A DNA stretch of 64,000 nucleotides from Bacillota bacterium (lineage in GTDB: Bacteria; Bacillota; Dethiobacteria; DTU022). A program made the translations under genes and the position numbers. Below the pieces are notes generated by a model. It was not told the DNA's origin and ran no database searches. It saw only the letters and a list, made by a program, of their open reading frames with translations. Below, one piece after another: positions 1 through 64,000 of the stretch. The stretch lies in NCBI GenBank assembly GCA_033549065.1, contig JAWSUE010000009.1:4841-68840 (forward strand), given 5' to 3'. The stretch's first letter is position 1, and each line of letters begins with the position of its first letter.

Positions 1-603
1 CGCCAGGGCTCGCTTAACCCGACTGTCGATAATCATGATCACATGTTCTCCAAGTTCGAGGGGAACATACTCATAATCCAGAGTTTGACAATCCAAAAAA
101 AGGGCATGCCCCTTTCGGCTTAGGGCAACAGAAAACTGATCCATAATGCCACACTGAACACCGACAAAATCATTCTCCGCTTCCTGGCACATCATGGCGA
201 GCTTAACCAAGGAGATATTATATCCGCTTAACCTGGACAGAATAGATGCTGTGGCAAGTTCAAGCGCCGCTGAGGAACTGAGCCCTGCCCCGATGGGTAT
301 AGAGCCGCTAAAAGCTAACTCGGCCCCTGTCAAACGATAATTATTCTGTTCCAGAACCCGGCATACACCCTTGATATAATCAACCCATGAGGGGTTTACT
401 CCTTTCCGCTCGATCCTGTCCAGTGAAAATACTTCATTTTCTCCGCAATCATCGGCAGTTACATGAATTAAACGACCTTCTTTTTTCGATCCGAACATGG
501 TCAGGGATAGATCAATCGCCATAGGCAAAACAAATCCGCCGTTGTAATCTGTATGTTCGCCTATCAGGTTAACCCTGCCCGGTGCGGTTATCTTATATTT
601 CAT
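1..603 (-). CDS. galK: Galactokinase, N-terminal part (cut by window edge)
   Basis: Reading inward from the ATG at 603, 201 codons remain open to the window edge, so only the N-terminal half is present. The protein opens with the galactokinase signature GRVNLIGEHTDYNGG (about residues 7-21), which binds the sugar, and further on has the GHMP-kinase ATP loop IPIGAGLSSSAALE. Together these identify a GHMP-family sugar kinase that phosphorylates galactose at C1 in the Leloir pathway. The other Leloir genes would lie outside the window. A related GHMP kinase acting on another sugar cannot be excluded without the C-terminus, but the GEHTDYNGG motif favours galactokinase strongly. Confidence 0.9.
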   Translation of the reverse strand, partial: MKYKITAPGRVNLIGEHTDYNGGFVLPMAIDLSLTMFGSKKEGRLIHVTADDCGENEVFSLDRIERKGVNPSWVDYIKGVCRVLEQNNYRLTGAELAFSGSIPIGAGLSSSAALELATASILSRLSGYNISLVKLAMMCQEAENDFVGVQCGIMDQFSVALSRKGHALFLDCQTLDYEYVPLELGEHVIMIIDSRVKRALA

Positions 604-723
604 CTTCGTTCTCCACGAAATTTAATTTAATCGTTATTCGCAATTCTGTATTAACTTTCCTGCCACACGACCTCTGTGATAGAATTAGCGGTAAGTAAAT
701 AACTTCTATTGGTGAAGCTACTG

Positions 724-1563
724 ATGCTGATTATTAAAGAATACGGCGATATTGTTGAATTCAAAGCTGCCAGAACCATAATGGGCAAACCAGTTTATTT
801 CAGTTATTTTTATTACATCGACGGAATACTGATCGATACCGGACCGTCTCATGTAGCCCGGGAAGTCTTGAAAGCATTAAAAAACCTTAAATTAAACAAG
901 GTAATCATTACTCACCAGCATGAAGATCATACCGGTAATTGTGCTTTACTCCATCAAGAGTTGGGTGTACCGATATATGCTCATCCTGAAACAATCAAGG
1001 TGCTTAATGATCCTCCACCTATTCAGATCTACAGGAAGGTTATGTGGGGCAATCTTCCACGCGCTACAGCCCGACCGCTGGAAAAAGAGTTCAGAACAGA
1101 TAAATACCTGTTAAATACTGTCAATACTCCGGGACACTCTCTTGATCATACCTGCTTTTTTGAGCCCGATAATAGATGGCTTTTCTGCGGTGACCTCTAT
1201 CTTGGTGAAAACCTGACCGGGTTTATGGAAGGCGAAGATATCGTTGACCACCTTAAAAGCCTGTTGAAAACTATCAACCTGAAACCGGATATTCTTTTCT
1301 GCGGCCTGAAGGGATATCTTGAAAATGCCACAGAAAGGCTCATCCGAAAATATCATTCTTGGCTCGAAATCTGCTACCGGGTTATCGGATTATATGAACA
1401 GGGCAAAACCAGAAGATATATATTGAATGAAGTTTTTGGCAGGGAAATACTTTTTTATTATTTTTCCCAATCCAATTGGGGGCGGCGTTACATGGTTGAT
1501 TCAATCATAAATAACAGGGATTACTTTAAGTCCCAAAAAAAAGAATCGCTTTCGCGACTGTAA
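724..1563 (+). CDS. Metallo-beta-lactamase-fold hydrolase
   Basis: This is a cytosolic protein of about 279 residues with the metallo-beta-lactamase metal motif THQHEDH at about residues 63-69, a downstream PGHSLDH histidine and a CGD aspartate motif. This is the two-metal layout of the glyoxalase II/RNase Z-like superfamily. The family hydrolyses thioesters, lactones or phosphoesters; the substrate here cannot be read from the sequence. I chose the ATG at 724 because GGTGA lies about 8 bases upstream. In-frame TTG (709) and GTG (712) codons precede it without a better ribosome binding site. The last codons overlap the terminator of the convergent RNase P RNA gene. Confidence 0.8.
   Translation: MLIIKEYGDIVEFKAARTIMGKPVYFSYFYYIDGILIDTGPSHVAREVLKALKNLKLNKVIITHQHEDHTGNCALLHQELGVPIYAHPETIKVLNDPPPIQIYRKVMWGNLPRATARPLEKEFRTDKYLLNTVNTPGHSLDHTCFFEPDNRWLFCGDLYLGENLTGFMEGEDIVDHLKSLLKTINLKPDILFCGLKGYLENATERLIRKYHSWLEICYRVIGLYEQGKTRRYILNEVFGREILFYYFSQSNWGRRYMVDSIINNRDYFKSQKKESLSRL
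1535..1559 (-). terminator. Rho-independent terminator of rnpB
   Basis: On the minus strand, AGTCGC-GAAA-GCGATT forms a six-pair stem (one G-U pair) with a GNRA tetraloop. It is followed by one C and eight Ts. It lies about 17 bases past the RNase P RNA 3' end and inside the last codons of the convergent hydrolase gene. Confidence 0.75.
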
Positions 1564-1575
1564 ATCAATAATTAA

Positions 1576-1968
1576 GGGACCGAGCAAGCTGATAAGCCGA
1601 GTTCTGTTCCTCCCGCTCAACGGATGAGTAAGGGAAGCAGCAGCCATCTATCTTGGATACCAGTTACCTGGCACCTCCAGCGACCTAACCCGAGAAGTCA
1701 GCGGGCAACTTCATCCTCCTCCTATTTGGTCTTGCTCCGAATGGGGTTTACCTAGCAGATCGATCTCCCGATCTCTGGTGCGCTCTTACCGCACCGTTGC
1801 ACCCTTACCCGTTCTCTTTAAGAGGACGGGCGGTATTTTTTCTGTGGCACTGGCCTTAAGGTCACCCTCACTGGGCGTTACCCAGCATCCTGCCCTGCGG
1901 AGCTCGGACTTTCCTCGAAAAGCACCTTGCGGTCTTCTTTCCGCGACTGCCTTACTTACTCGATCCCC
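1576..1968 (-). ncRNA. rnpB: RNase P RNA, bacterial type A-like
   Basis: This is the catalytic RNA of RNase P, which removes tRNA 5' leaders. On the minus strand it contains the conserved GAGGAAAGTCCGAGCTCC block near the 5' end and ACAGAACTCGGCTTA near the 3' end, with the AGATAGATGGCTGCTGC region between. I set the ends by the P1 helix: GGGATCGAGTAAG at the 5' end pairs along its length with CTTGCTCGGTCCC at the 3' end. That gives about 393 nt, normal for a type A RNA. A consensus promoter lies just upstream and a terminator just downstream, so it is a single-gene unit. Open reading frames across this stretch are incidental. Confidence 0.95.
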
Positions 1969-1985
1969 GAAAACCTTACATTTAA

Positions 1986-2014
1986 AGTATAACACCGTCA
2001 AAATATGGTGTCAA
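1986..2014 (-). promoter_or_regulatory. Sigma-A promoter of rnpB
   Basis: The minus strand has TTGACA (2014-2009), a 17-base spacer and TATACT (1991-1986). The predicted start is within about 10 bases of the RNase P RNA 5' end. This is a near-consensus housekeeping promoter, as expected for a strongly expressed stable RNA. Confidence 0.85.
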
Positions 2015-2028
2015 AGACCTTCACCAAC

Positions 2029-3051
2029 TTACAAGGAAGACAAAAATTCCAATACCTCGTCCAGGTTGTCAACCGGGATTAATGCAATATTTCTTGCCGC
2101 TGTTTTAGCTTCTTCATAGTTATCTCTGGGTAATATGAAATATTCAGCGCCTGCTCTTTCCGCGGCGACAACTTTTTGAACAACCCCTCCTATCGTCCCC
2201 ACCCTTTCCTGGAGATCTATAGATCCTGTTCCGGCAATCATTTTTCCTGCAGAAATATCTTCAGGTACAATTTGGTTGATAATCTCCAATACAAACATTA
2301 AGCCGGCTGAGGGGCCGCCAATATTGCCCGTTTCCATATCAATATCCAGCGGGATAATTGGCTCCCATGGCAAAGTACGAATATAGATACCCAACTGTGG
2401 TATTGTTTCATCATCAGGACGTGCTCCTGTTGGCGCAGTTATATTGAAGACTGTCCCGTTACGGCTGATCGCCAGGGTAACCTCTTCTCCCGCTTCTCTA
2501 TTTTGGACAAGCAGTGAAACTTCGGAGGCCAGGAAAACCTCATCTCCGTCAACCTCAAGGATACGATCTCCGATCATCAGATAATCTTCGGCAGGAGCAT
2601 TTTCCAGAAAACCGACAACTTCCACACCGTCACTGACAATTTCAACCTGGTAGCCGGATCTGCGCAGGGCGACAACCTGGGCAAGCATCTGGCTCTCGAT
2701 CATATACTCTTCAAGCAGTTCCCGGTATTCTTCTTCATCCATCCCGGTTGGGATTACTCTTTCCGCCGGCCTTAAATCCATGTAAGGATGGAAGTAAGCA
2801 AAGAGAGCGGTCGTTACAGTTGCTCTCTGCTGGTTAACGGTTACCAGGTAAAATATTCCATGGTCATCGGGATCGGCATTCTCCACGGTGATTATGGGGC
2901 GAAGTTCCACTGCCCTGCTCGGCCTCATGATATAATAATCGATCCTGATAAATAATCCCAAAACAAATAGGACCATAATCGCCAGTATGCATTGGACAAG
3001 CCTGCTGTTCTTCAAAACAGGTCTGATTTTATTTTTGTAGTAGTGGTTCAT
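2029..3051 (-). CDS. YlbL-type PDZ-Lon serine protease
   Basis: The protein has 340 residues, the usual length for the YlbL/SepM group. A single N-terminal membrane segment (about 18-40) anchors it with the bulk outside the cell. A PDZ domain (about 135-205) follows, then a Lon-type S16 protease domain (about 220-338). The catalytic dyad is visible as Ser248 in GGPSAG and a lysine near 293 in GGVVQKVVAAERAG. Relatives cleave secreted or membrane peptides such as competence pheromone (SepM) or cell-division regulators. The neighbours fit: in Bacillus, ylbL lies close to coaD (ylbI), as here with one small gene between. The physiological substrate is unknown. Confidence 0.88.
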   Translation of the reverse strand: MNHYYKNKIRPVLKNSRLVQCILAIMVLFVLGLFIRIDYYIMRPSRAVELRPIITVENADPDDHGIFYLVTVNQQRATVTTALFAYFHPYMDLRPAERVIPTGMDEEEYRELLEEYMIESQMLAQVVALRRSGYQVEIVSDGVEVVGFLENAPAEDYLMIGDRILEVDGDEVFLASEVSLLVQNREAGEEVTLAISRNGTVFNITAPTGARPDDETIPQLGIYIRTLPWEPIIPLDIDMETGNIGGPSAGLMFVLEIINQIVPEDISAGKMIAGTGSIDLQERVGTIGGVVQKVVAAERAGAEYFILPRDNYEEAKTAARNIALIPVDNLDEVLEFLSSL

Positions 3052-3076
3052 CTGGATTAAGCCTTTGCTTTATTAA

Positions 3077-3331
3077 TTATTGCATTCCAAACTGCCTGGC
3101 ATAGCTGATCATCACTATACCCAGTATTACAACCAGTAAACCGCCAAACCTGAGAACCAGAAGATAAAGATTCTGGGGTGGCACCTGACCAATCTTGCGC
3201 CCGATTCTTAGATACCAGAAAAGGCGTGGATAAATAATTGATGTTAAACCAATAATAATTGTAAAAATACCAAAAAATATGAGTCCACCGGTTGGTGGTA
3301 AAACTGCCAACAAACCCGAAAAATACCGCAT
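3077..3331 (-). CDS. Small two-helix membrane protein, unknown function
   Basis: This is an 84-residue protein with two hydrophobic segments (about residues 8-32 and 58-78) joined by a basic stretch containing YLRIGRKIG, so both ends probably lie on the same side of the membrane. I do not recognise a family. It sits 25 bases upstream of the YlbL-type protease and 26 bases downstream of coaD on the same strand, so it is probably cotranscribed. Its place in this unit resembles the small membrane genes found near coaD in other Firmicutes, but that is only positional. Confidence 0.6.
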   Translation of the reverse strand: MRYFSGLLAVLPPTGGLIFFGIFTIIIGLTSIIYPRLFWYLRIGRKIGQVPPQNLYLLVLRFGGLLVVILGIVMISYARQFGMQ

Positions 3332-3357
3332 GATTTCAACATCCTCACTGATTCAGT

Positions 3358-3843
3358 TTAATCTGTGTAATTAAATTTCGACTTAACTATATCATGAACC
3401 TCTGGTGGAACCAGGTTGCTTATATCGCCGCCAAGTAAGGCGATTTCCTTAACAATACTTGAACTGAGAAAGGAGTATTTACTGTTTGTCATCATGAAAA
3501 GAGTTTCAATTGAAGGATCCAGTTTTTGATTAACCAAAGCCATCTGAAACTCAAATTCAAAATCAGATATTGCTCTCAGGCCTTTAATAATTATATTAAT
3601 ATTTTTCTGCTTGGCATAATCTATGAGCAAACCTTTATAATATTCAACTTCAACATTAGGTAAATGTGAAGTTACCATTTTTAGCATTTCCAATCGCTTT
3701 TCAATCTCATAGGTAGCTATTTTTCGCGGGTTATCCAAGACTGCTACTGTAAGATGGTCCATAATTCTGCTGGTTCTGATGATAATATCGAGATGCCCCT
3801 TTGTTACCGGATCGAAGCTTCCCGGATAAATTGCTCTGGTCAA
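3358..3843 (-). CDS. coaD: Pantetheine-phosphate adenylyltransferase
   Basis: This enzyme transfers AMP from ATP to 4'-phosphopantetheine, the fourth step of coenzyme A synthesis. The nucleotidyltransferase motif [12 protein letters not shown] is at about residues 6-17, and the C-terminal SSSIVKE motif is present. I start at the TTG at 3843 because AAAGGGGG lies 7 bases upstream and the resulting 161 residues match the family's usual length. A longer in-frame ATG at 3879 would add 12 residues not found in the family. It is first in a unit with the small membrane protein and the YlbL-type protease. Confidence 0.93.
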
Positions 3844-3932
3844 AATATTTCCCCCTTTGGCAGGTTTAATATTAAACAATCCTCGTTTATTTTCGCTACT
3901 TTATCATAATAACCTGCATAATTAAAAAATTC

Positions 3933-3961
3933 TTGTTTGATATTAATTGATGTGCTACAAT
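3933..3961 (+). promoter_or_regulatory. Promoter of rpmB
   Basis: TTGTTT (3933-3938), a 17-base spacer and TACAAT (3956-3961) lie 37 bases before the rpmB start codon. This is a reasonable sigma-A match. Confidence 0.6.
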
Positions 3962-3998
3962 AGAACGCGTGACACTTAAGGCACGGGAGGTAAAAAAT

Positions 3999-4190
3999 AT
4001 GGCGAAAATATGCGTGGTTTGCAATAAAAGCAAAACAACCGGACACAAGGTCAGCCACTCGAATATTAAAACTAAAAGAAGATGGCGTCCAAACATGCAA
4101 AGAATTAAAATTATGTTAAATGGTTCTCCAAAACGGGTGAACGTCTGCACCCGCTGCATAAAAGGCGGAAAAATCGAGAGAGCAATCTAA
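3999..4190 (+). CDS. rpmB: 50S ribosomal protein L28, zinc-binding form
   Basis: This 63-residue protein begins [20 protein letters not shown], the standard start of bacterial L28. Two Cys pairs (CVVC near residue 5 and CTRC near 53) make it the zinc-binding C+ form. The start is set by GGGAGGT 7 bases before the ATG at 3999. An upstream in-frame ATG at 3969 is not needed. It is transcribed alone, divergently from coaD, with its own promoter and terminator. Confidence 0.95.
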
Positions 4191-4213
4191 TTTTTTTATG
4201 TCTGCTGATACCA

Positions 4214-4248
4214 AGGGAGTAGCTATAAACTAGCTACTCCCTTTATCT
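4214..4248 (+). terminator. Terminator of rpmB
   Basis: A perfect 12-base-pair stem, AGGGAGTAGCTA with TAGCTACTCCCT and a 5-base loop, is followed by a T-rich run (TTATCTTGTTCTTTTTT). The minus-strand side has no T-run, so it serves rpmB rather than the convergent dehydrogenase gene. Confidence 0.85.
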
Positions 4249-4276
4249 TGTTCTTTTTTCTAATCGCTATCTAGGT

Positions 4277-6058
4277 TTAGAGCCGGTCAAGGAAATATTT
4301 TTTATGATCATATACTGCATCGGCAATTTCACGCTTCAGGGTATATGTATTAATCGGTTCAAATCTGGTCAGCAGACGGGCTCCGGAATAAGCCTTTCCG
4401 GCAGCCTCATCTGTCAGGGTCCCCGCAATTATTTCTTTAGCCCATGTATCCATCTTTGGAACCATGTCATTGATAAAACAGCGGGTCATAGACATTGCCA
4501 GCCTGGATTCTTCACTCTCACCTTTAGCCATCATCTTCTTCGCCCTGAGCAGACCGCTTTCAGCTGCGAAAATTTCCATGGCCATATCGGCCAACCGACA
4601 GAGAATTTCCTGTTCGTTGGTCAGGTTCTCGCCAAATTCCCTGGCAGCGTTACCTGCAGCCAACAGGAATAGCTTTTTCATATTATCCAGATAGAACTCT
4701 TCTCTTTCCGGACTGCTTTCGGGTATTTGGGCTTCTTTCAGTTTGGCAAGCTCACCACCCAACCCCATTACCGCTTCCATGAAGGGTACTTCACCTTTCA
4801 TAGCTTTACGCAGCAAGGTGCCTGGAATTAGCATCCGGTTTATCTCGTTGGTCCCTTCAAATATACGGTTGATCCGGCTATCACGATATGAGCGCTCTGC
4901 CGGGTATTCCTGTCCGTATCCGTAACCTCCGAAAATCTGCACACCTTCATCAGCAATATAATCCATGCCTTCGGAGCAAAAGACCTTTGATATTGAGCAT
5001 TCGATTGCGTATTCATGGATTGCCTGAACTATATCGGACATAGCCGCTCCACCCGACTTTACTTCTTCAAGCTTTTCATCAATCAGACCACCTATACGGT
5101 AGACCAGGCTCTCCATCAGATATTCCAGGATTGCCATATTGGCAATTTTATTTTTAATAATGTTGAATTGGGCGATTGGCTGTTTAAACTGCACTCTCTG
5201 CAGAGCATATTCTGTTGCGAACTCAATCACCCTTTTTGCACCGCCGACACAGCCGGCGCCCAGCTTAAACCGACCGATATTGAGGATATTGAAAGCTACC
5301 TGGTGCCCCTTTCCTTCTTCCCATAGCATATTTTCTACCGGCACCCTGGCATTTTCAAAAATAACACTGCATGTTGAAGATCCCTTTATCCCCATTTTTT
5401 TCTCTTCTGGATCAATGGAGACTCCTTCGGTGTCAGCATCAACTATAAAAGCCGTAAATCTTTCTCCGTCAATCTTGGCATATGTCACTATTACATCCGC
5501 CCAGGATGCATTTGTTATATACTGCTTTGCACCATTTAATATATAGTGTTTACCATCATCGGACAAAACAGCTTTGGTCTTGATATTCAAAGCATCGGAA
5601 CCTGCTTCCGGCTCGGTTAGTGCGTATGCTGCAATTTTTTCACCGGTAGCCAATCCGGGAAGGTATTTTTTCTTCTGCTCTTCATTTCCAAAGTAAACGA
5701 TCGGAAGGGTTCCTATACCGGTATGGGCTCCAAAAGCTGTTGCGAATGAACCACCGCAGATTGAAGCATTTTCGGTTATTATCATCGTGGTTATTTTATC
5801 GGCTTCTTCACCACCAAATTCCTCCGGTATATCACTGCCAATCAAGCCTAATTCACCTGCCTGGCGCAGTAATCCAAGCATTACACCCTCGGCCATTACT
5901 TCAAGTTCATCAATTTTCGGTTCAACTTGGTTCTTCATAAAATCATAGCTGGTCTTTTTAATCATCATGTGAAAATCATCAAAATCTTCGGGTGTAAAAA
6001 CAGTGTTTTCATCTACCGGACCCAGTAAGAACGCTCCGCCTTTAATTAACTCGCTCAT
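4277..6058 (-). CDS. fadE: Acyl-CoA dehydrogenase, FadE type
   Basis: This FAD enzyme introduces the first double bond into fatty acyl-CoA. The 593 residues match the long FadE/YusJ-type dehydrogenases, which have an extra C-terminal domain after the roughly 400-residue core. Visible motifs are YALTEPEAGSDA (about 145-160, FAD/substrate binding) and YRDSRINRIFEGTNEINRM (about 385-405), where the Glu of FEGTNE is the expected catalytic base. It stands alone, without fadA/fadB or etfAB beside it, so its electron acceptor is not visible here. In an anaerobe it could serve beta-oxidation in syntrophy. Start ATG 6058 is preceded by AAAAGGGGTGA. Confidence 0.9.
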   Translation of the reverse strand: MSELIKGGAFLLGPVDENTVFTPEDFDDFHMMIKKTSYDFMKNQVEPKIDELEVMAEGVMLGLLRQAGELGLIGSDIPEEFGGEEADKITTMIITENASICGGSFATAFGAHTGIGTLPIVYFGNEEQKKKYLPGLATGEKIAAYALTEPEAGSDALNIKTKAVLSDDGKHYILNGAKQYITNASWADVIVTYAKIDGERFTAFIVDADTEGVSIDPEEKKMGIKGSSTCSVIFENARVPVENMLWEEGKGHQVAFNILNIGRFKLGAGCVGGAKRVIEFATEYALQRVQFKQPIAQFNIIKNKIANMAILEYLMESLVYRIGGLIDEKLEEVKSGGAAMSDIVQAIHEYAIECSISKVFCSEGMDYIADEGVQIFGGYGYGQEYPAERSYRDSRINRIFEGTNEINRMLIPGTLLRKAMKGEVPFMEAVMGLGGELAKLKEAQIPESSPEREEFYLDNMKKLFLLAAGNAAREFGENLTNEQEILCRLADMAMEIFAAESGLLRAKKMMAKGESEESRLAMSMTRCFINDMVPKMDTWAKEIIAGTLTDEAAGKAYSGARLLTRFEPINTYTLKREIADAVYDHKKYFLDRL

Positions 6059-6231
6059 CTACCTGTCACCCCTTTTAAAATAATCAAAATAAAAAATACT
6101 TTTATCAGTTAATATTTTCGATGGGCAAATTTCTATCCCTGCTTTGTGAATTTATTAACTTACTTCAATTATCAGTAAATCTTAATTAATTCAGGAAATA
6201 TTCTGCTCATACTATAATGGCAGTGCAAATC

Positions 6232-6260
6232 TTGATTTACCCGGGCTAATGTGCTAATAT
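6232..6260 (+). promoter_or_regulatory. Promoter of tRNA-Leu
   Basis: TTGATT (6232-6237), a 17-base spacer and TAATAT (6255-6260) place the transcription start only a few bases before the tRNA 5' end at 6272. Confidence 0.7.
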
Positions 6261-6271
6261 TTCTCTATCAG

Positions 6272-6357
6272 GCCGAAGTGGCGGAATTGGCAGACGCACA
6301 CGACTCAAAATCGTGCGCCCTCCGGGCATGTGGGTTCAACTCCCACCTTCGGCACCA
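6272..6357 (+). tRNA. tRNA-Leu (anticodon CAA)
   Basis: The acceptor stem GCCGAAG pairs with CTTCGGC and the terminal ACCA is encoded. The anticodon arm CACGA-CTCAAAA-TCGTG places CAA at 6306-6308, reading UUG. A long variable arm (GCCCTCCGGGC) and the T-arm GTGGGTTCAACTCCCAC are present, as expected for a class II leucine tRNA of 86 nt. Confidence 0.97.
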
Positions 6358-6359
6358 TA

Positions 6360-6396
6360 AAAAAGAAGCACTGCGTAATATGTGCTTCTTTTTTAT
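6360..6396 (+). terminator. Terminator of tRNA-Leu
   Basis: AAAAGAAGCAC pairs with GTGCTTCTTTT around a 10-base loop and runs into a T tract. It begins three bases after the encoded CCA end. Confidence 0.85.
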
Positions 6397-6464
6397 GTTA
6401 AAATGTATCTTGTATTATCTCGATTCTGATAACTTATGATTATTTAAATACGGCAGGTGAAAAA

Positions 6465-7700
6465 ATGCCCTGGTATATTGCTCTAACCGGTTCAATCATT
6501 ATAATTATTCTGGGAATCTACAAGAAATTAAATATCGGGTTAACCATGTTAATCGGGGCTGTATCACTTGGCCTGCTATCCTCTCTCACTGCTGAGGATT
6601 TCTTTAGAGTATTTATTAACGGCTTGTGGAATGATATCACTATAATGCTGGTAATCAGCATCCTGCTACTGGGTGTCTTGGGACATATCCTGAAAGAAAC
6701 CGGCACGCTTGAAGAAATCATCAATAATTTGCATTCTCTCGTTGCTGATATAAGGGTAATTGCCGTAGCCATGCCGGCCCTGATCGGTATGCTCACCGTT
6801 CCCGGCGGGGCAGTGCTGTCTGCTCCATTATGCGTCGAAGCGGGCACCCAGTTAAAGATGCCTGCAGAGCGACAGGCAGTGATCAATATCTGGTTCAGAC
6901 ATGTCTTTTATTTCATACTCCCCATTTTCCCCAGCTTAATCCTTGCCTCCCAGCTTTCAGAGATAAACATAGGCCGATATGTGCTGCATAACCTTCCTTT
7001 AACTACCGTTGGAGTAGTTTTTGGCTTCTTTTTTCTATTCAGGAATTATTCAACCGGAACCAGGGGTCTCTCGATATCATGGGAAAAAACGTGGCAGCTT
7101 ATCAGGAGTATTATGCCTCTTCTTTTTGTCATGGTGCTGGTAGTTTTCTTTAATATATATTTTCCACTGGCTTTAACCGCCGGTATAATTCTGGCTCTGG
7201 CAAATTATCTGCCATCCCAAAAACGCTTTAATGTATTCTTATCCCGGGTTAAGACCATGATCATACCGGGCATAAAAATTCCGGTGGCTTTTGTGATCAT
7301 TGGAATCATGGTCTACAAGGAAATGCTTGAAAGTACCGCAGTTATTATCGATCTGACAAACCTGGTTCTCGATAAAGGAGTGCCGGTTATAATATTGCTC
7401 ACCTTCATACCTTTTCTGGTTGGCATGCTGACCGGAGACAATTCGGCCAGCGTGGCTATCCTCTTCCCCATGTTTATGCCGCTCATTCCAACCGGCGCAG
7501 CCGCCTATGCAGCATACCTGGCCTACCTATATGCCAGCTCAACTTCGGGACATATCGTGTCACCTGCTCATCCCTGTTTTTCATTAACCAAGGAGTATTG
7601 CAAGGGCGATATCAAGAAAATAGTTTTACTTACCCTTCCACTGCTGGCAGTGGTTATGTTAACCGGCTTTCTGATAACGCTTCTATTCGGCTTTCACTGA
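6465..7700 (+). CDS. DUF401-family polytopic membrane protein
   Basis: This is a 411-residue, highly hydrophobic protein with about ten membrane segments. The conserved stretch PALIGMLTVPGGAVLSAPL (about residues 104-122) and the NIWFRH motif that follows are characteristic of the DUF401 (TIGR00529) family, which has the fold of the ion transporter superfamily containing CitMHS, ArsB and NhaD. A later GDNSASVAILFPMF segment resembles the second inverted-repeat half of such carriers. Substrate and ion are unknown. RBS GGCAGGTGA lies 5 bases before the ATG. It sits alone between a tRNA and a convergent ligase gene, so context gives no clue. Confidence 0.75.
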   Translation: MPWYIALTGSIIIIILGIYKKLNIGLTMLIGAVSLGLLSSLTAEDFFRVFINGLWNDITIMLVISILLLGVLGHILKETGTLEEIINNLHSLVADIRVIAVAMPALIGMLTVPGGAVLSAPLCVEAGTQLKMPAERQAVINIWFRHVFYFILPIFPSLILASQLSEINIGRYVLHNLPLTTVGVVFGFFFLFRNYSTGTRGLSISWEKTWQLIRSIMPLLFVMVLVVFFNIYFPLALTAGIILALANYLPSQKRFNVFLSRVKTMIIPGIKIPVAFVIIGIMVYKEMLESTAVIIDLTNLVLDKGVPVIILLTFIPFLVGMLTGDNSASVAILFPMFMPLIPTGAAAYAAYLAYLYASSTSGHIVSPAHPCFSLTKEYCKGDIKKIVLLTLPLLAVVMLTGFLITLLFGFH

Positions 7701-7702
7701 AT

Positions 7703-7735
7703 AAAAAAGAAAGCGGGAATATGCATCCCACTTTC
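7703..7735 (-). terminator. Terminator of the acyl-AMP ligase unit
   Basis: On the minus strand, GAAAGTGGGA and TCCCGCTTTC form a 10-base stem (one U-G pair) with a 7-base loop, followed by TTTTTTATT. On the plus strand the stem carries a C-A mismatch and lacks a T-run, so it acts mainly for the minus-strand gene. Confidence 0.8.
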
Positions 7736-7752
7736 CTCTTTATGGACAAAAA

Positions 7753-9525
7753 TTATTCAACCGTTTTTAATTCCTTGTTCAGGTACTGTTGGCGGCAAAG
7801 ATTGCGCTGCAGTTTTCCGGAGCTTGTTTTCGGCAGTGTTCCAGGCTGAACAAGCATGATATCACGCGGTGGAAAACCGACCACCCCTACGACCTGTTCT
7901 CGAATAGCCCTTCTGACAGCTGCATGGTCATCGGCTCTAATTTCAGCAACAACGACAATTGTCTCTTTTCTTTTACTGCCCTCAACACCAAAGGCAATGA
8001 CATTACCAGCCCTGACACCTTCCACACTACCAACAGCCCGCTCGATATCTTCAGGGAAAATATTCCTGCCAGAAATTATAATCACATCTTTAATCCTGCC
8101 GCAGATGACTAATTCCGGCTCAGCACCACCTGGTCCTTCTACAAAATATGCCAGATCACCGGTACGCAGCCATCCATCTGTGAACAGGGTTTCATTTAAA
8201 TCAGGCTGATTGTAGTAACCGGTCATAACCGAAGTGCCCCTGATCTGAAGTTCACCAACTTCTCTTAACCCCCGCAGCTCGCCTGTTTCGAGACTGCATA
8301 TGCGCATTTCCAGACCGGGAATGGGACTACCCAATAAGGGAAATCGCCGGGTTTTTTCATCTTTTGGATCAGCGGGCCTGGCTATTTTTTCCTCTTCCAG
8401 AGCTTTACGATCAACCGCATCGGTAGCCATTCCCCTCAGGGGTGGCGGAAAAGTACCACCCAGTGATAACTCCGCCATTCCAAATGCACAGAAAACTGCT
8501 TCAGCCCGGAATCCATGCGGTGCCGACGTTTCGATTAAAGTCTCAACCACATCGGGATCGACAGGCTCGGCACCGTTCAGGGCTAGTCGGATACCCGAAA
8601 GATCAAGCATTTCTCCCGTATCTGTCATCCGTTTGAAAGCGCGTGCTGCCAGAACCCAGGAGAAATTCGGACCTGAAGTAACCGTTCCTTTAAAGTTATG
8701 CATCCAGCGCATCCAGTCAGCCGGTCTGCTCAGAAAATCCTGGGGGGAGGCCAGTACCAGGGAACATCCAACCGTCATGGGAACTGTTAGCAGGCCGATC
8801 AAACCCATATCATGATAAAGGGGGAGCCATGATACAAATATATCATCGGGAACCACTTCTGCAGATGCAATCATCCCTGTTGTATTGGCTTCGAGAACCC
8901 TGTAGGGCAGCATTACTCCCTTGGGATTGGAAGTAGAACCTGATGTAAACTGCAATACAGCTAATCTTTCCGGATCACAAGGAACTTCTCTGTAATCTTC
9001 AGCATTTGGCCGCCCTTCACCGGGCAGGAGTTCATCCAAGAGTAAAACTGGTGGATCGCCGGGTTTAACTTCATGAAATGCTGCAAGATCGGGATCAAGC
9101 AGTAAAAGGCTTATATCTCCATGGAGCATTAAAGCCCTGGTCTGGTTGGCAAATTCTTCAACTGAACTAAACCGCATCGGGATGGGCAGCATGCTGACGC
9201 TGCCTCCGGCCAGCCATACTGCCTGGATAGCGGTAACCAGGTTCCTGGTTGTCGGACCGAGAAGGGCAATGTGATCGCCGGCCTGTATTCCTTTATTTTG
9301 AAGAATTGCCGCCATTGCCAGGGCATTCCTGTGCAGTTCTCCCCAGCCTATCGTTACCGATTCTTTATCAGAATTACCTGCAGCTGAACCGACAAATGTT
9401 ATGGTATTAGTTCCCCCGGCCACTTTGCGGATTTTATCCAGAAGTGGTTCAAAAATCAATCCTTCGTCTGAACTGCTTATGATCACCGGCTCATGGTTTG
9501 TTAATTCGGAATTATTTATCAGCAT
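7753..9525 (-). CDS. Fatty acyl-AMP ligase-like AMP-binding enzyme
   Basis: This member of the adenylate-forming superfamily activates a carboxylic acid, usually a fatty acid, with ATP. Motifs are FTSGSTSNPKGVMLP (phosphate loop), a downstream FGMAELSLGG motif, GWLRTGDLAYF and the C-terminal catalytic lysine in LPKTSSGKLQR. The 590-residue length and GMAELSLGGTF motif fit fatty acyl-AMP ligases, which hand acyl-adenylate to a carrier protein, rather than ordinary acyl-CoA ligases. No carrier domain is fused. The start at 9525 is chosen for AGCAGGAGG 6 bases upstream; the longer frame to 9606 would run into the upstream gene. It lies 20 bases after the GNAT-like gene, so the two are cotranscribed. 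Confidence 0.82.
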   Translation of the reverse strand: MLINNSELTNHEPVIISSSDEGLIFEPLLDKIRKVAGGTNTITFVGSAAGNSDKESVTIGWGELHRNALAMAAILQNKGIQAGDHIALLGPTTRNLVTAIQAVWLAGGSVSMLPIPMRFSSVEEFANQTRALMLHGDISLLLLDPDLAAFHEVKPGDPPVLLLDELLPGEGRPNAEDYREVPCDPERLAVLQFTSGSTSNPKGVMLPYRVLEANTTGMIASAEVVPDDIFVSWLPLYHDMGLIGLLTVPMTVGCSLVLASPQDFLSRPADWMRWMHNFKGTVTSGPNFSWVLAARAFKRMTDTGEMLDLSGIRLALNGAEPVDPDVVETLIETSAPHGFRAEAVFCAFGMAELSLGGTFPPPLRGMATDAVDRKALEEEKIARPADPKDEKTRRFPLLGSPIPGLEMRICSLETGELRGLREVGELQIRGTSVMTGYYNQPDLNETLFTDGWLRTGDLAYFVEGPGGAEPELVICGRIKDVIIISGRNIFPEDIERAVGSVEGVRAGNVIAFGVEGSKRKETIVVVAEIRADDHAAVRRAIREQVVGVVGFPPRDIMLVQPGTLPKTSSGKLQRNLCRQQYLNKELKTVE

Positions 9526-9544
9526 TTTTAACCTCCTGCTATAT

Positions 9545-10672
9545 TCATAATTTAAGTTGATATATCCGGTATTTTTTATATAGCTCTCCACCGGCCTTTG
9601 ATGCATCCAAATTCATCCTCTTGTTAAATTCATGGATTGTAGACCCTTCACCATACCTGAACCCAAGCTTGCGGGCATTCTGCATAGTGTGGTAGTACAA
9701 AGCAGCTGAAACACCCCGTCGGCGCCCTTGGGGAGTGACAAAAAGGACAAACATTCGAACTCCTTTTATCTTCCGTTTATACCATAAGTATTTTATAAAC
9801 CCTATAGGGAAAAGCCGTCCATTCAAACGGGCCAACACTTCGTTATAATCAGGAAGGGTTACAGAAAATCCGAGGCATTCACCTTCACTGTTTTCAATGA
9901 AAAGAACCAGATCGGGAATGGCAAACTGTTTTAGTTTAATTGCTTCAGCTTCAATTTCTTCATCACTGGGCGGGATCATATCCGGCCAGTCGGGCATGGA
10001 TAGATCGATTACATCCTTGATTACTACCATCTCGCGATCAAGGTTTTTCAGATCAAGTTTGCGGACTTTAAAACCATATCTCTTCTGAACAATCTCGACA
10101 CCCCGCTTTAACCTCTCCTGGGGTTCGCCGTCAATATCATAGTAGTAAGCATAACGGTCAAACTGCTTGGCAAATCCATACTTTTCGATCAACCGGACAA
10201 AATATGGAGGATTATATGAGTTCAATAAAACCGGCGGCTTATCAAAACCTTCGATAAGCAGACCGCGGTAATCGTCGCCATTGCTTGGCGACTGAGGCCC
10301 GGTAACCAAATCAGCGCCCTGTTCCCGAAGCCAACTGACACCTGCATCAAATAGCGTCTCTGCAACCGGGTAAGAATCGATTGATTCAAATAGGGTAAAG
10401 TAGCTTAGATTTTCTTTCTTTGCTTCATTTAACCGGCAATCAATGCCTACTCCAAGCCGACCAACCGGTTTCCCATCTTGCAGGGCGAGAAAAAAACGGC
10501 TGGGTCCCAGGCGAAGCAAAGCATTTTTAGCCGGGTTCATGGTATTGTGCATATCAAACAGCAGTGGGGGTATCCAGTTAGGATCATTCTGGTAGATCAT
10601 CCAGGGAAGCTCGATGAAACACCTCCTGTCAGACCGGTTTTGGACAACCTTAATTTCCGGGTTATTGCTCAA
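9545..10672 (-). CDS. GNAT-like N-acyltransferase paired with acyl-AMP ligase
   Basis: The protein has 375 residues. The N-terminus (RCFIELPWMIYQNDPNWIPP) is typical of a family of uncharacterised GNAT-like proteins, related to E. coli YghO, often encoded beside AMP-binding ligases. The C-terminal third holds a GNAT-like core, including VTPQGRRRGVSAALYYH (about residues 312-328), which matches the acyl-CoA binding Q/RxxGxG/A loop. The start is a TTG at 10672 with AGGAAG upstream. Inference: it transfers the acyl group activated by the adjacent ligase, for example onto an amine or lipid. The acceptor is unknown. It is the first gene of the two-gene unit. Confidence 0.6.
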   Translation of the reverse strand: MSNNPEIKVVQNRSDRRCFIELPWMIYQNDPNWIPPLLFDMHNTMNPAKNALLRLGPSRFFLALQDGKPVGRLGVGIDCRLNEAKKENLSYFTLFESIDSYPVAETLFDAGVSWLREQGADLVTGPQSPSNGDDYRGLLIEGFDKPPVLLNSYNPPYFVRLIEKYGFAKQFDRYAYYYDIDGEPQERLKRGVEIVQKRYGFKVRKLDLKNLDREMVVIKDVIDLSMPDWPDMIPPSDEEIEAEAIKLKQFAIPDLVLFIENSEGECLGFSVTLPDYNEVLARLNGRLFPIGFIKYLWYKRKIKGVRMFVLFVTPQGRRRGVSAALYYHTMQNARKLGFRYGEGSTIHEFNKRMNLDASKAGGELYKKYRIYQLKL

Positions 10673-10842
10673 GGCAGCACTTCCTAACTATTATTTTTAT
10701 TTAGATCAGGGCACTGCATTTTAATTGGATATAATCATAAAAAATATATATTTACCATTTGTAAGAGAAAACCCTGCTTTAATCACTGTTCATGTTAATT
10801 ATTTGAAACAAAAATATTAAAGAAACAGGGTGCTAACTAAAC

Positions 10843-10871
10843 GGGGCGCCTCTTTTAAAAAGAGCCGCCCC
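10843..10871 (-). terminator. Hairpin after codY, probable terminator
   Basis: GGGGCG.CTCTTTT pairs with AAAAGAG.CGCCCC with one G-G mismatch on the minus strand, about 30 bases after the codY stop. The following sequence (GTTTAGTTAGC) is only weakly T-rich, so termination may be partial. The rest of the gap 10681-10900 shows nothing I can name. Confidence 0.5.
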
Positions 10872-10900
10872 GGCTGCCTGCTTGTTTTTCAATCCCCGTC

Positions 10901-11695
10901 TTAGTAAGGCTTATTCTTTTTAGCCAGATAGTCCAGCAGGAAGGGATTCAAAACCTTGATATAGGTTCCTTTCATGCCGAGAGAACGGGATTCAATAACT
11001 CCTGCGCTTTCAAACTTGCGCAGGGCGTTGACGATAACTGAACGGGTTATTCCCAGTTGATCTGCAATTTTACTGGCAACAAGCAAACCTTCGGAACCAC
11101 CCAACTCTTCAAAGATGTGTTCTACTGCTTCAAGCTCAGAATACGACAGGGTTGCTACAGCAAGCTGTACCACTGCTTTATTCCGGGCATCTTCTTCAAT
11201 CTTTTCTGATTTGGCACGGAGAATTTCCATACCGACAACTGTTGCTCCAGTCTCGGCAAGGATCAGATCCTCTGCATCAAAAAGCTCGTTAAAACGGGCC
11301 AGCAGAAGGGTTCCAATGCGGTCGCCACCACCGAGGATTGGGATTATAGTGGTAATTTTATTTGCAAAAAGACATCTTTCTGCATCCAAAAAGACACAGT
11401 CATTTGTTTTCTGACGCAAATTAACCCGGGATTCATCTTCACGAAGCAGAAAATCATTATAGCTTTCCGGGAAATAACCATCTTCTAAAACATTGTTTAC
11501 CATCAATTCACATTCAAACTCGTCAACCAACGACCATCCTAAAATAACACCGTGCTTGTCTGCGATGTAGACATTGGCATGGATAACATTTTTAAGGACT
11601 TCAGCTACCTCCTTAAAATCTACGTGGCGCCCTGCTGATTTCTGAAGTATCTTGTTGATTCGACGAGTCTTCTCAAGTAAAGGAGAAGAAATCAC
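10901..11695 (-). CDS. codY: GTP- and branched-chain amino acid-sensing repressor CodY
   Basis: This global regulator of Firmicutes represses nitrogen and amino acid genes when GTP and branched-chain amino acids are high. It has an N-terminal GAF ligand domain (about 1-155) and a C-terminal winged helix-turn-helix (about 200-258) with [20 protein letters not shown], the most conserved CodY stretch. Length of about 264 residues is normal. I prefer the GTG at 11695, with AAAGGTGG about 9 bases upstream, over the GTG at 11704, which overlaps that site. It is last in the xerC-hslV-hslU-codY series, the same order as the Bacillus codV-clpQ-clpY-codY operon. Confidence 0.95.
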
Positions 11696-11730
11696 GTCAT
11701 TCACCCACCTTTCATTTCATTACTTTTCAT

Positions 11731-13149
11731 TTATAAAATATATTTACTTAAATCTTTATCCTTGACAACCTTTTGCAGCTTGCCCTGAACGTATTCCAGA
11801 TTAACTGTTATCTCTTCATTTCCTCCTGATTCAGGAAGATCAAATGCCAGGTCTTCAAGTAATTTTTCCATAATTGTATGTAACCTGCGTGCTCCAATAT
11901 TTTCCATTTCCTGGTTCAGGTAACAAGCTGTGCGAGCGATCTCTTCGATCGACTCCTGAGTAAAATTCAACTTCACCCCTTCCGTCTCCAAAAGTGCTTT
12001 GTATTGCTTGATCAAAGCATTATTCGGTTCTGTAAGGATCCGTTTAAAATCATCTTCGGTCAGGCTGTTCAGTTCAACCCTGATCGGAAATCTGCCCTGC
12101 AACTCGGGGATTAAATCGGAGGGTTTTGTTGCATGAAACGCTCCTGCTGCAATAAACAGAATATGATCAGTTTTTACCGGACCGTATTTAGTCACAACGG
12201 TAGAACCTTCCACAATTGGCAGGATATCGCGTTGGACACCTTCTCTTGAAATATCCGGACCAGATCCATGATAATCTTTACCCGCAATTTTGTCAATTTC
12301 GTCAAGAAATATAATTCCCAACTGTTCTGCTCTTTTCAAAGCTTCAATAGTTACGGCATCCATATCAACCAGTCGGTGAGCCTCTTCCTGCTCCAGTATT
12401 TTTCTTGCTTCAGAGACAGGCACTTTCCTTTTTTTCTTTTTAGGCGGTACAATATTACCGAGCAGATCCTGCAGGTTAATACCCATTTCTTCCATACCCT
12501 GTCCGGTAAAGAGTTCAACCATGGGAGGTTTTCTTTCTTCAACCTCTATCTCCACAGGGTAGTCTTCTAATTCGCCGTTTAGCAAACGCTCTTTTAATCT
12601 TTTTTGCTCTTCCTTTGCTTTTTCCAGCCTATCGAAGAAGGCTGCGTCATCTGCAGAACTCTCCTCCTGAATAGGGGCAGCCTGGAAAAGAAAGCCCAGT
12701 GGATTCGTTGATCTTCTCCTCTTCTTCGGTAGCGGTGCTAAAGCCTCAATCAAGTTCTCACTTGCGTTGACCTCCGCTTTCTCCTGAACTTCGGACATCT
12801 TTTCATTCTTTACGATCCTAATAGCTGTTTCGACCAGGTCGCGGACCATGGATTCAACATCGCGTCCAACATATCCCACTTCGGTAAACTTCGTTGCTTC
12901 AACCTTTACAAACGGTGCATTTACCAACCGGGAAAGGCGCCGGGCAATTTCAGTTTTTCCCACACCAGTGGGACCGATCATTATAATATTCTTCGGTATA
13001 ATCTCTTCCTGAAGGTCTTCAGGAAGTAGTTTTCGACGATATCGGTTTCGCAGCGCAACTGCCACAGAGCGTTTTGCATCTTCCTGTCCGATAATATAGC
13101 GATCAAGTTCTGCTACAATCTCATGAGGCGTATATTCTTCAGTCGGCAT
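11731..13149 (-). CDS. hslU: ATP-dependent protease ATPase subunit HslU
   Basis: This AAA+ unfoldase feeds proteins into the HslV peptidase. At 472 residues it has the HslU order: an N-terminal domain starting [19 protein letters not shown], Walker [10 protein letters not shown] (about 58-66), a variable intermediate domain (about 110-245, rich in charged residues), Walker B FLDEIDKI and the sensor region. It ends with SKYIL, the C-terminal tail that inserts into HslV. It starts 19 bases after hslV and both belong to the hslVU-codY unit. Confidence 0.95.
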
Positions 13150-13168
13150 GGTAAATAAATCAACCCTT

Positions 13169-13699
13169 CTATAGTTCTTCGATAATTATTGACTCATTGG
13201 TATAGATACATATTTCAGAGGCTATTTTCAATGCCTCACTGACGATCTTTCCGGGCTCAAGGTCAGTATTTCGCTTCAGGGCTTTTGCTGCCGCCAGAGC
13301 GTAGGGTGCACCCGATCCTACCGCAGCAATTCCATCGTCAGGTTCAATAACTTCACCGGTTCCTGAAATCATTAATATGGCTTCGCTGTTTGCAGCGATT
13401 AGTAGCGCTTCCAGCCTGCGGAGAATTCTGTCTGTGCGCCATTCCTTGGCCAGTTCCACTGCCGCTCTCTGTAGATTCCCCTGGTAACTCTCCAGCTTTC
13501 CTTCAAATTTTTCACAAAGAGTTAGTGAATCGGCAACAGCTCCGGCAAAACCGGCTATAACCTTTCCATCATAAAGCCTGCGAACCTTTTTTGCTCCATG
13601 CTTGATAATTGTATTATTGCCGAATGTAACCTGGCCGTCACCGGCAACGGCTACTTTATCTCCTATTTTTACGGCAAGAATGGTTGTCCCTTCAAACAT
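13169..13699 (-). CDS. hslV: ATP-dependent protease peptidase subunit HslV
   Basis: This is a proteasome-like peptidase of 176 residues. The first residues [11 protein letters not shown] show the Thr-Thr at positions 5-6 from which the N-terminal threonine nucleophile is expected after processing. [31 protein letters not shown] and [11 protein letters not shown] are typical HslV segments. The N-terminal extension before the threonine is slightly different from the Bacillus protein but of similar length. It forms the two-ring degradation chamber with HslU encoded next to it. Confidence 0.95.
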
Positions 13700-13716
13700 A
13701 TCTGTCGCCTCTCTGC

Positions 13717-14619
13717 TTATTTTCTGGGAAAAGCCTGTCTGTATACTTCGCTGAGTCTCTCTTTGGTTATGTGAGTATAAATTTGCGTAGTCGAGATGCT
13801 GACATGACCCAGCAGTTCCTGAACAACTCTTAGATCCGCTCCACCTTCAAGTAAATGGGTAGCAAATGAATGCCTTAGGGAGTGAGGACTGATCCCGACC
13901 TTATTGGAGACCTTTTGGATGTACTTGCGAAAAATATAGCGGACTCCCCGGTCGCTCAACGGGCTTCCCTGCCTATTTAGAAATATCTGGTCGAATATCT
14001 TCCCTTCCTTGTTAGCAGATTCCAGAAATGGTCTTACCCTTTCAATATACTCCTTTAGCAATTCAGCGGCAACCCTGCCAACGGGAATGATCCGTTCTTT
14101 ACTACCTTTACCGAAAACTTTTATTAACCTTTCATCAAGCTGCAGTGAACTGCTCTTGAGGCCAACCAGTTCACTTACCCTTAACCCCGATGAATAGATC
14201 AGTTCAAGAATAGTTCGGTCTCTGAATCCCAGCGGAGTACTGCTGTCCGGCGCTTCCAATAGGGCAATTACTTCATGGTAATATAAAAAATTTGGCAGAA
14301 GCTTCTCCTGTTTCGGACGAGCAACAGCCGACCAGCGACCGCTGCTTATCTCTCCCTCTTTTTGCATATAAAATAAAAAAGAACGCGTTGCTGACAGTTT
14401 ACGCGCAATTGTCCGCCGGCTATATCCTTTTTCTTTTAGCCAGGCCAAGAAGCGGCGAAGGGTGAGATGGTCTATTTCCAGCCGATCGACTTCGCTTTTT
14501 CCCTCCAGGGATATCAACTGCAATATGTCGTTTCTATATGCCTGGAGAGTTAAAGGTGATGCGTTTTTTTCGGCAACAAGATATGCCGTAAAACGATCAA
14601 CCCAGTTATTTATGTTCAT
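13717..14619 (-). CDS. xerC: Tyrosine recombinase XerC/CodV type
   Basis: This site-specific recombinase resolves chromosome dimers at dif with XerD. The protein has about 300 residues with a SAM-like N-terminal DNA-binding domain (about 1-88) and a catalytic domain holding [11 protein letters not shown] (Arg), [12 protein letters not shown] (His-x-x-Arg) and [15 protein letters not shown] (His and the nucleophile Tyr). The position directly upstream of hslVU-codY is that of Bacillus codV, so this is the housekeeping recombinase rather than a phage integrase. The ATG at 14619 or the GTG just before it may be used. No trmFO gene lies between this and topA, unlike many relatives; the 143-base gap is non-coding. 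Confidence 0.92.
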
Positions 14620-14762
14620 CACGCAACACCCATATTATCCTAACATAACTATAATTCACATGCAAGTAAATAGCAGATTTTTTTAAAAAATTCCCTCTAT
14701 TCGGAGTCAACAGTAAACAAAGCGTATATGCTTTTATCGTCAATAGACGGGGAAGAAGATTA

Positions 14763-16859
14763 TCAGGATTGTTTCTGCACAGCAACTTTTGGGGATATTA
14801 TCTGCTTTTCATATCCACAATCTTTATTAGTACAGTGGGCAATTCTTTTCTTCCCTTTCCAATTCTCAGTCATCATCGCGCTGCACTGGGGACATTTTTC
14901 ATTCAGCGGTTTATTCCAAACAGAATAGTTACATTTTGGATAATTGCTGCACCCATAAAAAACCCTTCCCTTTTTGGAGCGTCGTTCAACGATCATTCCT
15001 CCGTCCAAGGGGCATTCTACGCCGGTCTCCTTAACAATTTTTTTGGTAAACTTGCATTCCGGGTAGCTGGGGCAAGCCAGAAAACGCCCGAAACGGCCAT
15101 GTTTGTAAACAAGCTGTCTTCCACACTGTGGACAATTTTCATCACTGACTTCCGGAGCGATCTCCACTTTTTCTATTTTCTTTTCGGCGTTAGCCAGCCT
15201 CTTTTTAAAATAACCTTCGTAGAAGTCATTTAAAACATTTAACCAGTTAAGCTCGCCCTCTTCAATTTCATCAAGTTGTAACTCCAGCCTGGCAGTAAAA
15301 TCGACATCAATTACCTCTGGGAAGTAGGTAATCATAAGTTCGACCACAACGAATCCAAGCTCGGTAGGCACAAAAGCCTTATTCTCTTTTACAACATAGC
15401 CGCGGCTTTGGATTGTTTCAATGATCGGGCTGTATGTACTCGGTCGGCCAATCCCTTTCTCTTCCAAAACTTTGATCAGCGAAGCTTCGTTATAACGTGG
15501 TGGAGGCTGGGTAAAGTGCTGTTCAGGCAGTAGATCGAGCAGATTTAGTTCCTGCCCTTCTTCAAGTGCAGGAAGCCTGGTCTCTTTCTCCGGTTCATCA
15601 ACCTGGTAAAGCAATAGAAAGCCGGGGAAACGCAGTGTCGATCCGGTTGCTTTAAATGTATAATCACCGGCAGATATTTTAACTCTGATCTGGTCATAAA
15701 CAGCCGGATTCATTTCGCTGGCAAGATAGCGATCCCAGATAAGTTTATACAGGCGGTTCTGATCTCTGCTCAGGTACTGTTTTATTATTGAAGGCTCTCT
15801 ATGGACTGCAGTCGGCCTGATTGCTTCATGGGCATCCTGTGCACCCTTGCGTGATTTATAGAAAGGTGGTTTATCGGGAAGAAAATCAGCGCCAAATTTA
15901 CTGCTGATTAAAGTTCTTGCTTCTTCCCGGGCCTGGGCAGAAACCCTTGTAGAGTCAGTACGGATATAGGTTATTAAACCAACCGTTTCTCCGGAACCGA
16001 CATTGATTCCTTCGTAGAGCTGCTGGGCAATGTTCATTGTTTTACGGGCTGTAAATCCCAGTTTTGATGAAGCTTCCTGCTGGAGTGTGCTCGTGGTAAA
16101 GGGCGCCCAGGGCTTTCTATTACGGGTACTGCGGACAATTTTATCAACAATGAATCTCTCATTTTTAACAGCTTCAATTACATCCCGGGCTCCTTCACCG
16201 GTTTTCAACCCGATTTTACTATTCTTGTGCCTGTCAAGAGCCGATTTAAATTTATCCTTCGTTTTATCATCTTCCAGCAGTGCATCCAGACTCCAGTATT
16301 CTTCCTCTACAAAATTCTTTATCTCTTCTTCTCGCTCGCAGATCAATCTAACAGCTACAGACTGCACCCGTCCTGCGCTTAAACCGCCGCGGACTTTCCT
16401 CCAGAGCAGAGGGCTTATTTCATAACCTACCAGCCTGTCCAATATACGTCTGGCCTGTTGGGCATCAACCCGGTTTTGATCAATAATCCGTGGAGATTTA
16501 AAAGCTTCTTTTACAGCTGTTTTGGTAATCTCGTTAAATTCAACCCGGCAGGGCTGATCGAGTTCTATATTCAACGCCCGCCCGATATGCCAGCAGATGG
16601 CTTCACCTTCACGGTCGGGGTCGGCCGCCAGAAAGACCTTATCTGCTTTTTTGGCAGCACTACGCAGCTCTTTTAGAATTTTTCCTTTCCCCCGTATTGT
16701 AATGTAGGTGGGAGCAAAACTATTCTGAACATCAACACCAAGCTTGCTGCGCGGGAGGTCAATCAGATGCCCTTGCGATGCTATTACTTTGTACTTATTG
16801 CTGAGAAATTTATTAATAGTTCGAGCCTTGGCCGGTGATTCAACAATAACGAGATTCAT
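14763..16859 (-). CDS. topA: DNA topoisomerase I
   Basis: This type IA topoisomerase relaxes negative supercoils. The 698 residues contain the Toprim domain at the N-terminus (VIVESPAKARTINKFL; FLAADPDREGEAICWHI), the catalytic tyrosine in TYIRTDSTR (about 300), and three C-terminal zinc ribbons, each with paired CxxC or similar cysteines (CPQCG...CPSYPEC, CPLDGG...CSNYPKC, CPQCS...CTNKDC). Length and three-ribbon end are usual for Firmicutes. It lies downstream of dprA, the conserved dprA-topA order. Confidence 0.96.
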   Translation of the reverse strand: MNLVIVESPAKARTINKFLSNKYKVIASQGHLIDLPRSKLGVDVQNSFAPTYITIRGKGKILKELRSAAKKADKVFLAADPDREGEAICWHIGRALNIELDQPCRVEFNEITKTAVKEAFKSPRIIDQNRVDAQQARRILDRLVGYEISPLLWRKVRGGLSAGRVQSVAVRLICEREEEIKNFVEEEYWSLDALLEDDKTKDKFKSALDRHKNSKIGLKTGEGARDVIEAVKNERFIVDKIVRSTRNRKPWAPFTTSTLQQEASSKLGFTARKTMNIAQQLYEGINVGSGETVGLITYIRTDSTRVSAQAREEARTLISSKFGADFLPDKPPFYKSRKGAQDAHEAIRPTAVHREPSIIKQYLSRDQNRLYKLIWDRYLASEMNPAVYDQIRVKISAGDYTFKATGSTLRFPGFLLLYQVDEPEKETRLPALEEGQELNLLDLLPEQHFTQPPPRYNEASLIKVLEEKGIGRPSTYSPIIETIQSRGYVVKENKAFVPTELGFVVVELMITYFPEVIDVDFTARLELQLDEIEEGELNWLNVLNDFYEGYFKKRLANAEKKIEKVEIAPEVSDENCPQCGRQLVYKHGRFGRFLACPSYPECKFTKKIVKETGVECPLDGGMIVERRSKKGRVFYGCSNYPKCNYSVWNKPLNEKCPQCSAMMTENWKGKKRIAHCTNKDCGYEKQIISPKVAVQKQS

Positions 16860-16916
16860 TTATTGATCCTCCTGGGTGAGTGTAAAAAGCCTCCGGAAGG
16901 TATTCTATCATACCTG

Positions 16917-18017
16917 TCAAATCCTGCAAAAATATTTGCCCGGTGTCTGTCTGATATATTTTTTCAGTTCCAGGGATAAAAGCAGTGTACTGACCTCGGC
17001 TGGGCTTGCTAAACTGATCCTGACCAGATCGTCGATATGGATCGGTTGATAAGGTATTATTGCCAGCAGTTTCTTTTCCACATCGCCAAGTTTAGGACGA
17101 ATTGGTTCAATCGACAACTGTTCATCTACTTCCCTGTTCAGATAGAGTTCACTTAAAATGTCATCGACCGTTTCAACCAGTTTAGCCCCCTCTTTTATTA
17201 AATGGTGCGAACCTCGGCTATATGGGCTGCCCACATTTCCCGGTACAGCGAAAACCTCGCGATTTTGTTCAACCGCAAAATTAGCTGTAATCAATGATCC
17301 ACTCTTAGCGGTAGCCTCGACTACCACTGTACCCAGGGTAAGACCGCTTATTATCCTGTTTCGTTGGGGGAAATTACCCGGTAAAGGTTTAGCTCCATAG
17401 GGAAATTCACTGAAAACCACTCCATGGGTAGCAATCTCCTGCATTAGATCCTGGTTGCTCCTGGGATAACATTGGTCCAGCCCGCACCCGAGGACTGCAG
17501 CTGTATAACCGCTGTTTTCCAGGGCACCTTTGTGAGCTGCCGTGTCAATGCCCAGCGCCATTCCGCTTACCACTGTAATATTGCTGGCAGCAAGCTCAGC
17601 AGCCAGTTTGTGGGCAACTTCCTTACCGTAAAATGTACAGCGCCGGCTCCCCACAATGGCAACAGCCGGTTGAGTAATTTGCTTAAGGCTTCCTATGTAA
17701 TAGAGAATGGCAGGGGGATTTACCACCTGTTTAAGAAGGGTTGGATAAGCCGGGGAAGCAGTTGAAATACAGCTTATTCCGCTAACACAGAGTTCTTGCC
17801 ACTTCTGTTCCGGATCAATATTTTTCTTCTCTTTATATATTTTCTCGGCCAGTCCCTCGATCCCGCTAACCATTTCAATTTCTTTTTCTGGCGCTCTCCA
17901 GGCGGTTTCGGCAGAGCCAAAGAATTCGACCAGGGCTGTGATCCTTCTCGTCCCGACCGCTGATAGATTATTCAACGCATTAAGATATATTAGTTCCTTA
18001 TCCAAATCAACGTACAT
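16917..18017 (-). CDS. dprA: DNA processing protein DprA
   Basis: It loads RecA onto incoming single-stranded DNA during transformation. The 366 residues include an N-terminal helical region with helix-hairpin-helix features, the Rossmann-like core with VAIVGSRRCTFYGKEVA, SGMALGIDTAAHKGAL and AVLGCGLDQCYPRSN (about 115-205), and a C-terminal winged-helix domain (about 305-366). The start overlaps the end of the upstream M42 peptidase by 11 bases, so translation is coupled. Together with the ComM-like yifB at 29.3 kb it suggests a competence-related recombination capacity, although both are also common in non-competent species. Confidence 0.95.
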   Translation of the reverse strand: MYVDLDKELIYLNALNNLSAVGTRRITALVEFFGSAETAWRAPEKEIEMVSGIEGLAEKIYKEKKNIDPEQKWQELCVSGISCISTASPAYPTLLKQVVNPPAILYYIGSLKQITQPAVAIVGSRRCTFYGKEVAHKLAAELAASNITVVSGMALGIDTAAHKGALENSGYTAAVLGCGLDQCYPRSNQDLMQEIATHGVVFSEFPYGAKPLPGNFPQRNRIISGLTLGTVVVEATAKSGSLITANFAVEQNREVFAVPGNVGSPYSRGSHHLIKEGAKLVETVDDILSELYLNREVDEQLSIEPIRPKLGDVEKKLLAIIPYQPIHIDDLVRISLASPAEVSTLLLSLELKKYIRQTPGKYFCRI

Positions 18018-19023
18018 TAAAATCCTCCGTTAAAGGCCAGGATACTGACAACAGTTTAGTTAACAGGTTGATTGACTGATCCAGGTCAGAACCGTCAACC
18101 ATCTCGGAGGGGCTGTGAATATAACGGCATGGTACGGAAAGCGCCCCTGACGGCACACCTTCCCGGGAAATGTGGATTGCTCCCGCATCGGTTCCGCCCC
18201 GTTCGAGAACTTCAAGCTGATAAGGAATCTTATTTTTAATAGCGGTCTCGATCATGAACTTCCTGATCAAGGGGTGGCATAGCACTGAGGAGTCCTTGAC
18301 TTTTACAGCCGGTCCTTTCCCCAGTGATACGGCCATCGTAGGCGATTTTGGTGTATCACCGATATCGGTGACATCAACGGCAAGGGCATAATCGGGATCA
18401 TAGCTGTAAGCTGCAGTTTTTGCACCCCTTAAACCGACCTCTTCCTGTACAGAGAATAAAAAGCAAACTTCCTGCGGCAGGTTGTCCGGCAGTCTTTTAA
18501 TCGCCTCCACCAGGACAGCACAACCGGCCCGGTTATCCATCGCCTTCGATATATAGCGTCCGCCTGAAAGCTTCTGAAAATTGAAATCAGGAACGGCAAG
18601 ATCACCGATACTGGCCATTTTTTCTGCTGCTTTCGAATCTTTCTGCCCCATGTCGAGATATATTTTGCTCCAGTCAAGATCCCGGCAATCTTTAATCTCT
18701 TCATGGTTGACCGTACCCACGTGCCCCCCGGCGAATCTCAGTCGCTTCCCGATAAGTATCCCTGGTGAGATGCCTCCGACCGGTGCAATCCGTAAAAATC
18801 CGTTTTCATCAATATGAGTAACAATAACGCCGATTTCATCCATGTGAGCCGAGATCATAATTTTCGGCTGCCCACCCTTTTTGATAACAAAGAGATTACC
18901 CAGGGTGTCTTCGTAAACCTGATCCACTTTTTTCTCAACCATTTTCCTGATCGTATCCCGGATGCTCTCTTCTTCTCCCGAAGGTCCGAAAACTTCGGTA
19001 AGCTTTCTCAGCGTATCTTCCAT
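18007..19023 (-). CDS. M42-family metallo-aminopeptidase (third in tandem)
   Basis: This is a 338-residue peptidase of the M42 (glutamyl aminopeptidase/TET) family, which forms large tetrahedral particles that trim peptides. The metal-binding AHMDEIG motif is near residue 60. Also visible are KAMDNRAGCAVLVEA (Asp, bridging), SVQEEVGLRGAKTAAY (catalytic and metal Glu), an Asp in AVDVTDIGDTP and a C-terminal histidine in RYIHSPSEMV. All expected ligands are present. It is the last of three adjacent M42 genes, 3 bases from the second and overlapping dprA. Confidence 0.92.
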   Translation of the reverse strand: MEDTLRKLTEVFGPSGEEESIRDTIRKMVEKKVDQVYEDTLGNLFVIKKGGQPKIMISAHMDEIGVIVTHIDENGFLRIAPVGGISPGILIGKRLRFAGGHVGTVNHEEIKDCRDLDWSKIYLDMGQKDSKAAEKMASIGDLAVPDFNFQKLSGGRYISKAMDNRAGCAVLVEAIKRLPDNLPQEVCFLFSVQEEVGLRGAKTAAYSYDPDYALAVDVTDIGDTPKSPTMAVSLGKGPAVKVKDSSVLCHPLIRKFMIETAIKNKIPYQLEVLERGGTDAGAIHISREGVPSGALSVPCRYIHSPSEMVDGSDLDQSINLLTKLLSVSWPLTEDFNVR

Positions 19024-19026
19024 AGT

Positions 19027-20046
19027 TTATTCCTTTCCTTTCTTTCCTTGAAGTCGAAGCCAGGATCGAACCAGTGTCTTCGTAGCTTCAAGATCAGATT
19101 CCCTTAAAACAGAGTGAGGCGAATGAATATAACGGCATGGCACTGCAACAATGCCGGTTTTAACGCCCTCACGCGTTAGAGAGATAACTCCCCCGTCTGT
19201 CGCCGCTCCGGTAAAACGGCGAAACTGGTAAGGAACTCCAGCAGCTTTTGCCGCTTCCACCAGCTGTTCACGCAAGCCCTTACTGACCATTATTGACCGA
19301 TCCATAAAACTGATTGCCGGACCAGAACCAAGGGCAGTCACTGTTGCCTCTATTTCAGTTTCAGGAGTATCGGCCGCAGTAGTGGTTTCAATGACCAGAG
19401 CTACCTGCGGCTTCAACCTGAAGGCAGCGACGAAGGCGCCTCTTGTGCCCACCTCTTCCTGCACGGTAAAAGCAGCATCGAAAGCTAAGCCGTTATCCTC
19501 GAGCAGCAGTTCAAGAAGAATAGAACAACCGGCCCGATTATCAAAAGCTTTACCCCGACAATAGCCTTTCCCCAACACCGTAAAACGGGAGTCGAAGGCC
19601 ACAAAATCACCGGGTGATACAAATTTTTCGGCTTCATCCCTGCTTTTAAAGCCTGCATCAATAAATAAAGAATCTTCTTCAAAAGGCTTTTTCTGTTCTC
19701 CCTCTTTCTGGAGGTGGATCGGTTTGGCTCCGATCACTCCCGGCAGGGTCTGTGAGCCGATTACGACTCTCTTGGCAACAAGAATCCTGCTGTCAATGCC
19801 GCCCACGGGTTTAAACTTCAAGAGCCCCCCCTTTTCAACTGCTGTGACCATTAAACCGATTTCATCAATATGAGCCGAAAGCATAACCTTCCGTGTGCTG
19901 TTGGCCTGACCTTTCCGAACAAAAAAATTACCCATTGTATCTGAATAACAATCAAGCCCTTTCCCGGAGGTTTTCTCTTCCAGGTATTTTCTCACCGCTG
20001 TTTCATTACCGGAAACACCGTATAGATTACTCAGTTCAGCTAACAT
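19027..20046 (-). CDS. M42-family metallo-aminopeptidase (second in tandem)
   Basis: The 339 residues show the same architecture as the flanking peptidases: SAHIDEIGLMV (metal His and Asp), KAFDNRAGCSILLELL, TVQEEVGTRGAFVAAF (Glu pair), ETTTAADTP in the metal region and CRYIHSPHSVL at the C-terminus. The third-motif sequence ETTTAAD replaces the more usual AVDVT, the main visible difference from its neighbours and a hint at different specificity. It overlaps the first peptidase gene by 7 bases and lies 3 bases from the third. Confidence 0.9.
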   Translation of the reverse strand: MLAELSNLYGVSGNETAVRKYLEEKTSGKGLDCYSDTMGNFFVRKGQANSTRKVMLSAHIDEIGLMVTAVEKGGLLKFKPVGGIDSRILVAKRVVIGSQTLPGVIGAKPIHLQKEGEQKKPFEEDSLFIDAGFKSRDEAEKFVSPGDFVAFDSRFTVLGKGYCRGKAFDNRAGCSILLELLLEDNGLAFDAAFTVQEEVGTRGAFVAAFRLKPQVALVIETTTAADTPETEIEATVTALGSGPAISFMDRSIMVSKGLREQLVEAAKAAGVPYQFRRFTGAATDGGVISLTREGVKTGIVAVPCRYIHSPHSVLRESDLEATKTLVRSWLRLQGKKGKE

Positions 20047-21113
20047 TTCTTTAATTCCTCCAGTAGAGAGCTGTCAACGCTGCGGGCAAAGTAACTCAGC
20101 AATCTGGCGCTTACTTTCAGATCGTCAAGGTTAATCATCTCAACTGCTGTATGCATGTAGCGTAGGGGTAAACTTAAAAGAGCGGTGGGGATCCCTTCCC
20201 GTGATACCTGGAAAGCCCAGGCATCCGTACCGCTTCTTCCCGGAATCGCTTCAATCTGGTAGGGCAGGAAATGCGCAGCTGCCAGTTCCTGCAGGTGGCG
20301 GCTGAGCAGAGGATGCAGGTTGGGTCCCACAGCCAGGGCAGGCCCGCCGCCTAATTTGTAAAAACTGCCTGCTTCCAGTTTTGGCATATCGCCATGAGTA
20401 ACATCGACGGCAACTGCCAGATCGGGATTAAGCCCGTAAGCGGCAGTAATCGCACCCCTCAGACCTACTTCTTCCTGCATGGAAGCGATAAAACAGATAT
20501 CAGCAGAATGCTGTAGTCCGGAGAGTTCCGAAGCACAGGCTATGAGAGTTGCCACACCGGCTCGATCATCAAGCGCTTTACCGGTTATCATTCGGCTGTC
20601 TGACATTAATACCGGCTCCTGTTCCAGGGTGATCCGATCCCCTACATTGATCTCTCTTTTAACCGTTTTCTCATCAAGCCCCAGATCGATAAATAGTTTA
20701 TTCATGGGGATGGTGCTGCGCTTTTCTTTTTCAGTAAGTATATGCGGCGGTGAAGCTCCGATTACCCCTCTTCTCTTTCTTTTTCCAAATACTTCAACAG
20801 TCTGGCCCGGCAGTGTTCTCGCATCAAATCCGCCGATTCCGGTAAAACGTAAAAAACCACCCTCCTCAATTTTTGTGACCATCGCTCCAATTTCATCAAT
20901 ATGAGCAACGATAGCAAGGGTGATCTTATCCTTTTTCAAAGTTCTCGTTCCCGGTCTGAATGCCAGTAAGTTACCGAAACGATCTCTTTTTATTTCCGGC
21001 GCATAAGGCTTCAGGTATCGCTCTGCAATCTCAACAGCTGCAGTTTCATCACCGGAAACACCGGATGCCGACAGTAATTCCAGAAGAATGTCGGTAATTG
21101 CTATTTTGTCCAA
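20040..21113 (-). CDS. M42-family metallo-aminopeptidase (first in tandem)
   Basis: The 357 residues contain AIVAHIDEIGAMV (metal ligands), KALDDRAGVATLIACA, ASMQEEVGLRGAITAAY, AVDVTHGDMP and PLRYMHTAVEMI, so all M42 catalytic and metal residues appear intact. It is a little longer than its two neighbours, mainly from a longer N-terminus and the insertion around KRKRRGVIGASPPH. It starts 63 bases after cimA. The three genes are translationally coupled, which would allow a mixed TET particle. Confidence 0.92.
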   Translation of the reverse strand: MDKIAITDILLELLSASGVSGDETAAVEIAERYLKPYAPEIKRDRFGNLLAFRPGTRTLKKDKITLAIVAHIDEIGAMVTKIEEGGFLRFTGIGGFDARTLPGQTVEVFGKRKRRGVIGASPPHILTEKEKRSTIPMNKLFIDLGLDEKTVKREINVGDRITLEQEPVLMSDSRMITGKALDDRAGVATLIACASELSGLQHSADICFIASMQEEVGLRGAITAAYGLNPDLAVAVDVTHGDMPKLEAGSFYKLGGGPALAVGPNLHPLLSRHLQELAAAHFLPYQIEAIPGRSGTDAWAFQVSREGIPTALLSLPLRYMHTAVEMINLDDLKVSARLLSYFARSVDSSLLEELKKC

Positions 21114-21176
21114 TTCTCGCCAGTCTCCTCGCTTTAAATTCTATTAGATTAAAGGGAATAACTTAATTGCGAGTTA

Positions 21177-22814
21177 TTATTCTCCCATGGAACCTACTTC
21201 TTCCCCTTTTTTCAATTTGTTCAAAACGTTTCGCGCTTCCTTAAACTCAGGCAGCTTCCGGCAGAGCAGACCGTACTCCAGGCTGTCTACCAGGGCAATC
21301 CAGCTCGCTTCGATTACGTTCGGCGATACCCCGACAGTCCCCCAGGTGCTCTGCTCATCCCGTGATTCGATAAGCACCCTGACCTGGGCTCCGGTTCCAT
21401 CAACTCCATCAATTACCCTGACCTTGAAGTCTGTCAGCTTTATTTTCTTGAGCGCCGGATAAATTCCTTCCAGCGCTTTCCGCAAAGCATTGTCGAGTGC
21501 GTTAACCGGCCCGTTTCCTTCAGCAGCAGTATGAACCTGAATATCGCCGACCCTGACCTTGATCGTCGCCTCTGAATAGAGCTGACCGTTTTCTCTTTTC
21601 TCGATAATAAGCCTGAACCCTTCCAGTTTGAAAAGTGGCTGATATGCCTTCTTCATTTTGAGGACAAGTAATTCAAAGGAACCTTCGGCTCCTTCAAACT
21701 GGTAACCGTAATGTTCCATCTCCTTAATTCGCTGTAAAACATTTGCCGTCTCCGGGCCATCCTTCACCAGGTTGATGTTATTTTCTGTTGCTTTCATTGT
21801 TATGCTACTGCGTCCGGCCAACTCTGAAACCAGAATGCGCCGCCGATTTCCGACTGATTCCGGAGATGCATGTTCATAAGTAGCCGGCTGTTTGCTCACA
21901 GCGTCTATATGGATGCCCCCCTTGTGGGCAAAGGCATTAAAACCGACATAGGGCTGCTGTTCTGCCGGAGCAATATTGGCCAGCTCAGCTATGAACCGCG
22001 ACAGCTTTGTCAAACCGCGCAGTTGTTCGGAGGTTACAATCTGAAAACCCATTTTTAACTGCAGGTTGGGCATTATTGTACAAAGGTTTGCATTACCACA
22101 GCGCTCTCCATAACCGTTGATCGTCCCTTGAACCTGGGTAATACCGTGACGGACGGCGAGCAGTGAGTTGGCCGTTGCCATCCCTGCATCATCGTGGGTA
22201 TGGATACCCAGGGGTATCTTGACCCTGTCTTTGACCTCTGCCAGTATCCCGGGCAGTTCCCAGGGCATTAAACCGCCATTCGTATCACATAAGACTATAA
22301 CGTCAGCCTTTCCCCGGGCGGCAGCCTCAACTGTTGCAATAGCATAATCAGAATTAGTCTTGTATCCGTCGAAAAAATGCTCGGCATCAAAAAATACCTG
22401 GCGGCCCAGCGACTTAAGGTAGGCAACACTTTCTTCGATCATCAACAAGTTTTCATCAAGGGTGGTTTTCAATGCATCGCGCACATGAAAGTCCCAACTC
22501 TTACCGAATATTGTTACCGTATCCGTTCCCGCTTCCACCAGGGCTATTATATTTGAATCTTCTTCAGCAGAAATATCTGGTCTGCGTGTGCTTCCAAATG
22601 CACAGATCCTGGCATTCTTGTACTTCTTCTTTGAAGCCCTTTTGAAAAATTCTATATCCTTAGGATTGGAACCGGGCCATCCGCCTTCAATATAGCTAAT
22701 CCCGAAATCGTCCAGTTTCTCGGCTATTTTTAATTTATCGGCAACCGAAAGGGATACGCCCTCCCGCTGAGAGCCGTCCCGAAGCGTTGTATCATAGATA
22801 TCTATCTTATTCAT
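21177..22814 (-). CDS. cimA: (R)-citramalate synthase
   Basis: It condenses pyruvate and acetyl-CoA to citramalate, the entry to threonine-independent isoleucine synthesis. At 545 residues it has the HMGL-like TIM barrel with DTTLRDGSQREGVSLS (about 7-22) and the metal motif GIHTHDDAGMATANS (about 210-224). A C-terminal LeuA-type allosteric domain (about 405-530) would bind isoleucine. Length and the GWPGSNPKD motif match the TIGR00977 group, not isopropylmalate or homocitrate synthases. It heads the series of peptidases, dprA and topA; a CodY-regulated amino acid theme is plausible but no clear CodY box is seen. Confidence 0.93.
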   Translation of the reverse strand: MNKIDIYDTTLRDGSQREGVSLSVADKLKIAEKLDDFGISYIEGGWPGSNPKDIEFFKRASKKKYKNARICAFGSTRRPDISAEEDSNIIALVEAGTDTVTIFGKSWDFHVRDALKTTLDENLLMIEESVAYLKSLGRQVFFDAEHFFDGYKTNSDYAIATVEAAARGKADVIVLCDTNGGLMPWELPGILAEVKDRVKIPLGIHTHDDAGMATANSLLAVRHGITQVQGTINGYGERCGNANLCTIMPNLQLKMGFQIVTSEQLRGLTKLSRFIAELANIAPAEQQPYVGFNAFAHKGGIHIDAVSKQPATYEHASPESVGNRRRILVSELAGRSSITMKATENNINLVKDGPETANVLQRIKEMEHYGYQFEGAEGSFELLVLKMKKAYQPLFKLEGFRLIIEKRENGQLYSEATIKVRVGDIQVHTAAEGNGPVNALDNALRKALEGIYPALKKIKLTDFKVRVIDGVDGTGAQVRVLIESRDEQSTWGTVGVSPNVIEASWIALVDSLEYGLLCRKLPEFKEARNVLNKLKKGEEVGSMGE

Positions 22815-22852
22815 AAGTGCGCCCCCAAAACCCTGAAAATAATTTAATTGGT

Positions 22853-22858
22853 ATTATA
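22853..22858 (-). promoter_or_regulatory. Possible -10 element of the cimA unit
   Basis: TATAAT on the minus strand lies about 40 bases before the cimA start, inside the 11-base palindrome GGTATAATACC. The -35 region (TTCTTG, 16-base spacing) is poor, so this is tentative. Confidence 0.4.
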
Positions 22859-22891
22859 CCATCTTTTCCAAATGCAAGAAAGATGCTCTAA

Positions 22892-23692
22892 TTACAGGTA
22901 GAGGTTGCGCCTGCTGAAAATTACTATCCCCCCTGTGTAAAGCACCAGGGTTATAACACCAAATACAAGGCTAATCATCAGAACAGATTGCTCTCCTGAC
23001 AGGATCTGTTGGGGATCATAGAGGGTATAAATAGTCAAATATTTCAGCCATTCACTATTACTGCCAATATTTCTCACCATATTGATTACAAAAAAGAGAA
23101 TCGGCAGGCCTGCGCCAAAAGCAAGCGCATATTTTGATTCGTTAAAAATACAGGAAAAGAAAAATGAAATTGAACTGATAGCCGTTGTTAACATCAACGT
23201 GGCAAAATTGAGTTTCAAATATACCGGAATATCCAGTTCGCCGGGGAAAAGCCCCTCGCACATAGCAATACCGGCCAGCGTATTTAAAAACAACAGCAGG
23301 CTAACAGCGATTATGACAAAAATCGCCTGAGTAGTGATAATCTTTATCCTTGTATTCGGCGTAGCCAGCAGGTAAGCCATAGAGCCGCGGTCCACTAAGG
23401 CTGCCACCAGGCGGTTGGTTAACACAATACAGAAGATTAAAGGAAAGAGAAGAACAATAAAACCATAGAAATACAAGCCGATAAAACTGACCAGGTCTGT
23501 TGCAGTGGCATTGTAACCGAAAGCATCGACCATCCCCTGGGGAAGCGTTTCCAGGTAAAGGGCCATTGCTTCAATATTTTCCGGATCATACATGGAAATG
23601 ATAATTGACATGTACATGAACAAAACAGCTAAAAAAATAACAAATAATATCCAGTTTGATTTAACAGTAGATTTAAAGAGGGCAAAATTCAT
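22892..23692 (-). CDS. ABC-2 type transporter permease
   Basis: This is a 266-residue membrane protein with about six hydrophobic helices (near 15-32, 72-92, 115-135, 155-175, 182-200, 240-258). It is of the ABC-2 permease type and pairs with the ATPase encoded directly upstream; the permease start and ATPase stop share one base (position 23692). The long outward loop after helix 1 (about 33-70) is usual for this family of small exporters. The substrate is unknown. It is translationally coupled to the ATPase. Confidence 0.8.
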   Translation of the reverse strand: MNFALFKSTVKSNWILFVIFLAVLFMYMSIIISMYDPENIEAMALYLETLPQGMVDAFGYNATATDLVSFIGLYFYGFIVLLFPLIFCIVLTNRLVAALVDRGSMAYLLATPNTRIKIITTQAIFVIIAVSLLLFLNTLAGIAMCEGLFPGELDIPVYLKLNFATLMLTTAISSISFFFSCIFNESKYALAFGAGLPILFFVINMVRNIGSNSEWLKYLTIYTLYDPQQILSGEQSVLMISLVFGVITLVLYTGGIVIFSRRNLYL

Positions 23693-24897
23693 CAGGAGAG
23701 CACCTCCCGGCCGTAATATCTCAGAAAAACCTGTTCAAGACTCTGTGTAACCACATCCAACCCGAGAACCCTGCAACCGGCAAGAGCAGATATAAACTGA
23801 TCGTAATTGCCGAAAACGATCACTTCCACGGTATTTTTGCTGATCCGGCCTAACTCAAGGCCGGTGCTGCGCAGTAATTCCAGATCTTTTTCCGAACCAA
23901 GGGTAACCAGAAAAGTTTTCCGCTGTGACGATTTTAATGAATGAACATCTTCCACAGCAACGATCCTGCCTTCCCGGATGATCCCTGCCCGGTCACTCGT
24001 CCGGTATATTTCTTCGAAGTTGTGGGATGACATTAATACTGTCTTCCCTCTCTCTTTTTCCTCCAAGATGAGCTCCACAAAAATATTTTGCATCAACGGA
24101 TCCAGGCCGCTGGTCGGTTCGTCCAGAACATATACAGCCGGATCGTGCATGAAAGCAGCTACTATCCCCAGCTTCTGTTTCATCCCTTTTGACATCCTGC
24201 GTATACGCCCAGACGGATCAAGTTCAAACCGATCAATCAAGTTTTCCCGTCGGCCATTACGGCTCAGGCCTCTCATCGATCCGATCAAGTTCAGAAACTG
24301 TAAACCGGTCATTTCTTCGAAAAAAGCCATTTCACCCGGCAGATAACCAAGTTGATTCTGGATCTTCGCCGCATCACGCCAGCAATCCATTCCATTTATG
24401 CTGCACTGACCCTGTCCCGGTTTTGTAAAACCCAACAGGTTTCTGATTGTTGTAGTTTTACCGGCAGCATTGGGCCCGAGAAATCCGAACACCTCTCCTT
24501 CGCCGACCTCAAAACTTATATCAAATATCCCTTTACCGCTGCTGTACTGAAAGGTAAGCGAGTGTATACTGATCATATTCCTTGCTGCTTTAACCAACCG
24601 CCCATTATCCCATATTCCTGCAGTAATAGTTCCATCCCTTCCGCTGTAGCGACCATAACCATGTCGTTTGCCATCGATAAACTCGCCTTCATACCGGCTG
24701 CCACCTGAATAGCCGACCACACCCTTGCCGTGAGGTTTACCATTGACCCAGTTTCCTTCGTAGACTGTTCCATCCGGCAGCAGTAGTTTGCCCCACCCGT
24801 GGGGTTTACCGTTTTTATGCTGCCCCGAATAGGTTCCTCCAACCCAGGAAAACTGTCGTTTATCAGTTTGCTTATCCTGTTCATTCATAACCGGCAT
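23692..24897 (-). CDS. ABC transporter ATPase with N-terminal MORN repeats
   Basis: Residues about 18-90 are three MORN-type repeats of about 23 residues (GTYSGQHKNGKPHGWGKL, VYEGNWVNGKPHGKGV, RYEGEFIDGKRHGYGR). From about 108 an ABC ATPase follows in the same frame: Walker A GPNAAGKTTT, signature MSKGMKQKLG, Walker B VYVLDEPTSGLDP and the switch His in SSHNFEE. MORN repeats mediate lipid or protein contacts in eukaryotes and are common but poorly understood in bacteria. A weak internal start (AAGGAAT before ATG, MISIHSL) could also yield the ATPase alone. The first ATG follows AGGAGG by only 2-3 bases; an ATG three codons later may be used. Confidence 0.85.
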   Translation of the reverse strand: MPVMNEQDKQTDKRQFSWVGGTYSGQHKNGKPHGWGKLLLPDGTVYEGNWVNGKPHGKGVVGYSGGSRYEGEFIDGKRHGYGRYSGRDGTITAGIWDNGRLVKAARNMISIHSLTFQYSSGKGIFDISFEVGEGEVFGFLGPNAAGKTTTIRNLLGFTKPGQGQCSINGMDCWRDAAKIQNQLGYLPGEMAFFEEMTGLQFLNLIGSMRGLSRNGRRENLIDRFELDPSGRIRRMSKGMKQKLGIVAAFMHDPAVYVLDEPTSGLDPLMQNIFVELILEEKERGKTVLMSSHNFEEIYRTSDRAGIIREGRIVAVEDVHSLKSSQRKTFLVTLGSEKDLELLRSTGLELGRISKNTVEVIVFGNYDQFISALAGCRVLGLDVVTQSLEQVFLRYYGREVLS

Positions 24898-24906
24898 CTC
24901 CTCCTG

Positions 24907-26856
24907 TTAATACTCGTTGGCATAATCTGCCAGTTGATAGCATTCAGGAGCAAGTTCTTTCAGAAAAAGCGACGGCCCTTCAGAAGTAGCGCCATAACTG
25001 CGATAGTCTTCCCAGTAGGTAGTCATGTAGAGATAACGCCGAGCCCGCGTTGCGGCCACATAAAATAACCGTCTTTCTTCATCAAGATCATGGTTGTTAA
25101 TATGCCTACCCGGGAAATGCCCCTGGTTAAGCCCGATAATAAATACTGCATCCCACTCTTTTCCCTTGGCGCTGTGGATTGTCGAAAGGGTCAGTTGACC
25201 GCCATATGTATCGTTATATGCATCGGGATCGGCAAACACAGACTCTTCGAGTGTCAGCGATTCAAGAAATTTTTCAACTGTTTCAAAACGTTCAGAATAA
25301 ATGGCCAGGCGTTCCAGTCCACTTAGCCGTTCCTCGTACTGATCCGGATAATTCTGTTTTAATAGCTGATCATAATTATCTTCCAAGATGCCATTGATCA
25401 GATCCGCAACCTTTCCATCTTTATGTTCATTAATTTTAGCCAATGTTTCGCAGAGCTGGGTCCATCCGTTTTTACCTCTGGAAGGCGATTCCTTTCCGGA
25501 TAACGCAGCTTCGAGAGGATTGCTGTAATCCTTCAGGTTCAACCAGAGCTTTTCAAAACCAGCAGGACCGATGCCCTGCTGCAGCAGCGATATTCTGCGC
25601 CAGGCCTGTTCATCCTGGGGATTATTGATCACTTTCAGGTAGGCAAGCAGATCTTTGATATGGGCTTTCTGAAAAAATTTAACGCCGCCAAACGTTCTAT
25701 AACTGATCCCTCTCCCGGAAAGGGTAAATTCAAGTTCAGGGGTAAGATATGAACTCCGGTACAGCACTGCTATCTCCTGCATAGGTATCCCGTTGTTCTG
25801 CAGTTCCCAGATATTTTGCAGGACAAATGAAGCTTCCTGCCTGGCATCATATACCTTTGCAATTAACGGTTTTGGACCGGGTGGATTTTCCGAATAAAGT
25901 TTCTTGGGCAGCTGTTCACGGTTAAAACTGATCGAGCAGTTAGCCAGTTCAACTATTTCAGGTGTACTCCGGTAATTCTGTTCCATCCTAACCAGCCGGC
26001 AGGTTTGATATTTTTCGGGAAATGAAAGTATATTACCGATATTGGCATATCGGAAAGCATAGATCGACTGGGCATCATCGCCAACGACGCAGAGTGAAGC
26101 ATTCCCGGCAAAAAGATCGATAAGTCTGGCCTGGATGATATTAGTATCTTGAAATTCATCAACAAGGACATGTTTAAATCTCCGGAGGTACTGTTCTCGA
26201 ACCTGTGGTTGATTTTCAAACAGTTCAAGCCAGCAGAGTAAAAGATCGTCAAAATCGAAGGCATTGCTCTCCTCTTTTTTCCGATTGTAAATATCGGCCA
26301 CTTCATTGATCAGGGCATAGTATTCCAGCCGGTACGGATAATCTTCTTCCATTACATGGCGGATGGAAAAGTCTGAATTACGGGCCTGGCTGATTATCCG
26401 GCCGAGAAATCCTCTCTGCATGATTAATTTCCTGTCCTGCTCATTGACCTCCAGCAAAGCAAGGATCTGTTTCAGCAGAGCCCTGCTGTCATCTTCGTCA
26501 AAAATAGAAAAATTGGGAGTCCGGCCCATCAGTGCAGCGTGTTTCCTGAGAATTCTTGCACCGATGCTGTGGAAAGTACCAGACCAAAGTTCATATGGTA
26601 GAAATCCGAGTAGACGTTCCAGGCGTTCCTTCATTTCTCCGGCCGCCTTGTTGGTAAAGGTTAGAAGTAAAAGGTTTCCCGGGTTCAGACCGGTCTGGAT
26701 CAGATGGGCAGCCCGGTAAACCAGCGCCCTTGTTTTCCCGGAACCCGGTCCGGCCAGACCAAGCAGCGCATCATCGTCGGCTGTTGCAAATTCATACTGT
26801 GCTCTATTAAGTTCTGCCTGCAGAAACTGATCCCAATTATCTATTTTTTTATGCAT
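24907..26856 (-). CDS. UvrD/Rep-family superfamily 1 DNA helicase
   Basis: This is an ATP-dependent 3'-5' helicase of about 649 residues. Visible motifs are GLAGPGSGKTRALVYRA (Walker A, about 36-52), TFTNKAAGEMKERLE (Ia), VDEFQDTN (II), VGDDAQSIYAFRYA (III), EQNYRSTPEIVELA (IV), TIHSAKGKEWDAVFI (V) and VAATRARRYLYM (VI). It is shorter than PcrA (about 730) and lacks the C-terminal PcrA tail, so it is a UvrD/Rep-like paralogue for repair or replication restart. The start at 26856 follows GGAGG by 5 bases; the earlier in-frame start at 26868 overlaps that site. It ends 9 bases before the MORN-ABC gene and may be cotranscribed with it. Confidence 0.9.
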   Translation of the reverse strand: MHKKIDNWDQFLQAELNRAQYEFATADDDALLGLAGPGSGKTRALVYRAAHLIQTGLNPGNLLLLTFTNKAAGEMKERLERLLGFLPYELWSGTFHSIGARILRKHAALMGRTPNFSIFDEDDSRALLKQILALLEVNEQDRKLIMQRGFLGRIISQARNSDFSIRHVMEEDYPYRLEYYALINEVADIYNRKKEESNAFDFDDLLLCWLELFENQPQVREQYLRRFKHVLVDEFQDTNIIQARLIDLFAGNASLCVVGDDAQSIYAFRYANIGNILSFPEKYQTCRLVRMEQNYRSTPEIVELANCSISFNREQLPKKLYSENPPGPKPLIAKVYDARQEASFVLQNIWELQNNGIPMQEIAVLYRSSYLTPELEFTLSGRGISYRTFGGVKFFQKAHIKDLLAYLKVINNPQDEQAWRRISLLQQGIGPAGFEKLWLNLKDYSNPLEAALSGKESPSRGKNGWTQLCETLAKINEHKDGKVADLINGILEDNYDQLLKQNYPDQYEERLSGLERLAIYSERFETVEKFLESLTLEESVFADPDAYNDTYGGQLTLSTIHSAKGKEWDAVFIIGLNQGHFPGRHINNHDLDEERRLFYVAATRARRYLYMTTYWEDYRSYGATSEGPSLFLKELAPECYQLADYANEY

Positions 26857-27021
26857 ATATACCTCCATATAATATTTATAATCAGGCGAATAATACCATA
26901 CTTTGCCCTTTTCTGCCAGATACCTCCTGTTTACGAAAGGAAACCTTTACTTAAACTGGACACTCCCTGATTCATCAGATATTATTTTATTAAGATCTTT
27001 CATGCCGGGGGTAGCCAATTT

Positions 27022-27717
27022 ATGTTAGACGATGTAAAAGAAATTATGATCGAGGTTCTGCAGGCAGTCGGTCCGATAGTCATTGTGATCATATTGATCC
27101 AGCTATTTATTATTCACACCCCTGTTGCGTTGATGATGCAGTTTATTGCCGGGGCTTTTTTAGTCACATCCGGTCTCTTTCTATTTCTGATCGGTGTCCG
27201 GGTCAGTCTACTGCCTATAGGCGAGATGATCGGTTCCGAACTCGTAACCCGCGGTTCACTGTCAATATTGTTAATCGCTGCCTTCATTTTCGGTTTTGTG
27301 ATTACCATAGCCGAACCGGATGTACGGGTTCTGGCCCACCAGGTTGGCATTGCATCCGGTGGAGCAATCGATTCAACACTCATGATCATAGCAGTCGCCA
27401 TCGGGGTTGGTTTTTTTGTTTCTCTGGCTATCCTGAGAATTCTTCTGGGCATTCCCATAGCCTATCTACTCGGTTTAGGCTACGTGCTGGTCGTGGTTAT
27501 ATCTTTTTTTACCCCGCCGGGTTTTGTAGCCATCTCGTTTGATGCCGGTGGGGTAACCACGGGGCCCATGGCCGTTCCTTTCATTCTTGCCCTGGGTGTT
27601 GGAGCAACCTCAGTTCTAGGTGGTAAATCGGGTATGTCTGATGCTTTCGGGCTTATCGGGCTTGCCTCGATCGGTCCGGTTATCGGGGTCATGCTGCTGG
27701 GGGTGTTTTTTGGATGA
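27022..27717 (+). CDS. DUF1538 membrane protein (first of pair)
   Basis: This is a 231-residue integral membrane protein with about six to seven helices. The segments ITIAEPDVRVLAHQV (about 93-107) and SFDAGGVTTGPMAVPFI (about 172-188) are the two hallmark motifs of DUF1538. I know no proven function for this family; its fold suggests a transporter or channel. Its stop overlaps the start of the second DUF1538 gene as ATGA. GGGGGT lies about 13 bases before the ATG, so initiation may be modest. Confidence 0.8.
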   Translation: MLDDVKEIMIEVLQAVGPIVIVIILIQLFIIHTPVALMMQFIAGAFLVTSGLFLFLIGVRVSLLPIGEMIGSELVTRGSLSILLIAAFIFGFVITIAEPDVRVLAHQVGIASGGAIDSTLMIIAVAIGVGFFVSLAILRILLGIPIAYLLGLGYVLVVVISFFTPPGFVAISFDAGGVTTGPMAVPFILALGVGATSVLGGKSGMSDAFGLIGLASIGPVIGVMLLGVFFG

Positions 27718-28568
27718 TTTTCAGCCTGATTTTTCAGGATTTCAGTCATGTTCTGATTGAAGTTTTGATGGCTCTCAGTCCAGTTCTTGTTCTTTTCTTG
27801 CTTTTTATCTTAGTCTTTAAAATGCCCAGGCGTATGCTGCTTACTCTTTTCAAGGGTGTCGTCTTTGCTTTCGCCGGCCTGGCCCTTTTCCTGCAGGGAG
27901 TGAAGGTAGGCTTCATGCCGGTAGGCATGGAAATGGGATCGATTCTAGGTGAGCTTGATTACCGCTGGATCTTGATTCCTTTAGGTTTTATCCTGGGCTT
28001 TGTAGCTACCCTGGCTGAACCGGCGGTGAGAATTTTAAGCAGCCAGGTAGAGAAAAGCTCCAGCGGTTATATCAGGAGACCGGTCCTCACTTATACTCTA
28101 TGCTTCGCTGTCGGGCTATTTATCGCTCTCGGCATGGTCAGGATTGTATACGGCATACCATTTTACTACATAATCATTCCCGGGTATCTGCTGGCAATAA
28201 TTTTAATGTTTTTTTCGAAGCGATCATTTACAGCTGTTGCCTTTGATTCCGGAGGTGTCGCCACAGGACCCATGACAGTAACCTTTATCATGGCCCTTGC
28301 CGTCGGAGCTGCAGATGTTATTGAAGGGCGTGATGCTGTGATTGACGGATTCGGGTTAATAGCCCTGGTGGCACTTGCCCCGATAATCCTGGTTATGCTG
28401 CTTGGTTTCCTCTATCCTGAAGAAGATCGGGACGACGATCAGGGCAATGACAACAGCATGGATGAATTAAAACCGGATGAAGAACCTGATAAGGATTATC
28501 CCGATAACGAAAAGTATTCCAATGATATCAAGGAGGTTACAGAAGATGGATTCGAACCTGAAACATGA
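27714..28568 (+). CDS. DUF1538 membrane protein (second of pair)
   Basis: The 284 residues are paralogous to the upstream protein. They repeat the signatures ATLAEPAVRILSSQVE (about 96-111) and AFDSGGVATGPMTVTFIMAL (about 177-196), with similar helix spacing. An acidic, Asp/Glu-rich cytoplasmic tail (about 240-284) is absent from the first copy. The pair probably forms a heteromeric complex. The last 23 bases overlap the start of the PII-like gene. The acidic tail could be the contact for that regulator, but this is speculation. Confidence 0.8.
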   Translation: MIFSLIFQDFSHVLIEVLMALSPVLVLFLLFILVFKMPRRMLLTLFKGVVFAFAGLALFLQGVKVGFMPVGMEMGSILGELDYRWILIPLGFILGFVATLAEPAVRILSSQVEKSSSGYIRRPVLTYTLCFAVGLFIALGMVRIVYGIPFYYIIIPGYLLAIILMFFSKRSFTAVAFDSGGVATGPMTVTFIMALAVGAADVIEGRDAVIDGFGLIALVALAPIILVMLLGFLYPEEDRDDDQGNDNSMDELKPDEEPDKDYPDNEKYSNDIKEVTEDGFEPET

Positions 28569-28908
28569 TCTGATTGTAACAATAGTTAAAAAAGGTTGTT
28601 GTGAGAAAATAATTACTGCTACCAAAACAGCGGGAGCAGAGGGAGCAACCATTATTCCGGCCCGGGGAACCGGAATTCACGAGCAGAAAAAGCTGCTTGG
28701 AATTCCCATTGAACCAGAGAAGGATATAATCTTCACGATCATTCAGGAAGAGAAAACCGATGATGTCCTGAAGGCAATAATCAAGGCTGGAAAACTGGAA
28801 AAGCCTGGTACCGGAATTGCTTTCGTCCTGGAACTGAAAAAAGTGGTCGGGGTTGTTCACCTGGTTAGGGAACTTAAAAATTATGAAAAAGACGTTAGAA
28901 AAAAGTAG
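28546..28908 (+). CDS. P-II family signal protein linked to DUF1538
   Basis: This is a 120-residue PII-fold protein. After MDSNLKHDLIVTIV comes GAEGATIIPARGTG (the start of the T-loop), and the C-terminal half has KLEKPGTGIAFVLELKKVVGV, equivalent to the PII nucleotide site (TGKxGDGKIFV). The canonical T-loop tyrosine for uridylylation is missing, so control would be by ligand binding. I chose ATG 28546 because AAGGAGG precedes it by 8 bases; longer in-frame starts lie within the upstream gene. The operon arrangement implies that it gates or senses through the two DUF1538 proteins, as GlnK does for AmtB. Confidence 0.8.
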   Translation: MDSNLKHDLIVTIVKKGCCEKIITATKTAGAEGATIIPARGTGIHEQKKLLGIPIEPEKDIIFTIIQEEKTDDVLKAIIKAGKLEKPGTGIAFVLELKKVVGVVHLVRELKNYEKDVRKK

Positions 28909-28931
28909 GAGGATACCCTGTATCCTCCTAC
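28905..28931. terminator. Bidirectional terminator between PII gene and rubredoxin
   Basis: The perfect 11-base stem GTAGGAGGATA / TATCCTCCTAC has a 5-base loop. On the minus strand it runs into CTTTTTTCT, good for the rubredoxin gene; on the plus strand the T-rich tail is weaker. The PII stop codon lies inside the stem. Confidence 0.75.
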
Positions 28932-28960
28932 GGTTTGCTCTTGTTGTTTATATTTTTATT

Positions 28961-29119
28961 CTATAGCTTCTCAAACTCATCTTTGCCTACACCGCACACC
29001 GGGCAGACCCAATCATCAGGAAGATCTTCAAAAGGGGTGCCGGGGGCAATCCCTCCATCACTATCCCCTTCCGCAGGATCGTATACATATCCACATACCT
29101 GGCATTCATACTTATCCAT
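28961..29119 (-). CDS. Rubredoxin
   Basis: This 52-residue electron carrier has one iron bound by four cysteines: [11 protein letters not shown] (CxxC near 6-9) and [13 protein letters not shown] (CxxC near 39-42), with the typical PAEGD and [11 protein letters not shown] segments between. The start follows AAGGAGGG by about 7 bases. In anaerobes rubredoxins pass electrons to rubrerythrin, superoxide reductase or flavodiiron proteins during oxidative stress; none is adjacent. It is transcribed alone; TTGGTA-18-TATAAT upstream (about 29160-29190, minus strand) is a possible promoter. The gap to 29336 shows nothing else certain. Confidence 0.95.
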
Positions 29120-29336
29120 AAAATTTCCCTCCTTTCTGATTAACTTCAGGTCTAACTATGACTTTGAAATATTATAATTTACAGCATTATAACATACCAA
29201 CTTCAAACCGGGGAATAGAAAAATATTTTTGCAGGATTATACCATGGAACCGGAGAAGTAAAATGATATAGAACAATCACCGGATCCCAGGCTATGCAGA
29301 ATTGTATGCCGCCACTTCACCGCAAAGGAGACAGCA

Positions 29337-30875
29337 ATGATGATCGCCAAAGTCCATTCCTGTGCAATTAACGGTATAACGGGCATTCCGCTTGAAATCG
29401 AAGTTGATATTTCAGACGGGCTGCCCGCTTTCGATCTGATCGGACTTCCTGATGCCTCGGTTCGAGAGGCAAAAGAAAGAGTCAGGTCCGCCATCCGCAA
29501 CAGCGGATTCAAATTTCCCTATTCCAGAATCACTGTCAATCTCGCACCGGCTGATATCAAGAAAGAAGGGTCGGCATTCGATCTGGCCATCGCCATCGGT
29601 TTGCTGGCGGCAACCGATCAGATTGAAATAAGCCCTTTACTCTCCAGGGCTCTCTTCGTCGGTGAATTATCACTTGACGGTAAACTGCGGGGCATAAACG
29701 GCACCCTGGCCATGGCTCTCTCAGTAAGTGAGCTGGATAATTACAGGGATACTAGTATGTTTCTCCCGCTTGAGAACCTTGCTGAAGCATCCCTTGTTGG
29801 CGAAATTGATGTCAGGGGTGCCGGAAACTTAAGACAGTTAGTTGATTTTTTTAATGGAAATATCGATGCCCTGACGACCAGAATGCCTGAAGTAACTCCG
29901 ACTGAAGAAAACTATGCAGAACCGGATTTTTCTGAAGTACGGGGTCAGGAATCGGCAAAACGGGCCCTGGAAATTTCTGCAGCCGGCTCCCATAATGTCC
30001 TGCTCTATGGTCCCCCGGGAAGTGGAAAAACAATGCTGGCCAGAAGAATACCCTCTATCCTACCCCTTCCCACCCGGGAGGAAGTTCTTGAAATGACCAG
30101 GATCCACAGCGTGGCCGGTCAGCTAACTGCACAGAATTCATTAGTTCTGAAACGTCCTTTTCGCAGCCCTCACCACAGCGCATCAACAGCAGGAATTATC
30201 GGGGGTGGCAAATCACCAAGGCCGGGAGAAGTCAGTTTGGCTCACAGGGGCGTTCTTTTCTTTGATGAACTGCCTGAATACAGGCGAGAAGTCCTGGAAG
30301 CGCTGCGTCAGCCCCTGGAAGACAGGATGGTTACCATCACCAGGGCGACAGCCACAATCAGCTACCCTGCAGATTTCATGTTTATCGGTTCAATGAACCC
30401 CTGCCCCTGCGGCAACTATGGTGAACCTGAAAAAGAATGCCGCTGCAGCCCGGCCCAGATATTTAAATACCGCTCCAAGTTATCGGGACCGCTAATAGAC
30501 CGGATTGATATCCAGGTTGAAGTGCCGTCGGTGAAATATGAACAGCTGCAGGAAGAGAAAAGCGGTGAAAGTTCCGCGGATATCCGGAAAAGGGTTGAAA
30601 AAGCTCGTCTGAAACAGTTAACGAGATATAAAAGGCTTAAAGCAAATTGTAATGCCCAACTCAGTTCCAGCCATTTTGAAAAGCACTGTCCGCTTACTGA
30701 TGAGGCCAGACTGCTGCTGCGCCAGTCTTTTCAAAACCTAAAATTCTCTATGCGTGCCCACGATCGGATCATCAAAGTAGCCCGGACCATTGCCGACTTA
30801 GACGATTCAGAGGTGATTGAAGCACCGCATATTGCCGAAGCGGTGCAGTATCGCAACCTGGACCGACAATCTTAA
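29337..30875 (+). CDS. YifB/ComM-type Mg-chelatase-like AAA+ ATPase
   Basis: This is a 512-residue AAA+ protein with an N-terminal Lon-like domain (about 20-140; GIPLEIEVDISDGLPAFDLIGL), Walker A YGPPGSGKTMLARRIP (about 220-235), Walker B VLFFDELPEYRREVLEALRQ, and a cysteine cluster CPCGNYGEPEKECRCSP typical of this family. ComM homologues are helicases that promote branch migration of incoming DNA during transformation. AAAGGAG lies 6 bases before the ATG at 29337. It is monocistronic here. Confidence 0.93.
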   Translation: MMIAKVHSCAINGITGIPLEIEVDISDGLPAFDLIGLPDASVREAKERVRSAIRNSGFKFPYSRITVNLAPADIKKEGSAFDLAIAIGLLAATDQIEISPLLSRALFVGELSLDGKLRGINGTLAMALSVSELDNYRDTSMFLPLENLAEASLVGEIDVRGAGNLRQLVDFFNGNIDALTTRMPEVTPTEENYAEPDFSEVRGQESAKRALEISAAGSHNVLLYGPPGSGKTMLARRIPSILPLPTREEVLEMTRIHSVAGQLTAQNSLVLKRPFRSPHHSASTAGIIGGGKSPRPGEVSLAHRGVLFFDELPEYRREVLEALRQPLEDRMVTITRATATISYPADFMFIGSMNPCPCGNYGEPEKECRCSPAQIFKYRSKLSGPLIDRIDIQVEVPSVKYEQLQEEKSGESSADIRKRVEKARLKQLTRYKRLKANCNAQLSSSHFEKHCPLTDEARLLLRQSFQNLKFSMRAHDRIIKVARTIADLDDSEVIEAPHIAEAVQYRNLDRQS

Positions 30876-30948
30876 TTGCATCTAGATGATTTTTATTATT
30901 TTTTAGAATAGAACACAGCTTGGTAATAGCAAACATTTTAAAATTATT

Positions 30949-31143
30949 ATGCGAAATGAGAGTCTTTGTATCATAAAAGCTCGGCTGTTTTGTAGATATT
31001 TAAAAGGAGACTTTTTACGTATTATTTATTCCTATCATGAGCAGAAACAACGTATTGAATTTATTGAACTATATTTTAAAGGAGATAAAGAAAACGAAGA
31101 TCGTGAAAGAGTGAAAGAATATTTGAAGAATAATCAAAAATAA
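30949..31143 (+). pseudogene. Remnant resembling the C-terminus of a RelE-like toxin
   Basis: The 64-codon frame ends in IIYSYHEQKQRIEFIELYFK and GDKENEDRERVKEYLKN. These read like the C-terminal strands and helix of RelE/ParE-type toxins that I recall from clostridia and archaea. The N-terminal half of such a toxin is absent and no antitoxin gene is next to it. There is no good ribosome binding site at 30949. I read it as a decayed fragment. A very small intact protein of unknown function is the alternative. It ends one base before a second gene fragment on the other strand. Confidence 0.4.
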
Positions 31144-31242
31144 TTTCAAGGCCAGGGCGATTTCAGAAAGGGTACCGTATTCACCGCCAATGGCGATTAT
31201 GAAGTCGGCCGTCCTGGCAATTAGTGATTTGGTATGTATTCC
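31144..31242 (-). pseudogene. Fragment of a LOG-like (TIGR00725-type) gene
   Basis: Thirty-three codons on the minus strand read KSLIARTADFIIAIGGEYG and then TLSEIALALK. They match the intact gene at 49747-50223 (ITRTADAVIAVGGEYG, TLSEIALAMK) residue for residue over most of the segment. Homology stops at the abutting RelE-like remnant on one side and fades next to the rex stop codon on the other. The fragment has no start codon, so it is a relic of a diverged paralogue; the two copies are clearly not identical at DNA level. Confidence 0.7.
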
Positions 31243-31247
31243 AGCCT

Positions 31248-31895
31248 TTAGCGGTGCATATCAATATACTTTAATGCGTGGTACTTCAGGCTTTGTAAGT
31301 CAACACTCAGATCTGTATTGTGGACATAAACACCTTCGGGTACAGTTAGTTTTACCGGCACAAAGTTTGAAATTATTTTAACACCACTTTGCACGATACT
31401 ATCAAAAGCTGACTGAGCTTGTCCCGACGGAACAGTTAAAATGGCAACATCAACTTTATGTTTAGCAACGATTTCTTCCATTTTTGAGATATGCATAATT
31501 TCAACAGCAGTGATGTGCTGCCCGATAATCGCCGGATCTACATCAAATACGGCAACCACCTTAACATAAGGATTCTTTGTTACAGTATAGCGGGTCAGAG
31601 CGGTGCCGAGGTGTCCGGCACCTACTACAATAACTGTGGTTAAATTATTCAAACCGCTAACTTTCAGGATACATTGTCTTAACGAATCTGTATAGTAACC
31701 CCTTCCCCGGGTTCCGAATGCGCCAAAATGAGATAGATCTTTTCTGATCAGCTCGGCAGTAAAACCGGTTTCTTTACTTAAACTTTCCGAATTAACCAGT
31801 TCAATGCCTTTTTCAATCAAACTGTCCAGCACTCTCAAGTAAACCGAAAGTCGTTTGATCGCTAATTCTGGGTCTTTTCTACCTTGAACCATCAT
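31248..31895 (-). CDS. rex: Redox-sensing transcriptional repressor Rex
   Basis: It binds DNA when NAD+/NADH is high and releases it when NADH accumulates, controlling fermentation and respiration genes. The 215 residues have an N-terminal winged helix (about 1-80; KRLSVYLRVLDSL, KDLSHFGAFGTRGRGY) and a Rossmann NADH domain (VIVVGAGHLGTALTRY, about 89-104; VVAVFDVDPAIIG). It ends the long redox operon that starts at 44.9 kb. A repressor at the end of the operon suggests autoregulation, but I found no clear Rex operator (TTGTGAAN4-type) in the upstream gaps. Confidence 0.93.
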   Translation of the reverse strand: MMVQGRKDPELAIKRLSVYLRVLDSLIEKGIELVNSESLSKETGFTAELIRKDLSHFGAFGTRGRGYYTDSLRQCILKVSGLNNLTTVIVVGAGHLGTALTRYTVTKNPYVKVVAVFDVDPAIIGQHITAVEIMHISKMEEIVAKHKVDVAILTVPSGQAQSAFDSIVQSGVKIISNFVPVKLTVPEGVYVHNTDLSVDLQSLKYHALKYIDMHR

Positions 31896-31966
31896 AATTC
31901 CACCGCCAATTTTTTACGCGAACTGCTGGTTTGGTCGTCTGGAAATAGTATTTTTCAGTTGACAAA

Positions 31967-34900
31967 TTACACGTGGCTGGAGTAATCAACCTGAGCAGAC
32001 AGCACCGGATCAATTGGATAGCCCAAAGCTTCAGCAAGTTCAATGAGTGTATCTGAATTGTTTTTCCCGGAAAGCGGAGCATAGGCCGGTTTTAATTCAC
32101 AAATCCTGCCTTCACAGTTAAGCACTGTTCCGGCAGTTTCAAGGTACGTAGCCAGCGGAAATACTACATTGGCATTCTGTAAGTTTGGATGATTATGCGC
32201 TGCAATAGATACCGTAAAAAGTTCCGGATCAGCAAGCTTTAGCTCAGCTGCTGAAGTGTCTCCGATCAAAAGCAACCCTTTGTAAGGCTTCAACTGCTCT
32301 GCAGCGAGTTTCTGATCACAGGTTTTATATCCGAATTGTGTATTCCCACTGGCAAGGCCCTTTGCAAAACCAAGTTTAATCAAACCCCTGGTATTACCAC
32401 CCCTGTAGAGGGTAACAATCCCGGAGCTCTCTTTTTTGCCGCTCAGGCTGAGTATCTCGTTTAAAAGCCCGTATTCTTCACTACTGATAAAATCCCCATC
32501 AACAACCAGAACCGGCTTTCTTGCAGAACGCAGCAGCCCGGCTATTTCGACCAGAACTGCCGGGTTATCACTGATAGCCTGTGGTAAGGACGCAAGCGCT
32601 TCATTTATTTCGGAACTGTTGATCGAAAGCTCATCTTCTATTCCGGCGCAGTAGGAAAGTAACGCTCTCAAGATAACAGTTAATTTACCGGGACTGACTA
32701 GCACGGAAAAGGCAGAATTATTAACAAGCCGATTTCCTGCAGTGCCGATAAAAGCAAGTTTCGCCTCATCCGCCAGCGCTTTACGTATCTTTTGAGCTAT
32801 AATTGGATAATCTTCAGGTAAATCGGTATCTATAGCCAAGATGAAATCACTTTCAGCAATCTCTTTATAGAATAATTGTCTGCCATTTTTTTCTGCTACT
32901 TCAGAAGGAAACCCGGTAGCATAAATATTCCCTGTTCCCAGTATTTCTTCGGCCAGCTTATGCGCAAGAACCATCTCTTCGTTGCATAGGGATGCAGATA
33001 AGACAACAGCCAGACTGTTTGCACCGTATTGATTTTTTACCCGAAGCAACCCGGAAGCTGCAGTTTTAAACGCTTCCGCCCAACTCGCCTCAGCGAGTTG
33101 GCCGTTATTCCGGACGAACGGTTTAGTGATCCTTTTATAATCCTGTGCAAATAGAGCTTCATATCTTCCCCTGCTGCAAAGATTGCCATCGTTAATATCC
33201 TGACGCAAAGGTGAATTTATTTCCGTGACCTGATCCGCCACTACATCAAGTTCAATGCTGCAGCCGATCCCGCAAAGTGTACAGGTGCTCTCAACAAGCC
33301 GTTCAGAGAGCCAGGGACCGGGCTTACTATATAAACCTTTTGCCGTAAGAGCTCCCGTAGGGCAGGCGGATACACATTGCCCGCAGGATTCACAGGTTGT
33401 TTCATTCAATGGCAGCTGCAAAGACGGGCTGACCACGGTATCATATCCGCGGTTTACCAGGCAAAGAGCGTTGGCTCCCTGAACTTCATTACAGATACGC
33501 ACACAGCTGGCACAAAGTATGCACTTGTTGGGATCCTGGATTATGTAAGGATGATCCCGCTTAATCGGGTAGCGCTTATTTTCGACTCCCAACCGCACGG
33601 TATCGATCTCCAGCTCTGTAGCCAGCCGACGCAAGGAGCATTTGAAAACATCCTGACAGCCGCAGGAAAGGCAGCGTTTTGTTTCTTTAACAACATCTTC
33701 ATCGGTTAACCCCTGGTTAAACTCTATAAAGTTTTGCCTGCGCTTTTCCGGAGATAGATGGTGTACCGGCAAACGGGCTTCTTTTGGATACTCGGAAAAA
33801 TCAGCAGGATCAAGTTGGTCTAACCGGCCCCTCGAGCAATTAAAGCTTTCCGGCCCGGAATTAACTTCAATACCGTTAAGGTAACGATCTATTGCCACTG
33901 CCGACTTCCTGGCTGCACCTACTGCTTCAACAACGGTTGCCGGACCGGTCACTGCGTCACCGGCGGCAAATACTTTTTCGACTGCTGTTTGACCTGTATC
34001 GGGGCAAGCTGCCAGGGTTTTGCCTTTGAGTTCAAGATTGCATAAGCAAGCATTTTCACTGTCCAGGGTCTGGCCGATAGCCATAATCACATTATCGGCC
34101 TCCAGTGTAAATTCAGAGCCTTCAATCACCAGTGGACGGCAGCGACCGCTTTCGTCAGGTTCACCAAGCTCCATTTGCACACATTCCACACCCTGGACAC
34201 CGTCAGAACCTAAAACAGATACCGGGTTTGTCAGAAAGTCAAAGATAATTCCTTCCTCTTCTGCTTCTTCAATTTCAACCAGGGCAGCAGGCATTTCATT
34301 ACGACTGCGTCGGTAAATTACATGGACCTCTTCTGCTCCCAGACGCAGAGCAGTCCGGGCAGCATCCATTGCGGTATTTCCACCGCCAACTACCGCTACT
34401 TTTTTACCCAGGGCCGCGGGATTACCCTCGGCCACACTGCGCAGAAAATCAATGCCTTTAAGGATACCCGGCTTATCTTCACCTTCCAGGTTCATGCCCT
34501 GTGCTGATTGGCATCCCAGACCAAGAAAAATCGCATCGTACTGTTGGACCAATTCATCAATGGTGAAATCTTTTCCAAGCACTTCTCCCAGACGAACCTC
34601 ACGGCAGAGATCGGCGATCAGGTTAATCTCTTTGTCGAGCAACGCTTTAGGCAAACGGTATTCGGGTATGCCAAAACGCATCATTCCACCCAACCTTGAG
34701 CTGCCCTCAAACAGGGTAACCTGGTGACCTTTCAAAGCCAGGTAGTAGGCAGCGGTCAAACCGGCCGGTCCACCACCGACCACCGCTACTTTTTTACCAC
34801 TGTCAGCAGCAACGCTTGGTCTGTAGGAGTCGATCATTTCCAGGTCGAAATCTCCTGCAAACCTTTTTAGATCACATATATTAACCGGTTCGTCAACCAG

Positions 34901-35374
34901 GTTGCGCCTGCACTCAGCTTCACAGAAACGCGGACAAACCCGACCACATATTGAAGGCAGGGGCATTTTTTCTTTTATCAAATCAGCCGCTTTTTTATTT
35001 TCTTTTCTGTCAAGCAGAGCGATATATCCCTGAATATCAATATGGGCGGGACAAGCCTGCTGACAGGGTGCAATACAATCGCCACAATGTTCTGACAGTA
35101 AAAGCTCCAGGGCAGTCCTGCGCATCTCATCTAACTGTTCATTGTTTGTAATTACATTCATACCTTCTTCCACCACGGTGCCGCAAGCGGCAACTGGTCC
35201 CCGCGGCCCACCGGTATCAACAAAACAGAGCCGGCAGGAACCAAAGGGCTTTATCCGTGGATCATAACAAAGGTGGGGAATGTCAATACCATTTTGCAGA
35301 GCTGTTTCCAGCAAATTGCTGCCTTTATCAGCTTTGATCTTTTTTCCGTTGATGCTAATCTCTACTTTCGGCAT
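31967..35374 (-). CDS. Large iron-sulfur flavoprotein: NuoG-like plus GltD/NfnB-like fusion
   Basis: The 1135 residues hold, in order, a 2Fe-2S ferredoxin domain (Cys 36, 47, 50, 64), a GltD-type Fe-S segment (HCGDCIAPCQQACP, about 96-109), an FAD site VAVVGGGPAGLTAAYY (about 196-211), an NAD(P) site VAVVGGGNTAMDAARTA (about 335), two 4Fe-4S motifs (CILCASCVRIC, CESCGQCVSACP) and a molybdopterin-oxidoreductase-like domain (about 690 on, CTLCGIGC). That last domain is short and has no catalytic Cys/Sec and no C-terminal cofactor domain, as in NuoG. I infer the NADPH/ferredoxin subunit of an Stn-like transhydrogenase. RBS GGAGG supports the ATG at 35374. Confidence 0.75.
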   Translation of the reverse strand: MPKVEISINGKKIKADKGSNLLETALQNGIDIPHLCYDPRIKPFGSCRLCFVDTGGPRGPVAACGTVVEEGMNVITNNEQLDEMRRTALELLLSEHCGDCIAPCQQACPAHIDIQGYIALLDRKENKKAADLIKEKMPLPSICGRVCPRFCEAECRRNLVDEPVNICDLKRFAGDFDLEMIDSYRPSVAADSGKKVAVVGGGPAGLTAAYYLALKGHQVTLFEGSSRLGGMMRFGIPEYRLPKALLDKEINLIADLCREVRLGEVLGKDFTIDELVQQYDAIFLGLGCQSAQGMNLEGEDKPGILKGIDFLRSVAEGNPAALGKKVAVVGGGNTAMDAARTALRLGAEEVHVIYRRSRNEMPAALVEIEEAEEEGIIFDFLTNPVSVLGSDGVQGVECVQMELGEPDESGRCRPLVIEGSEFTLEADNVIMAIGQTLDSENACLCNLELKGKTLAACPDTGQTAVEKVFAAGDAVTGPATVVEAVGAARKSAVAIDRYLNGIEVNSGPESFNCSRGRLDQLDPADFSEYPKEARLPVHHLSPEKRRQNFIEFNQGLTDEDVVKETKRCLSCGCQDVFKCSLRRLATELEIDTVRLGVENKRYPIKRDHPYIIQDPNKCILCASCVRICNEVQGANALCLVNRGYDTVVSPSLQLPLNETTCESCGQCVSACPTGALTAKGLYSKPGPWLSERLVESTCTLCGIGCSIELDVVADQVTEINSPLRQDINDGNLCSRGRYEALFAQDYKRITKPFVRNNGQLAEASWAEAFKTAASGLLRVKNQYGANSLAVVLSASLCNEEMVLAHKLAEEILGTGNIYATGFPSEVAEKNGRQLFYKEIAESDFILAIDTDLPEDYPIIAQKIRKALADEAKLAFIGTAGNRLVNNSAFSVLVSPGKLTVILRALLSYCAGIEDELSINSSEINEALASLPQAISDNPAVLVEIAGLLRSARKPVLVVDGDFISSEEYGLLNEILSLSGKKESSGIVTLYRGGNTRGLIKLGFAKGLASGNTQFGYKTCDQKLAAEQLKPYKGLLLIGDTSAAELKLADPELFTVSIAAHNHPNLQNANVVFPLATYLETAGTVLNCEGRICELKPAYAPLSGKNNSDTLIELAEALGYPIDPVLSAQVDYSSHV

Positions 35375-35425
35375 ATTATAATGGTCCTCCAAGTCGGTGA
35401 TTGTGTAAGGTAGTTCACAGAGTTC

Positions 35426-37222
35426 CTAGACAAGCTGTCTTGGTTTTGAATCAACTGTTACTGCTGCAAATTTACAGCTGTTCACGCAGAGACCGCAGCT
35501 TATGCATGTTAAGGGATCAATTTTGTGAACTTCTTTCTTCTTACCGGTAATGGCATCCACCGGACAATTCCTGGCACAAAGGGTGCAACCTGTGCATGCT
35601 GTCGTATCAATTTCATAGGTGATCAAGGACTTACATTTTTTTGCCGGACAATATTTTTCTTTAACATGGGCATCATACTCGCTTCGGAAATATCTAATTG
35701 TCGTCAAAACCGGGTTTGGCGCTGTCTGCCCGAGACCGCAAAGTGAACCAGCCTTCACCTTTTCGGCCAGTTCAACCAACAGATCAACATCCTCTTCCCG
35801 CCCTTCACCTTCAGTAATTCTTTCCAGGATCTTGAGCATCTGGTTGGTCCCAACCCGGCAGAATGTGCATTTTCCGCAGGATTCTTTCCGGGTAAATGAC
35901 AGGAAGTACCTGGCAACGTCTACCATACAGGTATCTTCATCCATAACGAGCAGTCCACCCGAACCCATAATTGCTCCGATTTTTTTGAGCGATTCGTAGT
36001 CCATGGGTGTATCGCCCAGTTCAGCCGGTATGCATCCACCTGAAGGCCCGCCGGTCTGGACTGCTTTGAACGGTTTGCCGGTGGAGATTCCACCGCCAAT
36101 ATCAAATACAATTTCATTGATTGTTGTGCCCATGGGAATCTCGATCAATCCGCCCCGCTTTATCTTTCCGGCCAGGGCAAACACCTTTGTTCCTTTACTT
36201 TCCTCAGTACCGAGAACATTGTAGGTTGATGCACCCAGGTTTAAAATACGAGGTACATTGGCAAATGTTTCAACATTATTAATCGAAGTCGGACAATCAA
36301 AAAGGCCTTGTTGAGCAGGAAAGGGCGGGCGGAAGCGGGGCATGCCCCTCTTCCCTTCAATAGACATTATAAGAGCCGTTTCTTCACCACAAACGAAAGC
36401 ACCGGCTCCTTCCCGGATAATAACTTCAAAATTAAAATCGGAACCCAGAATTTTTTCGCCGAGTAAACCCCTTGCTTCAGCCTGCCTGATGGCAATCTTC
36501 AGGCGGTGAATTGCCAGCGGGTATTCAGCCCGGATATATACATAACCAACCGATGCGCCAATAGCGTAACCGGCAATAAGCATTCCCTCCAGCACACTGT
36601 GCGTATCTCCTTCAAGAACGCTGCGGTCCATAAAAGCACCCGGATCACCTTCATCGGCATTGCATATAATATATTTCTGTGTTCCCCCGGCTTGACGGGT
36701 AAAACTCCATTTAAGGTGGGTTGGGAAGCCTGCTCCACCTCTGCCCCTCAACCCTGAGCTTTTAATTTCTTCGATAACCTCTTCCGGGGTCATCTGTTGG
36801 AGAGCTTTCTTAAGCCCTTTGTATCCGTCTGCATCGATATAACTCTGTATTTCTTCCGGATCGATCCGGCCGCAATTTTTTAGTAAGATCCGGTGCTGTT
36901 TCTCCAGAAAGTTCTGATCGTCAGTTTCGGCTTCCTGACCCAGGACAAGCAATTCAACGACCGGTTTACCGTGCCCGATATGCTCGTCAATGATCCGCAA
37001 GCCATCCTTCGGTTCCAGGTTACCGTATAAATAGCTCTGCCCGCCTGCTTCAATTACCTCGACCAGCGGTTCATTGTAACACATGCCCAGGCAGCCCGTT
37101 CGTTCCACTTTCAACTTGCTATCTTTTAGACGTTCCTGCATAACCTGGTATACCTTGGCCGCCCCACTGGCAATACCGCAGGTTGCAAGACCAACTTTTA
37201 TTCGATATTTATCATCCTGCAT
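35426..37222 (-). CDS. NuoF/HydB-like NADH-binding flavoprotein subunit
   Basis: This 598-residue subunit has a thioredoxin-like 2Fe-2S domain (about 1-110; TGCLGMCYNEPLVEV), the FMN/NADH domain with GLRGRGGAGFPTHLKW (about 175-190), an SLBB segment, the 4Fe-4S motif ESCGKCTFCRVGT (about 475) and two C-terminal ferredoxin motifs (CTGCTLCARNCP, CISCGLCVNSC). This is the layout of the NADH-oxidising, bifurcating-type subunit of HydABC hydrogenases and related complexes. The ATG at 37222 is preceded by AAAGGGGG and overlaps the NuoE-like gene by 11 bases; a longer frame to 37327 lies within that gene. No H-cluster hydrogenase subunit is nearby. Confidence 0.87.
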   Translation of the reverse strand: MQDDKYRIKVGLATCGIASGAAKVYQVMQERLKDSKLKVERTGCLGMCYNEPLVEVIEAGGQSYLYGNLEPKDGLRIIDEHIGHGKPVVELLVLGQEAETDDQNFLEKQHRILLKNCGRIDPEEIQSYIDADGYKGLKKALQQMTPEEVIEEIKSSGLRGRGGAGFPTHLKWSFTRQAGGTQKYIICNADEGDPGAFMDRSVLEGDTHSVLEGMLIAGYAIGASVGYVYIRAEYPLAIHRLKIAIRQAEARGLLGEKILGSDFNFEVIIREGAGAFVCGEETALIMSIEGKRGMPRFRPPFPAQQGLFDCPTSINNVETFANVPRILNLGASTYNVLGTEESKGTKVFALAGKIKRGGLIEIPMGTTINEIVFDIGGGISTGKPFKAVQTGGPSGGCIPAELGDTPMDYESLKKIGAIMGSGGLLVMDEDTCMVDVARYFLSFTRKESCGKCTFCRVGTNQMLKILERITEGEGREEDVDLLVELAEKVKAGSLCGLGQTAPNPVLTTIRYFRSEYDAHVKEKYCPAKKCKSLITYEIDTTACTGCTLCARNCPVDAITGKKKEVHKIDPLTCISCGLCVNSCKFAAVTVDSKPRQLV

Positions 37223-37763
37223 CTTCGCAATCCCCCTTTGAAGCAGATTGCTCAGAGTTTTTCCGGCGAACAGTTTTAAGTATCTTGCGAACATTTTCCG
37301 GGGATAGTTTTCCATGAGTCTCCTCATCTACAGTCATCACCGGGGCCAGACTGCAGCAACCGAGACAGGCCACCTTTTCCAGGGTAAATAAGTTGTCATC
37401 ACTGGTTTTTCCCGTTTTGGCTTTGATCTCGAACTGAATTGACTCGGTGATTTTGTCAGCACCGGCCAGGTGACAGGCAGTACCGTGACAGATCTGGATC
37501 AAATGCTCTCCAATCGGTTCCAACCTGAACTGAGCATAAAATGTAACTATACTGTATAGCTCGTTAACCGGAATCCCGGAAAATTCAGCTGCCCGTCGAA
37601 GCAAATCCGGAGAGATATAACCGAAAACATTTTGAAGGTCCTGCAAAATCGGTATCGCTGTTCCTTTACTATTAATATGTTTCTCAACAATTTTTTTAAC
37701 TGCAATTACAGGGTATTGTTGAGCCAGTGTTTTTAAGTTATCCGTCTTAAGTCCCAACTCCAT
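37212..37763 (-). CDS. NuoE/HydC-like 2Fe-2S subunit
   Basis: This 183-residue thioredoxin-like ferredoxin has the four ligands arranged CHGTAC (about 93-98) and CLGCC (about 133-137), as in NuoE. An N-terminal helical region (residues 18-75; VVEKH-like, LQDLQNVFGYISPDLL) is typical. It passes electrons to or from the NuoF-like subunit encoded next. The start is 50 bases after nqrF with no terminator, so the soluble complex is probably read through from the membrane pump genes. Confidence 0.9.
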   Translation of the reverse strand: MELGLKTDNLKTLAQQYPVIAVKKIVEKHINSKGTAIPILQDLQNVFGYISPDLLRRAAEFSGIPVNELYSIVTFYAQFRLEPIGEHLIQICHGTACHLAGADKITESIQFEIKAKTGKTSDDNLFTLEKVACLGCCSLAPVMTVDEETHGKLSPENVRKILKTVRRKNSEQSASKGDCEDAG

Positions 37764-37813
37764 ATAACTATTCTCCTTATTTCAATCTCTGAAGTATCAT
37801 TACAATTGAGCGA

Positions 37814-38896
37814 CTAGAATTTATCAAAAAAGATCTGTTCTTCCGATACACCGTTTCTTTTCAATGTTTCCATGGCAGCATCAATCATTTCCGGCGGTCC
37901 GCAGAGGTAAAACTCTTTATTCTCAAGTGATTCTTCATATCTTGGCACAGCGTCCGTAATATATCCTGTTTCGCCTTCCCAGTTATCATCCGGAGCAGGT
38001 CTGGAAAGAACAATATAATATTTGAAATTAGGATGTTTCTCTTCCAAGGCTTTCATCTCATCGTCCAGGAGAATATCCTTTTTTGTCCGACCACTGTAAT
38101 AACCGTGGGCATCGCGTGTCATGCCCCGTTCTTTAAGATGTAAAACAATAGATCTGATTGGGGCAATCCCGGTGCTTCTGGCAAGACAAATAATATCTTT
38201 ATCGGAATCCTCCTGAAGATAGAAGTCGCCATAGGGGCCGGTAATCTTGATTACATCACCAATTCGAAGAGCTTTATGGATATAGGTGGTGCAAAGCCCT
38301 TTCGGTATGTATCGGATTACAAAGTCGAGCATATCCTTCTGGCTGGGTGGTGAAGCGATAGAATAAGCGCGAAACTCCTCGTAACCGGGCACCAGTATTT
38401 GAACATACTGGCCGGGTTTAAATTCGATGACATTTGGTGAGAGCAATTTTAACTTAAGAAACTTAGTATCATAATTTAGATCCTCCAAAACCACTACTTC
38501 AGCAATATATTCCTGGGCATCCAGTAAATCCTCCGACATACTGACATCGATGATATCCTCCCTGATTTTAACCTGGCAGGCAAGCCTTACTCCTTCCTTT
38601 TTATCCCCGAGGGAGAGGAAGTTTTCTTCCGTGGGCAGTATCTCACCGCCACCACTATCAACTTTAACCTTGCAATGGCCACAGGTGCCCTTGCCGCCAC
38701 AGGCGGAAGGAATATATATTTTATTCTCCGATAAAGCATCAAGCAGAGTGCCGCCGGATGAGATAGTGAACTCCTTTTCTTTATTGATCCTGAGCAGTAT
38801 TTTTTGGTTACTGCCGATCAAAAAATCGGCAATAATCAAGACAAGTGTAATGCCTACCAGCAGGGAAACCAGGATTAATACTGACTGCAAGTCCAT
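37814..38896 (-). CDS. nqrF: Na+-translocating NADH dehydrogenase subunit F
   Basis: This NADH-oxidising subunit has one N-terminal membrane helix (about 5-25), a 2Fe-2S ferredoxin domain (ACGGKGTCGHC near 66-76, fourth Cys in RLACQVKI), an FAD domain with RAYSIASPP (about 178), an NADH domain with CLARSTGIAPIRSIV, and the C-terminal FYLCGPPEMIDAA plus an aromatic end. The 360 residues are slightly shorter than proteobacterial NqrF (about 408). It occupies the position where rnfB would be in an rnf cluster. The usual GGGAG in the NADH loop reads ARSTG, a variant. One base is shared with nqrE (position 38896). Confidence 0.92.
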   Translation of the reverse strand: MDLQSVLILVSLLVGITLVLIIADFLIGSNQKILLRINKEKEFTISSGGTLLDALSENKIYIPSACGGKGTCGHCKVKVDSGGGEILPTEENFLSLGDKKEGVRLACQVKIREDIIDVSMSEDLLDAQEYIAEVVVLEDLNYDTKFLKLKLLSPNVIEFKPGQYVQILVPGYEEFRAYSIASPPSQKDMLDFVIRYIPKGLCTTYIHKALRIGDVIKITGPYGDFYLQEDSDKDIICLARSTGIAPIRSIVLHLKERGMTRDAHGYYSGRTKKDILLDDEMKALEEKHPNFKYYIVLSRPAPDDNWEGETGYITDAVPRYEESLENKEFYLCGPPEMIDAAMETLKRNGVSEEQIFFDKF

Positions 38897-39480
38897 TATA
38901 ATTCCACCATCCCTCCGAAGCCCATAAATCCAAGGGCCAAAATGCCTAGAATAATCATAACCAGACCGGGACCCTGGAGTCCCTTCGGGGGATCCCCAAT
39001 CAAATTGAGCTTTTCCCTGATGCCTGCAACCAGCACAATAGCTATGAAAAAGCCGATAGAAGAACCGAGCGCGAAGAAAATTGCCTGACCAATAGTATAT
39101 TCACGTAAGACCATGAAAAGAGTAACGCCAAGTACAGCACAGTTTACCGTTATAAGCGGCAGAAATACCCCAAAAGCTGTATAGAGAAAGCGCATGTATT
39201 TCTCCAACAGCATCTCGAGGAGCTGTACTGTGGCAGCTATTGTTATAATAAAGACCATTAAAGAGATAATCTCACTGCCGGTAGGGATTAAAATCAGGTT
39301 ATAAATCAACCAGTTGATCAATGATGTTATCGTAACAACAAAAATTACAGCCGCACCCATACCAGTCGCTGTTCTGATGCTTTTTGATACCCCGATTGTC
39401 GGACACATTCCCAAAATATAGACCAGAACAATATTATGGGTTAGAATTGCTGCTAAAAATATAGATAAGGTTTGGCTCAT
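38896..39480 (-). CDS. nqrE: Nqr subunit E (RnfA homologue)
   Basis: This 194-residue membrane protein has six helices and belongs to the NqrE/RnfA family, which together with NqrD/RnfE forms inverted halves of the ion path and binds an iron centre in the membrane. LGMCPTIGVSKS (about 23-34) and FLPLITVNCAVLGV (about 105-118) carry the conserved cysteines. The C-terminal GIREKLNLIGDPPKGLQGPG and LGFMGFGG follow NqrE more closely than RnfA. It is followed directly by nqrF. Confidence 0.9.
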   Translation of the reverse strand: MSQTLSIFLAAILTHNIVLVYILGMCPTIGVSKSIRTATGMGAAVIFVVTITSLINWLIYNLILIPTGSEIISLMVFIITIAATVQLLEMLLEKYMRFLYTAFGVFLPLITVNCAVLGVTLFMVLREYTIGQAIFFALGSSIGFFIAIVLVAGIREKLNLIGDPPKGLQGPGLVMIILGILALGFMGFGGMVEL

Positions 39481-39518
39481 GGCATTTTCTCCTCATATTT
39501 ATTTAAACTTAATCTGGA

Positions 39519-40187
39519 TTAAGCAACCTCGACAACCGTTTCCTCAGCAGGGGTTGCACCTGATTCTTCTACAGCACCCTGTAAGCTGCGAACCACCCAA
39601 ACAATTATAGCGAGAAGGAAGAACCCACCCGGAGCCATAGCCATTACCAACCAGTTGGTCCATGCCTCCCCTACCACACTAATATTCAATAATGTGCCAA
39701 AGGCCAACACTTCTCTAACAGCTGAAAGGATTAGAAGAACAAACGTGTAACCCAAACCGTGCGCGAAGGCATCGGTCAGGGAAAACCCGACCGGATTTTT
39801 CAGGGCAAAAGCCTCACACCTGCCCATTATTATGCAGTTTGTAATTATCAGTGAAACGTAAGGGCCCAGGGCATTACTGATAACCGGAAAGAAACCTTTA
39901 AAGAACATATCTACTGAAATAACAAAGGTTGATATTATTATCATGTAGGTAATCATTCTAAGTCTCATGGGAATATATTCTCTAATCACGGCAGTTGCCA
40001 GCGAAGCGACCATAACTACAAAAATAACAGCCAAACCCATGGCAATACCATTTTCCAGCCTATTGGTTACTGCGAGAGCAGAGCAGATCCCTAAAGTAGA
40101 AGAGGTAATCGAGTTTTTTCTCCATATGCCATCCTTGAGCAGTACAAAGGGCTTAGTGTAACTTAATCGATACCAACGGCTAGCCAA
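39519..40187 (-). CDS. nqrD: Nqr subunit D (RnfE homologue)
   Basis: This 222-residue membrane protein has about six helices. GICSALAVTNRLE (about 33-45) and LIITNCIIMGRCEAFALKNP (about 112-131) are the family's conserved segments; MGRxEAFA is closer to NqrD than to RnfE. APGGFFLLAIIVWVVR near the C-terminus also follows NqrD. It starts with TTG at 40187, immediately after the nqrC stop, with GGGGGG 8 bases upstream. Confidence 0.9.
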   Translation of the reverse strand: MASRWYRLSYTKPFVLLKDGIWRKNSITSSTLGICSALAVTNRLENGIAMGLAVIFVVMVASLATAVIREYIPMRLRMITYMIIISTFVISVDMFFKGFFPVISNALGPYVSLIITNCIIMGRCEAFALKNPVGFSLTDAFAHGLGYTFVLLILSAVREVLAFGTLLNISVVGEAWTNWLVMAMAPGGFFLLAIIVWVVRSLQGAVEESGATPAEETVVEVA

Positions 40188-40188
40188 C

Positions 40189-40818
40189 TCAGTTCCCCCC
40201 CAATTTTTCCTTGATTTCCCTGATATTCCGCCTGAGCATATTCTCCAAAGCCTGACTGGTCATGGTAGCTCCCGTTATACCTTCGATTTCATTATCTGCG
40301 GAAACCGTCCTTCCCGCCGGTAAGATTACCAGCTGCGGATCGACAGATAATCCCCGGAACTGAGCCAGAAATTCCTCTTCAGTAATACGCCCACCCAATC
40401 CCGGCGTTTCCTGCTGTTTAAGTATAACAAGCCCTTTTAAGCTATTTAGATCCGGCCCCAGGGCTAAAATCCCGGAAACAAGACCCTGATGACCCCTTCC
40501 GGTAAACATGAAGGCAATGCTTCCATCACTGCTTCGATATAATGTCAACTCATCGATCTCTTCAGTGGTAATATTATCCATGTATACCTGCTCAGCAAGC
40601 TCCGGGCTATGTTCCAGATCAAGTGCCTTGAGTATAAGCATCCTGGTTTCCAGATCCAGCGTTTCATTCTCCAATGGGATCAGGTAGCTTACACCCATTA
40701 ACAGGCCAGACGAGAGCGTACCGAGAATCAGTATGTAAACCAACCAACCGATCTTTTCCAGAATATTTTTTTTAATCCTTAACATCCTGTCATTCACTAC
40801 TGTCGCGTCATGGTACAT
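40189..40818 (-). CDS. nqrC: Nqr subunit C, covalent FMN protein (RnfG homologue)
   Basis: The 209 residues have one N-terminal membrane helix (about 22-44) and an extracytoplasmic FMN-binding domain. The motif EIEGITGATMTSQAL near 178-192 contains the threonine that carries FMN through a phosphoester, and QQETPGLGGRI (about 132-142) is the conserved NqrC segment. An ApbE flavin transferase would be required and is not in this window. The gene overlaps nqrB by 11 bases. It is one of two RnfG/NqrC-type genes in the operon. Confidence 0.88.
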   Translation of the reverse strand: MYHDATVVNDRMLRIKKNILEKIGWLVYILILGTLSSGLLMGVSYLIPLENETLDLETRMLILKALDLEHSPELAEQVYMDNITTEEIDELTLYRSSDGSIAFMFTGRGHQGLVSGILALGPDLNSLKGLVILKQQETPGLGGRITEEEFLAQFRGLSVDPQLVILPAGRTVSADNEIEGITGATMTSQALENMLRRNIREIKEKLGGN

Positions 40819-41905
40819 TGTGTGACAAGCCCTCCCTTCCCAGTGGTCTGAACCTTATCTTTAAAACAATAGTGTCAATTAAAGGAGTAAAAGCATTCAT
40901 CAGTAAAATACTGAAGACCACACCTTCTACAGAACCGGAAAAACTTCTGAACAGTACCGTTAGCATGCCGAGCAATAAGCCAAAAACCCATTTTCCAGGT
41001 CCGGTAAAAGGAGATGTAATCGGATCGGTGGCCATAAAAAACGCACCAAAAAGCAGTCCCCCCGTAAGAAGTTGAAACATGGGAAGAGCTACCTGGTTTG
41101 GAAAGTAGTAGTGGCCGATACTGGAAAACAAAACCACGGAGCCAAGGTAAGCCAACGGCACTCGCCAATTACTTACTCCGGTGACTATTAAGAATAACCC
41201 GCTTAAAATTATACCAATTCGAAATGTTTCTCCCATTGAACCGGGAGCCAGTCCAAATATAAGATCATAATACGTGTAGGTAATGATTTCCCCGGCCCGG
41301 TATGAAATAAGTGGTGTAGCCGATGTGATAAGATCCGCCCCGTAGTTGAAAAAACCACCAAACCCTCCCGGCATCGGATGCTGCCATACTGATGTCATAT
41401 AAGAAGGAAATGAGACTGTGATAAAAACACGTCCGACAACAGCAGGATTAAAAATATTGCGCCCCGTACCTCCAAATACCTCTTTTCCAAAGAAAACAGC
41501 AAATACAGAGCCAATTGCAACAATCCAAAGCGGCAATGTGGGGGGTAAGATCAGCGGAAAGATTAGGCAGGTTACCAATAGACCATCTGCCTGAAACCTT
41601 TTTTTCCTGAAGACAGCAAATAAAATTTCGGTCATTCCCCCAAAAAAATATGAAACAAGAATCATCGCCACGATTCTCCATCCATAAAAGTAAACAGCCG
41701 CCAGAGCAATAGGTAGAAGGGCCAATACTACCAGAAACATGTATCTTTTGGTACTCAAATTATCAACTAAACCGGGAACCAACCGGGTTCCATCTCCGGG
41801 GCTGACAAAAAATGAACCAATTGATTTCAACAGAGGTTTATATGCTACCTGTGTTTCTTTTTGCATTTTTATATTAAGATTTTGTTCCGGTTTGTTCATC
41901 GCCAA
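40808..41905 (-). CDS. nqrB: Nqr subunit B (RnfD homologue)
   Basis: This 365-residue membrane subunit has about ten helices and carries covalent FMN and part of the sodium path. GKEVFGGTGRNIFNPAVVGR (about 144-163) and MATDPITSPFTGPGKW (about 291-306) are hallmark segments. The flavinylation region reads LITSATPLIS where NqrB has SGAT, a relaxed form with the threonine kept. At 365 residues it is shorter than Vibrio NqrB (about 412), mostly at the N-terminus. It starts 2 bases after the RnfC-like gene. Confidence 0.9.
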   Translation of the reverse strand: MAMNKPEQNLNIKMQKETQVAYKPLLKSIGSFFVSPGDGTRLVPGLVDNLSTKRYMFLVVLALLPIALAAVYFYGWRIVAMILVSYFFGGMTEILFAVFRKKRFQADGLLVTCLIFPLILPPTLPLWIVAIGSVFAVFFGKEVFGGTGRNIFNPAVVGRVFITVSFPSYMTSVWQHPMPGGFGGFFNYGADLITSATPLISYRAGEIITYTYYDLIFGLAPGSMGETFRIGIILSGLFLIVTGVSNWRVPLAYLGSVVLFSSIGHYYFPNQVALPMFQLLTGGLLFGAFFMATDPITSPFTGPGKWVFGLLLGMLTVLFRSFSGSVEGVVFSILLMNAFTPLIDTIVLKIRFRPLGREGLSHNVP

Positions 41906-41907
41906 GA

Positions 41908-43350
41908 TTACCCTTCCTGCCCCAGGCAGTATTTTTCAACTGTATCTTCTTTCAACCCGGCTTCAGGTTCTGTAAATCCATACTCAATAAGTCTTTGCTG
42001 ACCCAGCTTTATATGCCTGGCCACAGGAATTTTAGAGGGACAGATATAGGAACAGAGGTTGCATTCAACACATTCAAAAATGCCATACCTGATTAACTCA
42101 TTGCTGATTATGTTTCTCCGAGCATATTTATCAATCAGATGAGGAATAATCCCCGCCGGGCAAATCTCTTCGCAATATCCGCAAAATATGCATGGTTTTA
42201 CTTCATCATAAATATTGGGGCTGCAACCCCTGCCTTTTAAAGGACTGATCGCTGAAAGTAATGACCAAGGGCGCTGAACTTTGATATTTTTCGATACGGC
42301 TGTCAGGCTGGTTATAGTCCTGTCTACAGGCAATGAGAAATCGGCGAGAGCTCCGGATGTCAGCGGATTATTGGGTATGATCATCCAATTTGAATTTGTT
42401 TGATCCAGGTAAATGCCGGTTATTGTTTCAATTGGCGTCCCTACCCGAACTCTGATATTTATATTCTCTTTCCATCCCGGACCGCACAGGGCAATGATAG
42501 TTTCAATCACAGGCTTCCCTTCGACCACTGCATCATGGACATTTAAAACAGTTCCTACCGATAAAACCGCGATACCTTCAGCGTCAACAGTTTTTCTGTC
42601 ACGTTTGCCAAGGATCGTCGCAGCCAACACCCGATCATTTCCCTGCGGATAGCGGGGAGGTAGTGAATAGAAGGTGAGCCATTTTAAATCTTCTGTTTTC
42701 TGAATCAATTCCCGTTTTATCTCGCGCCGGTTACGGTTAATCGCTAAATGAATATTTGCCCGGGGCATTATTTTCTGTAATATTTTTATTCCTTCAATAA
42801 AGTGGGTACATCGTTCCCCGGCTAAAAGAGCGGGCAGGGAGAGATTATAAGGTCTGTCTTCAATGCCCTGAATAATCAAATCGCTTACATCACGGCCGAC
42901 ATTTGAAGAAGTCTTGAACCTGGTTGGTATGCCTTTACTGTCAAGAGAGGTTGCTCCCGAGGAATAAAGCAGTGTTTCAATCTTTTCCAGGGACAACAAC
43001 TGCCAGTTCCGGTTATTTCCGGCTAAAGGTTGCCAGTCGGGATTAGAGTCTGCCGTGATAATCACGGCATTGATCGGGCCTGTTGAATATTTCAGCTTAG
43101 TAATTCTTTCAACATTTCCATTGATACTTGCGTGGACCGGACTGGAAACACCATGATCGTCCCTGCCGATGATCTGTCCTGCTTTAACTTTATCCCCAAC
43201 CGTAACAAGAGGCTTAACTTCACGGCCAAAACCCTGTTTCAGCGGTATAACCACCATGGGTGGGAGAACTGATTCAATCACTTTCTCCCGGGGTTTGTCT
43301 TCACAGTTGAAATAATAGCCACCGTGGAATGTTTTTTTTATCACTTTCAC
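41908..43350 (-). CDS. RnfC-like subunit with degenerate NADH/FMN loop
   Basis: At 480 residues it follows RnfC, not NqrA: N-terminal FHGGYYF and PVHASINGNVERI (barrel-sandwich), and two C-terminal ferredoxin motifs CIFCGYCEEICP (387-398) and CVECNLCSYICP (427-438). In RnfC the NADH/FMN site contains GLGGAGFPT followed by AECEPY; here the aligned residues read SLDSKGIPT and IEDRPY, so the glycine loop and a key acidic patch are lost. I infer that it no longer oxidises NADH but still exchanges electrons through its clusters, perhaps with ferredoxin. It replaces NqrA as the first pump gene. Confidence 0.85.
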   Translation of the reverse strand: MKVIKKTFHGGYYFNCEDKPREKVIESVLPPMVVIPLKQGFGREVKPLVTVGDKVKAGQIIGRDDHGVSSPVHASINGNVERITKLKYSTGPINAVIITADSNPDWQPLAGNNRNWQLLSLEKIETLLYSSGATSLDSKGIPTRFKTSSNVGRDVSDLIIQGIEDRPYNLSLPALLAGERCTHFIEGIKILQKIMPRANIHLAINRNRREIKRELIQKTEDLKWLTFYSLPPRYPQGNDRVLAATILGKRDRKTVDAEGIAVLSVGTVLNVHDAVVEGKPVIETIIALCGPGWKENINIRVRVGTPIETITGIYLDQTNSNWMIIPNNPLTSGALADFSLPVDRTITSLTAVSKNIKVQRPWSLLSAISPLKGRGCSPNIYDEVKPCIFCGYCEEICPAGIIPHLIDKYARRNIISNELIRYGIFECVECNLCSYICPSKIPVARHIKLGQQRLIEYGFTEPEAGLKEDTVEKYCLGQEG

Positions 43351-43430
43351 ACCTCGTCACTAAAACTTTTCCAGGCATTAGGCATTGCTGACACTATTAT
43401 CATTTGTTGCAAGTAGCATTTACTGTCGGA

Positions 43431-43500
43431 GGGTAAGAACCGTTTCTATCTAGCCTAATTGGGCGGTTACTTTGATTGATCGGGCTATCGGTTCTTACCC
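43431..43500 (-). repeat. Long inverted-repeat hairpin between lipoprotein and rnfC-like gene
   Basis: GGGTAAGAACCG (43431-43442) and CGGTTCTTACCC (43489-43500) are perfect 12-base arms. An inner TAGCC/GGCTA pair extends the stem across a small asymmetric loop, leaving a central loop of about 27 bases. There is no T-run after it. It sits in the 167-base intercistronic gap 43351-43517 and could be a processing or stabilising hairpin, or a dispersed palindromic element. Confidence 0.6.
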
Positions 43501-43517
43501 TTTTCAATTTTGAACTC

Positions 43518-44075
43518 TTAGTAACGGCCTCTGTTAAGCCCGTCTCTGATCGCACTGGTAATCTTGGTTCCCCGCATCGTGGCTGAGGTCCAAACATCAA
43601 CATCTGCAACAACTTCACCGCTTGCTTCCACATCAGAAGCAGCAACTTCAGGTGAATCAACCAAAATACCAATTTCTGTGATGTTTTTTCCTTCCAGCCA
43701 TCCGACTAATTGCTGGTACTGACCGGACAAATTTTCAACATCCATCTGCGGCCATGCGTTTTCAGGATTCTCGGGATCCAGGAAATCATTGCCTCCGAAG
43801 AAGAGGGTTCTAAGCGAGATTTCTTCAATCACATTGTCTTGCAGGTAAAATTCTATACTAACCTGTTGGACCTTTCTGTCATGATAGGTGCCCCGGTACC
43901 TGCCATCCGGATATATTCCTTTTTCTTCGGCCGGTAAAACAAGCCCCGTTGTTTCTGCTGGTGACGAACCCTGACCTCCGGGGTCGGCCGTATCCTGGAT
44001 CCCGCATCCTACGATTAATAAAGAAATGGCTGCCACAAATACGATAATTATGAAAAATAACAGATTGCGTTTCAC
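43518..44075 (-). CDS. Lipoprotein with FMN-binding-like domain
   Basis: This is a 185-residue protein with a signal peptide and lipobox LLIVGCG (Cys about 24). After a linker, YPDGRYRGTYHD and a beta-rich stretch resemble the FMN-binding (PF04205-like) domain. The C-terminal DVWTSATMRGTKITSAI is in the place of the D-x-x-S/T-G-A-T-x-T-S flavinylation motif, with SAT instead of SGAT. Covalent flavin is therefore possible but uncertain. It lies upstream of the pump genes and may exchange electrons with the RnfG-like and NqrC flavins outside the membrane. AAGGAGG precedes the ATG. Confidence 0.65.
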   Translation of the reverse strand: MKRNLLFFIIIVFVAAISLLIVGCGIQDTADPGGQGSSPAETTGLVLPAEEKGIYPDGRYRGTYHDRKVQQVSIEFYLQDNVIEEISLRTLFFGGNDFLDPENPENAWPQMDVENLSGQYQQLVGWLEGKNITEIGILVDSPEVAASDVEASGEVVADVDVWTSATMRGTKITSAIRDGLNRGRY

Positions 44076-44272
44076 TACCTTTGAACCTCCTTCATTTTTT
44101 TATTGATGCAGTTAATAACTGTTTATACAACCAATCTTTGACTATCATCTTTCATCTTTTTTGCGTGCCTGGAATCATTTTTGTTTATTTCAGAATTTAT
44201 ACAATTTAATAACATTTAGGAAAGTTATAACGCTCACAAGGACGTGTAAAAAATATATTAACGAAAACATAT

Positions 44273-44869
44273 TTAATAGATTGAAGAAGCTGCGACAAAG
44301 TCCATCGCCTGGACTACTCCTTTAACAACAGCCTCGGAAGAAACAGTTGCCCCGGTTATAATATCGATCTCGGCCATGATGATACCTTCAAGTTCCTGTT
44401 CGACATCACTGGGCATGAAATTTGAAATTCCCCGAAATTGTCCGAGGAACAGATCGCCTGCTATTTTATCACCTATACCAGGTGTTTCTTGATGCTTTAG
44501 AATAGCCACATTTTTTACCTCACCCACAAAATCGACCAAAGTTAAAATCTCGATAGCATCTCCGTTAAACCCTTTCGACTCATTCAAGACTACTGCGGCA
44601 AGAACTTCGCGGTTTTTAACTCCAAAATAGATATCTGCGCCATTTTCCATCGTTACCAGCTTGTATTCATCTGCTTCCGGCATCATTTTCTCCAGCATCG
44701 CCATCAATCGCTCATGTTCGTTGGCAGCAATAATCGGTTCTGTTAATTGATTGGTAATGGATAAAGTTAAGCCACTCAACGCTCCTAACACAGTCAAAAC
44801 TAATACATAGCGCAGGCCTGTTTTAAACCAATTTGTTTTTTTAACTACTTGCTGTTGCAGTTCCGCCAC
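44273..44869 (-). CDS. RnfG-like FMN-binding membrane protein
   Basis: This is a 198-residue protein with one N-terminal membrane helix (about 21-42) and an external FMN-binding domain. ILKHQETPGIGDKI (about 127-140) and DIITGATVSSEAV (about 173-185) are the RnfG hallmarks, with the TGAT threonine expected to carry FMN. It is a second copy of the function encoded by nqrC, and closer to RnfG. The GTG at 44869 is chosen for AAGGTGGGG 7 bases upstream; the GTG at 44881 overlaps that site. It is the first gene of the long redox operon. The 197-base gap before the lipoprotein gene holds a 13-base palindrome CAGTTAATAACTG (44109-44121) and no other clear signal. Confidence 0.85.
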   Translation of the reverse strand: MAELQQQVVKKTNWFKTGLRYVLVLTVLGALSGLTLSITNQLTEPIIAANEHERLMAMLEKMMPEADEYKLVTMENGADIYFGVKNREVLAAVVLNESKGFNGDAIEILTLVDFVGEVKNVAILKHQETPGIGDKIAGDLFLGQFRGISNFMPSDVEQELEGIIMAEIDIITGATVSSEAVVKGVVQAMDFVAASSIY

Positions 44870-45031
44870 TAGTAACCCCACCTTTTTCTAACTTAAATTC
44901 TAAAACCTGCTGCCTATTAAATCTATCAGGGAATATATTGATTTTTTTTATACAGGTAAAATACCGTAATATTAGTTGTTTACCCACCCTTACACCTCGT
45001 TTATATTGGGAAATAATACTATCCGGGGATG

Positions 45032-45060
45032 TTGACAATATTTGCGTTCTGTAATAATAT
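45032..45060 (+). promoter_or_regulatory. Sigma-A promoter of the PhnD-like sensory operon
   Basis: TTGACA (45032-45037), a 17-base spacer and TAATAT (45055-45060) form a near-consensus promoter 77 bases before the TTG start of the lipoprotein gene. Confidence 0.8.
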
Positions 45061-45064
45061 TATG

Positions 45065-45098
45065 ATATACTATAATATCTATAGAGATTATAGTATAT
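45065..45098 (+). promoter_or_regulatory. Perfect inverted repeat over the transcription start, putative operator
   Basis: ATATACTATAAT and ATTATAGTATAT are perfect 12-base arms around the 10-base spacer ATCTATAGAG. The element starts 4 bases after the -10 box and covers the expected +1, so a bound dimer would block transcription. It may be the site of the response regulator encoded downstream or of another regulator. The rest of the gap 44882-45136 shows no gene. Confidence 0.55.
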
Positions 45099-45136
45099 AA
45101 AATAAGATTTTAGTAAAGACGACATGGGGGATCCTT

Positions 45137-46147
45137 TTGCTTACCGGTAAGGTAAAACGTCACCCTTTTCTGATTATCCTCCTGCTGTTTCTGACTGGTT
45201 TAATAGCAGGCTGTCAACCTGTTTATCCACAAATTAACCTAAAACAACCGGAAGATATCGAAGCGATCACTGTTCCCACCCCACACTACCGACCGAATAT
45301 TCCTGTTTCTTTCAATTCGGACACACCTTATGTCCGCATTGCAATCGCTCCGACAGTTTCACCAGCGGTAATTCGGCAAAACTATCGCAAACTTTCCGTT
45401 TACATACCGGAGAAACTGGAACAACCCGTTGAACTTATTTTTCGATCTACCAATTCGGAAATTAACCAACTGATCATTCAAAATCTTGTTGATGCTGCCC
45501 TGGTAGAAAGCTGGTCTTACGTTATTCTAAATGAAAGCGATGACATTGAACTGCTGGCTGTTCCACAAGTAAATGGTAATACATACCATTATTCTTATGT
45601 AATCGTCTCGGCCAACAGTAATTATTACAAACTTGAAGACCTGAAGAATCAAAAATTTATATTTACAGATCCACTTTCATTTCCAGGGAAACTTTACGTC
45701 AGTTACCTTCTTGCCCAGATGGGAGAAACCCCTGACACTTTCTTTTCCAAATATATTCATAGTTACAGCAACGACAGTTCCATTATTGCAGTAGCAGAAC
45801 AGTGGGTTGAAGGCGCAGCAGTGGACAGCCTGGTTTATGATTACCTGGTGAACGACAATCCGGAATTAGAAAATAAAATCAGAATCATCGAGACTTCGCC
45901 ACCAATTGGCAATCCTCCTTTGATTATCAGCGCAAAAGCCCAACCTGAACTAAAACAGAAAATAAAAAACCTGTTTTTCTCCATGCACAGAAATGCAGAG
46001 GGACAAAATGTTTTGGCTGACATGAAAATTGAATCCTTTGTGCCTGGACAGGATGAAGATTATGATATTATCCGGAGTATCATGAACGAAATCCAGCAGA
46101 GCTTAGAAGAATTAGCCATCAAGCAGCAACAGAATTCAACAAACTGA
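45137..46147 (+). CDS. PhnD-like periplasmic-binding lipoprotein
   Basis: The 336 residues begin with a lipoprotein signal peptide (TGLIAGC lipobox, Cys near 26) followed by a PhnD/SsuA-type substrate-binding fold: YVRIAIAPTVSPAVIRQNYRKL (broken by the family's typical turn), VDAALVESWSYVIL, KFIFTDPLSFPGKLYVSYLL and VEGAAVDSLVYDYL. Members bind phosphonate, phosphite or other small anions. No permease or ATPase is adjacent; a sensor kinase follows by 39 bases, so this protein likely senses a ligand for the kinase. The start is a TTG with GGGGG about 8 bases upstream. Confidence 0.8.
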   Translation: MLTGKVKRHPFLIILLLFLTGLIAGCQPVYPQINLKQPEDIEAITVPTPHYRPNIPVSFNSDTPYVRIAIAPTVSPAVIRQNYRKLSVYIPEKLEQPVELIFRSTNSEINQLIIQNLVDAALVESWSYVILNESDDIELLAVPQVNGNTYHYSYVIVSANSNYYKLEDLKNQKFIFTDPLSFPGKLYVSYLLAQMGETPDTFFSKYIHSYSNDSSIIAVAEQWVEGAAVDSLVYDYLVNDNPELENKIRIIETSPPIGNPPLIISAKAQPELKQKIKNLFFSMHRNAEGQNVLADMKIESFVPGQDEDYDIIRSIMNEIQQSLEELAIKQQQNSTN

Positions 46148-46186
46148 TCAGAGATATGCTGCTGATCCGAAACGGATGTCAATTAT

Positions 46187-47623
46187 ATGAGAAATACGTT
46201 CCGATTAATCCATAAACTGTCATCCCCGGGAATTCGTTTTAAGTTAATTGTTATCGTTTTTGGTGCAACCATACTGATAACTTTATCTGCCATATTCTAT
46301 ATGCATACCTTTTTAATTACGACCCTGGCCGATCAGCTGGATAAAAGAGTCGTTTCGATAGCTCGTGATGTTGCCGCCCGCAGTATGGAACCAATTCTTA
46401 CAAATAATCTTTATATGCTGTACCAACTAGCTTATCAAACCATGGATAGCAACGAAGATTTAATATACATATTTTATATGGATAATAATGGTAGTATTAT
46501 GGCCCATACCTTTCAAGACTACTTTCCGCCTGATCTTTTAACTATAGAACACGAGTCTGAGGACGGTATTAATAGTATCAAAAAATTCCAAACCGAAGAA
46601 GGGGTCCTCAGAGATGCAGCTGCCTATGTTTTCCCCGGTCCTGAACCCGATATAACAGTCCGCGTTGGCCTGGTAGATTACAGTTTGCAGGAAGCCCTGG
46701 CCATATCAATACGCAGGCTTTTACTTGTTTCAGCCATTACTTTTGTCTTAGTGAGTTCCGGCATATATTTCATTACTACCTTCACAACAATCAAACCGCT
46801 TAATAACCTTTTGAAACTGGTTCAGGCTGTGACAAAAGGTAATTATTCCCAACAGGTTACAACAAAATCACGGGACGAGCTGAGCATACTGGCCAAAGCT
46901 TTTAACGATATGACCTGGCAACTTGAACAATCAAAACAAACACGGGACCGATTGATGAAAAAAATCATCCACTCGCAGGAAGATGAACGCCGCCGAATAT
47001 CGCGGGAATTACATGACGAAACGGGGCAGATGTTCTGCACCCTGATGATATCTCTGCAGTTTCTGGAGAATGCTGATAACTTGAACGAGCTAAAAGAAAA
47101 AACGGCAGAATTTCGTCAGTTATTGCAGCATTCAGTTGAACAAGTCCGCCAGCTAGCCTGGAAGTTAACCCCCGCTCCTTTAATTGATCTGGGATTAAAA
47201 TCAGCCGTAGAATTAATGATTAAATATTACAGGAATTCTTCTGATTGGGATATTATTTTACAAATTGAAGGAATGGAAAATCGCCGGCTGCTTTCGGATA
47301 TAGAGACCTCTGTTTACAGGGCTATTCAGGAATCCTTAACCAATATTTCACGTCATGCCTGTGCTGATAATATAAGTGTCTTTATGAAATACTATGAAAA
47401 TAAGCTGATGGTTCAGATCAAAGATAACGGTGTAGGCTTTGATCTGAAAAAACAGGCAGAAGAGCGTGGTTCAAAAAGCAGTATGGGTCTCATTTCTATG
47501 CAGGAAAGAATTTCATTGGTGGGAGGAAAGCTGGAAATCGAATCCGCTCCCGGCAAGGGAACCACCATTTACATTATTATTCCTCTGGTATCACTGGGAA
47601 ATGATACTCTCGGGCATGGATAG
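46187..47623 (+). CDS. Membrane sensor histidine kinase, NarL-partner type
   Basis: The 478 residues have two membrane helices (about 20-42 and 178-202) enclosing an extracellular sensor region of about 135 residues with a Cache-like pattern (DVAARSMEPIL, LIYIFYMDNNG). A HAMP domain (about 203-255) follows, then a HisKA_3 segment whose phospho-acceptor His is in SRELHDETGQ (about 277), and an HATPase domain (NNGVGFD-like IKDNGVGFDLKKQ, then GLISMQERISLVGGKLEIES). It pairs with the regulator 157 bases downstream and probably reads the PhnD-like protein upstream. Confidence 0.9.
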   Translation: MRNTFRLIHKLSSPGIRFKLIVIVFGATILITLSAIFYMHTFLITTLADQLDKRVVSIARDVAARSMEPILTNNLYMLYQLAYQTMDSNEDLIYIFYMDNNGSIMAHTFQDYFPPDLLTIEHESEDGINSIKKFQTEEGVLRDAAAYVFPGPEPDITVRVGLVDYSLQEALAISIRRLLLVSAITFVLVSSGIYFITTFTTIKPLNNLLKLVQAVTKGNYSQQVTTKSRDELSILAKAFNDMTWQLEQSKQTRDRLMKKIIHSQEDERRRISRELHDETGQMFCTLMISLQFLENADNLNELKEKTAEFRQLLQHSVEQVRQLAWKLTPAPLIDLGLKSAVELMIKYYRNSSDWDIILQIEGMENRRLLSDIETSVYRAIQESLTNISRHACADNISVFMKYYENKLMVQIKDNGVGFDLKKQAEERGSKSSMGLISMQERISLVGGKLEIESAPGKGTTIYIIIPLVSLGNDTLGHG

Positions 47624-47780
47624 TTGTACTAATACCGGGATCCTGCCACTTGGCATATTTATAGACTGTAGTTTAATAGAGTCTCACAGGTTAATAACAT
47701 AAAGCATCCAATATGCCGCAGCGGTATAGAACTAACAGAGGTCTCCGGTAGACAGATCACTTGGTTAGGAGGAAAGTTAA

Positions 47781-48449
47781 ATGTCAAACCTTGTGCAAAT
47801 AATGATTGTAGATGACCATACACTCTTCAGATCAGGATTAAAAAAGCTGTTGCAAATAGATAATACAGTCAGTGTGGTTGCCGAGGCTGCAAGCGCAAGC
47901 GAAGCGCTGGAACTGCTTAAAACCGAGGCTATAGACTTGATTCTAATGGATATCACCCTCATCGATATGGACGGGCTGGAAGCAACAAAATTAATCAAGA
48001 AAGAGTATCCTAATATTAAAATAATCATACTAACTATGCACAAAGATGAGCCTTATCTTATGGAGGCTCTGAAAGCAGGAGCAACCGGATACATTTTGAA
48101 AGAAGCGGCAACAACCGAACTTGCCACGGCTATTCGGGCAGTAATGGATGGGGAAATCACCGTAGCCCCGTCTTTGATGAAAGTTCTTGTCAATAAAGCA
48201 ATTAACGGAAATTCAGAGTACGAAAATAGCAATAGCAAAACAGGTGGAATCCTGACAACTCGCGAAATAGAGGTTCTAAAATATATATGTTTGGGTTATA
48301 CCAGCCAGGAAGCTGCCGATATCCTGGTAATCAGTGTCAAGACTGTGGAAAAACACAAAGAGCACATTATGGAAAAATTAAATCTGAAGCGTCGTTATCA
48401 GCTCATTGATTACGCAATAAAAGAAGGGTTGTTCACGCTGGAGCCCTAA
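47781..48449 (+). CDS. NarL/FixJ-family response regulator
   Basis: This 222-residue regulator has a receiver domain (about 1-125) with MIVDDHTLFRSG, the phospho-acceptor Asp in LILMDITLIDMDGLEA (about 55) and a lysine in ATGYILKEA (about 106). The C-terminal LuxR-type helix-turn-helix has TTREIEVLKYICLGYTSQEAA and SVKTVEKHKEHIMEKL. AGGAGGAAA lies 7 bases before the ATG. It is the output of the adjacent kinase. Likely targets are the two divergent operons at 44.9-45.1 kb, but this is inferred from position only. Confidence 0.92.
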   Translation: MSNLVQIMIVDDHTLFRSGLKKLLQIDNTVSVVAEAASASEALELLKTEAIDLILMDITLIDMDGLEATKLIKKEYPNIKIIILTMHKDEPYLMEALKAGATGYILKEAATTELATAIRAVMDGEITVAPSLMKVLVNKAINGNSEYENSNSKTGGILTTREIEVLKYICLGYTSQEAADILVISVKTVEKHKEHIMEKLNLKRRYQLIDYAIKEGLFTLEP

Positions 48450-48635
48450 ACATGAAACCCGACAACTGGGGCTGTTGATTTAATCAGTTTCGCCGAAACT
48501 GTATAGTACTGAAATTTGGATCGGCAGGGGTGATCTTATATTAATCCGCAGGCTATTTTAATAATGCCTGTATTATGATATATTAGGTATCATTATTAAA
48601 AGGATACAATGAAGTTGCGAGGTGACTTTTAATTT

Positions 48636-49697
48636 ATGAATGAAAAACTGAATGACTTATTTTTTTTACAAGTAACCGAACAGATGCTGAATAACAAAAA
48701 TGTCTTTGGGGCAGTTCTATGTGTTGAGAATGGAGATAATTCAATCTCCTGGTTAAAAGGGGTTGGAAATATTAAGTCAGAAGGCAGGTATTTTATTGCC
48801 AGTGTTACCAAACTTTATGTAACAGCTGTTATGTTGATGCTAAGAGCACAAGGTAGTCTGGCTTTTTCAGATAAGATTTATGAATACTTTTCTGAGGAAC
48901 TGATTGATAAGATACATGTTCTTGAAGGTGTTGATTATACAAAAGAAATTACAATTGCACACCTTTTAAGCAATACTTCCGGGATACCCGATTACTTCTA
49001 TTATGATAAGCCCAAGGGGGAAGCCGCCGATGATCTGATACTGGGGAACGATCAGCCCTGGCCTTTAGATCAAGCATTGAAGAGTGCAAAAGCAAAAAAA
49101 CCGAAATTCAAACCAGGCCAGAGGGGTAAAGTTCATTATTCCGATACAAATTATCAACTACTGGGTGGCATAATTGAAAAGGTAACTGGAAAGCGAATAG
49201 GGGAAGTTTTTGAGGAATTTATTTTTCAGCCGCTAAATCTAAAAAATACTTATGCTTATCAGGATATATACGATACCACTCCTGTGCCTATATATTATAA
49301 ATCTAAGAAAATTCATGCACCCAGGTATATGGCATCCGTTACTGCCGAAGGAGGAATTGTATCTACTGCAAAGGAAACAATGAAGTTCCTGAAAGCCTTT
49401 TTTAACGGTTCCTTTTTCCCGCAGGAAACCCTCAAGGAGCTAAAGATAAACTGGAACATGATATATTTTCCAGGACAATTTTATTTTGGGCTGGGCTTAG
49501 AAAAGTTATGGACACCAAGGATATTTTCACCATTTAGACCAATTGGAGAAGTTTTAGGGTTCTGGGGCCAAACAGGGGCTTTTGCCTTCTATAATCCAGA
49601 TACTGACTTATATTTTACCGGAACCATTAATCAGGCCAGCGGCATGGGCCATAGTGCTGCATATAAGGCTATTATAAAGATAATCAAGTCGGCATAG
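48636..49697 (+). CDS. Serine beta-lactamase-like hydrolase
   Basis: This 353-residue protein belongs to the class C beta-lactamase/DD-peptidase-like family. The SxxK motif is SVTK in IASVTKLYVTAVMLML (about 55-70) and the YxN motif is in HYSDTNYQLLGG (about 168-180). No signal peptide is visible, so it is probably cytosolic and acts as an esterase or peptidase rather than a true beta-lactamase. GAGGTGAC lies about 10 bases before the ATG. It stands alone after the sensory operon. Confidence 0.85.
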   Translation: MNEKLNDLFFLQVTEQMLNNKNVFGAVLCVENGDNSISWLKGVGNIKSEGRYFIASVTKLYVTAVMLMLRAQGSLAFSDKIYEYFSEELIDKIHVLEGVDYTKEITIAHLLSNTSGIPDYFYYDKPKGEAADDLILGNDQPWPLDQALKSAKAKKPKFKPGQRGKVHYSDTNYQLLGGIIEKVTGKRIGEVFEEFIFQPLNLKNTYAYQDIYDTTPVPIYYKSKKIHAPRYMASVTAEGGIVSTAKETMKFLKAFFNGSFFPQETLKELKINWNMIYFPGQFYFGLGLEKLWTPRIFSPFRPIGEVLGFWGQTGAFAFYNPDTDLYFTGTINQASGMGHSAAYKAIIKIIKSA

Positions 49698-49746
49698 GGA
49701 CACCTTAGCTATCTATCCTTCTTCCAACAGCCGGAAATATACTATA

Positions 49747-50223
49747 TTACTCATTTTGTTTTATCTTATTGATAGCAATTGAAACCGCATCATCGGCATT
49801 ATTTACTGAAATTTGTGCAGTTTTTAATTTGCCCGGTGGAGAAATACTCCAACTTTTTACGGTTATTACCGGCTTCCCCATTTTCATGGCCAGGGCTATT
49901 TCAGAAAGTGTGCCGTATTCACCGCCGACAGCAATCACAGCATCGGCTGTCCGGGTTATAATGGCATTGCGCGCTTCCCCGAGACCGGTAGCAATAGAAT
50001 ATTTAAGATACCTGTTTCCCTCACGGTGGTCAGGACCGGGTAGAATACCGATCGCCACTCCACCCGCAGAATCAGCGCCCCTGGCTGCCGCTTCCATAAC
50101 ACCCGGCCCGCCGCCACAAATAACCGTGCCACCTTTTTGAGCAATCGACCTGCCCACTTCAAAGGCGATAGATTCTTCTTCAACAGAGCATTGCGAGCCA
50201 CCGACAACCGCAATATAGTACAT
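49747..50223 (-). CDS. LOG-like Rossmann protein (TIGR00725 type)
   Basis: This 158-residue protein has the LOG/lysine decarboxylase-like fold. GGSQCSVEEE, GTVICGGGPGVMEAAARGA (about 36-54) and ADAVIAVGGEYGTLSEIALA (about 98-117) are the conserved nucleotide-binding pieces; GGGPGVM and GGEYGTLSE are equivalent to the PGGxGTxxE motif of cytokinin-activating LOG enzymes. The true substrate of this subgroup is unknown. I chose ATG 50223 with GAGG upstream over the GTG-like start at 50238. A broken relative lies at 31144-31242. Confidence 0.85.
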   Translation of the reverse strand: MYYIAVVGGSQCSVEEESIAFEVGRSIAQKGGTVICGGGPGVMEAAARGADSAGGVAIGILPGPDHREGNRYLKYSIATGLGEARNAIITRTADAVIAVGGEYGTLSEIALAMKMGKPVITVKSWSISPPGKLKTAQISVNNADDAVSIAINKIKQNE

Positions 50224-50247
50224 ATACAGTAACCTCACAATCTTGGA

Positions 50248-50619
50248 TTAAAATCCGCCAATACCCTTGATATGATTAATCTCTGTAACTTGATTTTCTC
50301 TACGGTCAAGCATTACAGCAATCAAATCAATACGGCTTGCCCTTTCTTCCCTGTGCTTTGACTGCAGATAATGATGAGCGAGCCGACGTAATCTATATAC
50401 TTTATCTTTAGTCACAGATTCTTCCGGCCTGCCGAAAGTCAGTCCGGTTTTTGTCCTCACTTCAGCAAATATCAGTGTATCCGCTTTCAAAGCAATTATA
50501 TCTATTTCACCCAGGAAACAGCGATAATTGGCTTCGATAATTGAATATCCTGCTTTTTCAAGGAACTCCCGGGCAGCTTTTTCACCGGCCATTCCCACAA
50601 TTTGACGTTGCCTGGTCAT
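50248..50619 (-). CDS. YraN-family (UPF0102) nuclease-like protein
   Basis: This is a 123-residue protein of the restriction endonuclease-like fold. GEKAAREFLEKAGYSIIEAN and GEIDIIALKADTLIFAEVRT contain the expected E...D...ExR catalytic pattern. It is conserved beside rnhB in many bacteria, as here (15 bases). Its role in DNA metabolism is presumed, not established. It is the last gene of the housekeeping series. Confidence 0.9.
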   Translation of the reverse strand: MTRQRQIVGMAGEKAAREFLEKAGYSIIEANYRCFLGEIDIIALKADTLIFAEVRTKTGLTFGRPEESVTKDKVYRLRRLAHHYLQSKHREERASRIDLIAVMLDRRENQVTEINHIKGIGGF

Positions 50620-50634
50620 TATTTACCCCGTAAA

Positions 50635-51399
50635 TCAAATAAGTTTGAAAGAGCAGCGGTGTTCGGGACAGGGGCCATATTCGGATAAAGCAGAGCGGTG
50701 AGCTTCTGTTCCGTAACCCATGTTCCGGTTGAAACCATACTGGGGATATTGATCATGCAGATCCTGCATGATCTTATCCCGGGCAACTTTAGCCAGAACT
50801 GATGCCGCCGCAATAGACAATGATAAAGTATCGCCGCTTTTGATTGCTTCCTGACGCAGAGGGCAGTTTCGGATCCTGAACCCGTCGACCAGCAGATAAT
50901 CCGGTTGCTTACGCAAACCGTTTATCGCCCTGATCATGGCCAGCATTGAAGCAGCATGGATATTAAGCCTATCTATCTCCTCCCGGGTTGCCCGGCCAAG
51001 AGAGTATGCTTCCGCTTCGACAACAATCTGTTCGAACAATCTTTCCCTGACAGCTGCTGTAAGCTGCTTGGAATCATTTAACCCGGGAAATATCGAATCT
51101 TTCTTTAATATGACAGCCGCTGCGACTACCGGCCCGGCCAGCGGCCCTCGCCCGGCCTCGTCAACCCCGGCAATAGCTCTATATCCCTGTGCATACAAAT
51201 TGTTTTCGAAAGAAAGCATTTTTTTAAGGCGCAGTTTTTCATTTTCCCTGGCCTTTATTTTACGGTAGTGGGCATGCAAAAGAATTTCTACGCCCCGGCG
51301 TGCATCAGCCTTTAAGAGAGCTTCATCCTCAGAGGAAAGTTCTTCGCAATCAGCAAGCATCTCTTTTATTTCGGCAATTGTCATCTCATGAATTGACAT
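50635..51399 (-). CDS. rnhB: Ribonuclease HII
   Basis: It removes ribonucleotides and RNA-DNA hybrids from DNA. At 254 residues it has an N-terminal helical extension of about 70 residues, common in Firmicutes, followed by GVDEAGRGPLAGPVVAAA (about 77-94, catalytic Asp and Glu), LLVDGFRIRNC and ASVLAKVARDKIM. The order ylqF-rnhB-yraN is typical of the group. Confidence 0.95.
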   Translation of the reverse strand: MSIHEMTIAEIKEMLADCEELSSEDEALLKADARRGVEILLHAHYRKIKARENEKLRLKKMLSFENNLYAQGYRAIAGVDEAGRGPLAGPVVAAAVILKKDSIFPGLNDSKQLTAAVRERLFEQIVVEAEAYSLGRATREEIDRLNIHAASMLAMIRAINGLRKQPDYLLVDGFRIRNCPLRQEAIKSGDTLSLSIAAASVLAKVARDKIMQDLHDQYPQYGFNRNMGYGTEAHRSALSEYGPCPEHRCSFKLI

Positions 51400-51429
51400 T
51401 TCAGTATACCCTCACCTAATAACCTCTTA

Positions 51430-52266
51430 TCACTGACTTGGAGGTTTTTCGAGAGAAATTCGTCCCAGTGAACCATTCTGAAAATCACGAAGGAGAAATG
51501 CTGAAGCCCTTTCAAAATCAACCAATCCTTCCGCACGCAGGCAGCCCTGGGATAGACCGATCTGCTCCAGTGTTTTATCCGGAGTGTCGGGTAGCAGTTC
51601 GCGGTAACGTTTCAACAGAAGGCTGGCTTTGTCGTTTTCAAGGTACTGCCTGATCAACCAGAGAGCTATATCCTGAACATCGATCCTACCGGCAGGTATT
51701 GAGCCGACAGCAGCCAGAGGGAAAGTATTTCGGTCTGTTAGTTTCGGCCACAGAATACCCGGAGTATCCAGCAGTTCAACTCCGGGCATCACTTTTATCC
51801 ATTGTCTTCCACGGGTTATTCCGGGTTGATTACCGGTTCGGACTACAGATTTTTTTACAAAATAGTTGATCAGCGTTGACTTGCCGACATTGGGTATGCC
51901 GATTATCATCATCCGCAGGGGACGTTTTATACGTGATGAGATTATGTTTTTTTCCTGCTGTTTCAGGAAATTAAGTAAATGATTGATCGACCGTCGGGTA
52001 TTTACGCTGAAACTAAGCGATTTAATACCGCTATTGTTGAAGTACGAAACCCAGCGGTTGGTTATGGTTTCTTCAGCCAGATCTGCCTTATGCAGAAGCA
52101 GGAGGTGTTTTTTACCTTCCAGGAGACGGCCGAAAAGCGGGTTGCGGCTGCTTCCCGGTATCCTGGCATCGATCAATTCAACAACCAGGTCCACAATTTT
52201 CAGATCCTGGCGCAAACGGTTTACAGCTCTCGCCATATTCCCCGGATACCACTGTCCTTCGATCAA
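51430..52266 (-). CDS. ylqF: Ribosome biogenesis GTPase YlqF/RbgA
   Basis: This circularly permuted GTPase is needed for late 50S subunit assembly. Motifs appear in the permuted order: G4-like HKADLA (about 57-62), G1 GIPNVGKST (about 123-131) and G3 DTPG (about 173-176). The G4 motif has His in place of Asn (HKAD for NKAD/NKxD). The start is TTG at 52266; it follows lepB by 2 bases and is presumably coupled to it. The 278 residues match Bacillus RbgA (282). Confidence 0.93.
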   Translation of the reverse strand: MIEGQWYPGNMARAVNRLRQDLKIVDLVVELIDARIPGSSRNPLFGRLLEGKKHLLLLHKADLAEETITNRWVSYFNNSGIKSLSFSVNTRRSINHLLNFLKQQEKNIISSRIKRPLRMMIIGIPNVGKSTLINYFVKKSVVRTGNQPGITRGRQWIKVMPGVELLDTPGILWPKLTDRNTFPLAAVGSIPAGRIDVQDIALWLIRQYLENDKASLLLKRYRELLPDTPDKTLEQIGLSQGCLRAEGLVDFERASAFLLRDFQNGSLGRISLEKPPSQ

Positions 52267-52268
52267 GG

Positions 52269-52811
52269 TTAATTCACCTCGTTACCAATCACCCGTGCTT
52301 CCCATGGCGGCCAGAAAATGAAGAATGCCCGACCTTTAAGGTGAGAAAGGGATACGAATCCAACCCTCGGATCCCTGCTGTCCATACTGTTCTGCCTGTA
52401 GTCTCCCATTAAAAAGAGATAACCGGGAGGTACTTCCACCGGCCCAAAGTCATACATATCCATATCTTCCAACAGGTATGGTTCTTCAAGCAACTCGCTG
52501 TTAATGTAAACCCGGCCGTTTTTTATTTCAACGCGGTCTCCGCCTACGCCGATAACCCTTTTTATAAAATCCCGACCGGGCTCATACTCGAAAACGACAA
52601 TATCACCGATTTCCGGTTCATCAAAATGATATACAATTTTGTTAACCATCAGGCGTTCTGTTTCAATGAGAGTAGGGTACATCGACCTACCCTCAACAAC
52701 AAAAACTTCGAAAAGAAAAAGTCTGATCAGCATTGCCAGAGCAATTGCAATTAAAATAGATTTGAGCCAATCCCAAACCTCTTTCCACCTGTTCAACCGG
52801 ATCATCCCCAA
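52269..52811 (-). CDS. lepB: Signal peptidase I
   Basis: The 180-residue membrane enzyme has one N-terminal helix (about 16-34) and the catalytic Ser in VEGRSMYPTL (about 41) plus Lys in GRDFIKRVIG (about 84). GDYRQNSMDSRDPRVGF is the conserved box E. This short form with a single anchor is usual in Firmicutes. It removes signal peptides of exported proteins. It sits between rplS and ylqF with gaps of 2-3 bases. Confidence 0.94.
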   Translation of the reverse strand: MGMIRLNRWKEVWDWLKSILIAIALAMLIRLFLFEVFVVEGRSMYPTLIETERLMVNKIVYHFDEPEIGDIVVFEYEPGRDFIKRVIGVGGDRVEIKNGRVYINSELLEEPYLLEDMDMYDFGPVEVPPGYLFLMGDYRQNSMDSRDPRVGFVSLSHLKGRAFFIFWPPWEARVIGNEVN

Positions 52812-52813
52812 GT

Positions 52814-53155
52814 TTATCTTTTTTCTTTGATTCTTGCCGCTTTTCCTGTTCTCTGCCTCAGATAATATAATTTTGCCCTGCGGACTTTACCATGCTTGAC
52901 AACTTCAATTTTGTTGATCGACGGTGAATGCACGGGGAAAATTCTTTCTACACCGATCCCGTATGTAACACGGCGGACGGTAAAAGTTTCTCTTGCCCCA
53001 CTACCCTGGCGGCCGATAACAACTCCTTCGAAAACCTGAATACGTTCCCGTCCTCCTTCAACAACTCTGACGTGAACTTTTACCGTGTCTCCGGCATTAA
53101 AATGAGGTAAATCTTCTTTCAAATTGCGCTTTTCAACTTCTTTAATCAAGTCCAT
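52814..53155 (-). CDS. rplS: 50S ribosomal protein L19
   Basis: This 113-residue protein contains [20 protein letters not shown] and [20 protein letters not shown], standard L19 sequence, and ends with [15 protein letters not shown]. It lies 42 bases after trmD, the conserved trmD-rplS order. Confidence 0.96.
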
Positions 53156-53197
53156 ATTCTTAAACCTCCTTCAATCACTGGATAATTATAACATAAT

Positions 53198-53941
53198 TTA
53201 ATTATCAATATTTTTATTCTTTAACCTGTTAAGGTAATCCTGATCTTCCGGTGAAAGCTCGACATTTTCAAGCAAGTCCGGGCGTAATTCAAAGGTCCTT
53301 CTAATCGATTCACGTTTCCTCCAGAGTTCAATATCTTTATGATTTCCGGAAAGGAGAACCGAGGGCACTTCCAAACCCCTGTACTCTGATGGCCGGGTAT
53401 ACTGAGGATATTCCAGCAATAACCCGCTGAATGATTCTTCCACGGAGGCTTCATCCGTGATAAAACCGGGAATAAGTCTGGCAACTGCATCAACAATAAC
53501 TGCGGCAGCAAGCTCTCCCCCGGTAAGGACATAATCACCAATTGAAATTTCATCATCAACCAGGGCTGTCCTCACCCTTTCATCTATACCCTCGTAGCGG
53601 CCGCATATCAAGATTAGATGATCTTCGGCAACCAGTTCAGCAGCAATTTTCTGGTTAAAGGTCCTGCCCTGCGGAGTCATCAGGATCACCCGTGAAGAGA
53701 CGGAGCCTTCTTTATTTCTTAGATCCTCCACCGCCTCAAACAGCGGCTCAGGTTTGAGGATCATTCCATGTCCGCCGCCGTATGGAGCGTCATCTACCTG
53801 ACGATGCCGATCATGTGTATACTGCCGCAGGTCAATAAGGTTAATCTCGATCAAGCCACGTTCAACGGCTCTTTTCAGCATGCTCTCACTGAAAGGACCG
53901 TTTAAAATTGCAGGAAATATCGTGATCAGATCTACCTTCAT
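53198..53941 (-). CDS. trmD: tRNA (guanine-37-N1)-methyltransferase
   Basis: It methylates G37 of tRNAs reading CNN codons, preventing frameshifts. MKVDLITIFPAILNGPFSES begins the protein, followed by DDAPYGGGHGMILKPEPLFE, CGRYEGIDERV and ISIGDYVLTGGELAA (the SAM-binding trefoil knot). The start ATG at 53941 gives 247 residues, the usual length, and leaves 16 bases after rimM; the longer frame to 53992 overlaps rimM. Confidence 0.96.
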   Translation of the reverse strand: MKVDLITIFPAILNGPFSESMLKRAVERGLIEINLIDLRQYTHDRHRQVDDAPYGGGHGMILKPEPLFEAVEDLRNKEGSVSSRVILMTPQGRTFNQKIAAELVAEDHLILICGRYEGIDERVRTALVDDEISIGDYVLTGGELAAAVIVDAVARLIPGFITDEASVEESFSGLLLEYPQYTRPSEYRGLEVPSVLLSGNHKDIELWRKRESIRRTFELRPDLLENVELSPEDQDYLNRLKNKNIDN

Positions 53942-53957
53942 GCTGTAACTTACCCCT

Positions 53958-54485
53958 TCAGATTTCGAGCAGGCCTTCCGGTAGTTCAACAATCATCTTC
54001 AGATTTTCCAGATCAACCTGCCTGATAATTTTCTTGACCCCCGGAATAAGCAAATCCTTTTTACCGGGTTTTTTTCTGCTGACCAGGTATACATCGTGCC
54101 CTCCGGTGGCAATAATATCAGTTATCACTCCCAACAGTTCTTCCTCCATGTTGTATACACGCAAACCAACAAGTTGATCATGGTAAAAAGAACCTTCCGG
54201 GAGGGCTATTCTTTGATCAAGGGGGATCATGATCAGACTGCCGTTCAGGGTCTGTGCCTCTTCCCTTGTATCGATCCCTTTGAATTTAATTAACCAGAAT
54301 CGCCCGTACAGAGCTCCTTTTTCAACAACTAAATGATATGTTCTGGCATCGAGCACCAGTGTCACTTCGGTTAAAAGCTTCAGTCTTTCCGGGAAATCGC
54401 TGTAAGGGTAAACCTTCAACAATCCGCCAGTCCCGTGCGGAGAAAGTATTTTTCCGATTGCAGCGTTTTCTTTCTCCCTGGTCAT
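53958..54485 (-). CDS. rimM: Ribosome maturation factor RimM
   Basis: It assists assembly of the 30S head around S19. The 175 residues have an N-terminal RimM domain (GKILSPHGTGGLLKVYPYSD, about 11-30) and a C-terminal PRC-barrel (DQLVGLRVYNMEEELLGVIT, about 103-122; VELPEGLLEI at the end). It overlaps khpA by 4 bases, typical of the rpsP-khpA-rimM-trmD-rplS unit. Confidence 0.94.
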   Translation of the reverse strand: MTREKENAAIGKILSPHGTGGLLKVYPYSDFPERLKLLTEVTLVLDARTYHLVVEKGALYGRFWLIKFKGIDTREEAQTLNGSLIMIPLDQRIALPEGSFYHDQLVGLRVYNMEEELLGVITDIIATGGHDVYLVSRKKPGKKDLLIPGVKKIIRQVDLENLKMIVELPEGLLEI

Positions 54486-54715
54486 TGTACGATTTCTACT
54501 ACGACCCGCTTGCTCTCCCTGATTGCGGCTGCATTAACAACCGTACGGATTGCTTTGGCAATGCGGCCCTGCTTTCCGATTACTTTGCCCATATCTTCCG
54601 GAGCTACTCGTAGTTCCAGAACTACCAGGCGATCGCTTTCAACCAGGTGAACACTTACCTGTTCAGGATTATCCACTAATGCTTTTGCAATATGTTCCAG
54701 AAGCTCTTTCATCAT
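54482..54715 (-). CDS. khpA: KH-domain RNA-binding protein KhpA
   Basis: This 77-residue protein is one KH domain with the GKQGRIAKAIR motif (GxxG loop, about 48-58). It binds RNA together with KhpB/Jag in Firmicutes and affects cell division and elongation. ATG 54715 follows GGAGG by about 7 bases; a GTG just upstream is too close to that site. The gene lies 14 bases after rpsP. Confidence 0.92.
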   Translation of the reverse strand: MMKELLEHIAKALVDNPEQVSVHLVESDRLVVLELRVAPEDMGKVIGKQGRIAKAIRTVVNAAAIRESKRVVVEIVQ

Positions 54716-54729
54716 CACTGACCTCCAAA

Positions 54730-54972
54730 CTACTTGACACCGGCTTTGTCTAACAGAGCCCTGACCGTATCAGAAGGTTTTGCACCTTTTGAGATCCACT
54801 GCCTGACTTTTTCTTCATCAACCTTAAAGGTTGTCGGAGTGGTTGTCGGGTTGTAGTAGCCTATTTCTTCAATAAAGCGGCCATCCCGGGGATAACGGGA
54901 ATCAGCCACCACAATGCGGTAAAAGGGCTTCTTCTTTGCACCCATCCGTTTTAGTCTTATGCGTACTGCCAA
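54730..54972 (-). CDS. rpsP: 30S ribosomal protein S16
   Basis: This 80-residue protein has [20 protein letters not shown] at the N-terminus and [10 protein letters not shown], both standard for S16. The TTG at 54972 is the likely start because GGAGGTGA lies 7 bases upstream; a longer frame to 54987 covers that site. It is 66 bases downstream of ffh. Confidence 0.94.
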
Positions 54973-55038
54973 GTATGTCACCTCCAATAAAATATAAATT
55001 CTATATATTAACCGGGCTTGAGCCCGAATTTTTGTCTT

Positions 55039-56388
55039 TTAAAAAGGAAATCCGCCTTTTCCTTTTCTTAACTTTTTGAATTGGGCTTTTTTCTCAAGCG
55101 TACCCATTTTTTTAAACATCTTCTGCATCTGGCTAAACTGGTTGAGCAGTTTGTTCACATCCTGGACACTGGTTCCGCTGCCCGTTGCTATTCTGCGCCT
55201 TCTGCTGCTGTTAATTATCGAGGGATCCTGTTTCTCTTTTTTTGTCATCGAATCTACAATCGCTTCGACCTTTCTGAAATTGTCTTCATTAAGAGACAGC
55301 TGCTTGACTTCCTTCGGAATATTTGCCGCTCCGGGAAGCATTCCGAGAATATCTTCCAGAGAACCCATGTTACGCAGCTGTCCCAGCTGTTCCTTGAAGT
55401 CATCCAGGGTGAACTGCTGTTTACGTAATTTCTGCTCCATTTCTTTTGCTTTTTCCCGATCTATTACCGATTCTGCCTTTTCAATGAGGGATAAAACATC
55501 GCCCATGCCCAATATTCGTGAAGCCATCCGGTCTGGGTGAAATGGCTCAAGCGCTTCAGTTTTTTCACCGACTCCGATAAACTTGATTGGACAGCCGGTT
55601 ACAGCCCTTACAGACAACGCTGCGCCCCCACGGGTATCACCATCAAGCTTGGTCAAAATCACACCGCTCAGACCAACAGCGTTGTTAAAAGCAGCAGCAG
55701 CGTTAACAGCATCCTGCCCGGTCATTGCATCAATTATCAGCAATACTTCATCCGGGTGGACACTATCTTTGATTGCCCCTATCTCGGCCATCATCTCTTC
55801 GTCTATGTGCAGGCGGCCCGCAGTATCAAAAATAACTGCGTCATAACCATCTCGTTCTGCCAGCTTCAGGCCATCGCGGCAGATCTTTACCGGATCACTG
55901 TCGGGTACGCTGAAAAAACCTTCTCCTGCTGCCTTGGTTAATACTTCAAGCTGTTTGACTGCGCCTGGACGATATACGTCTGCCGCAACCAGCAGCGGTC
56001 GCCTTCCGCTTCGCCTCAGGTGTGCTGCCAGCTTAACTGCCGTGGTAGTTTTCCCTGAGCCCTGCAGACCTACCAGCATAATTTTTGCCGGAGCCTTGCC
56101 GCCCGGAGACAACCCTTCTTGTTTTTCTCCCATCAGCCTGGTCAGTTCTTCGTTTACTATTTTCACTACCTGCTGACCTGGAGTGAGACTGTTCATAACT
56201 TCCTGTCCCAACGATCTTTCTCTAACCGCGGCAACAAAATCCTTAACCACTTTAAAATTAACATCTGCCTCCAGCAGCGCAAGCCTGATTTCACGCATTG
56301 CCAGATCGACATCTTTTTCACCGAGTTTTCCCTTCCCGCGAAGTTGTCGAAGCGTGCTCTGCAATTTTTCAGCAAGGCTGGCAAACAT
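55039..56388 (-). CDS. ffh: Signal recognition particle protein Ffh
   Basis: This SRP GTPase binds signal peptides and SRP RNA. The 449 residues have the N and G domains (GLQGSGKTTTAVKLA, about 107-121; DTAGRLHIDEEMM; TKLDGDTRGGAALS) and an M domain (about 300-449) with NSSRRRRIATGSG and FSQMQKMFKKMG. The start at ATG 56388 follows AGGAGTG. No SRP RNA gene is seen in the window. ylxM is 14 bases upstream, the usual pairing. Confidence 0.96.
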   Translation of the reverse strand: MFASLAEKLQSTLRQLRGKGKLGEKDVDLAMREIRLALLEADVNFKVVKDFVAAVRERSLGQEVMNSLTPGQQVVKIVNEELTRLMGEKQEGLSPGGKAPAKIMLVGLQGSGKTTTAVKLAAHLRRSGRRPLLVAADVYRPGAVKQLEVLTKAAGEGFFSVPDSDPVKICRDGLKLAERDGYDAVIFDTAGRLHIDEEMMAEIGAIKDSVHPDEVLLIIDAMTGQDAVNAAAAFNNAVGLSGVILTKLDGDTRGGAALSVRAVTGCPIKFIGVGEKTEALEPFHPDRMASRILGMGDVLSLIEKAESVIDREKAKEMEQKLRKQQFTLDDFKEQLGQLRNMGSLEDILGMLPGAANIPKEVKQLSLNEDNFRKVEAIVDSMTKKEKQDPSIINSSRRRRIATGSGTSVQDVNKLLNQFSQMQKMFKKMGTLEKKAQFKKLRKGKGGFPF

Positions 56389-56402
56389 CAATCAATTCAC
56401 TC

Positions 56403-56750
56403 CTATTGTTCTGTGCTCTTACGCAATCTATTTATAATCTGACGAAGCAGTTGAATTTCCGGGGAAGATAATTCATTTTTCACTAAAAGTTTTTCTGCTT
56501 CCGCCAACAGATCCTGTTGGTGATTAAACAATTTATATAAACCAAGTTTCGACTCAAGCTTTTCAATGGTATTAAGCGCACGCTGGATCAGATCATGAAT
56601 AGCCTGACGGCTGATGCCGTCTTCTTCTGCTATTTCAGCTAATGAGTAATTTTCACTGAAATATAACTGGATAATTTCCCTCTGCCTTTCCGTTAAAAGG
56701 GGGGCATAAATGTCATAAAGCAGGTTAATTCTGTTCAGCTTCTCAAGCAT
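56403..56750 (-). CDS. ylxM: YlxM-family SRP regulatory protein
   Basis: This 115-residue, mostly helical protein has a sigma-70 region 4-like helix-turn-helix (TERQREIIQLYFSENYSLAEIAEEDGIS, about 20-47, split by a turn) followed by RQAIHDLIQRALNTIEKLE. In Streptococcus YlxM binds SRP components and modulates their GTPase activity. The ATG at 56750 follows GAGGTG. The position directly upstream of ffh and downstream of ftsY is conserved. Confidence 0.92.
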   Translation of the reverse strand: MLEKLNRINLLYDIYAPLLTERQREIIQLYFSENYSLAEIAEEDGISRQAIHDLIQRALNTIEKLESKLGLYKLFNHQQDLLAEAEKLLVKNELSSPEIQLLRQIINRLRKSTEQ

Positions 56751-56816
56751 CTGCACCTCTGTAAAGCAATATTCCTTTACAGGGAAAGTATAACAAAAAA
56801 AAATAACAAATGCAAA

Positions 56817-57719
56817 CTAGAGAAGCGCATTAATAAATTCTCCGGGATCAAAGGGAACAATATCCTCTATTGCCTCACCGGTGCCGATATAGCGAACAGG
56901 TATCTTTAACTCGCGTTGAATACCGATTACAATACCGCCACGGGCGGTCCCATCCAGTTTTGTCAGAATTAAACCTGTAAGGGGCAGTATTTCGTTAAAA
57001 CTTCTGGCTTGTGCCAGTGCATTATTACCGGTTGTTGCATCAATAACCAGCATTATCTCGTGCGGAGCTCCCTCACAGTTTCTGCTTATAACACGATAGA
57101 TTTTATTTAATTCTTCCATCAGGTTGCTCTTATTATGCAGTCGACCGGCCGTGTCACCGATCACAATATCAATATTTCTCGCCCGGGCTGCATTCATGGC
57201 ATCAAAAAAAAGAGCTGAAGGATCAGAGCCCGACTGCTGCTTGATGATATTAACACCGGCAAGTTCAGCCCATATTTCAAGTTGTTCCACAGCAGCTGCC
57301 CTGAAAGTATCACCGGCAACCAGTAACACTTTCTGATCAGAACGCTTATATAGTGCGGCTAGTTTTGCAGCAGATGTTGTTTTACCCGACCCGTTAACCC
57401 CGACCAGTAAAATAACATAGGGAGTTGCCAACTGCTCAGGCTTTATCACTTCAAAATCCATCAGTTTAACCAGCATGGTTTTAAGGAGTTCTCTTACTTT
57501 CGACCGTTCATTAATCTTAAGCGATTTAGCCTCTTCTCGTAAGTTTTCAACAAGCATGATAGTGGTTTGAATCCCCACATCGCCTGCAATCAGAGCCTCT
57601 TCAAGTTCCTCATAGAATGATTCATCAAGCTCGCCACCGCTAAATATGCTGTTCAGACGGCTGAGGAAACCTGTTTTACTTCGGGATAAACCTTTTTTGA
57701 ACTGATCACCTAAGAGCAT
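56817..57719 (-). CDS. ftsY: SRP receptor FtsY
   Basis: This SRP receptor GTPase docks ribosome-SRP complexes at the membrane. The 300 residues consist of the NG domain only: VGVNGSGKTTSAAKLAALY (about 108-126), GDTAGRLHNKSNLMEEL and TKLDGTARGGIVIGI. The long acidic A domain of proteobacterial FtsY is absent, normal for Firmicutes. It lies 4 bases after smc. Confidence 0.96.
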   Translation of the reverse strand: MLLGDQFKKGLSRSKTGFLSRLNSIFSGGELDESFYEELEEALIAGDVGIQTTIMLVENLREEAKSLKINERSKVRELLKTMLVKLMDFEVIKPEQLATPYVILLVGVNGSGKTTSAAKLAALYKRSDQKVLLVAGDTFRAAAVEQLEIWAELAGVNIIKQQSGSDPSALFFDAMNAARARNIDIVIGDTAGRLHNKSNLMEELNKIYRVISRNCEGAPHEIMLVIDATTGNNALAQARSFNEILPLTGLILTKLDGTARGGIVIGIQRELKIPVRYIGTGEAIEDIVPFDPGEFINALL

Positions 57720-57723
57720 AAAA

Positions 57724-60700
57724 TTATCTAGTCCCTTCTGCCCTGACCTGATGATCGAGCTTTAACGAGATTAACTTGGATACACCAGGCTCAGGCATTG
57801 TAACACCATAGAGCACTTCAGCTTCTTCCATGGTTCTTTTGCGGTGAGTTATCAGGATAAACTGCGCATCCTCTGATGATTGCTTCAAAAACTTTGTGAA
57901 CCTTGTCAGGTTAGCATCATCAAGCATCGATTCTACTTCGTCCAGCAGGTAAAAAGGAGCCGGTTTAAAGCGTAGTATGGCAAAAACCAGGGCAATGGCC
58001 GTAAGAACTTTTTCCCCGGCAGATAATAAATTAATATTCTGTAGTTTCTTGCCGGGTGGCTGGGCGATAATATCAATACCCGAATCAAGAATATGGTCCT
58101 GATCGGTTAATCTTAGTAAAACCTGCCCCCCTTCAAAAAGTTCCACAAAGGTTTGTTCAAAGTTTTCATTAATCTGCTCAAAAGATTTTTTAAAATAGAA
58201 TTCCATCCGCTGGTCTATTTCTGCCAAAACTTTCTGTAGAGAAGCTTCTCCCCGATGTAGATCATCTTTCTGCTCGGTTAAGAAGTTTATTCTATCTTCC
58301 AACCTGGCCAGTTCCTCGATAGCTCCGAGATTAACTTCTCCGAGTGCCTCAATATCTTCTTTCAGATTCTCCACGGTAAACTGGCTTTCCTCGGGATCAT
58401 AATTTTCATCTGTCCGGACCAGATCCAGAGTATTAAACAGCTCTCGAAATCGCATCTCCTGGTAGCTTATCTCCGTTTGCAACCGAGTCTGCTCTACGGT
58501 CAGCTGTTTTTCTCGTTTTTCCTGTCGTCCAACCTGACTTTGTTTTCTGCGGCCCTGTTCTTCCAGATCAACAAGTGCAGCCTCAAGCTCTGTTACCAGG
58601 CGGTTTTTTTCTTCATATTTGCCTATCAAGCGGGCTTTCTCTGAAGTAATCGTTTCCAATTCTGCTTTTAAATTTAATTGTATTTCCCTGTTCTTTTCCA
58701 GTTCTGCTTTATATCTTTCAAGCTCTTTTTCTCTCTCAGTTTTTTCAATAGCCGGTTTTTGAATACTATTATCAATATTTTCCAGCCGCTCCAAAAGGGA
58801 ATCCCGCTGTTCCCGGTATGAACTTATTTTTACCAACACTTCAGTTATTTTCTGTTCGAGGATTTTCTTCTCTTCCTGATAAGCCTTATATTGCTCCCTG
58901 GTTCCTGATAACCTGTTTTCCAGTTCTGTAATATCAACAGTGGACTTTTCGATCTCCTTACGTAGTTCATCCAGGCGACCGGTAATTTCTTTTTCCTCCG
59001 CAATCAGATCCGCATTAGCTCTCTCAGAGGCTTTCAGGCGGCTTTCGGTCAGTCCAATCTCACTTTGCAGCTGGTTTAATTCTTTCTCCACACCTGCGTA
59101 TAAATCAGACAATCTTTTTTTGTTTTCTGCTGCTCCGGTCAGCCGCTGACGGCACTCATCCAACCGCTTTTTCAGCTGTTCAAGGTCAGTCAGAACTGTC
59201 TCTAATTCTTTTTCTTTTGCCCGTTGTTCCCGTTGGAGTGATTCGATCTCTTTACGGCGGCCCAGAGGCATACCGGCATTACGCCTGGGTAAACTGCCCC
59301 CTCGCATGATTCCTCCGGGGTTGATCATCTCTCCATCAAGGGTAACAACCCGGCAGCTGTGTTCAACAAAACGCGCTGCTGCAGAGGCAGACTTGAGATC
59401 CCGGCAAACTATTACCGTTGACATCAGGTAATCAATTGCCTTCCTGTAGTTTTGATCAAATTTGACCAGATCGGACGCCCGACCGATTACTCCTTCAAGC
59501 TTGTTCCACCCGGGAAAACGTTCCAAAGGATTGGCGGCCCTGTGAATTATATCCAGAGGTAAAAAGGTTGCCCAGCCCCGATTCCCTTCTTTTAGGTAAC
59601 GAATTGCCTCGTGTACCGCTTTTTCATTCCGGGCGACCAGATACTGGAGACTGCCGCCCAACGCTGTTTCAATCGCCTGAACATGCTCGTCTTCGACAGA
59701 AATCAGATCGGCTACTGGACCGACTATGCCGGATAGCGTTGACCCGGCTTGCATAATTTCTTTAACGCCCCTGTAATATCCGGATAATGCCGATTCCTGT
59801 TCTTCAAGAAGATTTAACCTGCTTTTCAATCCATGCAGTTCTTCTTTTTTCCCGGAAGCTGTTTCACCAAGTTTCTCCAGCTTGAGCTTAATTTGTTCTT
59901 CTTCTTTAAGTTGTTCAAGTTCGTACTTTTCGGCAGCTGTACGTTCTTCATTCAGTTTTGCGATGTTTAAAATTACTTCCTTCTTCGTATTTTCAAGCTT
60001 CTCTAAAATGCTGTTTAATTCTGCCTGATCTTTCTTCAGGGTTTCTTTCTGAATATTGATCTTGCCCAGGCGCCGTTTCAACTCTTCAATTGTCGACTTT
60101 GCCGCTTCTTTGCTGGCACCGGAAAGATAAATTTTTTCTCTTAACCTATCCACTTCTCCCGGTAAAGCGCTGCTTTCCAGATCTTTCATTTCTGCACGCA
60201 GCTTTTCAAGCTCAATATCAAGATCTGCCAGAAGTTCTTTCTTCTCCTCCAGGTCCTCTCCGGCTTTAACTTTCTGTGACGACAGTTCATCCATCAGGAT
60301 ATCCAGCTGCCCGATCCGTTGATTATTCTGTTCTATCTGTTCTTCAAAGCGGCTTTTACGCTCCAACTGCAGACGTAATTCACCTTCCTGGTACTCAAGG
60401 GTACTGGACTTTTTGGACATATTTTGTTCCAGTTCTCTTTTTAATCTCTGTTCTTCCTGCAGTTTAAATTTCAGATCCTGAACTTCTTTTTCGTATAAAC
60501 CGCCCCGGGCGGCAGCAGTAAGTAGTGCATCGTTGACAGCCTGCAGCTGGCGGTTAACTTTGCCGAGCTGTTCACGGGAATTATACAGATGATAGGATAG
60601 CAGCTTTTTTTCTTCAGTATCGATCTGTTCCTTGATAGCTCTATAACGGCGTGTTACCTCTGCCTGTTCCTGAAGCGGTTCAATCTGGGTTTCCAACTCA

Positions 60701-61287
60701 AAAATTAAATCCTGCACCCTGACCAGATTTTCACGGGTTTCATCGAGACGTCTGCCCGCCTCTTTTTTCCTCAGCTTATATTTAAAAATACCGGCAGCCT
60801 CTTCAAAGATCTCTCTTCTCTCCTCAGGGCGGCTGTTGATAATCTCCTCTACCCGTCCCTGTCCAATAACAGAATAGATATCTTTACCGAGTCCGGTATC
60901 CATGAACATTTCTGTTATATCTTTTAGCCTGCAGGGAGATTTATTTATATAATATTCGCTATCTCCGCTGCGAAAAAGGCGTCTTGTAATTGTCACTTCG
61001 TCATATTCGATGTTCAGGAAGGAAGCTGCATCGGCAAAGGTTAAAGATACTTCAGCAAAGTTCAGGGCTTTTCTTTTTTCACTGCCTGAAAAAATCACTT
61101 CTTCCATTTTTGAGCCTCGAAGAGATTTAACACTCTGTTCTCCCAGTGCCCAGCGAACCGCATCGACCAGGTTACTTTTGCCGCACCCATTGGGTCCGAT
61201 CACCGCTGCAATACCGGGGCTCAAGTCAAGCTCCGATTTCTCTGCAAACGATTTAAAACCAAATAATTCGAGCTTCTTTAAATACAC
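57724..61287 (-). CDS. smc: Chromosome partition protein SMC
   Basis: This condensin ATPase has 1187 residues: N-terminal ATPase half with GPNGCGKSNLVDAVRWALGE (about 32-51), a long coiled coil (about 170-495), the hinge (about 510-640, VGPVADLISVEDEHVQAIETA... in two pieces), a second coiled coil (about 670-1010) and the C-terminal half with the signature NLLSAGEKVLTAIAL and Walker B YLLDEVESMLDD. The ABC signature reads LSAGE where LSGGE is usual. The stop is 4 bases before ftsY. ScpA/ScpB partners are not in the window. Confidence 0.96.
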   Translation of the reverse strand: MYLKKLELFGFKSFAEKSELDLSPGIAAVIGPNGCGKSNLVDAVRWALGEQSVKSLRGSKMEEVIFSGSEKRKALNFAEVSLTFADAASFLNIEYDEVTITRRLFRSGDSEYYINKSPCRLKDITEMFMDTGLGKDIYSVIGQGRVEEIINSRPEERREIFEEAAGIFKYKLRKKEAGRRLDETRENLVRVQDLIFELETQIEPLQEQAEVTRRYRAIKEQIDTEEKKLLSYHLYNSREQLGKVNRQLQAVNDALLTAAARGGLYEKEVQDLKFKLQEEQRLKRELEQNMSKKSSTLEYQEGELRLQLERKSRFEEQIEQNNQRIGQLDILMDELSSQKVKAGEDLEEKKELLADLDIELEKLRAEMKDLESSALPGEVDRLREKIYLSGASKEAAKSTIEELKRRLGKINIQKETLKKDQAELNSILEKLENTKKEVILNIAKLNEERTAAEKYELEQLKEEEQIKLKLEKLGETASGKKEELHGLKSRLNLLEEQESALSGYYRGVKEIMQAGSTLSGIVGPVADLISVEDEHVQAIETALGGSLQYLVARNEKAVHEAIRYLKEGNRGWATFLPLDIIHRAANPLERFPGWNKLEGVIGRASDLVKFDQNYRKAIDYLMSTVIVCRDLKSASAAARFVEHSCRVVTLDGEMINPGGIMRGGSLPRRNAGMPLGRRKEIESLQREQRAKEKELETVLTDLEQLKKRLDECRQRLTGAAENKKRLSDLYAGVEKELNQLQSEIGLTESRLKASERANADLIAEEKEITGRLDELRKEIEKSTVDITELENRLSGTREQYKAYQEEKKILEQKITEVLVKISSYREQRDSLLERLENIDNSIQKPAIEKTEREKELERYKAELEKNREIQLNLKAELETITSEKARLIGKYEEKNRLVTELEAALVDLEEQGRRKQSQVGRQEKREKQLTVEQTRLQTEISYQEMRFRELFNTLDLVRTDENYDPEESQFTVENLKEDIEALGEVNLGAIEELARLEDRINFLTEQKDDLHRGEASLQKVLAEIDQRMEFYFKKSFEQINENFEQTFVELFEGGQVLLRLTDQDHILDSGIDIIAQPPGKKLQNINLLSAGEKVLTAIALVFAILRFKPAPFYLLDEVESMLDDANLTRFTKFLKQSSEDAQFILITHRKRTMEEAEVLYGVTMPEPGVSKLISLKLDHQVRAEGTR

Positions 61288-61314
61288 CGGCAGGGCTCCT
61301 AATTAAAGATTCAT

Positions 61315-61340
61315 GGGGCAAAGGATAAATCCCCTGCCCC
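61315..61340 (-). repeat. GC-rich hairpin between spoVS and smc
   Basis: On the minus strand, GGGGCAGGGGA and TCCTTTGCCCC form an 11-base stem (two G-U pairs) with a TTTA loop. No T-run follows, so it may attenuate or process the transcript rather than end it. Confidence 0.5.
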
Positions 61341-61358
61341 GAAATTTTACATCCAACT

Positions 61359-61619
61359 TCACCTGGATTCGACGGTGAATTTTATAGCAGTTCTCTCTTG
61401 TTCGTTAACTAAAATTTCAACAAATGATGGTATGAAAATCAGGTTGATTCCATTAGGCGCTACATAACCCCTGGCAACGGCAATGGCTTTAATTGCTTGG
61501 TTTACCGCCCCTGCTCCGATTGCCTGCAGTTCAACAACCCCTTCGGTTCTTATAACCGCCGCCAGGGCTCCAGCCAGAGCCTTGGTTTTGGAATGAGCCG
61601 AAACTTTTAAAGTTTCCAT
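61359..61619 (-). CDS. spoVS: Stage V sporulation protein S
   Basis: This 86-residue protein matches Bacillus SpoVS nearly end to end: METLKVSAHSKTKALAGALA, IQAIGAGAVNQAIKAIA-type core (about 33-49) and ERTAIKFTVESR at the C-terminus. SpoVS is a small Alba-like nucleic-acid-binding protein needed for coat assembly and septation. In this window it is inserted between rnc and smc, which are usually adjacent. It supports a spore-forming Firmicute, though SpoVS also occurs in some non-sporulating thermophiles. Confidence 0.95.
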   Translation of the reverse strand: METLKVSAHSKTKALAGALAAVIRTEGVVELQAIGAGAVNQAIKAIAVARGYVAPNGINLIFIPSFVEILVNEQERTAIKFTVESR

Positions 61620-61669
61620 TGACCTTTATGCTCCTCCCGTAATCAAATACGAACCAGGGTTTGCTCCAT

Positions 61670-62365
61670 CTAAGGTGAAAGCTTGTTCCAGGCTTCTTTT
61701 GCAGCTGCCTGCTCAGCCTCCTTTTTGCTGCGTCCCCACCCGCTGCCTATAGCCTCTGAATCAAGTGCCACTTCCGCTTCGAACATCTTGTCGTGGTCGG
61801 GTCCGCTTTCATTTACGATATGATATGCAGGAGTTACAGAATAACGGGCTTGTGAATACTCCTGCAGCAATGTTTTATAGTCTCTCCGGAGAATACCCTC
61901 ACGAAGTTCAAGCATAACAGGTTCATACAACTCCAGGATATATTTTTTGCATTTTTCCAATCCCAAATCAAGATAAAGGGCTCCAAAAAGAGCTTCCACC
62001 GTGTCTGCAAGCATGGAAGGCCGGGTTAAACCTCCCCCCATTACTTCACCTTTACCAAGACGGACATATTTCGCCAGGCCAAGTTTGAAAGCCAGTCTGG
62101 CCAAGGATGCTTCGCAAACCAGGTCTGCACGAAGCTTGGTGAGCTTCCCTTCGGGTAATTTCGGATGAGTAAAAAATAGATGATCGCTGATTACCAGTTC
62201 CAGAACAGCATCTCCAAGAAATTCGAGCCGTTCATTGTGTACTCTCCTGTGTCCTCGTTCGTGTGCAAAAGAGCTGTGAGTCAGAGCCTGTTCATATAAT
62301 CTGATATCATCTACACCCCACCCCAGGTTTTCGATTAATTGCTGCACTTTATCAGACCAAGGCAT
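61670..62365 (-). CDS. rnc: Ribonuclease III
   Basis: It processes double-stranded RNA, including rRNA precursors. At 231 residues it has the catalytic domain with NERLEFLGDAVLELVISDHLF (about 44-64, signature with catalytic Glu and Asp) and DTVEALFGALYLD (second acidic pair), then a C-terminal dsRNA-binding domain (about 160-231; SGWGRSKKEAEQAAAKEAW). It lies 23 bases after fabF; rnc next to fab genes and smc is a conserved order. Confidence 0.95.
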   Translation of the reverse strand: MPWSDKVQQLIENLGWGVDDIRLYEQALTHSSFAHERGHRRVHNERLEFLGDAVLELVISDHLFFTHPKLPEGKLTKLRADLVCEASLARLAFKLGLAKYVRLGKGEVMGGGLTRPSMLADTVEALFGALYLDLGLEKCKKYILELYEPVMLELREGILRRDYKTLLQEYSQARYSVTPAYHIVNESGPDHDKMFEAEVALDSEAIGSGWGRSKKEAEQAAAKEAWNKLSP

Positions 62366-62388
62366 GACTGGCTCCCTTCCCGTTTAAA

Positions 62389-63627
62389 TCATTGTTGATA
62401 ACGCTTGACTGCTAATGTTGCATTAGTTCCACCAAAGCCGAAAGAATTTGAAATGGCCAGATCAACTTTACTTTTTCTGGCTTCGTTTGGCACATAATCA
62501 AGGTCGCATTCTGGATCGGGAAATTCGTAATTAATTGTTGGATGGATGATCTGGTTTTTCATGATCAGCAGGGTAGCTATTAGCTCTATACCGCCGGCAG
62601 CGCCAAGCAGATGACCGGTCATTGACTTGGTTGAACTGATAGCCAGCTTATAGGCGTGTTCACCAAAAACTTTCTTGATAGCCATCGTTTCAATCTTATC
62701 GTTAAACTCGGTCGAGGTGCCGTGAGCATTAATATAATCTACTTCTGAAGGCTCTGCAGCTGCCGATTTCAATGCTCGCTGCATACATAAAAATGCACCC
62801 CTACCATCCGGATCAGGGGCAGTCATATGATAAGCATCACCTGACATGCCGTAACCGACTATCTCTCCGTATATTTCAGCTCCTCTTGCCAGAGCATGAT
62901 CCAGGGTTTCAATAACAACTACACCGGCTCCTTCGCCCATAACAAAACCATCCCTTTTAAGATCAAAGGGGCGGGAAGCTTTTTCAGGTTCTTCATTTCG
63001 TGTGGAGAGGGCCCGGGCTGCAGAAAACCCGGAAAATGCCAGATGGCTAATCGCTGCTTCTGCTCCTCCTGCCAGCATTATTTCGGCATCGCCTCGCTTA
63101 ACAATATGCCAGGCGTCACCGACTGCATGGGTTGAAGTTGCACAAGCAGTAACAACCGTTGAATTGGGTCCACGAAGACCCAACATAATTGATATAAAAC
63201 CCGAAGCCATATTGGCTATCAGGTCGGGTACCAGGTAAGGGCTGACCCTGCGGGGCCCTTTCTGATCAAGTATCCTTAACTGTTCCTCTATCGTCTGGAT
63301 ACCGCCGATGCCGGAGCCGACCAGTACGCCAATTTCATCTTTATTTAAATCCAAAAGGTCTAAACCGGCATCTTTCCAGGCATTTAAAGCAGCTGCGACA
63401 CCAAGCTGGGTAAAACGATCTACCTTTTTGGTATCACGTTTTTCCATGTATACAGTAGGGTCAAAGTTCTTGATTTCACCGGCAATTCGGCAGGGGTACA
63501 GGCTTACATCGAAGCTTTCCACTGCAGAAATCCCACTTTTTGCATTAGCAAGATTGTCCCAGAATATTTCTTTGTCGGAACCAATCGGTGAAATAACTCC
63601 AACCCCGGTAATTACAACTCTGCGCAC
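62389..63627 (-). CDS. fabF: 3-oxoacyl-ACP synthase II
   Basis: This condensing enzyme elongates acyl-ACP in fatty acid synthesis. The 412 residues hold the catalytic Cys in [15 protein letters not shown] (about 163), His in [12 protein letters not shown] (about 303) and His in [13 protein letters not shown] (about 340), plus GFGGTNATL near the end. The triad and length are standard. It lies 17 bases after acpP and is followed by rnc. Confidence 0.96.
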
Positions 63628-63644
63628 GACTTCACCTCAAAAGC

Positions 63645-63872
63645 TTATACTTTCGATTCGATATATTTAACAATATCACCGATGGTCTTTATATTCTCAA
63701 TTTCCTGATCGGAGATTTCCATATCGAATTCTTCTTCCAAAGCCATAACTAATTCTACAATATCCAATGAGTCCGCATCGATATCTTCAAAAGTTGTTTC
63801 CATCGAAAGTTTATCAGCAGCAACTTCAAGCTGATCGGCAACAATATCTTTCACTTTTGCTTCTACGCTCAC
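63645..63872 (-). CDS. acpP: Acyl carrier protein
   Basis: This 75-residue acidic protein has the phosphopantetheine attachment Ser in [18 protein letters not shown] (Ser about 35). The GTG at 63872 is the likely start because GGAGGTG lies 7 bases upstream and the product has the normal length; a longer frame to 63926 is not supported. It carries acyl chains for FabF and the other Fab enzymes. Confidence 0.96.
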
Positions 63873-63922
63873 CGAAACACCTCCTCTCACTGTTACTAAT
63901 TTATCATAGAGACAGTAAGATG

Positions 63923-64000
63923 TCACATTGACAAATTGCCGTCTACTGCAATAACCTGTCCTGTTACATAAGCGGCAGAAGATGCAAGAAAGAGAATAAC
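63923..64000 (-). CDS. fabG: 3-oxoacyl-ACP reductase, C-terminal end (cut by window edge)
   Basis: Only the last 25 codons are present: [20 protein letters not shown] followed by GNLSM and stop. This is the C-terminal strand and tail of FabG-type short-chain dehydrogenases. Location directly upstream of acpP and fabF agrees with the fabG-acpP-fabF order. Confidence 0.88.

Follow-up and report, generated by a model that had tools for sequence, protein, structure and literature searches.

An NQR-lineage operon with a putative cluster-bearing NqrA in a Bacillota genome

Gene Organization of the Locus

The stretch of DNA analyzed here (the window, 64,000 nt from a genome of the Dethiobacteria) contains six tightly packed ORFs on the minus strand between positions 37814 and 43350, with junctions of 1–50 bp or short overlaps. 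As listed in Table 1, an RnfC-like A subunit is followed by nqrB-C-D-E-F, the order given in an earlier note made from the letters alone. Searches against Pfam and NCBIfam assigned RnfC_N, Complex1_51K, and Fer4 to the first ORF, and NqrB/RnfD, NqrC/RnfG, NqrD/RnfE, NqrE/RnfA, and NqrF to ORFs 2–6, respectively. Most scores were below the curated nqr cut-offs and were divided among the rnf and nqr models; with the NCBIfam models they reached 44.5 vs. 321 bits for nqrA, 235.8 vs. 349.9 for nqrB, and 272 vs. 295 for nqrF. The cofactor residues of the core were kept, namely the flavin Thr of NqrB and NqrC, the [2Fe-2S] Cys of NqrD, NqrE, and NqrF, and the FAD motif of NqrF. In the NAD loop of NqrF, the window has RSTGIAP and the related locus L018 has RNTGIAP, against GGAGMAP or a near variant in the others. 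No RnfB polyferredoxin was found among the window genes from 31248 to 48449, and NqrF stands in its place, as the note had also described.

The operon runs on downstream into StnABC-type transhydrogenase genes and then rex. The nearest solved structures of the GltD/NuoG fusion are electron-bifurcating NfnABC/StnABC transhydrogenases, and its position as StnC beside NuoE and NuoF proteins is the layout of the StnABC-type bifurcating transhydrogenase (PMC10482914). On the plus strand, a PhnD-like binding protein, a histidine kinase, and a response regulator are encoded upstream of the operon. The remaining genes of the window are housekeeping genes unrelated to the pump.

TABLE 1. Positions in the window of the operon, its sequence features, and the neighboring genes.
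Feature	Position	Strand	Basis
Putative cluster-bearing NqrA (RnfC-like subunit of the earlier note), 480 aa	41908..43350	-	RnfC_N, Complex1_51K, Fer4; groups with NqrA, not RnfC; AF2 pTM 0.85, RnfC/NqrA fold
Degenerate FMN/NAD loop SLDSKGIPT (RnfC: G[ML]GGAxFPT)	42922..42948	-	Alignment
Shortened remnant of NqrA-type segment	42202..42288	-	Alignment
First [4Fe-4S] motif CIFCGYCEEICP	42157..42192	-	All 8 cluster Cys in 22/23 relatives
Second [4Fe-4S] motif CVECNLCSYICP; canonical NqrA retains only ..LCxFVCPSK here	42037..42072	-	Alignment
NqrB: NQR-type N-terminal extension, FMN Thr (TSATPL), GG..E (FFGGMTEI)	40808..41905	-	Tree, motifs
NqrC, FMN site GITGATMTS	40189..40818	-	Domains, motif
NqrD, cluster Cys GIC / TNC	39519..40187	-	Tree, motifs
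NqrE, cluster Cys GMC / VNC	38896..39480	-	Tree, motifs
NqrF: TM anchor, [2Fe-2S], FAD domain; NAD loop changed to RSTGIAP	37814..38896	-	Domains, motifs
StnA-like (NuoE family), downstream of nqrF	37212..37763	-	Domains
StnB-like (NuoF family, C-terminal 2x[4Fe-4S]), downstream	35426..37327	-	Domains
StnC-like GltD/NuoG fusion, 1141 aa	31967..35392	-	Best PDB: 9bov (E 4e-243), 8oh5 = StnC (E 3e-226)
Rex, NADH/NAD+-sensing repressor	31248..31895	-	
Predicted lipoprotein, possible flavinylated motif WTSATMRG	43518..44075	-	No Pfam match
Extra RnfG-like FMN_bind protein, upstream of operon	44273..44881	-	Domains

Cluster Motifs, FMN Loop, and NqrA-Type Segment of the A Subunit

The A subunit was aligned with 23 relatives, 21 RnfC, and 4 NqrA proteins. 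The window protein carries both [4Fe-4S] motifs that had been read in it before, with all eight cluster Cys kept, and the same eight Cys occur in 22 of the 23 relatives; the exception, L023, is missing one. Canonical NqrA can be aligned across the cluster domain, where six of the eight Cys are replaced and the last two are kept (LCxFVCPSK). The retention of these residues in 22 of 23 proteins from Bacillota and Omnitrophota indicates that the predicted clusters matter.

The GxGG(A)xFP loop was present in all 21 RnfC (with the A in 20) vs. none of the 23 relatives, in which the loop reads mostly SL[DG]xxGIPT. The loss of the FMN/NADH loop noticed earlier in the window protein was thus confirmed, and on the evidence of the alignment its A subunit is predicted to be without an FMN/NAD pocket. 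Since the RnfC-like loop is lost and NqrF takes the place of RnfB, the proposal that NADH electrons enter through NqrF was supported as well. The segment FxxPGxxxxSYSxxFLSA...TNxHGExRP, which sits between the barrel domains and the clusters, was found in 21 of 23 relatives, 4 of 4 NqrA, and 0 of 21 RnfC; the window protein has a shortened remnant only. The A subunit of a further locus, L134, keeps all eight Cys and has a loop nearer to that of NqrA. The AF2 model of the window A protein (pLDDT 82, pTM 0.85) was closest in fold to RnfC (TMq 0.79) and then to NqrA (0.68).

Distribution of the Operon and Other Systems in the Host

The host assembly (G000) has a size of 2.39 Mb and is 97.8% complete. 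Relatives of the window A protein are rare in its own class and were found in 4 of 98 genomes. The A-B-C-D-E-F order was repeated in G057, G086, and G088, as well as in Candidatus Frackibacter WG13, two more genomes from its family (one consisting of a single contig), and an Omnitrophota MAG (L024). An operon peculiar to one genome was thereby ruled out, and the six-gene order, which the earlier note had suggested looking for in related genomes, is not due to chance because it recurs. Among the Omnitrophota, the A subunit was found in 17 of 285 genomes, and in the eight regions examined A is succeeded by B, C, and D and by a gene of the NqrF or NqrF-NuoE type; in one of them (L153) the E position is taken by an unnamed 210-aa ORF. 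A contig scan with a single A protein gave no match, while an alignment query gave matches. One further locus (L133) has NqrBCDEF and no A gene upstream. With these occurrences, the known range of NQR-type pumps widens to include Bacillota and Omnitrophota that are anaerobic.

A complete, separate rnfCDGEAB is encoded elsewhere in the host genome, together with an rnfC-rnfD pair adjoining formate dehydrogenase. The rnfB elsewhere, which the earlier note had considered as a possible sign of two ordinary complexes, is therefore literally present, but it sits in an ordinary Rnf that is complete, rnfC included, and leaves the window operon unexplained. The host genome was searched for relatives of the window A protein rather than with the canonical nqrA model TIGR01936, so a very divergent nqrA is possible.

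Phylogenetic Placement in the NQR Lineage

Maximum-likelihood phylogenies covered A, B, D, and E; for NqrC and NqrF the comparison used motifs. Each tree has a branch that separates all RNF proteins from those of the window, its relatives, L134, and canonical NQR, the last sampled from just four operons. The support of this split was 100/100 for A, B, and D and 100/99 for E. After removal of the FMN loop, the NqrA-type segment, and the cluster domain, the split of the A tree still had an SH-aLRT of 100. The branching among the relatives, L134, and canonical NQR was less firm, and L134 and canonical NqrA form long branches.

These trees ruled out a patchwork of RNF and NQR genes. The hybrid of RnfC with NqrBCDEF put forward in the earlier note was accordingly abandoned, since A, B, D, and E fall on the NQR side at 99–100% support and most relatives carry the NqrA segment. 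For the same two reasons we regard subunit A as a cluster-bearing NqrA, and it is best called an NqrA that retains two [4Fe-4S] motifs, the occupancy of which is predicted. The complex as a whole very probably belongs to the NQR lineage, judging from trees and motifs, and the presence of the cluster Cys in A makes it a variant of that lineage and not an ordinary NQR.

NQR is thought to descend from RNF by the loss of RnfB and the decay of RnfC into a cofactor-free NqrA. Reyes-Prieto et al. (PMC4014512) proposed that after the loss of RnfB, RnfC shed FMN, the NAD site, and the cluster Cys to become NqrA, and the cluster-bearing NqrA looks like the transitional state predicted there. The loss of the clusters on the path to NqrA is the parsimonious direction, as the trees themselves do not fix the root. 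NqrA is described as cofactor-free in recent reviews and structures (PMC12174285, PMC11889175). No published description of a cluster-bearing NqrA was found in a literature search outside subscription papers, and its novelty is provisional. With such a subunit the order in which FMN, the NAD site, and the clusters were lost becomes testable.

Quinone as the Candidate Electron Acceptor

In NQR, the quinone site lies at the N-terminal extension of NqrB, which RnfD lacks (PMC12174285), and the window NqrB has this NQR-type extension. MenA-like and polyprenyl synthase genes directly follow nqrF in five of the related loci (L024, L153, L156, L157, and L158), a polyprenyl synthase gene alone follows it in L154 and L155, and MenA is encoded further downstream in L136 and L160. 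In addition, the Frackibacter genome G098 gave matches to the MqnA/D family (2e-70) and the MenG family (1.8e-69). Among the Omnitrophota, a MenA-like gene and a polyprenyl synthase gene are thus frequent behind nqrF. These genes of the relatives point to NADH:quinone oxidoreduction.

The quinone markers searched were the MenB, MqnA/D, UbiA, and MenG families only. In the host genome (97.8% complete) and G088 (97%), there was no MqnA/D match, no MenB above the cut-off, and no strong MenG, and quinone use in the window's organism is for this reason putative, or would proceed via a scavenged or unrecognised head group. A MenA-like protein scored just under the menA cut-off of 102.15 bits in the host (98.3) and in G088 (96.4). 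The UbiA-family matches in the host genome were one MenA-like protein (L093, 6674-7687) and one fragment at a contig end.

Proposed Mechanism and Alternative Explanations

The best explanation of the locus is a Na+-translocating complex of the NQR lineage with an NqrA that has two [4Fe-4S] sites, has lost the FMN/NAD pocket, and likely passes electrons to quinone; we give this reading a probability of roughly 0.7. Within it we infer the occupancy of the cofactors, quinone as the acceptor, Na+ as the ion, and the role of the clusters, and for the acceptor and the cluster role the odds are about even. Electrons of NADH would enter at NqrF through FAD and [2Fe-2S], cross the membrane via the [2Fe-2S] of NqrD-E, and come back by way of the NqrC FMN followed by the FMN and riboflavin of NqrB, with Na+ exported as in known NQR. 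From NqrB they would most likely reach a prenylated quinone at the NqrB surface site, as in NQR. The NqrA clusters, placed where RnfC carries riboflavin electrons to the cytosol, may keep a cytosolic port open for a soluble partner. Besides the missing quinone head-group genes of the host and G088, two observations count against this explanation: the eight conserved Cys are not explained by a plain NADH:quinone reductase, and the NAD loop RSTGIAP of the window NqrF is unusual.

The conserved Cys could instead mean that the clusters are the main outlet, leading from the riboflavin of NqrB through the two [4Fe-4S] to a soluble acceptor whose potential lies above that of NADH, with no quinone in the window's organism. 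This idea fits the eight Cys in 22 of 23 relatives and the finding that neither G000 nor G088 has recognised genes for a quinone head group, and RnfC conducts electrons outward along the same route (PMC9588780, PMC11889175). However, quinone-lipid genes lie inside the operons of several relatives, NqrB retains the extension that makes up the quinone site of NQR, and no partner reductase consistently adjoins, so that we hold a main outlet at the clusters to be doubtful, if possible. At the other extreme, the clusters may be a functionless relic on the way to canonical NqrA, which has lost six of the eight Cys and works without cofactors; the single Cys lost in L023 would agree with this. Such a relic is quite improbable in view of the full set of Cys in all other relatives, drawn from both Bacillota and Omnitrophota.

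The ion-coupled NADH-ferredoxin exchange proposed in the earlier note, with the RnfC-like clusters as the ferredoxin port, would make use of two ferredoxin-type clusters on a cytosolic subunit, and Stn genes linking NADH, NADPH, and ferredoxin adjoin the operon. But in the NQR core, ions are exported when electrons move from NqrF toward the A side (PMC12174285), and the potentials are about -500 mV for ferredoxin and about -320 mV for NADH (PMC9588780, PMC5924567). Transfer from NADH to ferredoxin via the conserved core would thus be uphill while also pumping ions, and in the opposite direction both gradients would be squandered. This exchange was ranked low because of these energetics, which appear poorly compatible with the polarity of the core, and the host already encodes a complete ordinary Rnf for the reaction; we consider it very improbable. 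An extracellular branch, in which electrons leave at NqrC for flavinylated lipoproteins outside the cell, also seems unlikely. In L018 and L017 the operon has FMN_bind lipoproteins next to it, FMN_bind and ApbE genes are nearby in L136, multiheme cytochromes are nearby in L016 and L024, an RnfG-like protein is encoded upstream in the window, and second paths of this kind have been proposed for some RNF (PMC8238504). Yet the window lipoprotein has no recognised FMN domain, and the branch would leave the conserved NqrA clusters and the NqrB extension unexplained.

Comparison With Known Systems

The window complex resembles Na+-NQR (e.g., that of Vibrio cholerae) in the set and order of NqrBCDEF, the NqrF input, the N-terminal extension of NqrB, the tree placement of A, B, D, and E, and the NqrA-type segment in most relatives. 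It differs in the two [4Fe-4S] motifs of its NqrA, where canonical NqrA has no cofactor, in a shorter NqrC, in scores under the NCBIfam nqr cut-offs, and in the putative status of quinone use in the host. With RNF it shares the RnfC cluster motifs and fold and a homologous membrane core, whereas the window operon lacks RnfB, has lost the RnfC FMN/NAD loop, contains NqrF, and has A, B, D, and E subunits that fall outside RNF. NqrBCDEF without NqrA was reported in Pseudothermotoga, C. ultunense, and A. metalliredigens (PMC4148951, PMC5924567). These are likewise anaerobes with nqrBCDEF and no canonical nqrA, and L133 is of the same kind; unlike those cases as described, the window operon begins with a cluster-bearing A gene immediately ahead of nqrB.

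RnfC-type adaptors include PrdC and the RnfC beside methylene-THF reductase in acetogens. They also reuse the RnfC fold for electron delivery, and the window A protein matches the PrdC model, but they stand outside any six-gene Nqr-type operon. The cluster-bearing group appears to be an extant intermediate between two major pump classes, here in an anaerobe, and it recurs in distant bacterial groups. Its combination of NQR input and core with cluster sites allows tests of the role of NqrA and of the function of the clusters.

Input-Module Swaps in Related Loci

The cluster-bearing NQR group also offers natural swaps of the input module. Two loci, L136 (which shares its genome region with L023) and L160, lack the FAD/NADH domain; there, NuoE is joined to the anchor and [2Fe-2S] domain of NqrF. 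These swaps support electron entry at the [2Fe-2S] domain. A tentative extension is that the cluster-bearing NqrA might serve as a second, cytosolic redox port, at which electrons would be split or merged between the membrane quinone and a soluble carrier while Na+ is pumped. If so, L136 and L160 would encode a Na+-pumping, electron-bifurcating NADH dehydrogenase, with NuoE and NuoF as in bifurcating complexes. In both loci, the gene after the fusion encodes a NuoF that carries a 2x[4Fe-4S] region at its C terminus.

A Formate Dehydrogenase Associated With rnfC and rnfD

A further set of electron-transfer genes was located elsewhere in the same assembly, on contig C9. No rnf genes besides rnfC and rnfD were found in the stretch read, and this set may be a half-Rnf that passes electrons from formate to NAD+. 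The formate dehydrogenase carries a twin-arginine-like signal, and its gene is apparently in two pieces at an in-frame stop, which is possibly selenocysteine. Mrp-type antiporter genes adjoin the set.

Coordinates of the features (L, fetched genome region)
Feature	Region	Positions
Formate dehydrogenase and iron-sulfur subunit, directly followed by rnfC, rnfD	L006 (own genome)	4087-10293
NqrF, NAD-binding loop RSTGIAP	window	37814-38896
NqrF, NAD-binding loop RNTGIAP	L018	6474-7553
NqrF TM-[2Fe-2S] domain fused to NuoE, replacing FAD/NADH domain	L136	8062-11361
Same fusion	L160	4533-7974
NqrBCDEF, no A subunit upstream	L133	662-4587
Divergent NqrA-like protein, all eight cluster cysteines retained	L134	1080-2444
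PhnD-like binding protein, histidine kinase, response regulator; divergent from operon	window	45137-48449

Variants of the Nqr Subunits and Neighboring Genes

The altered NqrF loop was limited to two genomes, which are related to each other, and the NqrF-NuoE fusion is adjoined by a bifurcation-type NuoF in both regions. NqrB of L133 lacks the N-terminal extension. The divergent NqrA-like gene, obtained by searching the relatives of a Victivallaceae MAG, has a polyprenyl synthase upstream. A kinase/regulator pair also adjoins the operon in another region (L016). A MenA-like prenyltransferase, rnfD and a Rex-like gene are mutually adjacent in the relative genome G086 (L068).
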